Shown here: piece after piece, positions 1-53,838 of the stretch | Layout of the letters: each line of letters starts with the position of its first letter | Numbering within the stretch: position 1 is the stretch's first letter | IMG/VR virus record: IMGVR_UViG_3300030012_003138 | Span: 1 to 53,838 of that record | Source: a virus | Reading direction: 5' to 3' (one strand) | Length of the DNA stretch: 53,838 nt | The notes under the pieces: model-generated | What the model was told of the DNA's origin: nothing | Database searches by the model: none | Seen by the model: only the letters and a program-made list of their open reading frames with translations | Position numbers and translations under genes: made by a program

Positions 1-619
1 ACAATCAAGTTTACAATTAAGTTCTAATAACAGCACTGCTGCTAATCGCTCTATCTACCTAAACTCAAGTGGTAACGTAGGTATATCAACCACAAGCCCA
101 GCACATAAGCTGGATGTTGTCGGAACCTACAGGATCTCAGATAATACTACCAACGCTAACAACAAACTGCATAGGATGTTGGGTAGGCACTACACAAATG
201 CGGAGCAGGATGTTAATATCTTCTCCTCAATAAGCACAAGCTCAACTAATTTTATTAGCTTTGGAGGAGGGTCATCAAGCTATAATACAGCGACACATAT
301 CGTATTCTACACAGCTTCTAATAACACATCAACGTATGCAGTTGGTCAGGAGAGATTAAGGATTCATAATAATGGAAATATAGGAATTGCTGTAGGAAGC
401 CCACAACAGAAGTTGGATGTCGATGGGCTTATCAAACAAAAGGTATATACAGCTACTTCATTACCTTCACCAAGCTCTGCTACAAGAGGAGCCAGAGCAT
501 TCGTAAGTGATTCAGCAACAGCATATAACAGTTCTAGTGTTGGATCTGCAATAGGTAGTGGTGGTGGTAGTAATTTCGTACCTGTTTACAGCGATGGTTC
601 AAGTTGGAGAATCGGATAA
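1..619 (+). CDS. Tail fibre protein, C-terminal part (cut by window edge)
   Basis: The frame is open from base 2 and continues, in phase, the gene that begins at 51551 and runs off the right edge. Joined, the protein would be 968 residues. This part is Ser/Thr/Asn-rich and carries two copies of a fibre-type motif, GNVGISTTSP followed by HKLDV, and GNIGIAVGSP followed by QKLDV. A terminal domain follows with RGARAFVSDS and ends VPVYSDGSSWRIG. The same motif (GNVGIGTTSP) occurs just before the right edge. Such repeats and the VYSDG.WRIG ending are typical of trimeric tail fibres that bind the host surface. There is no S74 intramolecular chaperone domain. The role is inferred from motif style and position upstream of the lysis genes. 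Confidence 0.85.
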   Translation, partial: QSSLQLSSNNSTAANRSIYLNSSGNVGISTTSPAHKLDVVGTYRISDNTTNANNKLHRMLGRHYTNAEQDVNIFSSISTSSTNFISFGGGSSSYNTATHIVFYTASNNTSTYAVGQERLRIHNNGNIGIAVGSPQQKLDVDGLIKQKVYTATSLPSPSSATRGARAFVSDSATAYNSSSVGSAIGSGGGSNFVPVYSDGSSWRIG

Positions 620-663
620 TAAAGTTGTTGCAATGACATAAATATGTAATTAATGTTCGTATT

Positions 664-936
664 ATGGACAAAAACGAAGAATCTCAGGAATTAGAAGCTA
701 AGAGTTTTGAATTTAACATTAACGACTTCGATCTGATTAGAAGAGCAGTCAACGCTTTGACCAATTTTGATAGTTGTGGAGGAAATAGACAACTGCTAGC
801 AAGATTTAACATCATAGGATCAAGCCTTGAAAGGCAGGGTCTTGATTGTGGTTTCTTACAAAAGCCTGATGAGGCACAAGAAGAGGAGCCTAAACAGGAA
901 TCCAGTGAGCCAGTCGAAGCAGAGGTAGTGCAATAA
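664..936 (+). CDS. Hypothetical protein, acidic C-terminus
   Basis: A 90-residue protein that I do not recognise. Residues 15-60 look like a compact helical domain (FNINDFDLIRRAVNAL, then a segment with QLLARFNIIGSSLERQGL). The last 25 residues are a disordered tail rich in Glu and Pro. It lies 44 bases after the tail-fibre stop. Its TAA overlaps the next ATG by one base (TAATG), so the two are probably translationally coupled. Position between fibre and lysis genes suggests a late gene, perhaps a fibre-associated or assembly protein, but nothing in the sequence proves that. Confidence 0.6.
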   Translation: MDKNEESQELEAKSFEFNINDFDLIRRAVNALTNFDSCGGNRQLLARFNIIGSSLERQGLDCGFLQKPDEAQEEEPKQESSEPVEAEVVQ

Positions 937-1547
937 TGAAGTTTTATGTAGAGGTTGACAATGATGACCATATAGCTGGGATCACTAAGGCTAGGGAAGC
1001 ATATAATGCAGCCTTACCTCAGATTGATAACCCTGATTATGTGGAACCTGATCTAAGGGAAAAAATTGAAAACCCTGATTACGTGCCACCACAGGGTGAT
1101 CCACTAATTGAAAATCCTGACCATGTGCCAGCAAGAGAAGCTATAGGTGAGCCTCTCATAATGAATCCTAATTATGTACAGGCAATCGAAGCTGTAGGAC
1201 ACCCACAGATACCTAATCCTGATTATGATGAGGAAGATGAGGATTCTGAAGAGTTCATAGACAACCCTGATTACGTTCCTGCATCAGACGCTGTAGGGGA
1301 AGAGATGATGGCTAACCCTGATTATGTAGCAGCTACTGAGGCTGAAGGGGAGACAATGATTGAGAATCCCGATTATGTAGAAGCAGTTGGCGAACCTTTA
1401 ATTGATAACCCTGATTATACTGAAGGTACTCCAGACCTTCCAAAGATGATTGATGATGAAGGCTTTACAGAAGATAAAGACTACATAAAGTGGGTTATTG
1501 AGAAGGCTGCTGAGAGTTATGCCAAGGAATTTGGTATTATTGAATAA
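936..1547 (+). CDS. Protein with nine NPDYV-type repeats
   Basis: A very acidic 203-residue protein. Residues 31-165 hold nine degenerate copies of a 14-17-residue unit with core I-x-N-P-D-Y-V, often followed by PAxEAxGEPM. The cores start near residues 32, 46, 60, 77, 94, 110, 127, 144 and 158; two are altered to NPDHV and NPNYV. The N-terminus (MKFYVEVDNDDHIAGITKAR) and C-terminus (DKDYIKWVIEKAAESYAKEFG) are non-repetitive and may form one small domain interrupted by the repeat block. Coupling to the upstream gene and adjacency to the tail fibre suggest a late, possibly fibre-associated role. I do not know a function for this repeat. Confidence 0.65.
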   Translation: MKFYVEVDNDDHIAGITKAREAYNAALPQIDNPDYVEPDLREKIENPDYVPPQGDPLIENPDHVPAREAIGEPLIMNPNYVQAIEAVGHPQIPNPDYDEEDEDSEEFIDNPDYVPASDAVGEEMMANPDYVAATEAEGETMIENPDYVEAVGEPLIDNPDYTEGTPDLPKMIDDEGFTEDKDYIKWVIEKAAESYAKEFGIIE

Positions 1548-1568
1548 GTATGATATATTGCTCGCTTT

Positions 1569-1742
1569 ATGAGCAATAGCGAAATAGTAGCTAAAGGTGT
1601 TACAGGAGTGACTGGCTCTCTGATAGCAGTCACGATTCCTTATGCAGAAGTCATTCAATGGGGCATTCAAGTCGTTGGAGGACTCTTAGGTATCACTGTA
1701 GCTATAATAACTTTATATAATTTAATTAAGAAAAAGAAATGA
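1569..1742 (+). CDS. Small membrane protein, putative holin
   Basis: A 57-residue protein with one long or two short hydrophobic segments (residues 15-27 and 32-52), then a basic tail LIKKKK. Its last four bases overlap the next start (ATGA at 1739-1742). Size, topology and place at the head of the lysis cassette fit a small holin or antiholin, which makes or regulates lesions in the inner membrane so that the endolysin can reach the cell wall. The family is not recognised, so the call rests on topology and context. It could instead be an accessory lysis regulator for the neighbouring holin-like gene. Confidence 0.6.
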   Translation: MSNSEIVAKGVTGVTGSLIAVTIPYAEVIQWGIQVVGGLLGITVAIITLYNLIKKKK

Positions 1743-1903
1743 ATAAACAAGCAATATTAGGCATTATTCGTCATATGTTAACTTTCGGTGGTGGTTTTAT
1801 GACACAAAATGGCATGGCTTCTGGCGAAGAAGTTACTACTGGTGTATCGGCAGCAGTCACTCTTGTGGGTGTTATATGGTCAATTTTATCTAAAAAGAAG
1901 TAA
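1739..1903 (+). CDS. Putative holin, Pam3-gp28-like
   Basis: A 54-residue protein starting MNKQAILGIIRHMLTFGGGF, then a Gly/Ala/Thr-rich second hydrophobic segment ending VGVIWSILSKKK. The order of R-H-x-L-x-x-x-G-G, a short loop, a second membrane segment containing W-S and a lysine tail matches my memory of the Pam3-gp28 holin family. It overlaps the preceding small membrane protein by four bases. Holins of this type permeabilise the inner membrane at lysis time. The family assignment is from recall of the pattern, not a search. Confidence 0.65.
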   Translation: MNKQAILGIIRHMLTFGGGFMTQNGMASGEEVTTGVSAAVTLVGVIWSILSKKK

Positions 1904-1904
1904 A

Positions 1905-2027
1905 ATGCCTTTTAGTAAATATTCAAAAAAACAAAAAAAGTTAGCTTCTATAGCGGAACCAAGAGATAAAATAACTAAAGCTGATTTTATAAAAATTAAT
2001 CTAAAAAAGAAAAATAATAAAAAGTGA
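1905..2027 (+). CDS. Small basic protein of lysis cassette
   Basis: A 40-residue Lys-rich protein starting MPFSKYSKKQKKLASIAEPR and containing DKITKADF. The frame is open further upstream to 1809, but that would overlap the holin-like gene almost entirely. The ATG at 1905, two bases after the previous stop, is the natural start. Short proteins with this SKY-KKQKKLA-PRDKIT pattern occur in many marine phages near lysis or packaging genes; their function is unknown. The next gene starts with GTG overlapping this stop (GTGA). Confidence 0.65.
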   Translation: MPFSKYSKKQKKLASIAEPRDKITKADFIKINLKKKNNKK

Positions 2028-2218
2028 GGAACTTTTTCCGCATAATTGTATTAGCGTTAGAAGCTTATGTGAATTATACTAGGTCTAAACAACGGAAATA
2101 CGTATATGACCTTGAAGATGAAGTTGATCGCCTTGCTGCTGATGGTAGCCCTGCTGCCAAGTTGCAACTTGAGCGACTTAGCGGGCGACTCCAGATTGAA
2201 CGAAAGCGCAATATATGA
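2024..2218 (+). CDS. i-spanin-like small membrane protein
   Basis: A 64-residue protein starting at GTG 2024, overlapping the preceding TGA. It has an N-terminal hydrophobic stretch (FFRIIVLALEAYV, residues 4-16), then a charged, probably coiled-coil segment with DLEDEVDRLAADG and LQLERLSGRLQIERKR. A lipoprotein gene begins inside it in the +1 frame (2106) and extends past it. This nested or overlapping pair is the classical Rz/Rz1 layout, in which the inner-membrane spanin and outer-membrane lipoprotein spanin fuse the two membranes in the last step of lysis. The anchor is short and the coiled coil small, so the i-spanin role is inferred mainly from gene architecture. Confidence 0.6.
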   Translation: MRNFFRIIVLALEAYVNYTRSKQRKYVYDLEDEVDRLAADGSPAAKLQLERLSGRLQIERKRNI

Positions 2219-2375
2219 TCCACCTACGATTAGCCTTATAAAAGGCTACGATTATCCGTTTGTAGAGGGTAATCTCATGGGTCGTGGTCAGAAGTTCCAT
2301 AGTGATTTTTCGTACAGACGTGCTATAATTATAGGTAATGATAGCAATCTGCGTAGGACACTCTCGACCAAATGA
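2106..2375 (+). CDS. o-spanin-like lipoprotein
   Basis: An 89-residue protein (or 86 if it starts at the second Met, MKLIALLL) with a classic lipoprotein signal peptide: basic start, hydrophobic core LIALLLMVAL and lipobox LPSC with the acceptor Cys at residue 20. The mature part contains YDPPTISLIKGYDY and GRGQKFHSDFSYRRAIIIGND. The gene starts inside the i-spanin-like gene in another frame and overlaps the amidase start by 38 bases. An outer-membrane lipoprotein here fits an o-spanin partner, implying a Gram-negative host. The ATG codons at 2106 and 2115 are both plausible starts. Confidence 0.7.
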   Translation: MTLKMKLIALLLMVALLPSCNLSDLAGDSRLNESAIYDPPTISLIKGYDYPFVEGNLMGRGQKFHSDFSYRRAIIIGNDSNLRRTLSTK

Positions 2376-2892
2376 TTCAGGTGCAGCCTCAGTAACTGGA
2401 GTCACTGAATGGGATTACAATTCGGAGCTTGCCGAGATGATTGGCAAGGAACTAAAACAACCATATAAGGTTTACCACACCTATAAAGGTGGGAGTTATG
2501 TCACTGCTATGCGGTGGTTAGCTCGTAAACTCGATGAAGATCGTGTAGACACAGCCGTTGAATTGCATTTCAACGCAGCAACACCCAAAGCAACAGGCCA
2601 TGAATGGTTACACTGGCACACCTCTGAGAAAGGAAGATTACTTGCACGTACACTAAGGGATTCTTTTGAAGACTCTTTCCCTCTATTTAGGAGTAGGGGA
2701 ATTAAGCCACGTAAAAAAGGAAGTAGAGGAGCTTACTTTCTACGTGCGACCTCAATGCCCGCCTGTATCGCAGAACCATTTTTTGGGACTAATAAAGAAG
2801 ATTGGGATTTAGCTGTAAATAGTAAACAAGGAATGGCCTCTGCTATAGCAGGGGGGATCAAATTATATTCGGAGCTTGTGGAAAGGTGGTAA
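2338..2892 (+). CDS. Endolysin, N-acetylmuramoyl-L-alanine amidase (Amidase_3)
   Basis: A 184-residue single-domain amidase that cuts the bond between N-acetylmuramic acid and L-alanine in peptidoglycan. The zinc-binding and catalytic signature of the Amidase_3 family is present: His8 (CVGHSRPNDSGA), Glu24 (EWDYN), His77 (VELHFNA) and catalytic Glu146 (IAEPFFG). No cell-wall-binding domain or signal peptide is visible, so export would depend on the holin-like proteins just upstream. It overlaps the o-spanin gene by 38 bases, completing a compact cassette of six lysis genes. Confidence 0.9.
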   Translation: MIAICVGHSRPNDSGAASVTGVTEWDYNSELAEMIGKELKQPYKVYHTYKGGSYVTAMRWLARKLDEDRVDTAVELHFNAATPKATGHEWLHWHTSEKGRLLARTLRDSFEDSFPLFRSRGIKPRKKGSRGAYFLRATSMPACIAEPFFGTNKEDWDLAVNSKQGMASAIAGGIKLYSELVERW

Positions 2893-2893
2893 T

Positions 2894-3196
2894 GTGGAAC
2901 TCCCAAAGACAGTTTCTATTGCTGGCAGACGAGTAAAGCTTGCCTTAGTTCCCTTTAATGGGGACAGCCCTGACTACGGATTATATCTACACGACAAGAA
3001 AACTATTGAGATAAATAATACTCTCAAAGGTAAAGCCCTTATACACACCATAAGGCATGAAATGATGGAGGCTAGTTTATTACTGAGCGGTGTAGGGTGG
3101 TTAGAGAACTATGATCAAGAGGCTATTGTCCGTTGCATGGAGGAGATATTCTTCCCTGCATGGGAGGCGTTCCTCAAACGAATAAACCAAGATTGA
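2894..3196 (+). CDS. Putative small zincin-like protein
   Basis: About 100 residues. I chose GTG 2894, two bases after the amidase stop and downstream of AAAGGTGG; a TTG at 2876 in the same frame is possible. The middle shows HTIRHEMMEASLLLSG, a helix with an HExxxA pattern, followed by an acidic helix EEIF. This resembles small phage proteins with an HExxH-type metallopeptidase helix, but the second His is replaced (HEMMEA), so activity is doubtful. It sits between the endolysin and a nuclease; its role is unknown. Confidence 0.55.
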   Translation: MELPKTVSIAGRRVKLALVPFNGDSPDYGLYLHDKKTIEINNTLKGKALIHTIRHEMMEASLLLSGVGWLENYDQEAIVRCMEEIFFPAWEAFLKRINQD

Positions 3197-3197
3197 T

Positions 3198-3728
3198 TTG
3201 GCTAAAAATAAAAAACGATTCAAGGTCGAGGACAACTTTGTTGTTTACCGACCCACGAGCGAAGACTTAGTTATCGCTCACAAACGCTCTTGTAAATTAG
3301 GAGTGTTACCTAACTCATTTACTCAGGGTTTAGGGCGCATGGCAGGATACTTAGGAGAGATAGCAGTACAAAAATATTTGAAGAGGAGTAAGTATGTAGG
3401 TGACTCCGTGTATACACATGATATTGAGTACAAGAAAAGAAAGATAGAAGTTAAATCAAAGTCTTGTGCTACTCCTCCAAAATCTCATTACTCTGCTTCT
3501 GTTAATTGTAAGAAGCAGTTCATGCCCGACAACGACGTTTATTTTTTCACTAGAGTTCGTAAGGATTTCATGGTTGTTTGGATTGTAGGTTGGTTACCTA
3601 CTACAAAACTATTGAAGGAAGCTGAGTATAAACAAAGAGGAGATAAAGATACTGATGGCTTTGTGTACAAAACCTCTGGTCTACATATTGATATAGGTGA
3701 TCTAAACTCACCTACGTTATTTCAATAA
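3198..3728 (+). CDS. PD-(D/E)XK-fold nuclease
   Basis: A 176-residue protein with a TTG start (Met-Ala-Lys-Asn), one base after the previous stop. The restriction-enzyme-like core is visible: Glu54 in GYLGEIAVQKYL, Asp75 in THDIEY, then Glu84-Val-Lys86 in KIEVKSKS. These residues bind the metal ion and cleave DNA in this superfamily. A basic C-terminal half follows. It could degrade host DNA, resolve branched phage DNA or nick during packaging; the sequence does not decide. It is the last (+) gene of this unit and overlaps the convergent (-) gene by seven bases. Confidence 0.7.
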   Translation: MAKNKKRFKVEDNFVVYRPTSEDLVIAHKRSCKLGVLPNSFTQGLGRMAGYLGEIAVQKYLKRSKYVGDSVYTHDIEYKKRKIEVKSKSCATPPKSHYSASVNCKKQFMPDNDVYFFTRVRKDFMVVWIVGWLPTTKLLKEAEYKQRGDKDTDGFVYKTSGLHIDIGDLNSPTLFQ

Positions 3729-3988
3729 GTTTCTTCAGGTGTAGATATAAAGATAGGATACCCTTCACCTCTTGACCCTGCTACATTAACCCAAAAATAT
3801 TCTTCGGCTTCATCAGGTTTCATTTCTTTAGCTAATATTTCTATACATTTTTCTATAGAGTATACAGCCCTTGTGGGGTCTTCATCGAGTGCGACTCCAA
3901 TAAAAGCGTCATCAAAGCCATCAGGAACTATAACAGATTCACTCGGCACTACCGTCTCACAGAACTCGTTTATTTCATCTCTAGTCAT
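3722..3988 (-). CDS. Conserved hypothetical protein, paralogue of the 12.7-kb gene
   Basis: An 88-residue acidic protein. Residues 19-80 carry the pattern DGFDDAFIGVA, AVYSIEKCIEILAKE, YPIFIS. The gene at 12651-12923 has the same order (SGLEDAYIGTV, ACYSKQMTIDLLQKN, TPCFLDD), so the two are diverged paralogues. I believe the family is widespread in phages and bacteria and uncharacterised. It is the last gene of the (-) replication unit and overlaps the primase-helicase stop by eight bases. A regulatory or replisome-accessory role is possible but unproven. Confidence 0.6.
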   Translation of the reverse strand: MTRDEINEFCETVVPSESVIVPDGFDDAFIGVALDEDPTRAVYSIEKCIEILAKEMKPDEAEEYFWVNVAGSRGEGYPIFISTPEETY

Positions 3989-6161
3989 CAGAGCTACTAA
4001 TACCCCATTTAGAATCTAAATCAATAGTATAAATTTTAAGGTTATTTTTGTATACGGATGTTATAGGACGTATATCTTTTTCTGCTTTACTCGCTTCTTC
4101 AAGTGATTGCATGCTACGAAGCATCCATTCAGTATTACTTGTTAATGTGTTCAAAGGCTTTCCTCCATTTAGGTCTTGTATCTTAGCCATTAATTTAAAG
4201 ACTGTACCGCTCCATGTAGGTTTAGCGTAACCATATTCTTTTAAGTTTTCTACAAAAAATTCTATAGCTTCAATTATGACAGATCTATTTGAGTTAGCAA
4301 AAGCAGCCGTATCTATTTCAGGGTCTATGTAGGATTTTATACCAAACCTTGAATTACCTTTTATGTGCTTTGGCACTTTATATTCTAATAACCATTGTGC
4401 AAAGTAAGGCATTTCTTCGTCTAATGTGCTTTCTATAATAGTGTTACTAACTTCTTCTACGTCAAGTAGTTTAGCAAAATCACTAGTAGCCTTGTCCGAT
4501 ATCCGTAAAGCAATTATCTTATCCCGATTACTTGAGTCAAGGGCAGGGATAACTGATAGACTGGTTGCGTCCATGTTCAAAGACATAATCACCCTACCAC
4601 TCCAACTTATCGTAATAGTATCTTGGAATTTAGCTTGGTATTCTATTCTTGGGTTAGCTGTTGCTTTTTTAATTAGCTCAGTAGCTCTTCGCCTTTCTGC
4701 AAAAGAAGCAGCCGAAGTTGTATCATCGATAACCCAAGCAGCTACTCTACCTAATTCTTTGTTAAATTTACTATCTCCACTAAGGTAATCAGAAGCGTCA
4801 GCAAAACCACCAAGTAAACCCCCAATCAATTTGTTAGAAAGTAAAGATTTACCTTTATTTGTTGGGCCAACTAATATTAATGCGTGTCCTTGTTTAGCTT
4901 CTTTATAAAGAACTGCTGAGTATATCCGCTGTAGCCAAGCATAAAAATAGTCTAAAGAATCATCATCTTTAAAAAATTGAGTTAACCATTTATCTATAAA
5001 AGGCCATTTAGACTTATCACTTTCTCCCGCAGGGGGTGTAGCTTTTAAAGTACTTGTGTTAAGTATTCTATTTGGCCCTGAATCTACTATTGTACGTGAG
5101 TCAAATATTATAGGGGCAATCTCATCAATTCTACTATCTCTTTGAATAGTAAGTATAGCACTTTCTAATTCACTAAGTTTTTGATTTCTGCGTTGTCTTT
5201 TTTCAAAACCCGCCTGTCTTAATTCTAATTTTAATTGGTCTTTATCTATCAAACAAGCCCTCTCATCAATTAAAGTGTAGAATGCTTTACCCGTATACCA
5301 ATACTTCTCAATCAAAAACTCTAATTTTTTGTCCTCATATTCTTCCACAAATTTTGGGCCAAATATTTCTTTCCAAGTTAAAAAGTCTTTAGCTGCTCGT
5401 GTAGACCAACATTGAATTCCTTCGGGGAGTACCTGACACCCTTCTCTTTCTATACCATCGTCGATCCAAAAAAGTGGGCCTCTAGAACCTACGTTAAAAG
5501 GGCCAGTCCACCTGTTTTTATATTTGGGGTTTGTCCTAACTTCTTCTTCAACAACTTCTAATGGTATTGTTAAAGCGTTTGGTGCTTGTGGTGGGTTATC
5601 TAACCCCGCTTTTATAAGTAGTTTTTTGCATACACTATGGGGGATTTTTTTTCCTGTATCTTTAATTATTTCACCTAAATAAAAATACTGAGATGATTTC
5701 AAAGAAGATTTATCGAAACCTTGGTACAGAGCATCTACTTTGAATTTATCAGCAATTTTACGTATAAAAGAAGGATGTATTTGAGAACCAACAGGAAGCC
5801 TTTCTTCAAATTCAAAAGCAAGTCTCAAGTATCCTGAAGGAGTCTTAGTAATAAGCGTAGGTGGGAAGTCACCGCATTTAGCTAGTATTTCATCTACGAT
5901 AGTACCCCAATCAACATCCACATTGTCGTATTCAACAACAAACCCCCACATCGCACATATAGGGTTATCTTCTGTGATGCGTAAAGAAGCAATGTAACCC
6001 TCTGCTAAACTATAATAAGCATAGTCAGTATCAGGGTGAGCATTCCAAGAGCTTCTTTGTTTCTTATTTGTAAATTTTTTAGGTGTTAATTTTAATTCTG
6101 TGATCGAGTTGCAACTATATACACTGGAGCTTGATAGGTTTTTTAAATATCTGTATCGCAT
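3981..6161 (-). CDS. Primase-helicase (AEP-like N-terminus, SF3 helicase C-terminus)
   Basis: About 726 residues; two starts are possible (Met at 6161, just after the polymerase stop, or Met at 6200 overlapping it). Numbered from the longer start, the N-terminal 200 residues contain MWGFVVEYDNVDVDW, TKTPSGYLRLAFEFE and GFDKSSLKSSQYFYLGE, resembling phage primase domains. A superfamily 3 helicase follows with Walker A at 445-452 (GPTNKGKS) and Walker B at 490-493 (VIDD). Such proteins make RNA or DNA primers and unwind the fork for the phage polymerase, encoded immediately upstream in the same transcript. There is no zinc finger and no DnaB-type helicase. Confidence 0.85.
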   Translation of the reverse strand: MRYRYLKNLSSSSVYSCNSITELKLTPKKFTNKKQRSSWNAHPDTDYAYYSLAEGYIASLRITEDNPICAMWGFVVEYDNVDVDWGTIVDEILAKCGDFPPTLITKTPSGYLRLAFEFEERLPVGSQIHPSFIRKIADKFKVDALYQGFDKSSLKSSQYFYLGEIIKDTGKKIPHSVCKKLLIKAGLDNPPQAPNALTIPLEVVEEEVRTNPKYKNRWTGPFNVGSRGPLFWIDDGIEREGCQVLPEGIQCWSTRAAKDFLTWKEIFGPKFVEEYEDKKLEFLIEKYWYTGKAFYTLIDERACLIDKDQLKLELRQAGFEKRQRRNQKLSELESAILTIQRDSRIDEIAPIIFDSRTIVDSGPNRILNTSTLKATPPAGESDKSKWPFIDKWLTQFFKDDDSLDYFYAWLQRIYSAVLYKEAKQGHALILVGPTNKGKSLLSNKLIGGLLGGFADASDYLSGDSKFNKELGRVAAWVIDDTTSAASFAERRRATELIKKATANPRIEYQAKFQDTITISWSGRVIMSLNMDATSLSVIPALDSSNRDKIIALRISDKATSDFAKLLDVEEVSNTIIESTLDEEMPYFAQWLLEYKVPKHIKGNSRFGIKSYIDPEIDTAAFANSNRSVIIEAIEFFVENLKEYGYAKPTWSGTVFKLMAKIQDLNGGKPLNTLTSNTEWMLRSMQSLEEASKAEKDIRPITSVYKNNLKIYTIDLDSKWGISSSDD

Positions 6162-6162
6162 T

Positions 6163-7926
6163 TTATTTTTCGTATTTATCCAAAACTTTGCCTTCAGCAT
6201 CTAGGGGGATTTCAGGCAACCACTTTGGTGGGGTTCTCATTTCATTTATAACACGACTCAAAGTTTCCTCTGCGTCTTTTTCGTCCACTTCTATGACAAC
6301 TTCGTCATGCACGTGGAAAATGATATCCATCCCTTTGTTTTCGAGGCGGGTGAGTATATCAGAAAATATGTCTCGTGCAAGTGCTTGAGAAGCGTTTTCT
6401 GTTAAAAGACCTCCGTACAATTTTACAGGCATCTTTTTCGCTCCTTTAGCTACTAAACCAATATAATTTCTACGCCCGTATTGGAGCATGGTTTGGATAG
6501 CTCCGTAGTTAAGTGTACGCCCTGATGGTAATTCTATTGTAAAATCGTGTCCTAATGAATAAGCTACGTGTAAATTCCTTTGTAGTTTGTTCCAAAGGGC
6601 CACAACTCGTTTCATTTTTGTTCTGTATAATTTTACTGCCTTGACAGCTTCCGCTTCATCCATTCCAGAAATCAAAGCAAATTTTTTAGCTGATACAGAG
6701 TAGCCACAACCAAGAACCATTGTTTTTACTAGGTGACGTAGCGATGGGTCTTGATCTTTTAGAATGCCTTTCGATTTATCCCATTTGTCGAAACGTATTG
6801 CAAACGCTTCATAAATATCATCACTGTTTTTTATCTCTTCTAAAGAATCTTGGTCTTCTGCTAACCAACATAACGTCCTGACTTCTATTTGAGAAAGATC
6901 TACAACAACTAATTTATTGCCTTTTTTTGGTGATATTAAGCTTCTTAAATCAATACCGAACATTTCACCTCTCGGCAAGTTTTGTAGGTTTAAGTTACCT
7001 CCACTACCACTAAATCTACCTGTATGCGCTCCGTGATATAAAATACCCCCATAGTATCTATGATCGGACATTGTAGCATATTCAAAAGCTTCAAGCTTTC
7101 TTTTAAGTGAGTTCATCCTACGGTAGTCACGGACAGCGGAAATCCACTTGTACTTATCTTGATTTTCTTCGATCCATTTATTAGCTTCTTCGTCGGTAAG
7201 AGCTAAACTAGCAGGAGGTTCTAAGCCTTCTTTTTTGCATTCTTCATTGAAGGCTTTTCTAGATAGAATTGGTTTTTCATTTACCCAAGGGATATTGTTT
7301 TTAGCATCAAATAAAGTCTTATTAATTTTTATTAAATAGGTTTTCAATAGTTTAGTATCTATAGGGATGCCTCTTTGAACACATCTCCTGTTAGCAAGAC
7401 TTATGTTTTGCTCTTGTTTGGGCCAATCTTTTTCTAAGTCTTGCCATAATTTTAGGCATAGCTCCGAGTCTTTTAATGCGTATTCATCAACTTGTTTTTG
7501 GAAATCTTTAGACATACTAGACCATTTTTTGCCTGACATATTGTCCCTTGTAGATTTATCTACTTCTAAATTATACAAAGTCGTTGTAGCCCCTTTTAAC
7601 GACCTTGGCAAACCACAATAAGCAGCTAGGTCTGCGGTGCATACCCAATCCTCATACTCAAATTTAGGCCACCAGTTTTGGTCAACTCCATACAGGTAAA
7701 GTGTTTCATCGAACTGAGCGTTATGTGAGAGTACTCGATTGCCTGTTATCACACTCCAATCAAATTCTTTTTTAGGACAACCTACAAAACTTGTGCCTTC
7801 GTCCCCAACAGCACTGACTCGATAAGCATCAAAATCGCTGTGACTAAAGTAACCCAATAAACCTAAAGTTTTTACTGAGCAATCTTTATCGTAGTAAGTC
7901 TCAAAATCTATAGCAATAGTTTTCAT
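6163..7926 (-). CDS. DNA polymerase, family A, with 3'-5' exonuclease
   Basis: A replicative PolA-type enzyme of 587 residues from ATG 7926. The proofreading domain has Exo I (AIDFET, Asp7 and Glu9), Exo II (HNAQFDE, Asp73) and Exo III (YALKD, Asp153). The polymerase domain has motif A (VVVDLSQIEVR, Asp343), motif B (RHLVKTMVLGCGY, Lys401 and Tyr409) and motif C (HVHDEV, Asp541). The residue at the position equivalent to Escherichia coli Phe762 is Leu405. No 5'-3' exonuclease domain is present, as usual in phages. An in-frame GTG at 7947 would add seven residues but lies inside a 13-bp hairpin stem, so I prefer the ATG. The stop lies one base before the downstream primase start. Confidence 0.93.
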   Translation of the reverse strand: MKTIAIDFETYYDKDCSVKTLGLLGYFSHSDFDAYRVSAVGDEGTSFVGCPKKEFDWSVITGNRVLSHNAQFDETLYLYGVDQNWWPKFEYEDWVCTADLAAYCGLPRSLKGATTTLYNLEVDKSTRDNMSGKKWSSMSKDFQKQVDEYALKDSELCLKLWQDLEKDWPKQEQNISLANRRCVQRGIPIDTKLLKTYLIKINKTLFDAKNNIPWVNEKPILSRKAFNEECKKEGLEPPASLALTDEEANKWIEENQDKYKWISAVRDYRRMNSLKRKLEAFEYATMSDHRYYGGILYHGAHTGRFSGSGGNLNLQNLPRGEMFGIDLRSLISPKKGNKLVVVDLSQIEVRTLCWLAEDQDSLEEIKNSDDIYEAFAIRFDKWDKSKGILKDQDPSLRHLVKTMVLGCGYSVSAKKFALISGMDEAEAVKAVKLYRTKMKRVVALWNKLQRNLHVAYSLGHDFTIELPSGRTLNYGAIQTMLQYGRRNYIGLVAKGAKKMPVKLYGGLLTENASQALARDIFSDILTRLENKGMDIIFHVHDEVVIEVDEKDAEETLSRVINEMRTPPKWLPEIPLDAEGKVLDKYEK

Positions 7927-7941
7927 AATTTTTGATGAGTT

Positions 7942-7977
7942 GTCCACCTACGTGAAACCTATGACACGTAGGTGGAC
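7942..7977 (-). promoter_or_regulatory. Perfect 13-bp stem-loop in polymerase leader
   Basis: GTCCACCTACGTG (7942-7954) and CACGTAGGTGGAC (7965-7977) are perfect inverted repeats around a 10-base loop. On the (-) transcript the hairpin ends 15 bases before the polymerase ATG. A weaker hairpin (CGTATTGCGG against CCGCTTACG) lies just beyond, at about 7988-8014. No T-run follows, so it is not a standard terminator. It may be a translational operator, an attenuator or an RNA-processing site that sets polymerase dosage. Confidence 0.6.
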
Positions 7978-8017
7978 TCCCCCATTTCGTATTGCGGAAC
8001 TCCTACCGCTTACGAGA

Positions 8018-8218
8018 TTATATTAGTTCAGGCTGAGATGCCTTTAACACCTTTAAGTTTTTGATCTGAGCTTCAAAAGCTTCAGTTGTTGCTATCATCT
8101 TAGTATCAGAGGATTCTAACTCTTCTATTTTAGAAGTGATTTCTTCTCTAATTTTGCGTACTTGCTCAAGTTCACTTTCAAGATGTGCTATCTTTATATC
8201 TAGATCAATATTACTCAT
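8018..8218 (-). CDS. Small coiled-coil protein
   Basis: A 66-residue protein made almost entirely of heptad-like charged helices (IAHLESELEQVRKIREEI, EAQIKNLKVLKAS), so probably a short coiled-coil dimer. It lies two bases downstream of the 218-residue gene and upstream of the polymerase leader hairpin, within the replication transcript. No family is recognised. It could be an accessory or scaffold peptide of the replication or recombination complex. Confidence 0.6.
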   Translation of the reverse strand: MSNIDLDIKIAHLESELEQVRKIREEITSKIEELESSDTKMIATTEAFEAQIKNLKVLKASQPELI

Positions 8219-8220
8219 AA

Positions 8221-8877
8221 TTAAGAAGGGATAATTCTAGATACAAAATCAATAACTTGTGGATCGGTATCAACCTTAGTTACAGTCATTTGTGGTATGT
8301 ACCAACTGACTCTGTTAGCCGTAGCTTGATCTGCCTGAAAATTCCAGTGTTTTGCACACAGTGGAGCATCTGGATTCATTGCTTGAAATAGCCCAAGTCT
8401 CTTGAACGTATTTCTGTATGCTGCCTTACGTACATGAAGCTTACCCATTGCATAAGAGGTATCTCCTATTGGGAAAGGAAATGCATCAACAGCTTCTTCC
8501 GATATTTTTGCAGGTTCAGGGATAAGTAGGGTTACATCAGCAAACTCAATCGTACCGAAGTCCGAATCCTCTTCTATTGCTTGTTTCTCATCTGCCGTAT
8601 AAGCAACTCTCGCTACTTCGTTAGAACCGAATGGTACGTTTTCTGCCCACCCTTTTGCTGCCGTAATTGGAATAACAGATATTGTTTCACCTGTAGGCAT
8701 AATAGTGTGGGTTCTATTGATAACGAGCGCACCCTCGTCACCGTCGATTTCCGAAGATCCTTGTATAACATTAAGTCTTGGAATCTCGATATCTTCTGCT
8801 GATATCGCAAGCCTTGGAGCAGCTACTGGAGCTGCGAGTTCTTCTTTTTTAGCTTCTACTAATTTAGTCTTGGACAT
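8221..8877 (-). CDS. Hypothetical DNA-metabolism protein (possible ssDNA-binding role)
   Basis: A 218-residue protein with an Ala/Pro-rich start and then a beta-rich domain: IEIPRLNVIQGSSEI, DGDEGALVINRTHTI, ISVIPITAAKGW. A C-terminal part with aromatic residues follows (KHWNFQAD, RVSWYIPQMTV). The P-R-L-x-V-I-Q-G-S-S-x-I start is a pattern I have seen in phage proteins encoded next to polymerases and exonucleases. Its location between a Fe-S nuclease and the polymerase makes a single-strand-binding or annealing role plausible, and no other ssDNA-binding protein is evident. This is inference; I do not recognise the family. Confidence 0.55.
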   Translation of the reverse strand: MSKTKLVEAKKEELAAPVAAPRLAISAEDIEIPRLNVIQGSSEIDGDEGALVINRTHTIMPTGETISVIPITAAKGWAENVPFGSNEVARVAYTADEKQAIEEDSDFGTIEFADVTLLIPEPAKISEEAVDAFPFPIGDTSYAMGKLHVRKAAYRNTFKRLGLFQAMNPDAPLCAKHWNFQADQATANRVSWYIPQMTVTKVDTDPQVIDFVSRIIPS

Positions 8878-8916
8878 GGCCTTAATTTTGGTTTTGGTCT
8901 TAGTTTTATTTTAGTT

Positions 8917-10035
8917 TTAAGAAAGGGTAAACCTTTCCTCTGACGTTTCTATGATGCCATTGTTTTTAACAGCGTCAAGAAAAGATCTTGATTTTTCTCC
9001 TTTTTCTCCTTTAGGAGCATTATCCCCCACAGCATTAGCTACTTTTTTGAGGGGTATATTAATCAAATTAAGTAAATCTTCTTGTTCTAAATCGTACTCT
9101 TTTGCTATCTCTAAGAGCTTTATGTTATCTGTACACTTACGAGTTGCTCCCATAGATTTAAGTTTTAAGTTCTGAAACTCCATTCCATCTTTAGCTAGAG
9201 CAACAGCTTTTTCTTTTACCCTCTTTGCCCAATTCTCTACAACTTTGGCTACAATATAAAGATGCTCTACTGTCTCAGGGTCATTAGGATCTTCTATGTT
9301 TTCTTTAGGTAAATTATCTCCTGATATACGTTGTACTATTTCAACTGCTAAACCACCAAGTGAAGGGCAATAATCTTCGTGTTTACAGAATCGGCAGTTA
9401 ACCGAAGGAGAAAGTGCGTCTGCTTCTGGGAAACCACCATCCCATTGAGGGCGCACTTTCTCCCCATTTCGTATTACGTCGGCTAGTTGCTTAACCAATA
9501 AGGGCAATTCCTCTCGTGTGAATGTTCCTTCCAGTACTTCATTGCGTACAGGTATATAGAACACAAAAGTGATTTCATCAAGCTCTGGATATTTTTGAAA
9601 AGCTCCAACCGTGTAAGCCCTTGCTTGCCAGTTACTTCTAGGTGGGTCTATTTCACTGACTCCTGTTTTATAATCTGCTAGTATGGCTCTATTACCAAAT
9701 GTAAGTAGTCTATCGCAAGTTCCCCACGTATTTGTAGAGTCAAGATCAACATCTAGTAAGATCTCATTCTCTTCCTTGTACTCCTGCCCTTTAGCATAAT
9801 TCTTGGTATACTCATCCTCTTGCTTGACGATTGCTTCATAGATCATGACTTCGTCTTCATCGTGCAGGGCAGAGGGATCACGAACTTCTAGGGCTTCGTG
9901 AATACGAGTACCTTTTTCAGCAGCAGCGTTTGTACCTGATCGTCCTTCGTAACCAGAACAACCTGCTACGTACTTGAGACTTGAGGGCGAGAAAGGAGCG
10001 TGTCCTCTGCTACTATGGTCTGGTTGGTTGTCCAT
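8917..10035 (-). CDS. Cas4/RecB-like Fe-S PD-(D/E)XK exonuclease
   Basis: A 372-residue protein with the RecB-family nuclease core: His46 (GTRIHEAL), Asp108 (WGTCDRLL), Asp121 and Lys123 (ILADYKTG), and a downstream QARAYTVG helix. Four cysteines, Cys26 and the trio Cys214, Cys217, Cys223 (CRFCKHEDYC), have the spacing of a 4Fe-4S cluster as in AddB and Cas4. It would be a 5' or 3' DNA exonuclease for recombination-dependent replication or host DNA breakdown. The C-terminal third is helical and unassigned. Its start overlaps the HNH gene end by 23 bases. Confidence 0.8.
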   Translation of the reverse strand: MDNQPDHSSRGHAPFSPSSLKYVAGCSGYEGRSGTNAAAEKGTRIHEALEVRDPSALHDEDEVMIYEAIVKQEDEYTKNYAKGQEYKEENEILLDVDLDSTNTWGTCDRLLTFGNRAILADYKTGVSEIDPPRSNWQARAYTVGAFQKYPELDEITFVFYIPVRNEVLEGTFTREELPLLVKQLADVIRNGEKVRPQWDGGFPEADALSPSVNCRFCKHEDYCPSLGGLAVEIVQRISGDNLPKENIEDPNDPETVEHLYIVAKVVENWAKRVKEKAVALAKDGMEFQNLKLKSMGATRKCTDNIKLLEIAKEYDLEQEDLLNLINIPLKKVANAVGDNAPKGEKGEKSRSFLDAVKNNGIIETSEERFTLS

Positions 10036-10588
10036 GATGGGTAAATTCTTTGTGTAGTGAGGCTCTTAACTCTCTGAGTGCCTGTATAGCTTTTGCTTTT
10101 CCTTCTTCTGTATAAGGATATTTAGACGTACAGTATCGCCTACCGTTATAGTCTACTACTCCAACGTACACTACATGGTAGGAGCCGTCTTTTCTTTTAA
10201 ACCTTTGCACTCGTAGTCCTTTTACTCCTGTTTTGCTTTTTGCTTCCCAACGGTTTGCTTGGTTTTGGGCGTTGGTACATTCCCTTAAATTTTCTATTCT
10301 ATCATCTAAAGTATTATTATTTATATGATCGATCATTTTTTCTGTGTCTCCGTTAAATAAAGCCCACACAACTCTTGCTCTATAGTACACCTTACCTTTA
10401 AATTTTAATCTCCATCTTGTTCTCCTACCCCTTTTACTACTACCTTGAGATGGGCTATATAAAGAACCTGCAACGTCTCCTGCTTTCTTTTTCACGCCAC
10501 TTACTTTGTAATACAAAACTCCATCTCTATACTCAATTATATCTAAAAGATCTTGTGGTATAGCCCTTGCTATTTCTTTACGCTCCAT
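10013..10588 (-). CDS. HNH homing-type endonuclease
   Basis: A 191-residue protein with an HNH_3 core at residues 68-112: RARVVWALFNGD, IDHINNN with the metal-binding His88, then DRIENLRECT and NAQNQANR. The C-terminal 70 residues (GVKGLRVQR, YVGVVDYNGRRYCTSKYPY) look like an AP2-type DNA-binding domain. Free-standing HNH genes of this kind are mobile and copy themselves into neighbouring sites. It is wedged between helicase and exonuclease genes and overlaps both (11 and 23 bases), so it has become fitted to the transcript without breaking either. Confidence 0.88.
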   Translation of the reverse strand: MERKEIARAIPQDLLDIIEYRDGVLYYKVSGVKKKAGDVAGSLYSPSQGSSKRGRRTRWRLKFKGKVYYRARVVWALFNGDTEKMIDHINNNTLDDRIENLRECTNAQNQANRWEAKSKTGVKGLRVQRFKRKDGSYHVVYVGVVDYNGRRYCTSKYPYTEEGKAKAIQALRELRASLHKEFTHHGQPTRP

Positions 10589-11873
10589 GTAACTCCGTCA
10601 GGTTATTTATTTTTCTTTCAATAGAGTCTATAACATTTTCTTCTATAGATCCTGATGTAACTAAAACTTTTTGTATAGCGTCCGACTTCGCACCGTTACG
10701 ATGAATACGACCTAAAGTTTGGAGGTAGTCTTTAGCATTGAATGAAGGGCATATCAAACTAACTCTTGGTCTATCCCCATTACAATCGTGTAATGATAGT
10801 CCCGTACCCCCTGCTGCAATGTTAGCAACCACAATAGTTGATTCATCATTTTGAAATTCGTCTACGATTGCTTGTCGTTCTTCTACTGTCTGACCCCCTT
10901 GAATTGCTTTACAATTAAGTTGTTTACATAAAGATTCTACAGTATCTCTAAAGTTAACAAACAATACTACAGAGTTTCCTTGTTCCTCTAAGTCTTTAGC
11001 GTAATTAACTAAATCAGGAACTTTCATGGCTTCTGTTAGTTGTCTTGCACGTAGTATATTTACAATGATATGGTCACTGTCATCAACAGTGCCATTCTCA
11101 ATAAGATCACTTATGATTTGGGGTGTTAGCCCTAAATCTTCATATGTTTTAATTATCTTATTAGAGTCAGCAAATTCCATAGGCTCTATAAAAACCCTGT
11201 TGTTTCTGAATGAATCAGGAAAGTCTGCCACAGTTAACTTCGCCCCTACAGAACCATATATTTTATCGTGTATCTTAGTAAGAGTTCTCTTTGATCCTAA
11301 ATGCCACCCGTTCCAATCGTCTTGATAACAACCGTTGACTTTCATCCAACTAAACCAATTATATAAACCATTTTCTGTTTTAGCTAGGCTATGTAGTTTT
11401 AACATGTAACCAATAGCCCTCATTTCTGTAGGGTCTTCACAAGCCGTTGCAGACATACCATGAACTAAAAACCCTTGTTTAACTAGGCTTATGATAAGTT
11501 GTGCATTCTGTGTATATGGCCCTTTGCATTTATGAATTTCATCTACTAAAAACAAAGTGGTTTTTGGGACTTTCCAATTCATTATCTTCTTACCTCTTTT
11601 AGACATATGAGGAGTGTTCCCTGTCCTAATTTTTTCGTAATTAAGTACGAATATTGGGGTTATGCCTACTTCTTTTAATTCCCTTTCCCATGCAGGAATC
11701 ACTGCTTTAGGACATATAACCGCTATAGGTCGTTTTAAACGAAGGGCTAAATGAGATGCAACGACTGTTTTTCCAGTACCTACGGAACTAGAATCTAAAG
11801 TGTTCTTACCTTGTTTTAATATGTCTTCAAAAAAATCAGCTACTTTTGATTGAGCGGGGAATAGGTTTTTCAT
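10578..11873 (-). CDS. SF2 (SNF2-like) DNA helicase
   Basis: A 431-residue superfamily 2 ATPase. Motifs in order: motif I SSVGTGKT (30-36), motif II LVDEIHKC (Asp111 to His114), motif III GMSATACEDP (SAT at 141-143), TIVVANIAAGGTGLSL (about 346-361) and motif VI LQTLGRIHRNG (384-394). The core resembles SNF2 or UvsW-type translocases that remodel or anneal branched DNA. It lies with a RuvC-like resolvase and Fe-S exonuclease, so recombination-dependent replication or repair is the likely setting. Confidence 0.88.
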   Translation of the reverse strand: MKNLFPAQSKVADFFEDILKQGKNTLDSSSVGTGKTVVASHLALRLKRPIAVICPKAVIPAWERELKEVGITPIFVLNYEKIRTGNTPHMSKRGKKIMNWKVPKTTLFLVDEIHKCKGPYTQNAQLIISLVKQGFLVHGMSATACEDPTEMRAIGYMLKLHSLAKTENGLYNWFSWMKVNGCYQDDWNGWHLGSKRTLTKIHDKIYGSVGAKLTVADFPDSFRNNRVFIEPMEFADSNKIIKTYEDLGLTPQIISDLIENGTVDDSDHIIVNILRARQLTEAMKVPDLVNYAKDLEEQGNSVVLFVNFRDTVESLCKQLNCKAIQGGQTVEERQAIVDEFQNDESTIVVANIAAGGTGLSLHDCNGDRPRVSLICPSFNAKDYLQTLGRIHRNGAKSDAIQKVLVTSGSIEENVIDSIERKINNLTELHGA

Positions 11874-11918
11874 TCAGCAAATAGTAAAAGAACTTGAACT
11901 GAAGGCAAGAAAAACTTT

Positions 11919-12425
11919 CTACAATTTATCATACCCTACTAAAGCATGACTTTTCCGTATGTATCTAGCTATCAGAAAAGCGTCTACCATACCATCGTGA
12001 GCTTTAGAACAGCGTTTACTTTTTAACCAACATTCTTCAGGAGCTAACGTATTAGCCACTCCTAATGCAGCTTTCTTTGTATCATATGGTGGGGCTAAGT
12101 GTCCTAACATAGCTTTTTGCCAGTTATGTACTTTGACACATTGTACATCCCACTGCCTACTCTCAGCTAGTCCTAACAATTTTCCAAATGATATTGCCAT
12201 AGATCGAACAGCTTGTGAACTCTTTGCATGGTGTAATGGCTCTTCGATAGCAAAGATAAAATCTGATTCAAGTGCCATCACCCACTCATATACTTTACGA
12301 GTATCGGTTTCTCGTTTCTTACAACGATGAAGTGTAGGCATCACTGTCTTATCAATGACAGCTCCTGTTTGTTTTGATATGGCGACTAACCCACCGTTGA
12401 GTCCGTTATCAACTCCTATAATCAC
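11919..12425 (-). CDS. RuvC-like Holliday junction resolvase
   Basis: A 168-residue protein with a GTG start and a RNase H-fold nuclease signature like RuvC: Asp6 (IIGVDNGLNGG), Glu61-Glu62 (FAIEEP), and Asp144 and Asp148 (HDGMVDAFLIARY). These are the four acidic residues that bind the metal ions. It should cut four-way junctions formed during recombination or concatemer replication, allowing packaging of linear DNA. It overlaps the upstream 90-residue gene by 17 bases. A 45-base spacer separates it from the helicase. Confidence 0.82.
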   Translation of the reverse strand: MIIGVDNGLNGGLVAISKQTGAVIDKTVMPTLHRCKKRETDTRKVYEWVMALESDFIFAIEEPLHHAKSSQAVRSMAISFGKLLGLAESRQWDVQCVKVHNWQKAMLGHLAPPYDTKKAALGVANTLAPEECWLKSKRCSKAHDGMVDAFLIARYIRKSHALVGYDKL

Positions 12426-12678
12426 AATGTTCTATAGCTTTAGCAGAGAGTATTACACCATCCCCTTCTTCTGGTATTAAAGCATCTACATTTGGTACAA
12501 GCATCTGTATGTAAAATACTTCTCTTGCTGAGTTAGGTATCACTCTGTAATAAGTACCTGACCTACGTTCTACAATGTATGTAAAATCTTTACCCATTTC
12601 TTTACGTACCATGACACAGGGGTTTTCTTCAACCTTCCTGTCTTCAAACATTACTCCGATAGATCGTCTAAGAAACAT
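12409..12678 (-). CDS. Hypothetical protein with clear Shine-Dalgarno
   Basis: An 89-residue protein from ATG 12678. The frame is open to a TTG at 12693, but GGGAGG lies just upstream of the ATG at good spacing, one of the few clear Shine-Dalgarno sites in the window. Beta-rich segments are visible (FTYIVERRSGTYYRVI, REVFYIQMLVPNVDAL). No family is recognised. It overlaps both neighbours and is part of the replication transcript. Confidence 0.55.
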   Translation of the reverse strand: MFLRRSIGVMFEDRKVEENPCVMVRKEMGKDFTYIVERRSGTYYRVIPNSAREVFYIQMLVPNVDALIPEEGDGVILSAKAIEHCDYRS

Positions 12679-12923
12679 GGCGTACCCTCCCAAAAGTTTG
12701 TTTGTAGGTATTCATATTCATACCTTTCATAAGCTTGTTGCTTTGTAAGGTTATAATTTTTTTGTAGTAAATCTATTGTCATTTGCTTTGAGTAACAAGC
12801 AACAGGTGGTCTTCCATACTGTTCTACCGTGCCTATGTAAGCATCTTCTAAACCACTAAATAGAAGTACAGGTTTATCTAAGTCTTCTTTTGTTTCAGGA
12901 TTTATCATCGTCTGGCTCAACAT
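12651..12923 (-). CDS. Conserved hypothetical protein, paralogue of the 3.7-kb gene
   Basis: A 90-residue protein (Met at 12923 or 12908) with VLLFSGLEDAYIGTVEQYG, PPVACYSKQMTIDLLQKN, a Tyr-rich helix and GTPCFLDD. The order and spacing match the 88-residue protein at 3722-3988, so the pair are paralogues placed near the two ends of the same transcription unit. The family is, I believe, common in phages and uncharacterised. It overlaps the terS-like gene by 29 bases and the following gene by 28. Confidence 0.6.
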   Translation of the reverse strand: MLSQTMINPETKEDLDKPVLLFSGLEDAYIGTVEQYGRPPVACYSKQMTIDLLQKNYNLTKQQAYERYEYEYLQTNFWEGTPCFLDDLSE

Positions 12924-13515
12924 CTATTATTTTATCTTTGTTTATTTTAACAGCACCAGCACCACGGTCTGCCTTTGCGTTATTTAAAATGCTAATGTCT
13001 ATCTGCAATTTGCCTGAACCTCCTGCTGTCTTTGCATTTAGTCCTAGGTTTCTACGAATCAACTGATCTAATTCAGATAATTCTTTCACTGTGCGTGGTC
13101 CTCTCAGGTTTTTAATACTATCTCGTAATAATTTTATAGCAGAGGCTGCTATATAAGATTGATATTTATCTGCTGGCGAAGACTGCGATTGGGCTATGTC
13201 CATGAGGTTTTTGTCCTCTTCTATTCTAGCCTCTAGTTTAGCTTCTCTAATAGCCTCATCAGTTTTACCTTCTAGATTATCATCTAGTGTTGCTTGTAGT
13301 GGATCTTTATTTTCTGTTTCTTCTTCCTCTTCTTTTAAAGATGGGTTGTTTGCGTGTGGGTCTTTCTTGGGTTTTGCCCCCGCCTCCCTTAACCATCTAC
13401 GGAGTGTAGAGATATTGATTCCTAACTCCTTCGCAATATTAACAAGTTTATATTGCTGCTCATACATTTCGAGAGCATGTTTAAGCAACTTAGATTTTTT
13501 AGATTTATAAGCCAA
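12895..13515 (-). CDS. terS: Terminase small subunit (putative)
   Basis: A 206-residue protein with a TTG start. Residues 23-44 form a helix-turn-helix (KLVNIAKELGINISTLRRWL). Acidic linkers and a helical oligomerisation region (IAASAIKLLRDSIKNL, ELSELDQLIRRNLGL) follow, then a Gly-rich and acidic tail. This domain order fits small terminase subunits that recognise phage DNA and load the large subunit. It lies 43 bases from, and divergent to, the large terminase gene and heads the replication transcript. An alternative is a transcription regulator, but the helical middle and location favour a terminase. Confidence 0.7.
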   Translation of the reverse strand: MAYKSKKSKLLKHALEMYEQQYKLVNIAKELGINISTLRRWLREAGAKPKKDPHANNPSLKEEEEETENKDPLQATLDDNLEGKTDEAIREAKLEARIEEDKNLMDIAQSQSSPADKYQSYIAASAIKLLRDSIKNLRGPRTVKELSELDQLIRRNLGLNAKTAGGSGKLQIDISILNNAKADRGAGAVKINKDKIIDVEPDDDKS

Positions 13516-13524
13516 AGCACTTAA

Positions 13525-13553
13525 TATATACTATATATCCACACACCTTTCAA
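13525..13553 (-). promoter_or_regulatory. Sigma70-type promoter for the replication transcript
   Basis: On the (-) strand TTGAAA (13553-13548), a 17-base spacer and TATATA (13530-13525) match bacterial -35 and -10 boxes well. Only nine bases separate the -10 box from the TTG start of the terS-like gene, so the transcript would be leaderless or nearly so. The site lies in the 43-base gap between the divergent terminase genes. The same AT-rich core could also serve terL on the other strand. Confidence 0.55.
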
Positions 13554-13558
13554 ATTAA

Positions 13559-15328
13559 ATGACGCAGACCTTACGGATATATGAACCAAGGATAAATGAA
13601 AAAACATCTAAGATGGATGTTGGTGGTTTAATAATTAATCCTACTAATACTATAACAGCTTTGTTATATGGTTTCGCAAACCACAAGAGCGGTAAAGCTA
13701 GAGAATACTACTTTTGGCGACTATGTGATGAGTTATGGAATAATGACGAACTCCCTGAACCTCTGATGGTTAAGCATCCTTGGGCAGAGAGTATGATACA
13801 AGCTGTTATACAAAATAAGTATGTCTCTATCGGTGGCGCTGCATCATCTGGAAAATCCCACACTATGGCTGCATGGGGAATCCTGAACTGGTTAGCTGCG
13901 CCAAGAGATACTCTAGTTCTACTAACATCGACTACACTACGTGAGGCGAGAAAAAGGATATGGGGTTCTGTCATTAGTTTACTAACAGTGTTAGAAGGCG
14001 CACCATTTAAGATAAGAGATTCTATTGGTAACGTCGCTTACGTAAATGAGAATGGAACACTGATAGAAAAAGCGGGTTTGAGTTTAATTGCAGCAGAGCG
14101 AAGTAAGACTAGGGAAGCTGTCGGTAAGTTTATCGGTATCAAACAAAAGAATGTTATCTTGATTGCAGACGAGCTTTCAGAACTATCTACAGCAATCCTA
14201 CAAGCAGGTCTGTCTAACTTATCAAAGAACCCATCATTTAGTTTAGTTGGGTTATCAAACCCTGCTTCTCGTTGGGATGCTTTTGGTGAGTGGAGTGAAC
14301 CAGCACATGGCTGGGATTCTATTGATCCAAACACAGAGGATAGTTGGAAGACCAAATGGGGCGGTTTATATAAAAGATATGATGGAGAGCGGTCACCTAA
14401 TATACTAGCAGGTGAAACTGTTTACCCTTGGCTCCCAACAAAAGATAAAATAGAAGAGGATAAATCATTACTTGGTCAAGAAAGTAGGGGGTACTATCGT
14501 ATGGTACGTGCGGTATTTTTTGATTCAGATGAATCAGATGGTGTTTATTCAGATGCTGAGTTAGTTAAATCTGGGGCAATGAGTAAAATAGAATGGCAAG
14601 ACACACCTACCCCTATCGCTGGGTGTGACCCTGCTTTTACTAATGGGGGTGACCGAACCATCTTGTATACAGGACACGTTGGTTATGATAAGTCTGGTCA
14701 GTTTGTTTGCCAACTTGAGGAAGCGATATCACTTAGTGACGATGCCACCAACAAAGCCGTCCCCCGATCTTACCAGATCGTTCAGCAGATAAAGGACGAG
14801 TGCAAGAAGAGGAAGATACTCCCAGCCAATTTAGGAATCGACTCCACAGGTGCTGGTAGTCCTTTGGCTGATATCCTTGCTGCTGAGTTTGGTGATGATA
14901 TTCTTCGTGTTTCATTTGGTGGAAAAGCCTCTGACAAGCGAGTCAGTACTAATAGTAAACTGGTAGGTAATGAACTATATGTCAATCGTGTTACTGAACT
15001 TTGGTTTGTGGGTAAAGAATTTTGTAGAACTAAGCAGTTGTTTGGTATTACAAATGAATTAGCTCAAGAAGTTGTAGGTCGTAAGTACGATATGGTTAAA
15101 GGATCTACCCTTAGAATGAAGCTTGAATCCAAGCCAGAATACAAAAATAGGCTAGGAAAATCTCCTGACTTAGCTGATGCTGCTTTTATCTGTATTGATG
15201 TCGCAAGGCAACGTCATGGATTGGTAGCTGTAGAGCCTCTTGATTTAGGGAACAAGATTCAGGGATCAAGGCGCAGGAGGTCTATGAAACAGCTTACAAA
15301 TGTACTAACAAATCAGCCATTAGGCTAG
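13559..15328 (+). CDS. terL: Terminase large subunit
   Basis: A 589-residue packaging motor. The ATPase domain has Walker A at 92-100 (GGAASSGKS), a coupling-type segment around 120-126 and Walker B at 200-205 (ILIADE). The C-terminal RNase H-fold nuclease has Asp357 (AGCDPAFTNGGD), Asp428 (LGIDSTGAG) and Asp537/Asp540 (SPDLADAAF). It pumps DNA into the prohead through the portal and cuts concatemers. It is the first gene of the 13.6-25.5 kb (+) unit, followed by putative ejection proteins rather than by the portal, which lies 18 kb away. Confidence 0.93.
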   Translation: MTQTLRIYEPRINEKTSKMDVGGLIINPTNTITALLYGFANHKSGKAREYYFWRLCDELWNNDELPEPLMVKHPWAESMIQAVIQNKYVSIGGAASSGKSHTMAAWGILNWLAAPRDTLVLLTSTTLREARKRIWGSVISLLTVLEGAPFKIRDSIGNVAYVNENGTLIEKAGLSLIAAERSKTREAVGKFIGIKQKNVILIADELSELSTAILQAGLSNLSKNPSFSLVGLSNPASRWDAFGEWSEPAHGWDSIDPNTEDSWKTKWGGLYKRYDGERSPNILAGETVYPWLPTKDKIEEDKSLLGQESRGYYRMVRAVFFDSDESDGVYSDAELVKSGAMSKIEWQDTPTPIAGCDPAFTNGGDRTILYTGHVGYDKSGQFVCQLEEAISLSDDATNKAVPRSYQIVQQIKDECKKRKILPANLGIDSTGAGSPLADILAAEFGDDILRVSFGGKASDKRVSTNSKLVGNELYVNRVTELWFVGKEFCRTKQLFGITNELAQEVVGRKYDMVKGSTLRMKLESKPEYKNRLGKSPDLADAAFICIDVARQRHGLVAVEPLDLGNKIQGSRRRRSMKQLTNVLTNQPLG

Positions 15329-15384
15329 ATTTGAGCGGTTGCCTTTGTCTGAAAAAGCAGTAAATTTAAGGAACTTTTATATTT

Positions 15385-17100
15385 ATGAATTACAACGAGC
15401 TACCCGAAGAAGAAAAACAAAAATATGCTGATAGATTAGCTAAATTAATTGCAGGTACTATTGAAGGGGGAGGGACAGATGAAGAAGGATTAGCTAGTAT
15501 TATAGATGATATAAGAAAAATAGGATCTTCTGAGTTAGTAAACAGGATATCAGAAGCTAAAGATCCTGATAGGCTTAATACAAGATTTTTCCCAAAGGGG
15601 CTTAGGAAAAGTCTTAGACAAGAGTTTACAGGAGCCGATGAAGATAGATTCCTAAGATCTTTAGGTTACGCTTCAGATGATAAAGTTGGCGATAGTGTAG
15701 ACGTTATAGCATTTAAGAAAAAAGGAGTAGACCCAACTAAATCTGATTTTTCCATATTGGGAGCTGAAGGAAATTTTTTAGGCGAATATACTAGAAGTGG
15801 TGAAACATCAGGTTTAGGTGGTGGAGATATACCTAGAAGTATTGCTTTGCCTAAAGTTATAAAAAAAGCAATCCAAGATAAAAGCGCACCAGCTCCTGAA
15901 AGCGCACCAGCTCCTGAAAGCGCACCAGCTCCTGAAAGCGCACCAGCTTCTAAAGGATTTATGGACGTTGATCCGAGAGAAGCTCCTATGGGTGTAGATG
16001 CAAAAGGAGATCCCATTGTACCTACCTCACAAGGTGCAGTAGGGCCAGATGGGAAAAGGTCAGGCCCAATCGAAGTTCCTTTGCAAACAATGGAAGTAAG
16101 GAATGAAACACCTCAAAGGGGGAGTAGAGCTTTTAGAAAACAATCAGCAGAAGAAAGAAAGGCTCAGATTGAAGCAGATGACGAAAAGGCTAAAGAAATG
16201 TCATCAGCTATTCCCAATATAATAAGATCTCAATTAAAGCTATCACGGACTAGAGGGACTAAAGAAGACTCAACTGCTACACCAAGCGGAGGTGGTACTT
16301 CTGGTGGTTCAGGATCTGGGTTAGGTTATCTACGTTCAAGAGAGGACATGATGGCAAGGGATAAAGCAGCGAAAGAAGCTATGGGTAAGGAAGCTCTAGA
16401 ACGTAGGCGAACAGGAGAACAAAGATTTGCTACACTTAGACCTGAGATATTAGCCCAACAAGCTGAAAGAGCTAGACTAGCTGAAGAAAAAAGACAGGCG
16501 AATGAAATCAAATCAGGTTCAGGAGAGCTTTTAGGTAGGGTTATCAGAGATAAATCAGGTAAGATAATTGGCACATCAACAACAAAAGCAGGTAGGAGAG
16601 CGTTAGGTAGTGGTTATAAAGGAGCTACAGGTACTTTTGATTTTAGTAAACCAGCAGATTCCTTTGCTGAGTTAGATGCGAGAGATGCTGTAAAAGGACG
16701 TATGGCAAGTAGACAACAACAAGTTCTAGACTTAATGAGTGGTGGCCCAACTGAAGCTCAAGAAAAACAGATCCGACCTTTTGATACAGGATTAACAGTA
16801 AATCCTGATAAGATAGGAACCCCAACACCATCAAAGACTAGTCCATTAAGTCCAATACCTACTAATACGGGGGTATCTGGTACACCTAGTATGAAAGCAC
16901 CATCACCTCCACCATCACCACAATCAACTTTCCCTTCGAATATATCAGGGACTACTACTGATCGTATGATGCAGCGAGATGCGGAACAAAAACAACGTCA
17001 AGAGATGCTCAAGAAAGAAGAAGATAGGAAGAAAAGGAAAGAGCTACTTGAGAAAACAAAACAGCAAGTTAAATCATCAAATTATTCTAGTACCGCTTAA
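15385..17100 (+). CDS. Putative internal virion protein with annexin-like motif
   Basis: A 571-residue, mostly disordered protein. Residues 28-93 resemble one annexin repeat: GGGTDEEGLASIIDDI, then NRISEA, LRKSLRQEFTGAD and a final FLRSL. The GxGTDE loop is the calcium-binding signature of that fold. Residues about 167-189 are Ala-Pro-Glu-Ser repeats encoded by 18-bp tandem copies. The middle is rich in charged helices, and the C-terminal 50 residues form a Gln/Lys/Glu coiled coil. Placed between terL and the giant protein, it is probably a minor or internal virion component. The annexin resemblance is by eye. Confidence 0.55.
   Translation: MNYNELPEEEKQKYADRLAKLIAGTIEGGGTDEEGLASIIDDIRKIGSSELVNRISEAKDPDRLNTRFFPKGLRKSLRQEFTGADEDRFLRSLGYASDDKVGDSVDVIAFKKKGVDPTKSDFSILGAEGNFLGEYTRSGETSGLGGGDIPRSIALPKVIKKAIQDKSAPAPESAPAPESAPAPESAPASKGFMDVDPREAPMGVDAKGDPIVPTSQGAVGPDGKRSGPIEVPLQTMEVRNETPQRGSRAFRKQSAEERKAQIEADDEKAKEMSSAIPNIIRSQLKLSRTRGTKEDSTATPSGGGTSGGSGSGLGYLRSREDMMARDKAAKEAMGKEALERRRTGEQRFATLRPEILAQQAERARLAEEKRQANEIKSGSGELLGRVIRDKSGKIIGTSTTKAGRRALGSGYKGATGTFDFSKPADSFAELDARDAVKGRMASRQQQVLDLMSGGPTEAQEKQIRPFDTGLTVNPDKIGTPTPSKTSPLSPIPTNTGVSGTPSMKAPSPPPSPQSTFPSNISGTTTDRMMQRDAEQKQRQEMLKKEEDRKKRKELLEKTKQQVKSSNYSSTA
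15883..15951 (+). repeat. 18-bp tandem repeat encoding APAPES
   Basis: AGCGCACCAGCTCCTGAA is repeated at 15883, 15901 and 15919, with a truncated fourth copy at 15937. The three copies are identical at base level, which suggests recent slippage-driven expansion of a flexible Pro/Ala linker inside the 571-residue protein. Confidence 0.9.
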
Positions 17101-17105
17101 ATAAT

Positions 17106-18368
17106 ATGGCTTTCACTTCACGATCATTAGAGGGAGTACGACGAGTTACCCCTGAATCTAGTAAGTATCTTAGGATAGCTGAAGACTTAAAAGATAAAGG
17201 ATTTACTTCAGCAGCTAATAAGATGGCCTCTACAGCAGCTAATATAAAAGCATCTGAATCTCCTGTTGATACCCCGATGCAAAGAGAAGCTCGTGAATCA
17301 GCTCAAAGAGCTATAGCGATGGGGCAACAACTCGCCATACAAGGAGATTTTGATCCTGCTGATGTGGTAGCCCCACTAAAAAGTAGGTTTTTTAATGCAG
17401 CTCAAAGTTTACCTTCACATCAACAAACAGCTCTTTTAAATAGGTTCGCTCCTGAATTTAGAAAACAATCTATTTTAAATCAACAAGAGCAAAAAAGTTT
17501 TCTTGAGTTAAAAGAAGCACAGCGGAAGTCTAGATTAAATCAAGCAGCGGATGCTTTACAAGTACCTGTTTCAAACAGGTTAGAACAAATTTTAAATTCA
17601 AGTGCTACTGACCAGAAAAAGTTTTCTGACATACAGTCAACAATGTTACAAAACCCACAAGCTTTGGGCAGTCCTATTGTAGCTAAATTATTCCAGACTT
17701 CATTAAGTAGTGTTAGCGATAAACTTGATGCTAAGAGATCTAAAGAAGCTATGGATACACAAGTTCGTGGTAATATGCTGTACCAGTTAGCAAGATCTGG
17801 AGATGTTGAAGGAATAAAAGCTTTACAAAAAGGACAAGAAAAAGGTAGTAGTGAACTCCCATTATCTTTAGCAAAGAGCATCAAAGGACAAGCGGATGCT
17901 AAAAACAGGAAAGCCCTTTCTGAAAGTATTTTAAGCGATCTAAAATCAATAGATGATCCAACTACTTATGCTGCTGTGCGTTCTCAGCTAGGGGCTATCA
18001 CCGATCCTAGTATGAAAGTACGAGTAGCTTTACAAGATATCCAACAGACCTTGAAGCAAAGAGGGATAATGCAAGATAGAGAAATAGCTAGCTTATCTGA
18101 GTTTGCCACTCTAGTAAGTAAGGTACGTGAACAAGCCGAGGACTTCGGTGATGGGGAAGACAAAGCTAAACTAGATGCCTTGCTAGATCTGGCGAAAGCT
18201 ATAGGTATAGAATCTGAAGACCTCGCTAACTTGATGGGACAAGAACTAGAAGATATTGATTCTTTAGAAGATCTAGAGAACTTATTGATAACAGCTACCG
18301 TAAAATTAAAAAACAAAAAAGCTGCTGTATCTGAGGAGGTTGCTATGGACTCCAATTACGGAGGCTAA
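17106..18368 (+). CDS. Putative internal virion protein, helical
   Basis: A 420-residue protein, Ala/Gln/Leu/Lys-rich and predicted almost wholly helical. It has many heptad-like stretches (SLEGVRRVTPESSKYLRIAE, REARESAQRAIAMGQQLAI, an acidic segment DLANLMGQELEDIDSLEDLE) and no signal peptide or membrane span. Location between the annexin-like protein and the giant protein, with gaps of only 5 and 31 bases, suggests that it is made with them and packed in the capsid, like helical core or ejection proteins of short-tailed phages. No family is recognised. Confidence 0.5.
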   Translation: MAFTSRSLEGVRRVTPESSKYLRIAEDLKDKGFTSAANKMASTAANIKASESPVDTPMQREARESAQRAIAMGQQLAIQGDFDPADVVAPLKSRFFNAAQSLPSHQQTALLNRFAPEFRKQSILNQQEQKSFLELKEAQRKSRLNQAADALQVPVSNRLEQILNSSATDQKKFSDIQSTMLQNPQALGSPIVAKLFQTSLSSVSDKLDAKRSKEAMDTQVRGNMLYQLARSGDVEGIKALQKGQEKGSSELPLSLAKSIKGQADAKNRKALSESILSDLKSIDDPTTYAAVRSQLGAITDPSMKVRVALQDIQQTLKQRGIMQDREIASLSEFATLVSKVREQAEDFGDGEDKAKLDALLDLAKAIGIESEDLANLMGQELEDIDSLEDLENLLITATVKLKNKKAAVSEEVAMDSNYGG

Positions 18369-18399
18369 TACATTTAAATTAACATAACCAAAATCTGCT

Positions 18400-21300
18400 G
18401 TGACAGGAAAACTTACATCTAATTCGTTAGAATTTAATATATTTGATTCAACTCCTACGGAGACACCTATAAAATTTTCTCAATGGTCAAACGAATTTGG
18501 CACTGGTATAACAGGGGAAGAGGATAAAATAATTGGTTACAGTAATTACTTAAGAGAGTTTGAATTAGATCAAGGAAGTTTAGATAACAAAAAAGAAGCT
18601 TTAATACATAAGGGAGCTTTAAAAGCTATCGCAAAGATAAACCCAGAGTACGAATTAAGATCAGATGTAGGTACTATTGATACGGATGCAGCTCTTTTGT
18701 ATGATGCGTTTGGTCAAGAAGCACGAGATAACTTTTTAGACTCTATAAATAATGGGGCAGATAGAAATGATTTTACGGATGAAGTTAACGATGCTAAACG
18801 TCACTTAGTTGAACACGACATTTTACCTTTAGCTTCTCTTAAAACAACAAACAGTGAAGGGAATTCAACATATGAAGTTATAGGTAGTTCAGGTATATTG
18901 GACTCTAAAAAGGCAATCAATAACGCTATATCAAAAGGAGCGTTGCGTCACAGAGATATGTGGCAAGTAGGGATTGCTATGAAGCCTATACACAAAGGCG
19001 TAAATGGTTTTCAAGCGATACGAGATAATCAAATACGATCTGAGTTAGCGGAACTTTCTGATAGTGAGGAAGATAAAAACCTTTATGATGATATAGTTTC
19101 TGATAGTAAAAAGTATTTTAATAACCCTTCTAAAGATAAAGACTCCTCTGCCCTGATTACTAAAGCTCGGACTTTATTAGCTAGAGGATTTTCTCGTGAC
19201 AAAGACATCAAGGAGGATGTCTCAAGGAACAGGTTTCAGGATGCAGATATTATAAATAGTTTAGAGCAAATAGCTTCTTTTGAATCGTATCAAAGAGGGG
19301 AAATCCCTTTCATTGAAAACAAAGATAAGCTTGCTGATAATATTAAAGTAACTAAAAACGGAGCTGTTATACCTCACATTGGTCTTGTATTAGATAAATC
19401 AAAATTTGATTCTGCTATTGAATTAAAAAAAGATTTGAGTAAAGCCCAAGTCCGTTCATTAAAGAATTACAGGAAAACTTTTTTTACACAACAGTTCCCC
19501 GCATACGATGATTTATTTAAAGACTCTACAGTAGAGAACAAATGGGCGAAAGCTTTGATGGAGGGTAAGCAAAATAATAAATCTAATGGAGAAATATTAG
19601 ATGAGTTTCTACAGAACCCTAAAAACTACAGCAGTTTTAAAAACAAACTAGGTGCTATAAAGGACTCAATAGCTGATTCATTCACAGGGTTAGCTTTAGT
19701 TATACCCGCCCTTTTTGAAAATCAAGGCGCTATTGATTATCTGGTAGCTCAAGAAGAGGATAGGATGAATAGACGGGAAGTTGCAAAAGTATTTGGTAAA
19801 GACTTTGGTTTTGTAATGGATGTATCTACAGCTATCGCTCCTATGGTTACTGATATTTCAGCAACTATTTTATTAAGCTCTGGTACTTTAGGGTTTGGTG
19901 GGGCTGGTTACTTAGCCGTAAAACAAGGTACAAAACTCACTACAAAGGGACTTATTAAAAGCCTTGTAGCGAGTCCTTTACGTAGGAACGCAAGAGAGTC
20001 AACACTAACGCAAGCAGAAAGACTGATCAAGCAAGGTATTATAAAGGGGTCTCCTGATGTAGAAACTGTTACCGAAGCTATCAGCGCATATAATAAATTA
20101 CTTACAAAAGAAGTAACAAAGACCGTAACAAAGAAAGTAACTACTAAAGAAGGAGCTGAAGAGCTTGTTAAAAAAGAAGTTAAAGATGTAACTAGATCTA
20201 ATTTAGTTGCGGGAGTACAGACATCTGCTTTGTTTTTAACGGCTGCAAATAGGTCGGCAGGAGCTACTTATACGACAGTATATTCTAACCTCGAAGGTAC
20301 TCATGCAGAAAAACATGATGCTGCTATGGGAGCTGCTTTAATGGCGGGTATGGCTACAGGTTTGATTACAGCAGGGTTTAGTGCTGTTGGCGCAGGTGGT
20401 TTCGATGATGCTTTCTTGAGGGGTATGACTTTTAGACAGAAGAAAACTATCTTAGAGAATATGCGGAGATCTAAGATAGCGAATGAAAAAACATATGGAG
20501 AACAGTTAAAGAAAATTATATCCCAAAGGATTAAAGAAATCACTCCAAAAACTTTTAGTCAAACATACCAAAGATTTTTAAGAAGTGGAACTGAAGAATT
20601 TTTTGAAGAGGCTGTTGATGATTTTGTAAATGGTTTTATAACTGATGCTGCTTTAGATCAAGATACTCCGATGATTGAAAAGATATCATCTGCTATATAT
20701 TCAGGAGCTATAGGAGGTGTTATAGGTCAAGGTGCTGCGGGAGTTCGTGCGCTTGCCGATAAGAAGAATCTTTTTGCTAGTGGTGGTATTGAAAATTTTC
20801 GTAGAGCAGAAGAAAATGAAATAATTAAAAGGTTAGAAGACACAGGATCTCCTGAAACAGCTAGATTAGTTGCGGATCGTGAGCGGAGAACAGCACTCCG
20901 ATTAGAGTTACGTAAACCAGCGGGTGACACATCAATGGATTTCACTTCTGTGTTTTCTCCTTTAGACCAAGAGGGTGATACAAAAAAGACTCCAGATACT
21001 ACTGAAACTACTGATACCCCCACACAACAGACAGATCCTAGAAACTTCCAAACAGAACAGTCCGAGGGAAGTGTTGCTCCTGAATCACTAGATGTCATTG
21101 ATGATTATTTAGAAAAGAAAATTTCAAGAGAAGATGCCAATAAACAATTTGAAGAAATTAGAAAAAAGAAAGAAGGCACTCCAACAAAGGTTGAAACTAA
21201 AGATGATTCTCTTGATGCTGATGAAACTATATTAGATGAGACTTCTCAATCACAGTTACAAGTACTTAAAAGTATAGAAGATCTAGATTCTTTAACGGAG

Positions 21301-24300
21301 ATAGAAGCTGAACAATTTGATACTTTAAAAGAACAGTTAAAAGATGCTGCAATAGTAGCTCAAACATTTGGAGTTCCTATGCGTATTGTGCCAGAGGAAC
21401 TAGTTAATGAGAACACAAGGGCATTTGAATTTAAGTACTCCAAAGTTGGTAATGATGTAGAGGCAACTATACAAATAGACCCCAAACAACTTTATTCTAT
21501 TGTAAAAGGTTTAAATAAAAATAGTGCGAAAGGACTCATACGTGCTGTAATCTCAGAGGAAATAATACACGCTGCTACCTACGCAGAATTTACACCACAA
21601 GAAATATCAGAGCTGTTTAATGATTTATCTCCAGAAGATGTAGCAAGTATTCAAAGAGATTATTATATAAACGAGGTCGGTGATGTTGAGCAATCTAGTA
21701 TAAGGTTGAATGATCCTGAACAAGCTGAAAGTGAACAACGTGTTATTGTTCGAGAGTTTCTTAGAATGGAAGTTCAAAAAAGTCTTAGGGGGACTACCAC
21801 TGAATCTGAAATAAGATTCTATAAAACTAATCCAAGTTTGTTTGCGAGTTTGTTAAGGTATATGAGAAACTTCATACGCAAGTTAACAAACCTTTTAAAA
21901 AGAGATAAGGATAATGCAAGACTTCATATAGCCACCAACAGGATTGTTAATACTTATAACACCATGAGGTATGGTTATCGTTTATTTGATATACCCGCCT
22001 TTGATCCAGACAATCCATTAGAATCAGTCAATGTATTAAGAGCGCATCTAGAAGCCACTGAAACAGATCAAGAACTACCTCCTGATATGGCTACTTCTGT
22101 GGAAGTGTCACAGTCCCAAGTTTCTGGTGAAGCTGAAACAGATACCCTTTTACTAAAGCATGGTAATCTGGCAGGTATGTTAACACTTCCTCTTATGACT
22201 ACGGGAGAGTACAGGGGGAAATACCGAAAACTAAAAAAGTGGTTGAATGGTTTAAAAGGCTCACAAGATCCACGGCTACAAAGACTACATCAGCAATCAA
22301 TAGCAATTAGAAACGCTGCATTTAAAGAAATGCAACGCTATAAAAAACTATTAGACTATTATGTAGCAAAAGAATACCCAGATGGAGAAGTTCCAGTTCA
22401 TTTGTTTAGGGCTATTACTGGAGATGGTACAGGTTTACAACTGCCTACCAGCGTTAAAAAGAAAATCAAAAGAGAGCTAGGTAAAAAAGAAAAACAGATA
22501 TATGCAGAATTAAATGAACTAAAGGTAGGCACACAAGAACACGCAGATAAAAGAAAAGAACTAGACGAATTAGATAATCTACGAGATCAGGCATATGAAT
22601 TAGCTTTCCAAGCCCAGAAAATGGAGCTTGGTAGGTTACGTAATGAAGCTATAGAACAGCTTGGTGGGTTTGAAGCTGACGGAGTAACCCCTAAAAAGGA
22701 GATAGCAAAACACTTATTAGCTCTACGTAAAAAGACAGATGAGTTTTCAAAAGCAATAAGAGACTCTTACCCAAATAGTGAAGGTGTTGCCGATTCTTTA
22801 GCAGCTACTATTGACGCTAACTTAGAAGTTTATATTACAAGATCATATAAACTTTTTTCAGAAGCGGGATTTGCTGAACGTATGATGGAATCAGATGCCG
22901 ATTATTATGTAGAAAGGCGTAGCGCAGCAGCAGAATATTTTGAAAAACAGTATGTAAATGAAAGAGCTAGACAGATTTACTTACAGAGGAGATATAAGTT
23001 TTTAAGGACAGATGAATCAGAAAACCTATCTGAAGGAATCATAGCCAAGGAAGCAGGGATCAAAGGAGATACGATAAATGGTGAGACAGTTTATGAAGTA
23101 TTCTCTATGGAGGATGCTAGAAAGTTAGCAAAAGCTGAACTTAATCTAGATAAAGAAAAAGGAGCTGACTTATCTAATCCAATCGAAGCTGAGATGAAAG
23201 CATTCTTGGAACAATATGTACCCAAAGATGTTGACGCTTCCTTACTGGTAAAGGACAAAGAGAATGCTAAACCAATTAAAACAGTTCTAACAAATAATTT
23301 AAAGAAACGTAGAAAGATACCTTTAGTCCTACGTAACTTCATGGGAGAAGAACAAGATGCTACAGGGTATGATGCTATAATGAAAACTTATATGCACGTA
23401 GCTATCATGGCATCAAAACAATCTTTCCTACGGAACTTGGTTGAGTTTGGTTCTAAGCAAGAAAATAAATGGTTCGTAACTGCCGACGAAGCAAAGACTT
23501 TAAATGACAAATTAAAAGATCAAAAAGACTCAGAGGGTAAAAGGTACACTAAAATAACAAACAACGCTGATCCAAGATTTGATCCGTTTGTTATAAGTGG
23601 TACAAGAAACAGCAGATACTACGTCCCAGAAGATTTAAAAACAGCACTACAGTCTATATTAAAAGGGTTGAGTTTAGATAAAGCAACTGATGACGCTACA
23701 ATAATAGCAGAGAACATAGCTAAAACAGCAGGTTGGCTTACAGGTTTATCGATGGGAGCTAAAACATTAGGTTCTGTAGGTTTCTACATAAGAAACGCCC
23801 TCAGTAATATGTTATACTTTGCCCCCTCCCAAGGGATAATAGCTCCTGTTGGGTTAACGAGTGGGTTAATAAAAGAAGTATGGCGTAAAAGAGGTATATA
23901 TCTTGATGGCGTATTTCAACCAGAAGCTATAAACGCATACTATTTGAAACTAGATGTTTTAAATATAATTGAAGACGAGATAAGACCAAAACTTTTAGAG
24001 GAGCTTTTCAGAGGTGAGATAACTCCAAACAAAATGATGGATGATATGCGTAAAACTGTTGACGATATCGTAGCACATCCAGAAGGAGGAGCAGACTTTT
24101 TAGATAAAGTAAATGGAAAAGTAAGTGAGTTACCTAAACCCATAAAGAAGTTGTATGATAAGTTACGTACACTATCAGCAGCAATGGATAGTTTTTATAA
24201 GATATACTATTTTGAATATGAACTTAAATCACTTAAAAAAGCTAAAGAAGATTCAATAAAAGCAGGTCGAAATGATAAATATGCTCAAATGGACGAAATG

Positions 24301-25533
24301 CAACTTGAGCAGGAAGCAGCAGATAAAGTTCTGAGGACTTCACAATCTTATAGTAGATCAGCTCCTTTGATTGGGGGATTGTCTAAACCCCCTTATGGAA
24401 CCATGTTCGCACCATTCGTTCGATTCAAAGGCGAGTTAGTACGTATATTTGTTAACACTCCATTGCTTGCGATTGAAGAAATGAGTGATAGTAATCCTGT
24501 AATCAAAAGAAGAGGCATGGCTAGAATGGGCGGTCTTACCTTTACCACAGTAGGGTTATCTGCGTTACTCCCAATTATGCTCAGACAAGTGCTTGATGTG
24601 GAAGATGACGAGGATCAAGCTTTGAGAAGAACGCTCCCATCTTACCTCAAAAACCATACTTTCTTTTATTTCAAAGGGAAGGATGGGGACTTGTATTCAG
24701 TTGATATGACATATATCAACCCTTACTCATTGCTGGTAGATCCCTTTTTACGTACCATTGAACAAGGTTTATCAGGAGAAAGTCCAGCTAAGATGGGCGC
24801 TACTCTTGTAAAGAGTATGATATTTGATGAGTATTTAGATGAACAGATATTCGCAGGTGCTTTGAGTAGCTTCTTAAAAAACAGGAACCCACAGAATAAT
24901 AAAAAGATATGGGAAGAAAGAGACTCAACGGAACTCGCTTTTATGAAGGGAGCTATGTTCTTATTTGATGAAGCTGTTAACCCACCTATGCTGAAAGCAG
25001 CTATTGAGGCAGCCAAGATAAGTAAAGTTAACTCCATTGAAGAGGCTTTAAAACGGATAGGTAGAGAATTCTTACCCGCAAAACCACACAAGATTGATTT
25101 GTTTAGGAGTATGCGGAGATATTTATTCGATGCACGTAGGGAATCACAAAACATATCTCTTAGAAAGAATGAAGTGTTAAAAGATAGTCCTATGACTGAT
25201 CTTGAGATCAAAAAACTTATATTAAATGAAGTGGATCACAGAGTTCGTATAGATAAAGAAGTAGCGCACACACTTAAAAACATACAATCTCTTGGCGGTA
25301 TGACAGATAAAGAAGTGCGAGATATTGTTTTTGGAGCGCAGTTTGGTAAGCGGAGATATAAGTATCTAATGCAGGGACTTACAGAAACCCCAAAAGAAAC
25401 TCACGTAGCCTTACGGAAAAAGATAAAGGATAAATATAATTCTACGCAAGACCAAGAGTTTTTACGTAGATTAAATATAATAGACCAAGTTTATAAAAGC
25501 GTCCCAAGATTCTATAGTCACGAAGATATTTAA
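18400..25533 (+). CDS. Giant internal virion / ejection protein (2377 aa)
   Basis: A GTG-started 2377-residue protein. Hydrophobic, possibly membrane-inserting segments occur near residues 428-445 (TGLALVIPALF), 468-512 (ending SSGTLGFGGAGYLAV), 641-670 (MGAALMAGMATGLITAGF) and 2043-2065. Near residue 1052 there is a zincin-like helix, VISEEIIHAATYAE (EExxH). The region from about 1200 on is long helical. The C-terminal 350 residues contain RRTLPSYLKNHTFFYFKG and VDMTYINPYSLLVDPFLR, resembling the conserved end of very large phage virion proteins (LPD38-like in my reading). The likely job is to form a channel or carry an enzyme into the cell during DNA ejection. Its last four bases overlap the convergent (-) unit. 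Confidence 0.7.
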   Translation: MTGKLTSNSLEFNIFDSTPTETPIKFSQWSNEFGTGITGEEDKIIGYSNYLREFELDQGSLDNKKEALIHKGALKAIAKINPEYELRSDVGTIDTDAALLYDAFGQEARDNFLDSINNGADRNDFTDEVNDAKRHLVEHDILPLASLKTTNSEGNSTYEVIGSSGILDSKKAINNAISKGALRHRDMWQVGIAMKPIHKGVNGFQAIRDNQIRSELAELSDSEEDKNLYDDIVSDSKKYFNNPSKDKDSSALITKARTLLARGFSRDKDIKEDVSRNRFQDADIINSLEQIASFESYQRGEIPFIENKDKLADNIKVTKNGAVIPHIGLVLDKSKFDSAIELKKDLSKAQVRSLKNYRKTFFTQQFPAYDDLFKDSTVENKWAKALMEGKQNNKSNGEILDEFLQNPKNYSSFKNKLGAIKDSIADSFTGLALVIPALFENQGAIDYLVAQEEDRMNRREVAKVFGKDFGFVMDVSTAIAPMVTDISATILLSSGTLGFGGAGYLAVKQGTKLTTKGLIKSLVASPLRRNARESTLTQAERLIKQGIIKGSPDVETVTEAISAYNKLLTKEVTKTVTKKVTTKEGAEELVKKEVKDVTRSNLVAGVQTSALFLTAANRSAGATYTTVYSNLEGTHAEKHDAAMGAALMAGMATGLITAGFSAVGAGGFDDAFLRGMTFRQKKTILENMRRSKIANEKTYGEQLKKIISQRIKEITPKTFSQTYQRFLRSGTEEFFEEAVDDFVNGFITDAALDQDTPMIEKISSAIYSGAIGGVIGQGAAGVRALADKKNLFASGGIENFRRAEENEIIKRLEDTGSPETARLVADRERRTALRLELRKPAGDTSMDFTSVFSPLDQEGDTKKTPDTTETTDTPTQQTDPRNFQTEQSEGSVAPESLDVIDDYLEKKISREDANKQFEEIRKKKEGTPTKVETKDDSLDADETILDETSQSQLQVLKSIEDLDSLTEIEAEQFDTLKEQLKDAAIVAQTFGVPMRIVPEELVNENTRAFEFKYSKVGNDVEATIQIDPKQLYSIVKGLNKNSAKGLIRAVISEEIIHAATYAEFTPQEISELFNDLSPEDVASIQRDYYINEVGDVEQSSIRLNDPEQAESEQRVIVREFLRMEVQKSLRGTTTESEIRFYKTNPSLFASLLRYMRNFIRKLTNLLKRDKDNARLHIATNRIVNTYNTMRYGYRLFDIPAFDPDNPLESVNVLRAHLEATETDQELPPDMATSVEVSQSQVSGEAETDTLLLKHGNLAGMLTLPLMTTGEYRGKYRKLKKWLNGLKGSQDPRLQRLHQQSIAIRNAAFKEMQRYKKLLDYYVAKEYPDGEVPVHLFRAITGDGTGLQLPTSVKKKIKRELGKKEKQIYAELNELKVGTQEHADKRKELDELDNLRDQAYELAFQAQKMELGRLRNEAIEQLGGFEADGVTPKKEIAKHLLALRKKTDEFSKAIRDSYPNSEGVADSLAATIDANLEVYITRSYKLFSEAGFAERMMESDADYYVERRSAAAEYFEKQYVNERARQIYLQRRYKFLRTDESENLSEGIIAKEAGIKGDTINGETVYEVFSMEDARKLAKAELNLDKEKGADLSNPIEAEMKAFLEQYVPKDVDASLLVKDKENAKPIKTVLTNNLKKRRKIPLVLRNFMGEEQDATGYDAIMKTYMHVAIMASKQSFLRNLVEFGSKQENKWFVTADEAKTLNDKLKDQKDSEGKRYTKITNNADPRFDPFVISGTRNSRYYVPEDLKTALQSILKGLSLDKATDDATIIAENIAKTAGWLTGLSMGAKTLGSVGFYIRNALSNMLYFAPSQGIIAPVGLTSGLIKEVWRKRGIYLDGVFQPEAINAYYLKLDVLNIIEDEIRPKLLEELFRGEITPNKMMDDMRKTVDDIVAHPEGGADFLDKVNGKVSELPKPIKKLYDKLRTLSAAMDSFYKIYYFEYELKSLKKAKEDSIKAGRNDKYAQMDEMQLEQEAADKVLRTSQSYSRSAPLIGGLSKPPYGTMFAPFVRFKGELVRIFVNTPLLAIEEMSDSNPVIKRRGMARMGGLTFTTVGLSALLPIMLRQVLDVEDDEDQALRRTLPSYLKNHTFFYFKGKDGDLYSVDMTYINPYSLLVDPFLRTIEQGLSGESPAKMGATLVKSMIFDEYLDEQIFAGALSSFLKNRNPQNNKKIWEERDSTELAFMKGAMFLFDEAVNPPMLKAAIEAAKISKVNSIEEALKRIGREFLPAKPHKIDLFRSMRRYLFDARRESQNISLRKNEVLKDSPMTDLEIKKLILNEVDHRVRIDKEVAHTLKNIQSLGGMTDKEVRDIVFGAQFGKRRYKYLMQGLTETPKETHVALRKKIKDKYNSTQDQEFLRRLNIIDQVYKSVPRFYSHEDI

Positions 25534-25757
25534 ACCATCACAAAACTACTGAAGGGTATCGTCGCTGATCTAGATCCGTGTTTTTGTGCAAGATATTTAA
25601 AAGTATCTACGCTTTTTTGTTTTTCTTTATTCCTATACAGGAGTACTCTTGAATTTTTAACACCCCCAAGAATCTCATAGAAACCTTGTTGGTTTAGCAT
25701 GGCAATCCAATCATATTCACTATCGGAATCTGTTTTTATATAGCTTTTAACACTCAT
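25530..25757 (-). CDS. Hypothetical protein
   Basis: A 75-residue protein, unrecognised. It contains DWIAMLNQQGFYEILGGVKN and a basic middle with RVLLYRNKEKQKS. It is the last gene of the (-) unit of small proteins and overlaps the convergent giant virion gene by four bases and its upstream neighbour by 11. As part of an early-type cluster it may act on the host, but no evidence is visible. Confidence 0.5.
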   Translation of the reverse strand: MSVKSYIKTDSDSEYDWIAMLNQQGFYEILGGVKNSRVLLYRNKEKQKSVDTFKYLAQKHGSRSATIPFSSFVMV

Positions 25758-25953
25758 GGAAATATTGGCTAGGTAAAATTAACTTGGCTTCTGCTAGAGA
25801 CATTTCTATTTCAGCCCCTACTCTGGGGTTCTTACCATGCTCATTCCTAAAGATAGGATAAACTTTAAATGTCTCTGGCATTACTCGTCTGTTTTTAGTT
25901 TGCATGGTCATTAAGAGTTGATACTCCTCAAAGTATATTCTCAAAATATTCAT
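25747..25953 (-). CDS. Hypothetical protein
   Basis: A 68-residue protein from ATG 25953 (MNILRIYFEEYQLLMTMQTK); a TTG at 25965 would add four residues. The middle is beta-like (FKVYPIFRNEHGKNPRVGAEIEMSLAE). No family is recognised. It overlaps the downstream gene by 11 bases. Upstream lies a 268-base gap with a structured element. Confidence 0.5.
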   Translation of the reverse strand: MNILRIYFEEYQLLMTMQTKNRRVMPETFKVYPIFRNEHGKNPRVGAEIEMSLAEAKLILPSQYFHEC

Positions 25954-26002
25954 GTTATTTAACAATATTTCTAAAATGCTTTAAAAGCAAGCATGAAAAT
26001 AT

Positions 26003-26123
26003 CCTGACTCATGTAGTCTGAACTAGGTGTTCATCAAAGATGCCATGAACAACTATGCAAAAAAGGCACCTCATCTAGAGTTCTCCTCTAGCTTTATTCC
26101 TAGTCCAGAATACAGGAGTCAGG
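26003..26123. other. Structured element: 25-bp inverted repeat with inner hairpins
   Basis: The arms 26003-26027 (CCTGACTCATGTAGTCTGAA, then CTAGG) and 26099-26123 are inverted repeats matching at 22 of 25 positions. Inside the loop are two further inverted repeats, GTTCAT/ATGAAC (26029-26034 and 26045-26050) and CTAGAG/CTCTAG (26075-26080 and 26086-26091). The RNA from either strand could form one long stem with a branched head. No coding frame is apparent. Two more hairpins lie just beyond: GTCAGGT/ACCTGAC (26145-26169) and a GTATTG/CAATAC pair near 26190-26210. It could be a non-coding RNA, a processing signal between (-) genes, or a DNA-level site. Confidence 0.55.
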
Positions 26124-26221
26124 GTTCATATGGTTAAAATTAGTGTCAGGTTTTATGCGCTTACCTGACGGGTCTATGAAACTAACCAGAGTATTGATCT
26201 CCGACGCAATACCCAATTCTA

Positions 26222-26314
26222 TTAATCTTTATTTATCTCAGAGGAGACAGCGAAGAACTTTAGTACAAGATAGATCAACGCAAACCAGATAACTATTCCT
26301 GCTAGTATTGTCAT
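26222..26314 (-). CDS. 30-aa single-span membrane microprotein
   Basis: A short frame encoding MTILAGIVIWFALIYLVLKF followed by FAVSSEINKD: one membrane helix (residues 3-22) and a polar end. Its ATG overlaps the stop of the upstream 111-residue gene as ATGA (26311-26314), the same coupling used throughout this unit, which is the main argument that it is translated. Function unknown; single-span peptides in early phage operons often modulate host membrane proteins. Confidence 0.5.
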   Translation of the reverse strand: MTILAGIVIWFALIYLVLKFFAVSSEINKD

Positions 26315-26646
26315 GATGTGAATTTATTTAAAAGGTTTACTACAGATTCTTGTGTACTTAAATAGTGATGGGCTTCAAACGTAGCTTCACTTTCAGGCAC
26401 ACACCCATATTCCTCAAGGAACTTTTGGCGTAAAGCTTTAAGAAGTTCTGGAGCCTCTACCCCAAAACTTTCTGCGGTGGAATGAAACTTACGCTCTCGT
26501 TTCTTTAGTTTATTATAATTCATATTAAACTTTTTTGCGTGACGAGTTGCGTCTGCTTTGTTTTTAAACCATTTGGTTTGTGTACCTGCTGTTGGGTAGT
26601 CGCACCCATCCATTTCGTTAGTTGTTACTTTATATATTGTGTTCAT
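26311..26646 (-). CDS. Hypothetical protein
   Basis: A 111-residue protein starting MNTIYKVTTNEMDGCDYPTA. A basic helix-rich middle (ADATRHAKKFNMNYNKLKKR) and an acidic helical C-terminus (LLKALRQKFLEEYG) follow. The start resembles small phage proteins with a K-W-F-K-x-K-A-D-A pattern, but I recognise no family. Its stop is fused to the start of the 30-residue membrane peptide. A 36-base gap separates it from the upstream coiled-coil gene. Confidence 0.5.
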   Translation of the reverse strand: MNTIYKVTTNEMDGCDYPTAGTQTKWFKNKADATRHAKKFNMNYNKLKKRERKFHSTAESFGVEAPELLKALRQKFLEEYGCVPESEATFEAHHYLSTQESVVNLLNKFTS

Positions 26647-26682
26647 AAACTTATATCTACTTCGGGTTCTATTAGGTTCACT

Positions 26683-27222
26683 TTATAAAGAATAGTTAAG
26701 TTGCATTGGATTGTTTGAAGGCATCTTCTCGCAAGCAGCTCCAAATTGAGTTAAGTGGTTTTCGTAAACTTCTTCATCATCAGGTCTTACAGTTGGGAAA
26801 CTTTTAAAGTCAGGTTGCCTTAACGCAAACCGACGCATCAATTTCTTTTTACGCTCAGGAGACATCAGTACTTTTAATCTCTCAGTTCTTTCTGCCTCTG
26901 CTTCTGCTTCCCTCTCTTTTTCTTTTTCTAAAGCATCCCAATATTCTTGCCTCTCCTCTAACCATTTCTTTTTAAGTTTTATTCGGTCTTGCTCGGCTTC
27001 TTTTTCTTCCCTCTCTAGTTGTGCCTCCATATCCTCCCTGTCCTTTTCTAGTTTTATCTTGTACCATTTTAATTTTAGTTCTTTACGTAAAGCTCTTATG
27101 TATTGAGAATCAGATCCGTTCCCAATGGCTAGAGCCGTATAGTAATTAACATCTTTTATGTAGTCTCCGTAGAACCCTGATAAAAGTTTAGCCTCCTCTG
27201 TAATATAATTTGAATCTAACAT
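26683..27222 (-). CDS. Charged coiled-coil protein
   Basis: A 179-residue protein. Residues 45-120 form a nearly continuous Lys/Glu/Arg helix (LKLKWYKIKLEKDREDMEAQ, REEKEAEQDRIKLKKKWLEE), likely a coiled coil. The N-terminal 40 residues contain a Tyr-rich segment (GFYGDYIKDVNYYTALAIG), and the C-terminus is Asn/Pro-rich. No enzymatic motif is visible. It may be a scaffold or host-binding protein; identity unknown. Confidence 0.5.
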   Translation of the reverse strand: MLDSNYITEEAKLLSGFYGDYIKDVNYYTALAIGNGSDSQYIRALRKELKLKWYKIKLEKDREDMEAQLEREEKEAEQDRIKLKKKWLEERQEYWDALEKEKEREAEAEAERTERLKVLMSPERKKKLMRRFALRQPDFKSFPTVRPDDEEVYENHLTQFGAACEKMPSNNPMQLNYSL

Positions 27223-27247
27223 TTCACTCTAATTCCTACTAGTATTA

Positions 27248-27508
27248 TCATAAGTCTAAATCTGTCTCAGGTTCCATTGTCTCTGTGTGTTTCAATGCTT
27301 CTTTAAAACACCCTGACTCTCTAGCTTCTTTGATCCTCTTGAATAGGTAAGCTACTAATACTTCATCGCTAATCATCCAAGGATCAAGGTGAAGGGAATC
27401 AACGGAGAATGAGATGTTGAAGTCATGCGTAAACAGTTTTGGTTTGCTACTAATAACATCCCTCAACCATTCATGGTAGGGTTCATTTGATATGTGATTG
27501 CTCGGCAT
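27248..27508 (-). CDS. Hypothetical protein
   Basis: An 86-residue acidic protein (HEWLRDVISSKPKLFTHDFN, DPWMISDEVLVAYLFKRIKE). The helix LVAYLFKRIKEARESG resembles small phage regulatory proteins, but no family is identified. Its start lies inside the upstream membrane-protein gene (26-base overlap). It belongs to the dense (-) small-gene unit. Confidence 0.5.
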   Translation of the reverse strand: MPSNHISNEPYHEWLRDVISSKPKLFTHDFNISFSVDSLHLDPWMISDEVLVAYLFKRIKEARESGCFKEALKHTETMEPETDLDL

Positions 27509-27680
27509 CGTTTAGTTCCTCCATTCTTTCTGATAGTGAATTGATTCTTTTTTTGTATTCTAAGATACGCTCGTTGTGTATACGTATCTCATCTGCCTGT
27601 TCGTGCAACTTTTTTAGCAGTCGCAGACAGATGAGAACGATACCAACATACACTCCTATGATTAAAATTGCGTATATCAT
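27483..27680 (-). CDS. Membrane-anchored coiled-coil protein
   Basis: A 65-residue protein with an N-terminal membrane span (IYAILIIGVYVGIVLICL, residues 2-19). A coiled coil follows (LLKKLHEQADEIRIHNERIL, RINSLSERMEELNDAEQ). The topology resembles an i-spanin, but this gene is far from the lysis cassette, in the early-type (-) unit. An inner-membrane host-modulating role is more likely. It overlaps both neighbours, by four bases upstream (ATGA) and 26 downstream. Confidence 0.55.
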   Translation of the reverse strand: MIYAILIIGVYVGIVLICLRLLKKLHEQADEIRIHNERILEYKKRINSLSERMEELNDAEQSHIK

Positions 27681-28066
27681 TCTGGTCTAATTGCTATTTC
27701 TATCGAGCCGTCTGTATGCCACAGGATATCGGCTAGTTGTTTCTTTCTCACAACGGACTGGTACTCATTCCATGCGTCGTTAAACTTTGAATAGCTGTAC
27801 TTCGCCCACATCTTTAAATCACTCGGATGAATGTAATCTATATCAGATGGTTTATAATTGCCGATTGAATCCCAATCTCTTTGAGTCATCTGAGTTTCTC
27901 TTTCATCTGCCTCCAGTAAATCTGCAAGGGCGGTTTCACTGGTTAAGTTCTTATGGCGTTTCTTTCGGAGCGTCACCCTTGGTGGGTTCGGCTCCAATGA
28001 AACAATATAAGATTCACCATTTAATTCTACAGCTCTGTGTATTGCTTTGTTTAATTCTGTAGCCAT
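27677..28066 (-). CDS. Hypothetical protein
   Basis: A 129-residue protein from ATG 28066 (MATELNKAIHRAVELNGESY); an in-frame TTG at 28087 is less likely because the ATG is coupled to the upstream stop as TAATG. It has an N-terminal beta segment (YIVSLEPNPPRVTLRKKRHK), a mid-region with TQRDWDSIGNY, and an aromatic C-terminal half. I do not recognise it. Its stop overlaps the next start by four bases. Confidence 0.55.
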   Translation of the reverse strand: MATELNKAIHRAVELNGESYIVSLEPNPPRVTLRKKRHKNLTSETALADLLEADERETQMTQRDWDSIGNYKPSDIDYIHPSDLKMWAKYSYSKFNDAWNEYQSVVRKKQLADILWHTDGSIEIAIRPE

Positions 28067-28224
28067 TATTCTTCGTTTATAAACCAAGATGTAAAATCTT
28101 TATTGTTAACTGAATCTTTTAAACATTCTAGTAGTTGCTCACAAGCTTCCCCGTAACTACTCGCTGTAAAACTTAAATTACAAGAGGCACTAAAATACTT
28201 TGTTTCTTTATTTTCTTCATTCAT
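28066..28224 (-). CDS. 52-aa hypothetical protein
   Basis: A short frame starting MNEENKETKYFSASCNLSFT, with three Cys residues and a helical end (YGEACEQLLECLKDS). Its ATG overlaps the stop of the upstream gene (ATGA, 28221-28224), and its own TAA overlaps the next ATG (TAATG). Precise coupling at both ends makes it a real gene despite its size. Function unknown. Confidence 0.65.
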   Translation of the reverse strand: MNEENKETKYFSASCNLSFTASSYGEACEQLLECLKDSVNNKDFTSWFINEE

Positions 28225-28616
28225 TCTGATACCTCCATTTCATTTACGATTACTTCACAGGCATCTTGTATTTCTTCCACAATAGATCCTATATCAACTT
28301 TACCTCTGTTGAATCGACCGACACACTCTAGCCATTGGGCATCTGTTAATTCATTGTCAGGATCTATATCTTCTTTACGTAAGACAATGCCTATCTCGTT
28401 CTTAGGTTCGTAGGTGTAATCATAATGATCATCCCTCCATTCTAACTTGTCTGGTTCGGGGAGATCAATGATAGATGAATCATCATGCGGATGATCATAT
28501 ATCATAATTCTGCCGTAGGCATCTTTCTTATATTCCCCATATGGGTTTTTTAAAGCATAGGATAAATCCCATATATGAGAATAACAAAAGTTCTCTCTGC
28601 TCATGTGTTTTTTCAT
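28221..28616 (-). CDS. Hypothetical acidic protein
   Basis: A 131-residue protein rich in Asp, Glu and Tyr (YDHPHDDSSIIDLPEPDKLE, DDHYDYTYEPKNEIGIVLRK), strongly acidic. The N-terminus contains FCYSHIWDLSYALKNPYGEY. Acidic early phage proteins sometimes mimic DNA to inhibit host nucleases, which is only a suggestion here. It is coupled at both ends by ATGA overlaps. Confidence 0.55.
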   Translation of the reverse strand: MKKHMSRENFCYSHIWDLSYALKNPYGEYKKDAYGRIMIYDHPHDDSSIIDLPEPDKLEWRDDHYDYTYEPKNEIGIVLRKEDIDPDNELTDAQWLECVGRFNRGKVDIGSIVEEIQDACEVIVNEMEVSE

Positions 28617-28822
28617 GCTGATACCTCCTTATCTGCTTTAGTTCTGAACCACCAGTTGTCTATACTGAAGTCATCATCAGAACTCCTATCATTTAGAAAA
28701 TCAAGGAACTGTTCAATAGCCTCTGACTTATTTCCACTAGCAATGGTTTCCCATTTATGATCCTGACTAGGACTGCTACAATATCTATCTGTTTGGGATA
28801 CTCTCCCCATTTGAATTTGCAT
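28613..28822 (-). CDS. Hypothetical protein, first gene of (-) small-gene unit
   Basis: A 69-residue protein (Met at 28822 or 28810). It contains EAIEQFLDFLNDRSSDDDFS and FSIDNWWFRTKADKE. It is the promoter-proximal gene of the 25.5-28.8 kb unit and is fused to the next gene by ATGA. Its leader contains an 11-bp perfect hairpin. No family is recognised. Confidence 0.5.
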   Translation of the reverse strand: MQIQMGRVSQTDRYCSSPSQDHKWETIASGNKSEAIEQFLDFLNDRSSDDDFSIDNWWFRTKADKEVSA

Positions 28823-28850
28823 ATAGTTTATTTTATTTAGAGTTAATGCC

Positions 28851-28887
28851 CCCTCAGATAGAAGCCGTATAAGAAACTATCTGAGGG
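28851..28887 (-). promoter_or_regulatory. Perfect 11-bp hairpin in leader
   Basis: CCCTCAGATAG (28851-28861) and CTATCTGAGGG (28877-28887) are perfect inverted repeats around a 15-base loop, upstream of the first (-) gene. No U-run follows on either strand, so it may be an operator or leader RNA hairpin rather than a terminator. Confidence 0.5.
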
Positions 28888-29022
28888 AGCTGTGTTTCAT
28901 TACTGTTTGAGTAACGGAAACCCATTATATACAGCTCGAAAACATAGTCAAGATATTTTCTTTATTTTTTTTCAATCACTATTCATGTCGCAGGACTCAG
29001 GAATCAAGGTGCAGGGGTGGGT

Positions 29023-29077
29023 TAAATCTCGGATGCCTATTTCTAAATCTCGGATGTCATTTTAAATCTCAGATGCC
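29023..29077 (+). repeat. Three 15-bp iterons
   Basis: TAAATCTCGGATGCC (29023-29037), TAAATCTCGGATGTC (29044-29058) and TAAATCTCAGATGCC (29063-29077) are direct repeats 21 and 19 bases apart, about two helical turns, so bound proteins would lie on one face of the DNA. A weaker GGAATCTAGG follows at 29083. Confidence 0.85.
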
Positions 29078-29225
29078 TTTATGGAATCTAGGCTAAAATT
29101 TGAAAAATCTGAAAAAAATTAAATTTATGAAAATTATTGAAAATAGGAAAAAAATAATATTTTACCTAATATAAGTTAAATACCAATAAAACCAGATTAA
29201 ACTAAATGAAAAAAGTAATTTAAAC

Positions 29226-29341
29226 CATACGGATTAAAAAGAAGCCTTTTAGATAATACAGATTAAAAAGAAACTTTTTAGATCATACAGATTAAAAAGA
29301 AGCCTTTTAGATCATACAGATTAAAAGAATGCCTTTAGACT
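29226..29341 (+). repeat. Four 29-bp tandem repeats
   Basis: Units of consensus CATACAGATTAAAAAGAAGC with CTTTTAGAT begin at 29226, 29255, 29284 and 29313, a strict 29-base period. The first three are almost identical; the fourth is diverged. Each unit contains a small dyad (AAAAG and CTTTT around AAGC), typical of iteron or partition-site repeats. There are no spacers, so it is not a CRISPR array. Confidence 0.9.
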
Positions 29342-29376
29342 AATTTTATTTATTTACTTAATATACAGAAAAGAAC

Positions 29377-29404
29377 TTGAAAAGAGACGGAAAAAGCTTA
29401 AAAT
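29377..29404 (+). promoter_or_regulatory. Promoter candidate for the 29.4-kb module
   Basis: TTGAAA (29377-29382), a 16-base spacer and TAAAAT (29399-29404) differ from the -35 and -10 consensus by one base each. The gene start is 25 bases downstream of the -10 box. It lies directly after the 29-bp repeats, so a repeat-binding protein could control it. Confidence 0.5.
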
Positions 29405-29429
29405 TTAGGCTAAATCTAAATTAAAAAAT

Positions 29430-29816
29430 ATGCAAAATATCATTATTAAATCATTAACGGCTTTCCTTTTTATCTCAATCATTTGGACGGCTTCGGCTCA
29501 CTTCCTTTTTAATCATCTAATTGATTTTAAAACGCTTGGATCTAATCCGCTAAAATTAGCGCTTTTAGTTTTAGCTATTGGAACCTTGTTAGTAATTTAT
29601 TTTCTTTTCTGTTTTCAAATTATCGAAAACACAAAAAGCGAAATAAAAGAACTAAGAAAAGCGGAACAAGAAGAAGCCAGAAAAGCGCATAAAAAATGGA
29701 TAAAATTTATTAAGCAATGCGAAGAAGACCGCTTAATTGATGCTTTTGAAAAACAAGCAGAAGAACAAGCGCTCTATGAGAAATGGAAAAAAGGAAAAAA
29801 ATTATTAAATCACTGA
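29430..29816 (+). CDS. Two-span membrane protein with cytoplasmic coiled coil
   Basis: A 128-residue protein with two membrane helices (about residues 9-29 and 41-65). A strongly charged helical tail follows (SEIKELRKAEQEEARKAHKK, FIKQCEEDRLIDAFEKQAEE) that probably forms a coiled coil in the cytoplasm. It is the first gene of the iteron-adjacent module and is followed by a strong hairpin. No family is recognised. A two-span protein with a charged tail could tether DNA or a replisome to the membrane, or serve superinfection control; both are guesses. Confidence 0.6.
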   Translation: MQNIIIKSLTAFLFISIIWTASAHFLFNHLIDFKTLGSNPLKLALLVLAIGTLLVIYFLFCFQIIENTKSEIKELRKAEQEEARKAHKKWIKFIKQCEEDRLIDAFEKQAEEQALYEKWKKGKKLLNH

Positions 29817-29834
29817 AATTAAAATAATTTGAAT

Positions 29835-29888
29835 CCGTGGCGCTCTTTTCGGAGTGCCACGGCTTCAAGTTTTTATGACTAAAACTTG
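29835..29888 (+). terminator. Tandem hairpins after the two-span gene
   Basis: CCGTGGCGCTC (29835-29845) pairs with GAGTGCCACGG (29852-29862) with one G-U pair. CAAGTTTT (29866-29873) pairs with AAAACTTG (29881-29888). The first stem is unusually GC-rich for this genome. There is only a short T-run (29870-29874), so it may be a terminator or an RNA-stabilising element. Confidence 0.5.
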
Positions 29889-29928
29889 AGTCTAAACTAA
29901 ATAAAAATAACTAAATAAATATAATATT

Positions 29929-31194
29929 ATGAGCCACGGAATTACAATTGAAGATACCGTATTAACTAGAGAAATAGATGAAAGGGCATGGCATTTGCTA
30001 GATAATCAAGTTAGGGAAATTTTCCCAACTTTAGAAAAAGCCAAGGAAGATCCAGAAAGCTATATACTCCATTCAAGAATATTACATGATATTCTTGAGG
30101 GTGATGCTTTTGCACTGGTAAACCCAGACAGATATAAAGAGCTGATCAATAAAGCCGAACTTGAAAACGGTCTGAATATTGAGGATCTAAGAGAATTGAA
30201 TTCGCTTTTTGTTGAGTGTGAGGATAACAAAATCTTAACCACTCAACTAGAAAGCGGAATTCATGCCCCAATCGGAACCCCATCAAAAAGTTATTGCCCG
30301 ATAACGAATGAAGAACTTTTGGAATCAATCGACTCCAATTTACAGGGTTTATATGATTACGATATTATCACAATGGGAACCACCCAAGGACGGAAAAGGT
30401 TTTTCGCTACTCTTAAAATTAACGGAGCGGATGAAAGCACTATAAACGGTGATAGATACAAAAATTATATCAATGTCATGCAATCCTCAAATGGCTCTAT
30501 ATCTGGGCAAGCTCATGACTCCGCCATCCGTGTTGTTTGTGATAACACCATAAAAGCAAGCTTGGCGAATAAAGGCGATCTTTATTTAAAACTCCGTAAA
30601 ACTAAAGGCGCAAAAGGTAGACTTGACCAATTTGGGAAAACTGTTGCTACCTTGATTAGTGGGCGGGATTTATTTCAATCTATGCTAAAACAATTTGCTA
30701 GTGTTGAATGTGATAAATTAAAAGCTGCAAAACTTTTCGCATCTTGGAAAGGTTTGGAAGTAGGGGACGAATTAAGTTCAAGATCATTTAATCAAATTCT
30801 AGCCGTTCAAGAACTAGCCGAAAATGGAAAAGGTCAAAACTCATGTAATACGCTTTATGACTTGTTTAACGGAGTAACAGAATTCTATACAAGTGGAGAC
30901 GGAAGCGGAAGGACTAGAGCGCTTAAACAAAACGCAACGGAAGAAGAGCGCCTCGACAACGAGCGCAAAAAATGGAATAAATTCCATTCTTCAGAATTCG
31001 GAACTGGCGCAGATCAAAAAGTTAAGTTTACTTCTTGGCTTCATAAAGTTCTAAATGATAATGAACTCGAAGCGGAAGCGGAAAAAGGGCGCTTGTTATT
31101 ATCTAATAAAATGGAATTCGACAAGCAAAAAGCTAACAACAAGATCAACAAGGCGCAAGCAGTCGATAACCTAGAAGAAGCTTTAAAAGCCTAA
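29929..31194 (+). CDS. DUF932-like protein
   Basis: A 421-residue protein. The DUF932 signature is visible at about residues 175-210 (YKNYINVMQSSNGSISG, then IRVVCDNTIKASL) and again near 310-325 (LYDLFNGVTEFYTSGDGSGR). DUF932 proteins are common on plasmids and phages; their biochemical role is unsettled. The N-terminal 130 residues seem specific to this protein, and the C-terminus is a charged helix ending NLEEALKA. It is the largest gene of the iteron-adjacent module and sits between two hairpins, so it is probably a transcription unit of its own with a 23-residue peptide. Confidence 0.7.
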   Translation: MSHGITIEDTVLTREIDERAWHLLDNQVREIFPTLEKAKEDPESYILHSRILHDILEGDAFALVNPDRYKELINKAELENGLNIEDLRELNSLFVECEDNKILTTQLESGIHAPIGTPSKSYCPITNEELLESIDSNLQGLYDYDIITMGTTQGRKRFFATLKINGADESTINGDRYKNYINVMQSSNGSISGQAHDSAIRVVCDNTIKASLANKGDLYLKLRKTKGAKGRLDQFGKTVATLISGRDLFQSMLKQFASVECDKLKAAKLFASWKGLEVGDELSSRSFNQILAVQELAENGKGQNSCNTLYDLFNGVTEFYTSGDGSGRTRALKQNATEEERLDNERKKWNKFHSSEFGTGADQKVKFTSWLHKVLNDNELEAEAEKGRLLLSNKMEFDKQKANNKINKAQAVDNLEEALKA

Positions 31195-31197
31195 TCT

Positions 31198-31269
31198 ATG
31201 GAAGCTTGCATTATTTGGGCGCTACTTTGGGCGCTTGCTATGTTTGCCTTGTACATAATAAAAAAATAA
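31198..31269 (+). CDS. 23-aa membrane peptide
   Basis: Three bases after the DUF932-like stop, an ATG opens MEACIIWALLWALAMFALYI and ends IKK: a single membrane helix with a basic end. A strong terminator begins eight bases after its stop, so it lies within the same transcript. Its size makes the call uncertain, but the tight packing and hydrophobicity favour a real peptide. Confidence 0.45.
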   Translation: MEACIIWALLWALAMFALYIIKK

Positions 31270-31276
31270 ACCAATA

Positions 31277-31310
31277 GAGTGGGTGCAAAATTTGCGCCCA
31301 CTCTTCATTT
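31277..31310 (+). terminator. Intrinsic terminator
   Basis: GAGTGGGTGCAAA (31277-31289) and TTTGCGCCCACTC (31291-31303) are inverted repeats with one G-U pair, followed by TTCATTT. The innermost bases must stay open as the loop. It ends the DUF932-like unit. Confidence 0.7.
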
Positions 31311-31321
31311 AAAAAATAACT

Positions 31322-31519
31322 ATGAAAAAAAAATACATTATAAGCCGTTATTATTATCCAGAGGATTTAGAACCGGTTTTCGAATTCGCAACAGAAGACA
31401 AAAAGGAAGCTAAAGAATATTGTTACCCAATTGGGTTTAAACTATGCCCAATTAAAAACGCTTTTTACAGATTCGACTACGAAACTAAATTTATAAAAGA
31501 TGATTCAAATGATTACTAA
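31322..31519 (+). CDS. Hypothetical protein
   Basis: A 65-residue protein rich in Tyr, Lys and Glu (MKKKYIISRYYYPEDLEPVF, FATEDKKEAKEYCYPIGFKL). The pattern of short beta strands and a helix suggests a small folded domain, but no family is recognised. It starts 12 bases after the terminator tail and overlaps the next gene by 20 bases. Confidence 0.5.
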   Translation: MKKKYIISRYYYPEDLEPVFEFATEDKKEAKEYCYPIGFKLCPIKNAFYRFDYETKFIKDDSNDY

Positions 31520-31919
31520 AATTGAAAAAACTAAAATTTCGGAATCTAGTTTTTTACAGACTACCTTTTTAGCTCCTTTTTATTCTCGGATTAATTCAAA
31601 TGGTAAGTTTTTAAACTATCCAGATTTAAAAACTATTGATAAGCAACTCGAACCGCTTGGATTAGAGTTATTACAAATTCCACAAATTAAAACGCTTCAT
31701 AATTCGCCTACAATTGGCGGATGGGTTCAGTTTAGCAAAACTATATTCAACACTAAAAAAGGCATCATATTTGCTGATCATTTGACCGATTGGGCGCAAT
31801 CGGTAGAGCCTTATTTAAGCAAGGATTCAATCGTTCTTGAGACGTGGCAAGCACTAGCCACGGACGGAACCAGAAACACAAACAGAATCCAATTTAATGT
31901 TATATCTAGCGAATTATGA
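31500..31919 (+). CDS. Hypothetical protein
   Basis: A 139-residue protein (Met at 31500 or 31509). Segments such as FLQTTFLAPFYSRINSNGKF, IGGWVQFSKTIFNTKKGIIF and DSIVLETWQALATDGTRNTN suggest a compact alpha/beta fold. I do not recognise it. It overlaps the preceding gene and is fused to a 23-residue frame by ATGA at 31916-31919. Confidence 0.5.
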   Translation: MIQMITKIEKTKISESSFLQTTFLAPFYSRINSNGKFLNYPDLKTIDKQLEPLGLELLQIPQIKTLHNSPTIGGWVQFSKTIFNTKKGIIFADHLTDWAQSVEPYLSKDSIVLETWQALATDGTRNTNRIQFNVISSEL

Positions 31920-31987
31920 AAATAGATAAGTTAAATCCTCATGATGATGAACCAGTGGACATTTACGGAGCTTGTGACGAAGATTAA
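31916..31987 (+). CDS. 23-aa acidic peptide
   Basis: ATG 31916 overlaps the preceding stop (ATGA) and opens MKIDKLNPHDDEPVDIYGAC, ending DED. It is short and acidic and contains one Cys. The coupling suggests translation; nothing indicates a function. It ends five bases before the next start. Confidence 0.4.
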   Translation: MKIDKLNPHDDEPVDIYGACDED

Positions 31988-31992
31988 ACAAA

Positions 31993-32181
31993 ATGAAATA
32001 TTTAAATTCTAAACAGTTTAAAAAACTCAGCTTTGAAAAAGCTGTTTCTTATTCTCAGGAAATGACCAGAGCATTAGTGGAAGATTTCCACCGAAACAAA
32101 AACCACCCGAAAAAAAGAAAGGAGATATTAAAAAAATTATCTGAAATTAAAAAGTTCAATCAAGAAAACCTAGATTCATAG
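31993..32181 (+). CDS. Small basic helical protein
   Basis: A 62-residue Lys-rich protein (FKKLSFEKAVSYSQEMTRAL, KKRKEILKKLSEIKKFNQEN), probably two helices with a basic face. It is the last gene of a four-gene cluster ended by a strong terminator. The basic helices could bind nucleic acid. No family is recognised. Confidence 0.5.
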   Translation: MKYLNSKQFKKLSFEKAVSYSQEMTRALVEDFHRNKNHPKKRKEILKKLSEIKKFNQENLDS

Positions 32182-32204
32182 AAAAGGCTTCATATTATAG
32201 GGAT

Positions 32205-32243
32205 AAGGGCGCAAGGTTCATTAATTTGAGCTTGCGCCCTTTT
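32205..32243 (+). terminator. Intrinsic terminator
   Basis: AAGGGCGCAAG (32205-32215) and CTTGCGCCCTT (32231-32241) form a perfect 11-bp stem with a 15-base loop, followed by a short T-run to 32243. It closes the 31.3-32.2 kb cluster. Confidence 0.75.
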
Positions 32244-32501
32244 AATTGAGTTCTAGCGCCCTGCGCCCTGAGTCTCGAATTCTGGTGGCATATCCGCTTA
32301 AATTGGCAGCATCTCCGATGCGCCAGAATTTCCCAATTATTTGAGCGAAGCGAACACTACTTAATAAATGGATCATGGCACATGATTCATTTTCTATACC
32401 ACCCCACCCGTAGGGTGCTAACTTTTCTCTCAGATTGACCTATATATACGAGGGCTTTAAGAAAAAATTTGACTTATTTTTACCCGCTCATATTAATAAG
32501 A
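32244..32501 (+). other. Non-coding spacer with hairpin and promoter
   Basis: Together with the terminator this makes 320 bases without a gene. It holds GCGCCCTGCGCCC, a hairpin AATTCTGG (32278-32285) against CCAGAATT (32323-32330) with further pairing inside, a GAGCGAAGCGAA word, a small CACCC/GGGTG hairpin near 32405, and a promoter-like pair of boxes at the right end. Its base composition is richer in G+C than most intergenic DNA here, suggesting a different origin. Confidence 0.5.
32469..32497 (+). promoter_or_regulatory. Promoter candidate close to start codon
   Basis: TTGACT (32469-32474), a 17-base spacer and ATTAAT (32492-32497; or TATTAA one base earlier) lie directly before ATG 32502. 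Only four bases separate the -10 box from the start, so the mRNA would be leaderless. The -10 match is imperfect. Confidence 0.4.
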
Positions 32502-32759
32502 ATGGCGAACCTTAAAAAACAAGAATACTACAAAAACAACAAGAAAAAACGGTTAGAATACCAAAAAAAGTACTACGAAAAAAATAAAGAAGAAATAGCA
32601 CGTAAGAGAGAACGAGAGCGAAACGAAGACCCAAGATGGCAAGAAAAACAAAAAGCATACAACAGAGCTTATTATCTACAAAACAAAGAGCGAATAATGG
32701 CTCAAAGAAAGCGTAAGAAAAAAGATGTAGAGAACACAAAGGATACGCTCACAAAATAA
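32502..32759 (+). CDS. Lys/Tyr-rich helical protein
   Basis: An 85-residue protein from ATG 32502; the frame is open to a TTG at 32469, but that lies in the promoter box. It is nearly all helix with repeated K-x-Y-Y-x-x-N-K units (QEYYKNNKKKRLEYQKKYYE, YNRAYYLQNKERIMAQRKRK). Such Y-Y-x-x-N-K-x-x-R repeats occur in many phage and bacterial proteins next to endonucleases and are thought to bind nucleic acid. The function here is unproven. Confidence 0.55.
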   Translation: MANLKKQEYYKNNKKKRLEYQKKYYEKNKEEIARKRERERNEDPRWQEKQKAYNRAYYLQNKERIMAQRKRKKKDVENTKDTLTK

Positions 32760-32835
32760 AGCGGGTTATACAGGTTTAAGCGGGGGTAAAGAATTGAAAA
32801 GCAACAAAACTAATTCCAAACAATATATAATTCTC

Positions 32836-32869
32836 TTAATATAATTTATCATATGATAAACTATATTAA
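32836..32869. promoter_or_regulatory. 34-bp near-perfect palindrome
   Basis: The sequence centres on TTTATCATATGATAAA and extends to TTAATATA on the left and TATATTAA on the right with a single mismatched pair (A-C at 32844 and 32861). It lies in the 159-base gap upstream of the NUMOD4-like gene. A homodimeric DNA-binding protein is the obvious reader; an extruded cruciform is another option. Confidence 0.7.
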
Positions 32870-32918
32870 AGGAAATATATATTAATTGAAATGAAAATAT
32901 TGATTCAAACTCTTTTCT

Positions 32919-33398
32919 ATGTATCATGGTAACATGACCGAATTAATAGAAGATATCGAAAAAAGACCTATCCCTGATACGAAATATGAGATAGATCAGC
33001 ATGGTTTTGTATACAATAAAGGCAGAAGACTCCGTTCGCAGTATAAGAGCGGGCGGTGGTATTGTCGTATATACACAAAAGCAGGTAGGCAACTATCTAT
33101 CGACGTAAAAAAACTAGCTGACTTATTATTTAGTGAAAGCGCCCCTCCTAAATTGACTAGAGAGATTATCGAAGGCCGTATTAATGCTCGCCCCCTTCCA
33201 GAACACCCTAGATATTCCGTTACTGAGTATGGAGCTGTTTATTGCATGGAACCTCCCCGAAGAGGACCGAATGCAGGTAAACTTTATATGGTATCTACTA
33301 AAACTAATGTGTCAGGAAAAAAATATGTTGCTTTATATGATTACGAAGGGTGCAATCGATATGTTCAAGTGCAAGCGTTGGTAGACTCTGTATGGTGA
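32919..33398 (+). CDS. NUMOD4-like DNA-binding protein without HNH domain
   Basis: A 159-residue protein (Met at 32919 or 32934). It appears to hold two diverged copies of one module: residues 22-70 (KYEIDQHGFVYNKGRRLRSQ, RWYCRIYTKAGRQL, VKKLADLLF) and 96-159 (PRYSVTEYGAVYCM, KKYVALYDYEGCNRYVQVQA, LVDSVW). The Y-x-(V/I)-x-x-x-G-x-V-Y start and R-V-H-x-L-V-like end match NUMOD4 modules, which bind DNA in homing endonucleases. No HNH or GIY-YIG nuclease is attached. It may therefore be a regulator or a relic of a homing gene, and the palindrome just upstream could be its site. Confidence 0.55.
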   Translation: MYHGNMTELIEDIEKRPIPDTKYEIDQHGFVYNKGRRLRSQYKSGRWYCRIYTKAGRQLSIDVKKLADLLFSESAPPKLTREIIEGRINARPLPEHPRYSVTEYGAVYCMEPPRRGPNAGKLYMVSTKTNVSGKKYVALYDYEGCNRYVQVQALVDSVW

Positions 33399-33483
33399 TC
33401 CCTGATTCATGATTCCTGACTCAAGGTACATGGATCAGATTCACCCTTGTAGAAAGCTAAATTGGCCTTAAATTTATTGACTA

Positions 33484-35709
33484 ATGTATACTGATCCAGA
33501 TGCCATGCATGAGCTTGACGGTTTAGCTGCTTTTGACAAAGAAGGCAAGCCGATGAAAAGCCGTATTAAAGATGTAAAAAGTGCCTTAAAAATATTTCAA
33601 GGGCTTCGCAAAGCTGATGAGCAATCGTCTGTAAACAGAGCCAGAGTAGACGCAATGTTTGATGGGGCTAATCCCTACAATCAAGCGCAACTGAATGCGA
33701 GTGGTCAGGGTCTTAAAACTAATTTGAATTTCGGAGAGGCTCAACGTCTTTTGGATATATCGCTATCTGCCTACGTAGACCTTTACTCTTCACTAGAAAA
33801 ACTAGTGGAGGTAAAGGGTACGCAGGGAGAGCCTAGCGAGATTACTCAACAGGAGGATATTGTTTCTGAGGAGATAACTCATTTGTTGCGTAGTTGGCCT
33901 GATTTTCATTCTCACTACCTTCGTCTTTGTACGACGTTCATCAAACATGGTACAGGGATCACTTACTTTGATACCCCTGATGATTGGAAGTTTAGAGTAG
34001 GTAGTTTTGCAGATTTTTTGATTCCGAGGCAAACGCCCGCATCTGAGTCGGCTATTGATGTAGCGATTGGTCGTAGGCAGTATCACATACATGAGTTATT
34101 TAATTTCATAAAAAATCCAGAAGCAGCTAGTAAAGTGGGTTGGAATGTTGAAGAGGTAAGGAAAGTTCTTTTGAAACATGTTACTACAAGCGGGCGTAGG
34201 AATCACAAAAACATTTATGATGATTGGGAGTCTTTACAATCTGAGTTAAAAAACAACGACATACATGAGGGGTATCAAAACCCTACGGTATCTGTGTTAC
34301 ATTTTTGGGTACGTGAATTAGATGGTAGTATTTCTCATTACATATCTACTGAAAAAGATTGTGAATATTTTTTATATAAAAAACTTTCCCGCTACGAAAA
34401 GCCAGAGCATGCGTATGTTATGTTTACGTATGGTGTAGGCTCGAATGGAACATATCATTCGGTGCGGGGGTTGGGGCATCGTATCTTTAACCACATTCAG
34501 ACAAGCAACCGATTGCGTTGCCAGATGATTGACGGTGCGATGTTAGGATCGGCAGTTATGATTCAACCCGAAAACCAGAGGGCGTTAGATGAATTAGGGT
34601 TTACGTATTATGGAGCATATGCCGTCCTATCCCCCAACGTTAATATTATTGAGAAGGCAGCACCTAACTTGAGTACTGGTGTGCAGCCAGCACTGAACGA
34701 CATATCAAATCAGTTAGCTTTGAATACTGATACTATAAGTACATATGGGCCTAATCAGAGTTCACCGTACAAGAATCAGATGCAGGTGGTTGCTGACATG
34801 GATGTGCAGACTAGGTTGTCTGGTGCATCCTTAAACTTGTTTTATGCTTCATGGAACAGGTTACTTAAAGAGATTGTTAGGAGGATAGTAAACGGCAAGA
34901 AAGACAAGGAACTTAACGAGTTTTATAGTAGGTGTGCAGACCGAGGGGTACAGGAATCATTTATCAAGACATTGGATTTGGCTAGAACAAAAGCCGTCCG
35001 ATCTATTGGCAATGGCTCGTATGCGAATAGATTGGTTGCCCTTCGGGAGTTACAAGCTATATCAGGTTCGTTTGATGAGGTTGGTCGTAAGAACCTTACT
35101 CGTGATATAGTTTCTACTCGTGTCGGGCATGATTTAGCTGACAGGTATGCTCCTGTGATGGAAGGTGCTCGTCAGACAGTGGATAGTAAAATTGCATATC
35201 TTGAAAACCAACAGTTATCAGGAGGCATTTCTGTTCCTGTGGTTTCGACTGAATTACACGCAGCTCATTTGGCAGAGCATATTCCAGCTTTGACAGGTTT
35301 AATTGAGCAATTAAATACAGGTCAGGCAGATCCTGTACAGGTTTTACCTGCATTACAGGCATTTTATGAGCACATTGCAATGACTGCGGAGCAGTTAGCA
35401 GGTGATCCTATGCAAGAAGGTTTGGTTGGTCAGGCAAAACAAGCCCTTCAATTTGCAGAAGAGATGATAAATAACACCTCAAAACAGGTTCAAAAGATGC
35501 AACGTGAAGCAGCACAAGCAGCGCAAGCGGGCCAAACCCCTCAAGACGGTGGAGATCCTGTGATGAGTACTAAAATGCAAGAGCATCAGATTAAGTTACA
35601 AATGGCCCAACAAAAAGCTGAACTTGACATGCAGTTAAAACAAGCCAAGTTTGAGCAAGAGCAAGCATTGCGTGACGCAAAGATGGCAATGGACTTGCAG
35701 AAACAATAA
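33484..35709 (+). CDS. Portal protein
   Basis: A 741-residue protein that opens the virion-gene block. Features of podovirus-type portals are seen: a helical N-terminal wing (QAQLNASGQGLKTNLNFGEA, then RLLDISLSAYVDLY), a central fold with VLHFWVRELDGSISHYIS, and the crown with GHRIFNHIQTSNRLRCQMID. A long Gln/Ala-rich coiled-coil end follows (KLQMAQQKAELDMQLKQAKF). Twelve copies form the vertex ring through which terminase pumps DNA. The downstream order scaffold, then capsid, supports the call. No Walker motif or protease fusion is present. Confidence 0.85.
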   Translation: MYTDPDAMHELDGLAAFDKEGKPMKSRIKDVKSALKIFQGLRKADEQSSVNRARVDAMFDGANPYNQAQLNASGQGLKTNLNFGEAQRLLDISLSAYVDLYSSLEKLVEVKGTQGEPSEITQQEDIVSEEITHLLRSWPDFHSHYLRLCTTFIKHGTGITYFDTPDDWKFRVGSFADFLIPRQTPASESAIDVAIGRRQYHIHELFNFIKNPEAASKVGWNVEEVRKVLLKHVTTSGRRNHKNIYDDWESLQSELKNNDIHEGYQNPTVSVLHFWVRELDGSISHYISTEKDCEYFLYKKLSRYEKPEHAYVMFTYGVGSNGTYHSVRGLGHRIFNHIQTSNRLRCQMIDGAMLGSAVMIQPENQRALDELGFTYYGAYAVLSPNVNIIEKAAPNLSTGVQPALNDISNQLALNTDTISTYGPNQSSPYKNQMQVVADMDVQTRLSGASLNLFYASWNRLLKEIVRRIVNGKKDKELNEFYSRCADRGVQESFIKTLDLARTKAVRSIGNGSYANRLVALRELQAISGSFDEVGRKNLTRDIVSTRVGHDLADRYAPVMEGARQTVDSKIAYLENQQLSGGISVPVVSTELHAAHLAEHIPALTGLIEQLNTGQADPVQVLPALQAFYEHIAMTAEQLAGDPMQEGLVGQAKQALQFAEEMINNTSKQVQKMQREAAQAAQAGQTPQDGGDPVMSTKMQEHQIKLQMAQQKAELDMQLKQAKFEQEQALRDAKMAMDLQKQ

Positions 35710-35716
35710 ACTATAG

Positions 35717-36025
35717 ATGCCAAAAAAAGTTGCCTTGCCTATCCCAATAGATAGGTGGTTCAAAGATGTTAAACGAATTGAAGAATTACGAGCGATCTTG
35801 GATTCTGAGGCTTTTCAAACGGCAGTCGCAATTCTCAAAGACACAGCAGGGCCAACTTTTGGATCAGTTGCTGGAGACGAGAAGATTAACAGCAACCGTC
35901 ACGCATGGTACGCAGGATATCGTGATGCTTTCAGTGATTTACATAAACTAACTAAATTACAAGCCGATAAACAACCAAACGTAACACCTGAAGAATGGAA
36001 TCACATACAGACACCGCAACAGTAG
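35717..36025 (+). CDS. Hypothetical protein between portal and scaffold
   Basis: A 102-residue protein (KVALPIPIDRWFKDVKRIEE, then HAWYAGYRDAFSDLHKL). The helix with W-Y-A-G-Y-R-D-x-F resembles short phage proteins found at this position, which may help assembly. It overlaps the scaffold gene start by 31 bases and follows the portal by seven bases, so the three are co-expressed. The family is not named with confidence. Confidence 0.6.
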   Translation: MPKKVALPIPIDRWFKDVKRIEELRAILDSEAFQTAVAILKDTAGPTFGSVAGDEKINSNRHAWYAGYRDAFSDLHKLTKLQADKQPNVTPEEWNHIQTPQQ

Positions 36026-37227
36026 AAGCACCTGAAGTAGAAGTAACTGAAGTAGATTCAACAGCTTCTGTTGAAAGTTTACCTCAAGAAACTACACAGG
36101 ATAGTTTTCTTGATGCTTTAGATGCTGCTTTGACTAATATGACAGATTCTCCTTTAGAGGAGGTTGCAACAGAAGAAACAAAAGAAGAGCCTAAAGAAGA
36201 AGAATTAAAACCAGAAATCGAGGATACAGAAGACCCTCCTTTGGCAGACAAAGAAGAAGTTGAAGAAGAGGCTAAAGAAAAACCAAATACAGATGATCCG
36301 ATAGAAGAACTATCAGAAGATCTTGGTGATGACTGGACACCTAAAGCAGCTAACAGGTTTAAACAGTTAAAAGACGAACTTAAAAGTAATAAATCAGAAC
36401 TCGACACTCTTAGACAAACTGTTAAAGAACAGTCTTATAAAATGAAAGAGTTGTCAGCTATTGCTGAAAACAAAGATGTAGATTCTTTAAAAGAAACTCT
36501 TAGGCAGTATGAGATTGAAAAATCTTTTAGTGATTTGGAAAACACAGCTCAGTATCAAGAAGCGGTAAGTGAACCTTTAAATAGGTTAATGGATAAAGCG
36601 TCTGTTATTGCTGAGAAGTACGACGCTGATTACGACAGGCTTGTTGACATTATCGCTTTAGATGATGCTGAACAGCAAGATGAAAAACTAGTTGAATTAT
36701 TACCTGAAGCTACTGACAGAGATAAATCAACTATCTATAGGATAATTGAAGACATTGATCCTATCATTGAAAGACGTAATGAGTTATTTGACAACGCTGA
36801 TGAAGCTTTAAAAGAAGCCCGTTACTTAGAGGAACAAAAACAACAAGCAGAGGTAGCTGAAAAAGCTGAGATACGTAAAAGTATAACTAGAAACGTAGTA
36901 AAAAGAGTTGGTGAAAAACTCCCTTTTCTTTCTGGAGTAGAAGGTTTAGATATGTCTTCTATAGAAGCAAAAGCTTCAGACCTCGATCCATCAGTGGTAC
37001 ATCCTGTAGATTTTGCTTATAATTCCGTAGCTGCTCAAATTTTACCTACTATTGTTCGTGAGTATTTATCATCTCGTGCTGAAGCTGATTTACTTATGAG
37101 CAAATTAGCTGAGTATGAAGACGCTGAACCTACTGTTTCTGGATCACCAAAATCAGATACTGCTTCTCAAAGGCCATCAGATTTATCATTTGAAGAGGCT
37201 ATTAGTGCAGCCTTGAGTGGGACGTAA
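35995..37227 (+). CDS. Scaffolding protein (putative)
   Basis: A 410-residue, strongly acidic, Glu/Thr-rich protein. The first 100 residues are disordered (EEVATEETKEEPKEEELKPE). A coiled coil follows (residues 118-160, KQLKDELKSNKSELDTLRQT), then long helices and a disordered C-terminus ending FEEAISAALSG. Composition, length and position between portal and capsid fit a scaffold that directs prohead assembly and is then removed. Sequence homology was not used. Confidence 0.75.
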   Translation: MESHTDTATVEAPEVEVTEVDSTASVESLPQETTQDSFLDALDAALTNMTDSPLEEVATEETKEEPKEEELKPEIEDTEDPPLADKEEVEEEAKEKPNTDDPIEELSEDLGDDWTPKAANRFKQLKDELKSNKSELDTLRQTVKEQSYKMKELSAIAENKDVDSLKETLRQYEIEKSFSDLENTAQYQEAVSEPLNRLMDKASVIAEKYDADYDRLVDIIALDDAEQQDEKLVELLPEATDRDKSTIYRIIEDIDPIIERRNELFDNADEALKEARYLEEQKQQAEVAEKAEIRKSITRNVVKRVGEKLPFLSGVEGLDMSSIEAKASDLDPSVVHPVDFAYNSVAAQILPTIVREYLSSRAEADLLMSKLAEYEDAEPTVSGSPKSDTASQRPSDLSFEEAISAALSGT

Positions 37228-37246
37228 AAGTAGTTTATACTAGCAT

Positions 37247-37540
37247 ATGGCTAGGGCAAAATTCAAACGATTACCTTCAGGAAAGATCCTATGGAGAGGT
37301 GAGCAGTTTGCTGGTTTTAATAAACCGAAGAAAGCTCCTGCGGGAAGTAAAAAGAAGTTTATTGTTCTTGGCAAGCAAGGGAATAAGATTAAAAAAGTAG
37401 GTTTTGGTCATAGAGATTATCAAGACTTTAGGCAACATAAAGATCCTAAAAGGCGTAAAAACTTTAGGGCTAGGCATAATTGTCAGACCGCAAAAGACAA
37501 AACAACCGCCCGTTATTGGGCATGTAGAAAACTTTGGTGA
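37247..37540 (+). CDS. Small basic protein, DUF5754-like
   Basis: A 97-residue basic protein. The C-terminal half has the pattern KVGFGHRDYQDFRQHKDPKR, then RKNFRARHNCQTAKDKTTAR and YWACRKLW. The order R-K-x-F-R-A-R-H-x-C, then A-R-Y-W-A-C, is that of DUF5754, common in marine phages near capsid genes. The conserved Cys/His residues may bind metal. Function unknown, probably virion- or DNA-associated. Confidence 0.7.
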   Translation: MARAKFKRLPSGKILWRGEQFAGFNKPKKAPAGSKKKFIVLGKQGNKIKKVGFGHRDYQDFRQHKDPKRRKNFRARHNCQTAKDKTTARYWACRKLW

Positions 37541-37719
37541 TGGCTAAGAAAAAATCAACAGTTAATAAAGCAGGTAATTATACAAAGCCTACGATGCGTA
37601 AGCGATTGTTCCGTCAGATTCTGGCAGGTACTAAGGGGGGCAGAGCAGGTCAGTGGTCTGCACGTAAAGCTCAGTTACTTGCTATGATGTACAAAAAAAG
37701 AGGTGGGGGTTATAAGTAA
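37540..37719 (+). CDS. Small basic protein
   Basis: A 59-residue protein from ATG 37540, overlapping the previous TGA; a TTG two codons upstream is in frame. It contains NKAGNYTKPTMRKRLFRQIL and GRAGQWSARKAQLLAMMYKK, ending GGGYK. This short sequence type recurs in many marine phages in the same small-protein cluster. The role is unknown; its strong positive charge suggests DNA binding or packaging. Confidence 0.7.
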   Translation: MAKKKSTVNKAGNYTKPTMRKRLFRQILAGTKGGRAGQWSARKAQLLAMMYKKRGGGYK

Positions 37720-37997
37720 TGGCTTTGAAAAAATCACAGAAGTCCTTAAAAGATTGGACTAAACAAAAGTGGCGTACTAAGTCTGGTAAGAAGTCTTCTG
37801 AAACAGGGGAGCGTTACTTACCTGAAAGAGCTATTAAGATGTTATCTTCTGCAAAATACGCAGCAGGAACACGTAGAAAAAGAAAAGCTACAGCAGAGGG
37901 GAAACAAAACGCTAAGTATACAGAAGCGGAGAGAAAAGCATTTATCAGAGCAACTGGTAGAAAATACAAACCCAAAAAGAAAAAAAGTAAAAAATGA
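37719..37997 (+). CDS. Small basic protein, DUF5872-like
   Basis: A 92-residue Lys/Arg-rich protein: KSLKDWTKQKWRTKSGKKSS, GERYLPERAIKMLSSAKYAA and a Lys tail. The order W-T-K-Q-K-W-R-T-K-S-G-K, then E-R-Y-L-P-E-x-A-I, matches DUF5872 as I recall it. Family members are encoded next to capsid genes in marine phages and giant viruses; the function is unknown. It is linked by overlaps to both neighbours. Confidence 0.7.
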   Translation: MALKKSQKSLKDWTKQKWRTKSGKKSSETGERYLPERAIKMLSSAKYAAGTRRKRKATAEGKQNAKYTEAERKAFIRATGRKYKPKKKKSKK

Positions 37998-38239
37998 AAG
38001 GTGTACCACACTATTTAAAAGACGGAACTCTTTATAAAGGAGAGTCACATAAAATGCCTAATGGTGAAGTCCACACGGGCAAAGAGCATAATGAAGACAG
38101 TGAGAAACTATTTCATTTTGATGACCTTAGTGACGAAGCAAAAGAGAAAGCAAAGAAGTCTAAAAAAGAAGATAAAAAAGGAACCGCAGTTGTTATCTCT
38201 TTTATGGACGCTGTAGAAAAAGGTATAAAGGAAAAATAG
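37994..38239 (+). CDS. Small conserved phage protein
   Basis: An 81-residue protein that begins MKGVPHYLKDGTLYKGESHK, has HKMPNGEVHTGKEHNEDSEK and ends in a charged helix. The HYxKDGxxYKGxxHKMPNGxxHTGKxH pattern is frequent in marine phage small-gene clusters. Its many His residues may bind metal. It starts by ATGA overlap with the DUF5872-like gene and ends the small-protein cluster. Confidence 0.65.
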   Translation: MKGVPHYLKDGTLYKGESHKMPNGEVHTGKEHNEDSEKLFHFDDLSDEAKEKAKKSKKEDKKGTAVVISFMDAVEKGIKEK

Positions 38240-38252
38240 GAGTAGTAGAGGA

Positions 38253-38441
38253 TTAATCCTCTACTACATCAAGACCAACACAGATTTTAGGTGGTAGTGG
38301 TGTAACCTGTGTTTCAAGATTAACCCTTACTGCTGGGTCTGTGAATGGAATTGGTAGACCTACTTTAGCGTTGGTTGTGTCGCAAGCGACGTTGGCGAGT
38401 GCTACAAAAGCTAGACCGAGTAGTACAATTATTTTCTTCAT
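38253..38441 (-). CDS. Small putative lipoprotein on opposite strand (moron candidate)
   Basis: A 62-residue protein with an N-terminal signal peptide (MKKIIVLLGLAFVALANVAC) whose Cys20 could be lipidated. Residues -3 to -1 are Asn-Val-Ala, so the lipobox is imperfect at -3. The mature part is 42 residues with GLPIPFTDPAVRVNLETQV and one further Cys (KICVG). It is the only (-) gene between portal and capsid genes, so it probably has its own promoter. Small phage lipoproteins expressed this way often block superinfection; that is inference. Confidence 0.6.
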   Translation of the reverse strand: MKKIIVLLGLAFVALANVACDTTNAKVGLPIPFTDPAVRVNLETQVTPLPPKICVGLDVVED

Positions 38442-38509
38442 ATGTTAATCTAAGCATGGAGTCTAAAAATTTCCACTGTAAAAAATTCAAATAAGCTATA
38501 TATTAAAAG

Positions 38510-38638
38510 ATGCCTAATTACATGAATAAGTCAGACGGAAAAAAGACTAAGAAACAGATATTAAAGTCTTACCAAGGGAACGGTATGGGTGGTAGTACCA
38601 CACCTAGAAAGAAAGCTAAAAAACGTTATTATTCTTAA
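38510..38638 (+). CDS. 42-aa basic protein
   Basis: A short frame starting MPNYMNKSDGKKTKKQILKS, then a Gly/Ser stretch GNGMGGSTTPRKKAKKRYYS. The basic composition and Gly-Gly-Ser hinge resemble the other small proteins in this cluster. A plausible AT-rich upstream region precedes it (TATATTAAAAG). It lies between the opposite-strand lipoprotein gene and the capsid leader. Confidence 0.55.
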   Translation: MPNYMNKSDGKKTKKQILKSYQGNGMGGSTTPRKKAKKRYYS

Positions 38639-38929
38639 GGCTGATCTTAATTTCAGTACTAAGGTAGTACTATAAAATACCCTGTTGCATATATAAAAAA
38701 TAAGATTATTTTATATATGTTAACAACTCATACGGTTGCTCTAGCCATAAATAGTTCTAGTGGGAAGTTATCAATGGGCTGTGTTCCGTTCCATACTCAA
38801 TCTACTTGGTTGCTCTAGCCATAAATAGTTCTAGTTCAGTAGATTACATAAATATTTAATTAGATCGTCTCCAGAACGAAACAGGAGAGGTCTGTACTAC
38901 TATAACTTAACAATTAGAAAACAAATAAA
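38639..38929 (+). promoter_or_regulatory. Capsid gene leader with hairpins and repeats
   Basis: About 290 bases with no gene. It contains a small hairpin AGTAC/GTACT near 38656-38672. A perfect 11-bp hairpin follows, CATATATAAAA (38688-38698) against TTTTATATATG (38709-38719), then two copies of a 28-bp direct repeat. An 8-bp inverted repeat (AATCTACT at 38799-38806, AGTAGATT at 38838-38845) flanks the second copy. This is the most elaborate leader in the structural region and probably controls the high expression of capsid. Confidence 0.55.
38734..38835 (+). repeat. Two 28-bp direct repeats in capsid leader
   Basis: GGTTGCTCTAGCCATAAATA followed by GTTCTAGT occurs at 38734-38761 and again, identically, at 38808-38835, 74 bases apart start to start. 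I did not see another copy in the window. Confidence 0.9.
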
Positions 38930-40303
38930 ATGGCCTTTGGACCTCCAAACACTCTGTCAGCCCCCGCATCAGGATCGGCTGCGGATCAAACTATTAACAC
39001 AATATTGACCCAAGAAGCGGGTAGAATTGGTGCTGATATACATAAAGCAACTCTTCACACCAGCCCTTGGATTGATCTTATTAAACAATCTACATTCCCA
39101 GAAGGAATGGGTTATACACTCAACACTTTGATTTATGACCGTGCTCTCCCCGTGTCTCCTCTCGACGCAGATCTTGATGAATCTGCTGCTCTTGTAGGTA
39201 CTAACTGGAGTGCTCTAGGTACTACACAAGGATCAGCTTCTGCTGGTTTTATTGCTAACACAACTGAGTCTACTACAGCAGCACCAACAGGTGGAGATAA
39301 TGTTAACCACATTGACTTCTCTAAAGTGCTTAAAACTTACAGCCTTAGTAGAGCTGTCATTGAATCTCCACATATCAATGTAGAAGAGCTTCGTTATGCA
39401 GCCCACCGCACAGAGCAACTCCGTGCGATTATGGATTTGCTTAAAGAGTCCACTCGTTCTTCTTGGGAGAATCGTTATCGTCAACAGTACGATAAGGTAT
39501 GTAACAATGTTGTTTACGCTAAAACTGCTTCTTCTATCTTTGCTACTGGAGCTGAAGGTAAAGCAACACACTCTACTGACTCATCTGAGCTTTTAGATGT
39601 AGATGCTGCTGCTACTGCTGGTGGTGATGGTGGAACAGGTGATAATGTTGTAGATGCGACTGCAAACATCTCTAACGCTCTTTTGGATAAGATTTACTTC
39701 CAACTTGTGCGTAAAGGTGCTGGAAACAATGCACATGGAGTTGAGAATGGTAGACCAGTATTTACATTGGTTTGCTCATCAGAAGCATCTTATCAGTTGA
39801 TGACTGAGTCTGGATTCCGTGATGATGTACGTTACAACAATTCTAGAGTGAGTGAGCTTATTGCTCCTTTAGGTGTTGAGAAGTCTTTCAGAGGTTTCTA
39901 TCACTTGATTGATGACATGCTTCCACGTTTCAACGCAGCTCTAACTGGTGGAAACGACAACCTTGTTGAAGTACCTGTCTACGACGTAGACCACTCAAAC
40001 AAGAAAGTTGTAATGAACTCAGCTTATGATAGTGCTGCTATCGAAGTAGCTTACATCTTACACCAAGATGTAATGGAGTCCTTGATTCCTGCGCCTGTCA
40101 CTAATGTAAATGGTCTTTCATTTGATCCAGTCAGCTATAAAGGTGACTTCAAGTGGACTAACATTCCTGATATTGTGCGTAACCCAGATGGAAACATTGG
40201 TTTCTTCAGGGGTATCATGGCTTCAGCTTCCAAGCCTATTAAGACAGACTTTGGTTATGTGATTCTCTTCAAGAGAGATTCCGCTACACCTGCTGCTGTT
40301 TAA
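38930..40303 (+). CDS. Major capsid protein
   Basis: A 457-residue protein with features of HK97-fold capsids of this phage type. The N-terminal arm (TLSAPASGSAADQTINTILT) is followed by TSPWIDLIKQSTFPEGMGYT, a long helix with RSSWENRYRQQYDKVCNNVV, and C-terminal strands (FSYx-like DPVSYKGDFKWTNIPDIV). It follows portal, scaffold and a leader, and is closed by an intrinsic terminator, as expected for the most abundant virion protein. No signal peptide. The fold call is from sequence style and context. Confidence 0.82.
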   Translation: MAFGPPNTLSAPASGSAADQTINTILTQEAGRIGADIHKATLHTSPWIDLIKQSTFPEGMGYTLNTLIYDRALPVSPLDADLDESAALVGTNWSALGTTQGSASAGFIANTTESTTAAPTGGDNVNHIDFSKVLKTYSLSRAVIESPHINVEELRYAAHRTEQLRAIMDLLKESTRSSWENRYRQQYDKVCNNVVYAKTASSIFATGAEGKATHSTDSSELLDVDAAATAGGDGGTGDNVVDATANISNALLDKIYFQLVRKGAGNNAHGVENGRPVFTLVCSSEASYQLMTESGFRDDVRYNNSRVSELIAPLGVEKSFRGFYHLIDDMLPRFNAALTGGNDNLVEVPVYDVDHSNKKVVMNSAYDSAAIEVAYILHQDVMESLIPAPVTNVNGLSFDPVSYKGDFKWTNIPDIVRNPDGNIGFFRGIMASASKPIKTDFGYVILFKRDSATPAAV

Positions 40304-40350
40304 TTTAATGTGGGGTTCTTAAAAGGAACCTTACATAAATACTTCACAAT

Positions 40351-40393
40351 AACCTCGATCCTCTTGCAAAAATGGGGATCGGGGTTATTTTTT
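40351..40393 (+). terminator. Intrinsic terminator after capsid gene
   Basis: AACCTCGATCC (40351-40361) pairs with GGATCGGGGTT (40376-40386) with one G-U pair, then ATTTTTT. It is the clearest classical terminator in the window and isolates the capsid transcript. Confidence 0.88.
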
Positions 40394-40409
40394 ATAAACA
40401 ATTAATATT

Positions 40410-40784
40410 ATGGCAGAAGTAGCAGAACAAACAATGGAATCAACTGGAGAGCCTAGCGCAGATGATATGCTTGAAGAACTTGTGAATGTATTACCTGAAG
40501 AGGGTGATGATCTTTCTGTAGCGGATATGGCAGAAGCCGAAGAAAATTCTAATCTTGAAGCGGAGGTTCAAGAAGTCATATCACCTAGTGAAGAAATTTT
40601 AGTAGATTTATATCAAACTATTTATGGGCAGCCTTTAGATGAATCCGAACAGTCTCAAGAACAGATGCAAGACATACAAGAATTAGTTATGGCGATGCCT
40701 GAGTTAGCTGCTGCATTATCTTCAGGAGATATGAGTCCCTCTGAAGCTGCTTTGATGATATTTAGAGAAGCTTCTAGTGTTTAA
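40410..40784 (+). CDS. Acidic hypothetical virion-region protein
   Basis: A 124-residue protein, very rich in Glu, Ala and Ser (DDMLEELVNVLPEEGDDLSV, ELVMAMPELAAALSSGDMSP). It is probably helical with a disordered start. It starts 17 bases after the capsid terminator. The acidity suggests a small scaffold or assembly-chaperone role, but no family is recognised. Its end overlaps the convergent glycosyltransferase gene by four bases. Confidence 0.55.
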   Translation: MAEVAEQTMESTGEPSADDMLEELVNVLPEEGDDLSVADMAEAEENSNLEAEVQEVISPSEEILVDLYQTIYGQPLDESEQSQEQMQDIQELVMAMPELAAALSSGDMSPSEAALMIFREASSV

Positions 40785-41500
40785 TTAGGCGGGTTTTCTT
40801 TCTCTACCAAAGTTTCAATTAAAGCTCCACTGAATAATCTTGAACCACAATGAGTAAGCTTTGCGTAGGCATCACAATATATTTTACCACCTATTTTTGT
40901 CCATAGGTTACAGAAGGCTAAGTCTTCACCTACACCTGAGTGTCCATTTTCTGAAGTACTACAATCAAAGTATGTGTAGTAGTTTGGTTCTTCTGTTACT
41001 ACCCCTTCAATAAGGTGGCGTATAAAAACTTTTTTCTCAGGATAGGATTCGTGTAGTTTTTCAAAAACTTTTCTATCTATCATCATAAAACCTGCTGGAC
41101 CTGCTTCTATCTCTATAAAACCTTGTTCATCGACAGCTATGTTGCTTGGATCTTTATAGTGAACAATAAAATTATTGTTTTCTTCCCCTGAATAAGTTTT
41201 AACTACATAAGGAGCTAAGACTACATCTTCATTTTTTCTTAAAAGCCTCCAAATGTTTTCGGGTTCAAATCCTATATCGGAGTCTATAAATAGAAGTTTT
41301 GTACAATCAGTCTTTAAAAATTCAAGAACACAGTTATTTCTAGCGTGTGTAACTAGGGAAGATCCAGAATGTAAGTGTAAAGATGTTTCATATTCTAGAT
41401 CTTCTGGGGATGAACTAGCAACAAAGTTAATCAAACCGTGCATATAATCTATAAATGCTTGATATCCGTATGTTGGGGTGGCAATAAATATTTTTTCCAT
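40781..41500 (-). CDS. GT-A-type glycosyltransferase (moron candidate)
   Basis: A 239-residue protein from ATG 41500; an upstream start at 41533 is possible. The GT-A layout is visible: an N-terminal nucleotide-sugar strand (IFIATPTYGYQ), HARNNCVLEFL, then the D-x-D metal motif FIDSDIGF (Asp73 and Asp75). A later acidic active-site segment GVGEDLAFC and KLTHCG near the end follow. It would transfer a sugar from a nucleotide donor, perhaps to host lipopolysaccharide or to virion proteins. It lies alone on the (-) strand among structural genes, divergent from the gene at 41601. Confidence 0.75.
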   Translation of the reverse strand: MEKIFIATPTYGYQAFIDYMHGLINFVASSSPEDLEYETSLHLHSGSSLVTHARNNCVLEFLKTDCTKLLFIDSDIGFEPENIWRLLRKNEDVVLAPYVVKTYSGEENNNFIVHYKDPSNIAVDEQGFIEIEAGPAGFMMIDRKVFEKLHESYPEKKVFIRHLIEGVVTEEPNYYTYFDCSTSENGHSGVGEDLAFCNLWTKIGGKIYCDAYAKLTHCGSRLFSGALIETLVEKENPPN

Positions 41501-41566
41501 ATTTGATATTCGGTTTATATAGTGATAAGTCAATTAATTTTCACAAGTACTATAGGGGTGAAGAGC

Positions 41567-41595
41567 TTGCTATTTACTTGCTTTAGACCTATAAT
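41567..41595 (+). promoter_or_regulatory. Strong sigma70-type promoter at the start codon
   Basis: TTGCTA (41567-41572), a 17-base spacer and a perfect TATAAT (41590-41595) precede ATG 41601 by five bases. Transcription would begin at or one base past the ATG, so initiation would be leaderless, or else the true start is further in. It also lies in the divergent gap before the glycosyltransferase. Confidence 0.6.
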
Positions 41596-41600
41596 TAAGG

Positions 41601-42221
41601 ATGCCAACTTCAATCTCAGGAAATGTTAGGCTGGTGTATGGTAATCATGTACATAGTGAGACATATAGCACATCAGCCTCCGCATATAGTAATACAAACC
41701 CATTTAATGAGTATGCATCAGGAGGAGCTAGGGCTTTGGTTGCAGGTGGTGCTATAGATGTAGGAACCCTTGATCTTTCAACTCAACATGAGGGGTTATT
41801 AATTATAAAAAACACTAATGCTGTTGGTAGCCTTTCAGTTAGTGTTGATGGGGGAACTGCTTATGATATTATTATACCAGCAGGTTTAGTGAATTTAATC
41901 TCTGTTGGTCCTGATCATCCAGTCCATGTTAAATGCCCGACGGCTACTGAAAGTGGAGCAGGAGTTGCTAGTGTAACTAGTGCAGGAGTTATTACTTTTG
42001 ATGGAAGTTCTGGTGCTACTGGAACTGCTATAATGGAAGGCAAAACTAATGTAAACAGCAACACCAATAAATATATAGTTCAAATTTCTACACAAGGAAC
42101 TGGAACAGTATACGAACTAGATGGAGTTACTAAAAAAGATTTAACAAGTGATTATGGGGCTTCGTCCACAGTAGATTTAGTGTATTTCACTGGATATCGT
42201 TATACACTAACTGAAGCTTAA
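41601..42221 (+). CDS. Beta-rich structural protein
   Basis: A 206-residue protein rich in Gly, Ser, Thr and Val with alternating beta strands (GLLIIKNTNAVGSLSVSVDG, YDIIIPAGLVNLISVGPDHP). No signal peptide or catalytic motif. The composition and place after the capsid gene fit a head-tail joining, decoration or tail protein. No family is recognised. It appears to be driven by its own promoter. Confidence 0.6.
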   Translation: MPTSISGNVRLVYGNHVHSETYSTSASAYSNTNPFNEYASGGARALVAGGAIDVGTLDLSTQHEGLLIIKNTNAVGSLSVSVDGGTAYDIIIPAGLVNLISVGPDHPVHVKCPTATESGAGVASVTSAGVITFDGSSGATGTAIMEGKTNVNSNTNKYIVQISTQGTGTVYELDGVTKKDLTSDYGASSTVDLVYFTGYRYTLTEA

Positions 42222-42229
42222 TAAGAAAA

Positions 42230-43543
42230 GTGCCTGTACAGAGAAATCAACCAAGCCCTCAAAGGCAGTCAGTATTAACATTTGTATCTCCAAATGTTCA
42301 AGATTTATTATTTTATGAGACTGTAGATAAACAACGGGTTGGTAAAACACCCCCTGTTTATGGGTCAGCACACCCAAACACTACTAAGTTCCCTAACCAC
42401 AAACTAGTTTATGTTAAACAGTTTGATGCCGAGGGGCAGTTATACCAATACTACTATGCTGCTTCTAGGTCTAGCCAAGATGAATATAACTTTGAATATT
42501 CTCAAGCTAGTTTAGGAAACTCTAAATTTAATACTGTAGTCAGGACTTATGTTATTCCTAGGTCTGATTTTAAAGAAGATGATGCATCTTTAGAGGCTGG
42601 TGATGCTATGCCCACTGAACCTTCTTCAGCTAACTTTACTGATAAAGGGTATATTCTAATGTCCCGCCAACAAAAAAGATTAAGAGATCCAGAATTAGAC
42701 GGGCATTTTATTGTTGAGCAAAGAGTTTATTTTATTAGGGAAGACATTGAAACCCTGAAGTGGGATGAGTTATCGGGTTCTAATTTAAAAACAACAGTTA
42801 GTTATTTTGCGTTGGGAGAGACTCCTACTGGAGCTTCTTCAAATATACAGACTTTAATTTCTGATGCTGATAATTCTTATTGGGGTACTGCTATAGAGTA
42901 TAGAGAAGATTCACCCTCTCAGGGAAACTTAAACAAAGCAGTCGCTTTTTATAAAGAAGGAAGACAGGTATCTTTAGATTGGTTTGAAGTTGTAAAGATA
43001 GAAACAATGGCTGGTACAACTACTGATGGAACAATAAACTCAGCTACTACTTTACTTATTGAAGAACTAAATACCTCAATTAATTTTACATTCCCACCAG
43101 TTTTACAAAGCATTTCATCTGTTGCTTGGGAAAAGCATGATGGTCAAGTTCAACATAATCCAGAGTATCATATGAATCCAGAAGGGTATAGTGGACCTTG
43201 TAGAGCTGTAATTAAAAAAGAATATAGGACAACAGAGTTTGATCTCGACGTTCCTAAAGCTATGCAGCCCCAGTCTTTTGCATTTTCTACTCCTTATATA
43301 AATATAAGAATACCCTCTTGTTTAATTGATGGTCCAGCGTTAGGTAGTGAAATTGGATTCACTACAGGAACTACTGACCCTGTATATAAATATACCGCAT
43401 ATATTAAAACATTACCTAAAACAGATCCACCAAATCTTAAAAAGATAGCTGAAACTGGGCTTAGAGCTAGAGTCATCCAACAAAAATCTAGGGGTGGTTA
43501 TATAAAAGAAACTACTACTGTATTCCCTCCGTCTTTTAATTAA
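42230..43543 (+). CDS. Structural protein, possibly tail
   Basis: A 437-residue protein with a GTG start, beta-rich and aromatic (KLVYVKQFDAEGQLYQYYYA, IVEQRVYFIREDIETLKWDE, EKHDGQVQHNPEYHMNPEGY). It lies eight bases after the preceding gene, and its stop overlaps the giant repetitive gene (TAATG), so the two are coupled. An N-terminal Q-Y-Y-Y-A segment has a counterpart near residue 120 of that protein. Likely part of the tail or its fibres; no named family. Confidence 0.6.
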   Translation: MPVQRNQPSPQRQSVLTFVSPNVQDLLFYETVDKQRVGKTPPVYGSAHPNTTKFPNHKLVYVKQFDAEGQLYQYYYAASRSSQDEYNFEYSQASLGNSKFNTVVRTYVIPRSDFKEDDASLEAGDAMPTEPSSANFTDKGYILMSRQQKRLRDPELDGHFIVEQRVYFIREDIETLKWDELSGSNLKTTVSYFALGETPTGASSNIQTLISDADNSYWGTAIEYREDSPSQGNLNKAVAFYKEGRQVSLDWFEVVKIETMAGTTTDGTINSATTLLIEELNTSINFTFPPVLQSISSVAWEKHDGQVQHNPEYHMNPEGYSGPCRAVIKKEYRTTEFDLDVPKAMQPQSFAFSTPYINIRIPSCLIDGPALGSEIGFTTGTTDPVYKYTAYIKTLPKTDPPNLKKIAETGLRARVIQQKSRGGYIKETTTVFPPSFN

Positions 43544-46500
43544 TGCCTGAACAATTTACAGATGGTAATATTGGAGCTTTCGGAGCTCCCATATCTCCTG
43601 CTGACAGGGAAGTAACTGAGTCTTCACTAAACAAAATCCCTGATGTGGGATTACAAGGGTATACCGACAGTGGGGCTTATAGTAGTAATTATCCTTCGGG
43701 AATGGTTGGGTCTACTCCACAAGACGAGATTCGTTATCGTCAGGAGCATGAGCCTTATAATTATCAGCCAGACGATGATCAATTTGTTTATATAACAAAA
43801 GCTTATTTATATGAGATACATCCCTTACTAAATGAAGAGGAATCAAAGCTAATAAAAAAGCACGAGCTAAGTCCTTTAAAAATAAAGTTAGATACAAAGA
43901 AAGGTTGTGTATATACACAATTTATGGTGGATCAACAAGGGAAGGTTATAGGTGAATATAATCTTTTAAAGACAGAAGAGGATGAACCTCCCGATTCAAC
44001 ACCATTTCAGTTATTGAATGCAGATGGTGACGATGAGCCTGATAAGTACGGTATATATAATGTTCTTATATTTAAATTCGCAGATGGAGTTATTTTAAGA
44101 AATAATTATGATTCTGATAAAGATGATCCAAGATCTGTAAGAGGGCATGGTGGTATAGAAGGGCATAGGGGACCACTTATATGGTCCCGTGGTTATAATA
44201 CTATAAACAATTTAGGTATTGGGGGTGGGATGATATATGAAGGATATAATCTTACTGAGGATAAAATAAATTTACGAACCCTAATGGGGCAAGGTCAGAT
44301 CAGTGTATCAACGGCTGGTGATCAAATAAATATCCGAGGAAACAGTAATAATAAAACTTGGCAAGCAGTTCCTGATGATAACGTAAGTTATAGCAATACT
44401 ACATTAGCTACATTTGCAGATGGATTATTGACTGGAACCCCAAACGAGTTAAAAGTTGTAGAAGTTGCTAAATCAACAGGTTCGGGAACTACAGTTAACA
44501 CTTTTGTTGATACAGACGATGTAACATTGAATGTTGATACTCTAACATCTACTTCTGTAAATTTACCAACAGGTAGTGGTATAGAGTTATCTACTGAGAA
44601 GTATACTCCTACAGCAGTAAGTACTGAAGGACCAATAACACAGAAGGCTAACGCTTTAGTTGAAGGGACGGATATTGACCTTGACGCTGTCGAAGTAACT
44701 TCTGTAGAGATGCTTCCTCCAAGTGGGTCAAGTTTAGAGCTAGAAACGTATGATTATAAGCCTACATCAGTTTCTACTGAAGGGCCAATAACGAAAGAGA
44801 CTGGCAGTCTTAAAGAAGGATCAAACATTGACCTGCAAGCTGTTAAACTACAAACGCAAGCAATAACTCCTCCAAGTGGGTCAAGTTTAGATTTAGAAAC
44901 TAATCAATATGCTACCGTAGATTTAGGGTTTAAAACGACGGGTATAGATTCTACTGTTTTAAAAGGAGGTGATAATTTAACTACAACAGCTACTGAACTA
45001 CGTTCAAAAAGTGTGCCTGTTCAAGATACGGGAGTTAAGGAATATACATCTAAAGCATTTCCTCCCCATACTCTAACGGCTACAGCAGGAACTTTAAAAG
45101 AAGAAGTGGGGGCGGGGAATGACGTTACTTTATCATCAGTTGAATTAAGTCCAACTTCTTTGTCTGGGATAACTTTAAGTCGTAAGACATACACCCCAAC
45201 ACAAGTTGGCACTAAGACAACAACTGAAACTTCTTTTTACACAGGAGGTAATCAATTAACAACAACACCTACACCCTTATCTGTAACACGATCACCTGTA
45301 TTAGAATTTGATACTAAAAAATATACTTCTAGGCAGTTAGAGCAACTATCATTACAAAAGAAGACTAATATTTTATCTAAATCAGCATCTACGGCAGAAA
45401 CTACTTTAGAAGCAACTGCGTTAAAAACTACTTCAATAACTCCTCCAAGTAGTACTCCACTATCTTTAGGGACTAAGACATATACTCCTAGAGCGTTATC
45501 TAAACAGACATTAACTAAAGAAACTACTGCTTTAAAAGGTGGTAGTGAGTTAGACACAACTGTTGCTACTTTAAGCACAAAAAAAGCAGACATTGTTTCT
45601 TCTACACCGAACACTTATAAAGCTAGGTCGTTAGATAAAACAACTTTATCCCCTCAGTCGAAAGCTTTACACGGAGGTAACCCCCTTACCTGTCATCCGA
45701 CAGATTTAAACACGGAGACTCTTGAAGCTCCCGAACTATCCGTCAAAACTTTTACTACTACTGAGTTAGGAACTGCTTCTTTATCAAAGCAAGATATGAC
45801 GACTAAAGCGTTTAGTCGTGTTGAAGAAACTTTTAATGAAAATTTAAAGCAACAATTAAAGGCTTTAAAAGGTGGTACTGATTATATCTGTACTCCTACA
45901 GATATGACGACTAAAGCGTTTAGTCGTGTTGAAGAATCTCTTGATGAAAATTTAAAGCAACAATCAGGTGCTTTAAAAGGCGGTACTAATTACACATGCA
46001 CCCCTACGGCTATGACGACTAGAGCGTTTAGTCCTGTTGAAGAATCTCTTAATGAACATTTACAACAACAATCGGGTACTTTAAAAGGTGGTGTTGATTA
46101 CACATGTAATCATACAGATTTTAAAGTTAAGACGTTTAGTCGTGTTGAAGAATCTTTTAATGAAAATTTAAAGCAACAATCAGGTGCTTTAAAAGGTGGT
46201 GCTGATTACACATGCACTCCTACGTCTATGACGACTAAGTCGTTCACGACTCAAGCTAATGCCTTACAAGGTGGTAGTAATTTAGATTTAGTATATAGAG
46301 AGGTCTACCTTACAGATAATCAAACGCCTGTTTGGGTCTTAGGACCAAAGAATGTTCCATCAAATACTTCTGCTACGGTAACTGCTGTTGTTGGAGTAGA
46401 GAGATATACAGGAATAAAGAGGTCGGATGGCAACACTGCTACTAATTTCCATTTATACCAATCTGGGACTGATCCAGTTACTGGTAATAATAAAGTATTA

Positions 46501-49500
46501 ACTACAGATAGTGTTAGTACGGATACAGTAACACTTAGAAAAGACATCGGCACATATGTAGGAGTCAGAAATCTTTCCGATGCTTCTGTTTATTTATATA
46601 GTACAACAGGGGCTTCGGACACTAGAGTATACATAAAACCACCCGACAGTAGTCCTGTTGAGAACAGTCATCATTTATATTATGCTGCTAGTGAGGTTTC
46701 TGATACTAAAGTACTAACTACAGATTCTAGTGATACTACAGTAACACTTAAAAAAGACATTTCGGATTATGTAGGAGTCAAAAATCTTTCCGCTCCTGAT
46801 GTTTATTTTTATAGTACAACAGGAGCTACAGACACTAGAGTATACCTAAGTCCACCCGACAGCAATACCACTCAAAATTTATACTTTGCTGCTAGTCCAG
46901 TTACTGGTAATAATAAAGTATTAACTGTAGATAGTGTTGATACAGATGATGTAACACTTAGACAAGACATTGGTACATACACAGGTGTTACAAATCTTTC
47001 CGCTGCTTCTGTTTATTTATATAGTACAACAGGGGCTTCGGACACTAGATTATATCTAAGCCCACCTGCTAGTGAGACTGATAGTCCTTACAATTTATAT
47101 TTTTCTACGGATGCAGTAACTAGTTCTAAAGTATTAACTACAACTGACTCTAGCACAGATGATGTAACACTTAGACAAGACATTGATGAATACACAGGTG
47201 TTACAAATCTTTCCGCTACTGATGTTTATTTAAATACTACAACAACCCCTACAGACACTAGAGTATACCTAAGTCCACCCGACAGTAATACTACTCAAAA
47301 TTTATATTTTTCTGCGGATGAAGTAACTAGTTCTAAAGTATTAACTACAACTGACTCTAGCACAGATGATGTACTATTTTATACTGCTGAAAGCACAGGA
47401 AAACGATTTTTAGAGGCTGATGCTGATGACAGCAACGATGATACAACTAATGTATACTGTACTAATAATGCTACACAAAGCAGAAATTTTTTAAGTAACA
47501 CTACTAATTCTAGTAAAACCACGTATCACGTATACACAAATGCGGATTCAGTATCAGGACAGAAATTCTTAAAAACCGACTCAGATAATACAGACGAAGT
47601 TTTAAGAACTGGTATGCAAGAATTTATTGCCATTAAGGGAATATCTTCTGATGTTTCATTGTACCAAGCTCCTCCACCACAAGCAAATTCATCAGATACT
47701 TTCTTAGAAACTGCATCTGCCTCTGCTGCGGATACTTTTTTATATTCAACCTCAGATGATACTCCAAGAAGATTATTGGCTAAATCAGGTACAGATTCAG
47801 ATACTACAATTCAGTTATATAATGCGGGTACGGGCGATACAGTTGTTGAAACAAAGGTTTTAGAATTAGATTCAAGTGCTACGGGTGATAAAAAATTAAC
47901 GGTTGGTGCTACATCATTCGATGCAGTGACTGGAATCCCACAAACTGATGATTCCGTTGAGCTTTACAAAGCTCCTGTTCCATCAGCAGATTCAACAGAC
48001 ACGTTCTTAGAAACTTCAGAGTCAACTGACCAACATCTTTATTTTTCATCGGGAGCATCGACACATAGTGTTATAACTAGTTCAGGTACTGCTATAAACG
48101 TTGTACACACTGTTGATAGTAGTTCAGGAGCTGCTGTAACTTTTTCAGACACAAAATTTGTAAAGATAAAAGCAGGGGATGATTGGGCAGGGGACGAAAA
48201 ATCTTTCATGCACACAATCGACGACTTTGACGGGGTAACTGCCACAGTAGGAGATGGAGTTAATGTTTATAAAGCTGTTGATGAAGATGATAATCCATCC
48301 CACAGATTTTTAGAAACAAACGACAGTACGGGAACTGAGTCACATATTTACGCTACTACGTTAGCAGCTACTGATACTAGATTTTTAACTACAGGAGATT
48401 CTGCTAGTGACCTCTTTTTATATTCCACGGCTAATAATGATAATACCACAAAGTTCTTAACAGTACCTGATAGTGTACAAGGACAGAAAATTTTAAGATC
48501 TGGTATGGCTTCTTCGAATGCTGTTACAGGTATTCCAAACGGGACTAGGTTATATTTTACAGATACTGATGAACCTTCTGATGCAAGATTCTTAAAAACA
48601 ACTCATACAGATAATACAGACAATACACATATCCTATATGTTTCAGATAGTACTGATGCTAGGACATTCTTAACTAGTTCAGGAAGTGACATAGGTATTT
48701 TAACTTCTGATTCTGTATCAGGAGTATCAGCAGCCAATTATGTAAAAGCTAATAACGACTCATTATCTTCTGGTAAAGTATTCAAACACACTATTGGTAC
48801 CTACACAGGGCTTTCTTCTAATGATAATGGAAATGTTATTGTATATGAAGCACCTGATTCAACTACACGAAACTTTTTACAAACAGGAGAAACCGCAGGG
48901 AATAGTCATCGTGTTTATTCTACAGACACCTCAACAACTAGCACTAGATTTTTAAGCACTTCAGAAGATGATTCTTCACTTACCTCACTTAATTTATATT
49001 CTACAGCTTCTCCTGATACTACTACAAAGTTTTTGAAAGTATCTGATAGTGAATCAGGAAACAAAATTTTAAAGCATGGCATAGACAATTTTAATGCTGT
49101 TACAGGTATTCCAAACGGAACTAATTTATACCACGCAGGAAGTGCTTCTACCCACCATTTCTTAAAATCTCCTACAGCTTTATCAGACCATCATGTTTAT
49201 TTTTCTGATACTGCTAGTGACTCTAGCAACAAAATGCCATTTGTAACAAGTTCAGGTAGTAGTATAAATATTGTAAAATCTTCTGATGATTCTAATACTG
49301 GTGCTTTCTCACTAACAAGGTTCTTAAAAACAACAGGAGATAACGTGGCTGCCCTTGATAGTGTTTCTAAAACTTTTAAGCATTCGTTTGGGACTTATAC
49401 TGGAATTAACGGGGACCAACTTTCAAATGCCAGTAACATTTACGTATATACCACAAGTGCAGCTAGTTCTAATAGTTCGGAAAAGTTCGTAAAGACTACG

Positions 49501-50019
49501 GATACAGGTGATAAGCACGTATTTATTTCTGCCAATAGCACCACCAGAAACTTTATAACTAGTACAGGTAGTGCAGTAAATGTTTTAACTGCGGGTAGTA
49601 TGAGCAATACTTCTACCGCTAAATTAGTAAAAACAGCAAACACTAACGTCGATGCCCTTGATAGTTCTAAAACATTCCAACATACATTTGATACTTATAC
49701 TGGTATGACAGGACTTTCGGGTACTAGTGATATCCGTTTGTATTCTACAGTTGGTGCTGATACTACAAAGTTTGTAAAGACTGACGCTAATCACAACACC
49801 ACAAAATTCTTGTATGTTTCTGACGCTAATAACCCTAGAACCTTCATAACTAGTACAGGATCTTCTAATACTAATGTTCTTACAAGTTCTAGTGACGTAA
49901 ATGTGTTAACAACAAATAATGTTGATCCTTCTTCAATCACACTAGTTAAGTCTGTAAATACCACACCTTCAACATTACAGACGGTTTCTGACTCCGTAAA
50001 AGTATTGAAAGCCCCTTAA
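43543..50019 (+). CDS. Giant repetitive tail/adhesin protein (2158 aa)
   Basis: A 2158-residue protein. Residues 1-280 are non-repetitive (VYITKAYLYEIHPLLNEEES, VYTQFMVDQQGKVIGEYNLL). Residues 290-950 consist of degenerate units of about 35 residues with LKGGxxLxTT, then YTPxxL. Four of them (752-895) are near-identical 36-residue repeats beginning with MTTKAFSRVEES-like sequence. Residues 990-1290 hold longer units with VTLRKDIGTYxGVxNLS and STTGASDTRVYLSPPDS. The remainder has units such as DTTKFLKTSDS, ITSSGSxINV and SKTFKHTIGTYTG. Extremely Ser/Thr/Asp-rich and low in Cys, it is probably a long beta-structured fibre or stalk for host binding. Confidence 0.7.
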   Translation: MPEQFTDGNIGAFGAPISPADREVTESSLNKIPDVGLQGYTDSGAYSSNYPSGMVGSTPQDEIRYRQEHEPYNYQPDDDQFVYITKAYLYEIHPLLNEEESKLIKKHELSPLKIKLDTKKGCVYTQFMVDQQGKVIGEYNLLKTEEDEPPDSTPFQLLNADGDDEPDKYGIYNVLIFKFADGVILRNNYDSDKDDPRSVRGHGGIEGHRGPLIWSRGYNTINNLGIGGGMIYEGYNLTEDKINLRTLMGQGQISVSTAGDQINIRGNSNNKTWQAVPDDNVSYSNTTLATFADGLLTGTPNELKVVEVAKSTGSGTTVNTFVDTDDVTLNVDTLTSTSVNLPTGSGIELSTEKYTPTAVSTEGPITQKANALVEGTDIDLDAVEVTSVEMLPPSGSSLELETYDYKPTSVSTEGPITKETGSLKEGSNIDLQAVKLQTQAITPPSGSSLDLETNQYATVDLGFKTTGIDSTVLKGGDNLTTTATELRSKSVPVQDTGVKEYTSKAFPPHTLTATAGTLKEEVGAGNDVTLSSVELSPTSLSGITLSRKTYTPTQVGTKTTTETSFYTGGNQLTTTPTPLSVTRSPVLEFDTKKYTSRQLEQLSLQKKTNILSKSASTAETTLEATALKTTSITPPSSTPLSLGTKTYTPRALSKQTLTKETTALKGGSELDTTVATLSTKKADIVSSTPNTYKARSLDKTTLSPQSKALHGGNPLTCHPTDLNTETLEAPELSVKTFTTTELGTASLSKQDMTTKAFSRVEETFNENLKQQLKALKGGTDYICTPTDMTTKAFSRVEESLDENLKQQSGALKGGTNYTCTPTAMTTRAFSPVEESLNEHLQQQSGTLKGGVDYTCNHTDFKVKTFSRVEESFNENLKQQSGALKGGADYTCTPTSMTTKSFTTQANALQGGSNLDLVYREVYLTDNQTPVWVLGPKNVPSNTSATVTAVVGVERYTGIKRSDGNTATNFHLYQSGTDPVTGNNKVLTTDSVSTDTVTLRKDIGTYVGVRNLSDASVYLYSTTGASDTRVYIKPPDSSPVENSHHLYYAASEVSDTKVLTTDSSDTTVTLKKDISDYVGVKNLSAPDVYFYSTTGATDTRVYLSPPDSNTTQNLYFAASPVTGNNKVLTVDSVDTDDVTLRQDIGTYTGVTNLSAASVYLYSTTGASDTRLYLSPPASETDSPYNLYFSTDAVTSSKVLTTTDSSTDDVTLRQDIDEYTGVTNLSATDVYLNTTTTPTDTRVYLSPPDSNTTQNLYFSADEVTSSKVLTTTDSSTDDVLFYTAESTGKRFLEADADDSNDDTTNVYCTNNATQSRNFLSNTTNSSKTTYHVYTNADSVSGQKFLKTDSDNTDEVLRTGMQEFIAIKGISSDVSLYQAPPPQANSSDTFLETASASAADTFLYSTSDDTPRRLLAKSGTDSDTTIQLYNAGTGDTVVETKVLELDSSATGDKKLTVGATSFDAVTGIPQTDDSVELYKAPVPSADSTDTFLETSESTDQHLYFSSGASTHSVITSSGTAINVVHTVDSSSGAAVTFSDTKFVKIKAGDDWAGDEKSFMHTIDDFDGVTATVGDGVNVYKAVDEDDNPSHRFLETNDSTGTESHIYATTLAATDTRFLTTGDSASDLFLYSTANNDNTTKFLTVPDSVQGQKILRSGMASSNAVTGIPNGTRLYFTDTDEPSDARFLKTTHTDNTDNTHILYVSDSTDARTFLTSSGSDIGILTSDSVSGVSAANYVKANNDSLSSGKVFKHTIGTYTGLSSNDNGNVIVYEAPDSTTRNFLQTGETAGNSHRVYSTDTSTTSTRFLSTSEDDSSLTSLNLYSTASPDTTTKFLKVSDSESGNKILKHGIDNFNAVTGIPNGTNLYHAGSASTHHFLKSPTALSDHHVYFSDTASDSSNKMPFVTSSGSSINIVKSSDDSNTGAFSLTRFLKTTGDNVAALDSVSKTFKHSFGTYTGINGDQLSNASNIYVYTTSAASSNSSEKFVKTTDTGDKHVFISANSTTRNFITSTGSAVNVLTAGSMSNTSTAKLVKTANTNVDALDSSKTFQHTFDTYTGMTGLSGTSDIRLYSTVGADTTKFVKTDANHNTTKFLYVSDANNPRTFITSTGSSNTNVLTSSSDVNVLTTNNVDPSSITLVKSVNTTPSTLQTVSDSVKVLKAP
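45796..46227 (+). repeat. 108-bp tandem repeats, four copies
   Basis: Copies begin at 45796, 45904, 46012 and 46120 with an exact 108-base period, and a partial fifth begins at 46228. The first opens ATGACGACTAAAGCGTTTAG; units differ by several substitutions. They encode 36 residues each, so unit gain or loss would keep the frame of the giant fibre protein. Confidence 0.88.
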
Positions 50020-50030
50020 CAGTTCATGGG

Positions 50031-51116
50031 TTGAATTGCGATGTAAACGCCTTATATTTAGGTATCGTGCCAGCTAAAACTACAGAACAATTATTTGCTA
50101 CTCATTCTCAATATTTAGACGTTTCAAAAGCAACACCTAATGATTTTAGGAATGCTTTGAATGAAATAATGCCAAGAATCTATAAATTAGGTTTTTGGCG
50201 TGAAATGTTATTAGAGCATTCTCAAGATGCTTCTGATGGTTATGTATCATTACCTCAGAACACGGACGCTATAATTTACGGGATATTAGATAATAATCCA
50301 GTGAGTACCCGCTCACTTTGGCATGACTACAAAATGGTGGGAACTAACGATCAGGATAAAACTACCCTTACTGCTTTTATAGATGATGGATACGCCCCTG
50401 TATATAGAGATCTTGAAGCAGATAGTAATTATAAGATTTTTGTGGCAACTCTAAAAGAACCTTTCAATACACTTCCTGACAGGGGGAAGGTGACTGTTAA
50501 GTACAGACAATATGCGGATGCAGCAGATGCTCCTAATGCGTTGATTCCTCCAGATACTGTTTTAAAAGGAGCTTCTTTTAATGAAGCAACCTTTGATTTT
50601 TCGACCCTAACTGGAGGCCCATATCCTGAGTCTTCAATAGATGCAGATTCTGATGTAACTGAAATTATATCTATCACATGGGATAATGTGGAAACAGACC
50701 ATCCTTTTATTGTTAAAGCAAAATACAAAGGAATATCAGGAGGAGCACAGGGAGATGACTCTACTAAAGATTTACTTTTAGCTGAAATCAATTCTAAGAG
50801 AGGCTCTTCTAGATATAGGAGATTTAGAATTGGGGGTACAAACGCATCGTCTTCAGCCCATATGCTATTAAAAAGAAAGTGGGTGGAAGTTGATAGTTCT
50901 AGCGATCTGGTACATATGCCATCTAACGCTATCCTTAAACACGCTTTATTGGGAAAGTTGGGAGAAGACAACGCTGATTTAGAAAGATCTCAATATCACT
51001 GGGCAAACGTTGCAAGTTTATTGGAGTCAGATACAGACTCTTATAGAGGAGCTGCAAAGCCTACTCTTAGGATAGCTCCAGATGGTGTTGGAGCTGGAAT
51101 GCATGGAATGTATTAA
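50031..51116 (+). CDS. Structural protein, unassigned
   Basis: A 361-residue protein with TTG start 50031. It begins MNCDVNALYLGIVPAKTTEQ, then DVSKATPNDFRNALNEIMPR, then RIYKLGFWREMLLEHSQDAS. A beta-rich middle (YDIx-type strands, IISITWDNVETDHPFIVKAK) and a basic region RYRRFRIGG follow. Its position between the giant fibre and the 141-residue protein suggests a tail or baseplate-like connector. No family is recognised. Confidence 0.55.
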   Translation: MNCDVNALYLGIVPAKTTEQLFATHSQYLDVSKATPNDFRNALNEIMPRIYKLGFWREMLLEHSQDASDGYVSLPQNTDAIIYGILDNNPVSTRSLWHDYKMVGTNDQDKTTLTAFIDDGYAPVYRDLEADSNYKIFVATLKEPFNTLPDRGKVTVKYRQYADAADAPNALIPPDTVLKGASFNEATFDFSTLTGGPYPESSIDADSDVTEIISITWDNVETDHPFIVKAKYKGISGGAQGDDSTKDLLLAEINSKRGSSRYRRFRIGGTNASSSAHMLLKRKWVEVDSSSDLVHMPSNAILKHALLGKLGEDNADLERSQYHWANVASLLESDTDSYRGAAKPTLRIAPDGVGAGMHGMY

Positions 51117-51125
51117 TTAATTATT

Positions 51126-51551
51126 ATGGCTAACATAGATTTAAAAAGAGGGCAACAAACTCAACTTAAGTTAAATTATAAACCTGACGGGATATCCGCT
51201 ACACGTAACTTTTACACTGATGATGCTCAATACACTGCGTCTTTAGTGTTGCGTAAAAAAGCAGGAGGATCTGTTTCGGGAGAAAAAATTGATACTTTAT
51301 CTAGTATAACTAGTGGGTCAGGCCAAAACACTACAGGGAGGATCAGGTTTCCTCAGCTAGGGGCTGATGACAGAACCGATGGGACACAAGAAGACCCTAA
51401 TATTATATTAAGGTGGGAAACAACAGATGCTAACGCTTTACCTAACGAAGCAATAACTATATTTGGTGATTTGAAAATTACAGACACTGATGTCAGTGAA
51501 GTTATTGAGTCGATTAGAATTACAATTGATATAGTACCAGAAATTATCTAA
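51126..51551 (+). CDS. Small structural protein before the fibre
   Basis: A 141-residue protein, beta-rich, beginning MANIDLKRGQQTQLKLNYKP and with a DPNIILRWETTDANALPNEA segment. The fold pattern resembles small upper-baseplate or fibre-collar proteins that bind the N-terminus of a fibre, but this is a guess. Its last base is the first base of the fibre ATG (TAATG), supporting a partner relationship. Confidence 0.55.
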   Translation: MANIDLKRGQQTQLKLNYKPDGISATRNFYTDDAQYTASLVLRKKAGGSVSGEKIDTLSSITSGSGQNTTGRIRFPQLGADDRTDGTQEDPNIILRWETTDANALPNEAITIFGDLKITDTDVSEVIESIRITIDIVPEII

Positions 51552-53838
51552 TGGCCAATGATACAGTTACCGTTACACAGACAGTTAATACGATTTCTGT
51601 TGATGATTCATCCCCAAGTACATTAACAGTTAGTTCTGATTCGGGAGGGACAGTTACTCTTTCTGATAACACTCCTAGACTCGTTACAGTTTCTATATCG
51701 CCTGTCTCTTCTACTTTAACTTTGGAAAGCAATTTTGCTCCCAAGGAAAGCCCTATATTTACAGGGACTCCGCTTGCACCTACTGCATCAGCAGCTACTA
51801 ATAACACACAGTTAGCTACAACGCAGTACGTCACCACAGCAATAAATAATCTCACAGACTCCAGCCCCGACACACTCAACACACTCAATGAGCTTGCTGC
51901 TGCATTGAATGACGATGAGAACTTTGCTGGCACTATAACTTCATCGATAGCGACCAAGCTTCCTTTAGCGGGTGGCACGATGACTGGTAACATTACCATG
52001 TCAGGTAGTCAGACTGTCGATGGTCGTGATCTTTCTGTTGATGGAGCAAAGCTAGATGGTATAGAAGCTTCAGCTACAGCAGATCAAACTGCTGCGGAAA
52101 TTAGAACATTAGTAGAGTCTGCTTCTGACTCGAACGTATTTACTGATGCTGATCATAGTAAGTTGAATGCTATTGAGGCCTCAGCTACAGCAGATCAAAC
52201 TGCTGCGGAAATTAGAACATTAGTAGAGTCTGCTTCTGACTCGAACGTATTTACTGATGCTGATCATAGTAAGTTGAATGCTATTGAGGCTTCAGCTACA
52301 GCAGATCAAACTGCGTCTGAGATACTTACACTAATCAAGACTGTTGATGGAGCGAGTTCTGGGTTAGATGCCGATTTACTTGATGGCAGTCATGCTTCAA
52401 CATTTGCACCTTTAGCAAGCCCTGCTCTTACAGGAACACCTACAGCACCTACAGCTAATGCTGGTACAGACACTACACAGATAGCAACGACAGCTTTTGT
52501 AAATGCTGCGGTAGCGTTAGAGAACACTTTAGCTGAGATGGATGATGTTAATCTTACATCTCTAGCAGATAATGAAATTTTACAATATGATAGTTCTTCT
52601 TCTAAGTGGTTAAACCAAACTTTAACCGAAGCAGGAATCCTCCCCCTCGCAGGAGGGACGATGACTGGTCATTTAAAATTAAATGACAATCAAAGGTTAA
52701 GGTTAGGCACATCAGCAGATGCAGATTTATATTCTACAAATACTAATATATTTTACGATCATAATAATTATGATGCGTTGTTTAGGCATTTAACAGCCGA
52801 TAAAGATTTTGTATTCTCCACAACTCCAAGTGGAGGAAGTTTAACGGAGCTGCTGAGACTTGACGCATCAACATTAAAAAATGTCTTTGGCAAAGGATTA
52901 AGAATCCCTGACGGGACTGGAGGAGATCCTGCTATATCATTTACTGGTGGAAGTGACACAGGCTTTTATAGATCTGATTACGTCTCTTCACCTCAGAAAG
53001 ACCAAGTCAACCTATCCATTGATGGGAATACAAAGTTCAAAGCAAATGAAGCAGGTATATGGTCAGTAGGTGGTAATATATATCTTGCTAATGGTCATCA
53101 GTTCAGAACTTTCCAAGAATGGTTAGCTACAACAGGTGGGTCAGGATACGGATTTAAGTTTAGAAACACAGCAGATTCTGTTGATTCTATGACAATATCT
53201 TCAGCAGGTAATGTGGTTGCTGCTGGTTCAGTCACAGCAACGTCAGCAGCCTTTGGTACACTTGAACTACATACAGCAGGAAATATTAATTACATATCCT
53301 CTCAGGACGCTTCTAAAGATCTAGTTATTAGAAATACTGCGTCTGGAAAAGACATGGTTCTGCAAGTTGCTTCTAGTAATGGGATTGCGGAGTTACTAAG
53401 ACTAAGAGGGATAACTTCTAAAGAGATAGTTTCTTCAGGCAATCTGGAAATACGCAACGGTACGAACAGTAGGCATATAAATTTATATGAAACTTTCTCA
53501 GACACCTCAAACTATGAGAGATCTTTCTTTAAGCATGCTTCTAGTTTCTTGGAGATAGGAACTGAGGCATTAGGCACGGGTACAGCGAGTGGTTTAAAAC
53601 TCAAGACAGCAGGTGCAGATAGAGTAACCGTTTTGTCTGGTGGTAATGTAGGTATAGGCACTACAAGCCCATCATCGTTATTAAATTTAAGTGATTCTTC
53701 AAACAACCTTTCTCATCAGATAGGATTTTCCTATGTAAGCGGGGGAACTGAGACGGACGCATTTACCATTGGAAGAAATAATTCTACAGGAAATTTAGAG
53801 TTTCATTCTGATATAAACAATCATGGTTTCGAGTTCAA
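51551..53838 (+). CDS. Tail fibre protein, N-terminal part (cut by window edge)
   Basis: The frame is open from ATG 51551 to the window edge (762 codons plus two bases) and continues in phase at base 1. The N-terminal 80 residues (NDTVTVTQTVNTISVDDSSP) are followed by a phage-fibre segment FAPKESPIFTGTPLAPTASA, then TNNTQLATTQYVTTA. Two 37-residue units follow (IEASATADQTAAEIRTLVES, then SNVFTDADHSKLNA), encoded by 111-bp repeats. The second half has LPLAGGTMTGHLKLND, LLRLDASTLKN and GGNVGIGTTSPSSLLNL. These repeats are typical of modular fibres that recognise host receptors. Confidence 0.88.
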   Translation, partial: MANDTVTVTQTVNTISVDDSSPSTLTVSSDSGGTVTLSDNTPRLVTVSISPVSSTLTLESNFAPKESPIFTGTPLAPTASAATNNTQLATTQYVTTAINNLTDSSPDTLNTLNELAAALNDDENFAGTITSSIATKLPLAGGTMTGNITMSGSQTVDGRDLSVDGAKLDGIEASATADQTAAEIRTLVESASDSNVFTDADHSKLNAIEASATADQTAAEIRTLVESASDSNVFTDADHSKLNAIEASATADQTASEILTLIKTVDGASSGLDADLLDGSHASTFAPLASPALTGTPTAPTANAGTDTTQIATTAFVNAAVALENTLAEMDDVNLTSLADNEILQYDSSSSKWLNQTLTEAGILPLAGGTMTGHLKLNDNQRLRLGTSADADLYSTNTNIFYDHNNYDALFRHLTADKDFVFSTTPSGGSLTELLRLDASTLKNVFGKGLRIPDGTGGDPAISFTGGSDTGFYRSDYVSSPQKDQVNLSIDGNTKFKANEAGIWSVGGNIYLANGHQFRTFQEWLATTGGSGYGFKFRNTADSVDSMTISSAGNVVAAGSVTATSAAFGTLELHTAGNINYISSQDASKDLVIRNTASGKDMVLQVASSNGIAELLRLRGITSKEIVSSGNLEIRNGTNSRHINLYETFSDTSNYERSFFKHASSFLEIGTEALGTGTASGLKLKTAGADRVTVLSGGNVGIGTTSPSSLLNLSDSSNNLSHQIGFSYVSGGTETDAFTIGRNNSTGNLEFHSDINNHGFEF
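52070..52291 (+). repeat. 111-bp tandem repeat in fibre gene
   Basis: Two consecutive units starting TCAGCTACAGCAGATCAAAC at 52070 and 52181 are nearly identical over 111 bases (37 residues). A third, truncated unit begins at 52292 and diverges after about 35 bases. Confidence 0.9.

Follow-up and report, generated by a model that had tools for sequence, protein, structure and literature searches.

In a 53.8-kb uncultured phage contig, one stretch departs furthest in composition from the rest: what is it, and how did it come to lie where it does? The stretch occupies positions 28,983–32,440 (3.46 kb) of the window, by which we mean the whole 53,838-nucleotide contig analysed here, and had been flagged from its letters as possibly a module acquired between two blocks of phage genes. 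We conclude that it probably fills, at present, an early-cassette slot that is fixed in position and often exchanged, and was recently swapped in from a foreign donor: it bears a foreign signature, has sharp breakpoints, and is matched in every close relative by other DNA at the same place.

Seven close relatives are colinear with the window up to 28,970–28,982, and those whose contigs reach the far side resume at 32,440/32,441, with different DNA between the breakpoints. The cassette borders thus fall at 28,976–28,983 on the left and at 32,440 on the right (the original prediction had drawn the module from 28,980 to 33,440), such that a palindrome and a NUMOD4-like gene formerly counted among its contents both sit in the conserved flank, as does a gene for a basic protein (KK, Table 1). 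The slot has a leftward early block on one side and the rightward KK/NUMOD4/portal operon on the other. Among close relatives in which the slot is covered there is no empty site; each holds another cassette, composed of other genes mostly in the opposite orientation. The cassette is a replacement within an occupied slot, not the insertion of a plasmid or satellite, and its sharp breakpoints, conserved flanks and unrelated interior are those of an exchangeable phage module (mosaic block). No tRNA or known RNA was found at the borders.

Table 1. Features of the cassette and its borders, in window coordinates.
Feature	Position	Strand	Remark
Conserved hairpin, 11-bp stem	28851..28887		Between left promoter-like site and first leftward gene; flank, not cassette
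Promoter-like site, TTGACT-16-TATAAT (11/12)	28924..28951	-	Left slot edge; outward, putatively serving the leftward early block
Degenerate heptamer tract GTCGCAG GACTCAG GAATCAA GGTGCAG	28987..29014	+	At left breakpoint; earlier left "edge word"
20-bp repeat, three copies (TAAATCTCGGATGCCTATTT)	29023..29082	+	
29-bp tandem repeat, 4.1 copies (TTTAGATCATACAGATTAAAAAGAAGCCT)	29219..29336	+	In A+T-rich leader; putatively regulatory or origin-like
128-aa protein with hydrophobic, membrane-like segments	29430..29816	+	Membrane character predicted from the sequence itself
Strong terminator-like hairpin	29835..29862	+	Ahead of DUF932 gene; z -6.7
DUF932 protein, 421 aa	29929..31194	+	Type "a" slot marker
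Strong hairpin (AGAGTGGGTGCAAAATTTGCGCCCACTCT)	31276..31304	+	z -7.0
Short ORF, 65 aa	31322..31519	+	No relative found
Sole CCGG site of the entire window	31373..31376		Inside cassette
ORF, 139 aa	31500..31919	+	No relative found
ORF, 62 aa	31993..32181	+	No significant relative found
Strong terminator-like hairpin, then T-rich stretch	32205..32241	+	End of cassette genes; z -5.5
Degenerate heptamer tract GGATCAT GGCACAT GATTCAT	32370..32390	+	Near right breakpoint
Conserved leader GGGCTTTAAGAAAAAATTTGACTTATTTTT..TATTA	32441..32496	+	Right slot edge, ahead of rightward operon; putative promoter
KK, conserved basic protein	32502..32759	+	First gene of rightward flank; not cassette
NUMOD4/HNH-like gene	32919..33398	+	Conserved flank, not cassette; phrog_959, 9e-7
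Heptamer tracts directly before portal-position gene	33395..33438		Earlier right "edge word"; outside cassette

At the left slot edge, the TTGACT element of the promoter-like site and nearby bases are kept in relatives L003, L004, L005 and L047, with the TATAAT box intact in L003, L004 and L047 but not in L005. Related words had also been noted at both edges of the module. The words themselves are real, but we reject their interpretation as terminal repeats travelling with an element, since the right word is also found ahead of the portal gene, at an unchanged position, in L003, L004, L005 and L047, relatives that lack this cassette. Both words belong to a class of degenerate heptamer tracts seen throughout the family (7-nt tracts of this kind are ~15x over-represented across it) and, because such tracts are common, their presence near the breakpoints is weak evidence of a part in exchange.

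The fixed position of the right word bears equally on the proposal of a self-moving, plasmid-like or satellite-like element integrated into the phage, which we consider highly improbable. Such an element would account for the self-contained plus-strand genes, the hairpins, the tandem repeats and the short inverted words near both edges, and DUF932 is found on plasmids too; but the words taken for terminal repeats do not mark its ends, its site is filled by another cassette in each relative and empty in none, and Pfam, PHROGs and PADLOC scans recognised no replication, integrase, transposase, relaxase or packaging gene within it (matches to defence families were at chance level).

The composition of the cassette speaks for its foreign origin. 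In 3.4-kb windows, dinucleotide distance from the rest of the contig peaks at 29,001–32,400 (0.208, against a mean of 0.071, sd 0.038), as does tetranucleotide distance, and a third-order Markov scan delimits the deviant segment as 29,075–32,390 (partly circular, the model having been trained on 29,101–32,250). Codon use is similarly displaced (chi2 of 174 versus a maximum of 160 among 122 equal-sized stretches of other genes), with GCG, CGC and CCG making up 0.22, 0.13 and 0.28 of their codon boxes in the cassette versus 0.09, 0.03 and 0.03 elsewhere, bearing out the unusual codons (GCG, CGC) pointed to originally. The accompanying description of a G+C-richer segment stands for individual GC-rich words but not for overall G+C, which is not raised (28–38% per kb); nor are GAGCGAAGCGAA-like words foreign, because relatives carry them too (GAGCGATAGCGA).

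A sharper signature comes from restriction-site words. Of the window's GCGC and GAATTC sites, 20/48 (p = 4e-12) and 7/10 (p = 5e-7), respectively, lie within the 3.46-kb cassette. CCGG and CGCG are both missing from the other 50 kb, where 65 of each would be expected, and from L003, L004, L005 and L047 as well. The cassette contains 20 GCGC versus 3 expected, 58 AATT versus 38, and a single GTAC and a single ACGT versus 11 each, whereas GCGC occurs 0–2 times versus 5–7 expected in the cassettes of L003, L004, L005 and L047. Site avoidance of the family is therefore common to its other cassettes and absent from this one.

These counts help to weigh the possibility of an old resident cassette, whose odd composition would reflect its own short, A+T-rich, hairpin-rich genes rather than recent transfer. 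An odd composition is natural to some small early regions, the cassettes of relatives are themselves somewhat deviant (composition distances of 0.06–0.12, compared with 0.20 here), and the DUF932 branch is long; even so, we judge long residence unlikely, given that the family's site avoidance extends to other cassettes and not to this one, and that L005, the nearest relative by portal, has another cassette. The k-mer signature closest to that of the cassette belongs to L094 (0.076). We rejected L094 as the donor; as its DUF932 is only 31% identical, the signature suggests a host type at most. No donor bearing this cassette was found in IMG/VR or GTDB genomes.

Within the cassette, all genes lie on the plus strand and are spaced out, as originally described, and at least one product has hydrophobic, membrane-like segments. 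The three predicted hairpins fold far better than shuffled sequences (z scores in Table 1), and strong stems reach 0.87/kb in the cassette versus 0.06/kb elsewhere, in a scan that needed G–U pairs and longer loops to recover the known stems. The 128-aa and 139-aa proteins have no close relatives in IMG/VR, and the remaining small proteins gave weak tblastn matches only, among the loci compared. The iterons of the original prediction are present as two tandem arrays, one with four copies of a 29-bp unit and one with three copies of a 20-bp unit; L003 and L004 have repeats similar to the 20-bp set at the corresponding border.

Tandem repeats are also the one positive feature behind the view that the block serves replication, as an origin or a plasmid-type module with DUF932 as initiator: the 29-bp array lies in an A+T-rich leader before DUF932, and L005 has a 16-bp repeat array at the same position. 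We find this very unlikely, in that the phage has a polymerase, primase, helicase and exonuclease of its own, relatives with minus-strand cassettes seldom have such arrays or have different ones, and DUF932 had no match among initiator families.

Assignment of the DUF932 protein, likewise anticipated, holds at the level of the family (PF06067, E = 1.8e-20; 74.2 bits against a gathering score of 23), although it scores below the TIGR03299 subfamily cut-off (NCBIfam; 66.8 versus 110.7 bits). An AlphaFold2 model (pLDDT 89.5) matches DUF932/TIGR03299 proteins in BFVD (best E overall 9.5e-16), with modest TM-scores of 0.3–0.43. No solved structure was matched by sequence or Foldseek, and a VIA-align comparison (best Z of 5.3 to 2plg, bilin-reductase folds at ~4) was not interpretable. 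The protein is 39–46% identical to slot DUF932a of low-GC relatives and of L008, L010 and L064, and falls within the relatives' DUF932a clade (SH-aLRT 98), where its exact placement is unsure because of its long branch. Neither single-sequence searches of IMG/VR and GTDB genomes nor a profile search of GTDB genomes returned a close relative, and homologues in plasmids and cultured phages, a Streptomyces phage among the latter, are distant (21–31% identity).

This protein also bears on the idea of an assembly chimera, in which a contig of another virus has been joined into the phage. A strong composition change in a cassette without a close relative would fit a misjoin. The block nevertheless encodes the marker proper to the slot, a member of the relatives' DUF932a clade, and has conserved flanks and the breakpoints seen in relatives; two correct borders would need two misjoins, as one cannot give both; and repeats resembling those at the L003 and L004 borders extend into the block. 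We regard a chimera as very improbable. An acquired module, as first proposed, agrees with what we see across the borders, where composition is not uniform and the block in relatives has other genes.

Whole-contig searches over 42 long family records reveal what else occupies the slot. The marker is DUF932a in 15, a second version, DUF932b, in 8, and a DUF2201-VWA protein in 17 (16 of them with a MoxR-like ATPase), counts with which PF06067 and PF09967 searches agree (L045 being assigned to the VWA type). DUF932b of L005 passes Pfam (25.3 bits, cut-off 23) and has DUF932 proteins among its matches by predicted fold (E as low as 4.7e-17), with direct profile comparison between the two DUF932 versions giving a weak match. 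The slot ATPase scores below the Pfam AAA_16 cut-off (18.3 versus 32.6 bits) but matches PHROG 1297 "ATPase" (6.5e-25) and has invariant Walker-A residues (GxGKT), its "MoxR" label resting on the DUF2201-VWA neighbour. By profile comparison the ATPase/VWA pair is not homologous to DUF932. No two markers overlap in the 42 contigs (Fisher p = 7e-10, without phylogenetic correction), and only L029 and L033, both ending 2–3 kb upstream of the portal gene, have none.

The marker type has changed at least 10 times on a portal tree of 45 rows, which serves as a proxy for the genome tree and on which portal-gene recombination would inflate the count. L005, the sister of the window at 98% portal identity, is of DUF932b type with another cassette, and L036, of VWA type, clusters with the DUF932a contigs L037, L040 and L042. 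Cultured phages yielded no portal relatives.

Marker exclusivity hints that the two systems do the same job. We tentatively suggest, at somewhat less than an even chance, that DUF932 and the MoxR-like ATPase with DUF2201-VWA, though not homologous, stand in for each other in a single phage function, either being enough and both together being useless or harmful; such substitution is plausible rather than proven, with exceptions outside the family. Exclusivity may instead be a property of the slot rather than of shared function. That the slot is simply a hotspot where unrelated accessory genes are tolerated is a real possibility, if one falling a little short of probable, and is compatible with the recent swap: most other slot genes are variable and unrelated, exclusivity would follow from whole-block replacement alone, and in other phage lineages 3/39 DUF932 contigs also carry DUF2201. 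A neutral slot, however, should often be marker-free, which only the two truncated contigs are, and the markers have been retained through many replacements, in varied gene contexts and both orientations.

A recent swap could have proceeded as follows. An ancestral cassette, either minus-strand DUF932a/GP88 (as in most close relatives) or plus-strand like that of L005, would have given way to the present plus-oriented one, whose donor would be a phage belonging to the same extended DUF932a clade that presumably replicated in a host with a different restriction regime. Exchange probably occurred via recombination at short sequences shared around the edges (heptamer tracts, border repeats or promoter leaders), and would disrupt neither of the outward transcription units. 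The cassette is likely kept for its DUF932 protein, if one slot function is needed and can be supplied by either DUF932 or the ATPase/VWA system.

Module exchange and genome mosaicism at boundary sequences are described for lambdoid phages and mycobacteriophages (PMC3029335, PMC9836094), and phage module exchange itself is well known. As there, a whole block gives way to another while the flanks are kept, possibly with the involvement of short shared boundary sequences; unlike there, a single fixed slot has repeatedly exchanged three alternative marker systems, nearly always keeping exactly one, which is unusual, and its borders coincide with outward transcription leaders. Foreign composition and terminator-like hairpins of its own recall morons, extra genes with their own promoter and terminator (PMC3029335), but a moron distinguishes one genome from a relative that lacks it, whereas this site is never empty and holds several genes. 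The cassette protein resembles DUF932 proteins (PF06067; TIGR03299 "phage/plasmid-like protein"; phrog_1221) in profile and in predicted fold, which matches that of viral DUF932 proteins, but is longer than the profile at both ends. A two-subunit MoxR system has been reported in phage 0305phi8-36 (PMC2147016); the MoxR-type AAA+ ATPase and VWA/DUF2201 partner (PHROGs 1297, 1314) that share this slot in other family members are absent from the window. The sources searched held no literature on DUF932 function or a DUF932/MoxR link.

The cassette offers a clean case of reading recent transfer from restriction-site avoidance. Two of the three slot systems are versions of the widespread DUF932 family and the third is an ATPase/VWA pair, and this one-of-three pattern leads to a testable prediction on the role of DUF932: if substitution is true, the slot would be a natural swap experiment, and the first functional lead on DUF932.

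The 53,838-base virus record encodes a polymerase, primase, helicase, exonuclease and terminase, as well as two giant proteins at 18400–25533 (2377 aa) and 43543–50019 (2158 aa), the second with long internal repeats (periods of 108 and 213 bp) at 45,792–47,315. Its portal gene, which has no match in Pfam or PHROG, has 63 related loci in IMG/VR, and no relatives were found among cultured phages. The seven close relatives comprise four contigs (L003, L004, L005 and L047) in which the portal-gene protein is 91–97% identical, and three truncated ones found via DUF932. Alignment with all seven ends at 28,970–28,982 on the left, and restarts at 32,440 or 32,441 in the five whose contigs extend that far. 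These breakpoints, together with the conservation of the basic and NUMOD4-like genes as flank, place the cassette at 28,983–32,440. The original prediction of an acquired module at 28,980–33,440 was therefore too long, and the palindrome and NUMOD4-like gene that it had included are both flank DNA. It also listed hairpins, iterons and a DUF932-like gene within the block, and related words at its two ends.

Features of the slot, its flanks and the heptamer tracts (window coordinates)
Feature	Position	Remarks
Promoter-like site	28,951–28,924	ends left flank; reads left
Conserved leader AAGAAAAAATTTGACTTATTTTT		opens right flank; reads right
Basic gene	starts 32,502	conserved flank gene, in 41 family members
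A+T-rich near-palindrome, 80 bases	32813–32892	between basic and NUMOD4-like genes; z −6.5 as RNA; flank, outside cassette
NUMOD4-like gene		conserved flank gene, in 55 family members
Portal gene	33,484–35,709	name inferred from place and neighbors
Heptamer tracts near slot	28,987–29,014; 32,370–32,390; 33,395–33,438	
Further heptamer tracts	15249–15276; 19219–19246	

Between these borders the relatives carry different DNA: in L003 (5.9 kb), L004 (5.3 kb) and L047 (4.3 kb) it includes minus-strand genes for DUF932a and GP88, and in L005 (3.1 kb) a plus-strand gene for a different DUF932, type b. A plus-strand cassette marker is found only in L005 and the window. The block has been replaced at fixed borders with one marker retained, and the evidence for this swap is sound; an assembly chimera is improbable, since two misjoins would have had to set the family's marker gene between the family's breakpoints. 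Since the short 20-bp repeats at 29,023–29,082 have counterparts of similar sequence at this border in L003 and L004, the truly foreign DNA may start just past them. In L005, two tandem arrays (5889–6120; 9-bp TGTCTCCCA and 16-bp CCTAACACTTTACTAA) precede the DUF932b gene, in the same position as the window's 29-bp array.

The cassette is of foreign origin by composition, deviating more than any other part of the window in di- and tetranucleotides and in codon use; its distance from its own flanks is 0.20, against 0.06–0.12 for the relatives' cassettes. A Markov scan delimits the foreign segment at 29,075–32,390, a partly circular result because the model was trained on the block itself. The sharpest sign of foreignness is in palindromic 4-mers. 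CCGG and CGCG are both absent from the 50 kb outside the cassette (~65 expected of each), and likewise from L003, L004, L005 and L047, while the sole CCGG of the window lies within the cassette at 31,373. GCGC occurs 20 times in the cassette (3 expected) versus 28 in the remainder (65 expected), AATT 58 times (38 expected) versus 319 (465 expected), and GTAC and ACGT once each in the cassette (11 expected). The cassette would thus have been shaped by a different restriction regime and have entered the phage too recently for its sequence to adjust; donors of this kind do exist, as several unrelated virus contigs show the same GTAC and ACGT avoidance. Across the portal family, the low-GC clade (the window, L003, L004, L005, L047 and others) has a backbone wholly without CCGG and CGCG, whereas many other members avoid GTAC instead; avoidance thus varies with clade, and probably with host. 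The acquisition originally proposed is right in substance, given both this composition and the fixed borders. The element-like details of that proposal are nevertheless wrong, and an integrated plasmid or satellite is unlikely: no mobility or replication gene was recognized in the cassette, no relative has a vacant site, and the terminal repeats do not belong to the element.

Those repeats, first seen as related words at both edges, are real, but are degenerate heptamer tracts of the unit GNNNCAN (constant G...CA., remaining positions free), and the right one is fixed ahead of the portal gene in L003, L004, L005 and L047. Such tracts occur in many loci (e.g., L026, L031 and L040), numbering 115 against ~7 expected in 1.1 Mb of family loci; of 104 tracts, 58 fall in DNA outside ORFs of at least 80 codons, which accounts for only 18% of bases, and units vary within a tract nearly as much as between tracts. 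We suggest only that they may act as recombination footholds; a role for short boundary sequences in phage mosaicism has been put forward in other work, although most boundaries lack them (PMC3029335). The swap itself would have proceeded by recombination between short shared edge sequences during co-infection. The donor was probably a member of the same DUF932a clade, judging from the tree position of the window protein, which groups, on a long branch, with the L003, L006, L008, L010, L047 and L064 types (SH-aLRT 98).

Among 42 long contigs, each searched whole, DUF932a is present in 15, DUF932b in 8, the MoxR-like ATPase in 16 and DUF2201-VWA in those same 16 plus L045; none carries two marker types. 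Only L029 and L033 are markerless, and both contigs stop inside the slot, 2.6 kb (L029) and 1.9 kb (L033) upstream of the portal gene. Exclusivity departs from independence with a Fisher p of 7e-10, a figure inflated by relatedness of the contigs; marker type changes at least 10 times on the portal-protein tree, indicating that the pattern arose repeatedly. DUF932b is classed as a DUF932 protein by Pfam and predicted fold, and comparison of the ATPase with DUF932 revealed no relation. GP88 (PF17338) is found in 13 of the 42 (12 of the 23 DUF932 contigs, and once only, in L045, with the VWA type), which suggests a link to DUF932. It is a plausible hypothesis that the slot's systems share one early function (host takeover, for example, or the remodeling of proteins), by analogy with the two-subunit MoxR system of another phage, described as a metalloprotein chaperonin (PMC2147016). 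Neutral block exchange at a hotspot, requiring no shared function, is about equally likely, and is favored by the coexistence of DUF932 and DUF2201 in 3 of 39 DUF932 contigs beyond the portal family. The interest of the cassette lies in this wider pattern, of one slot holding exactly one of three systems.
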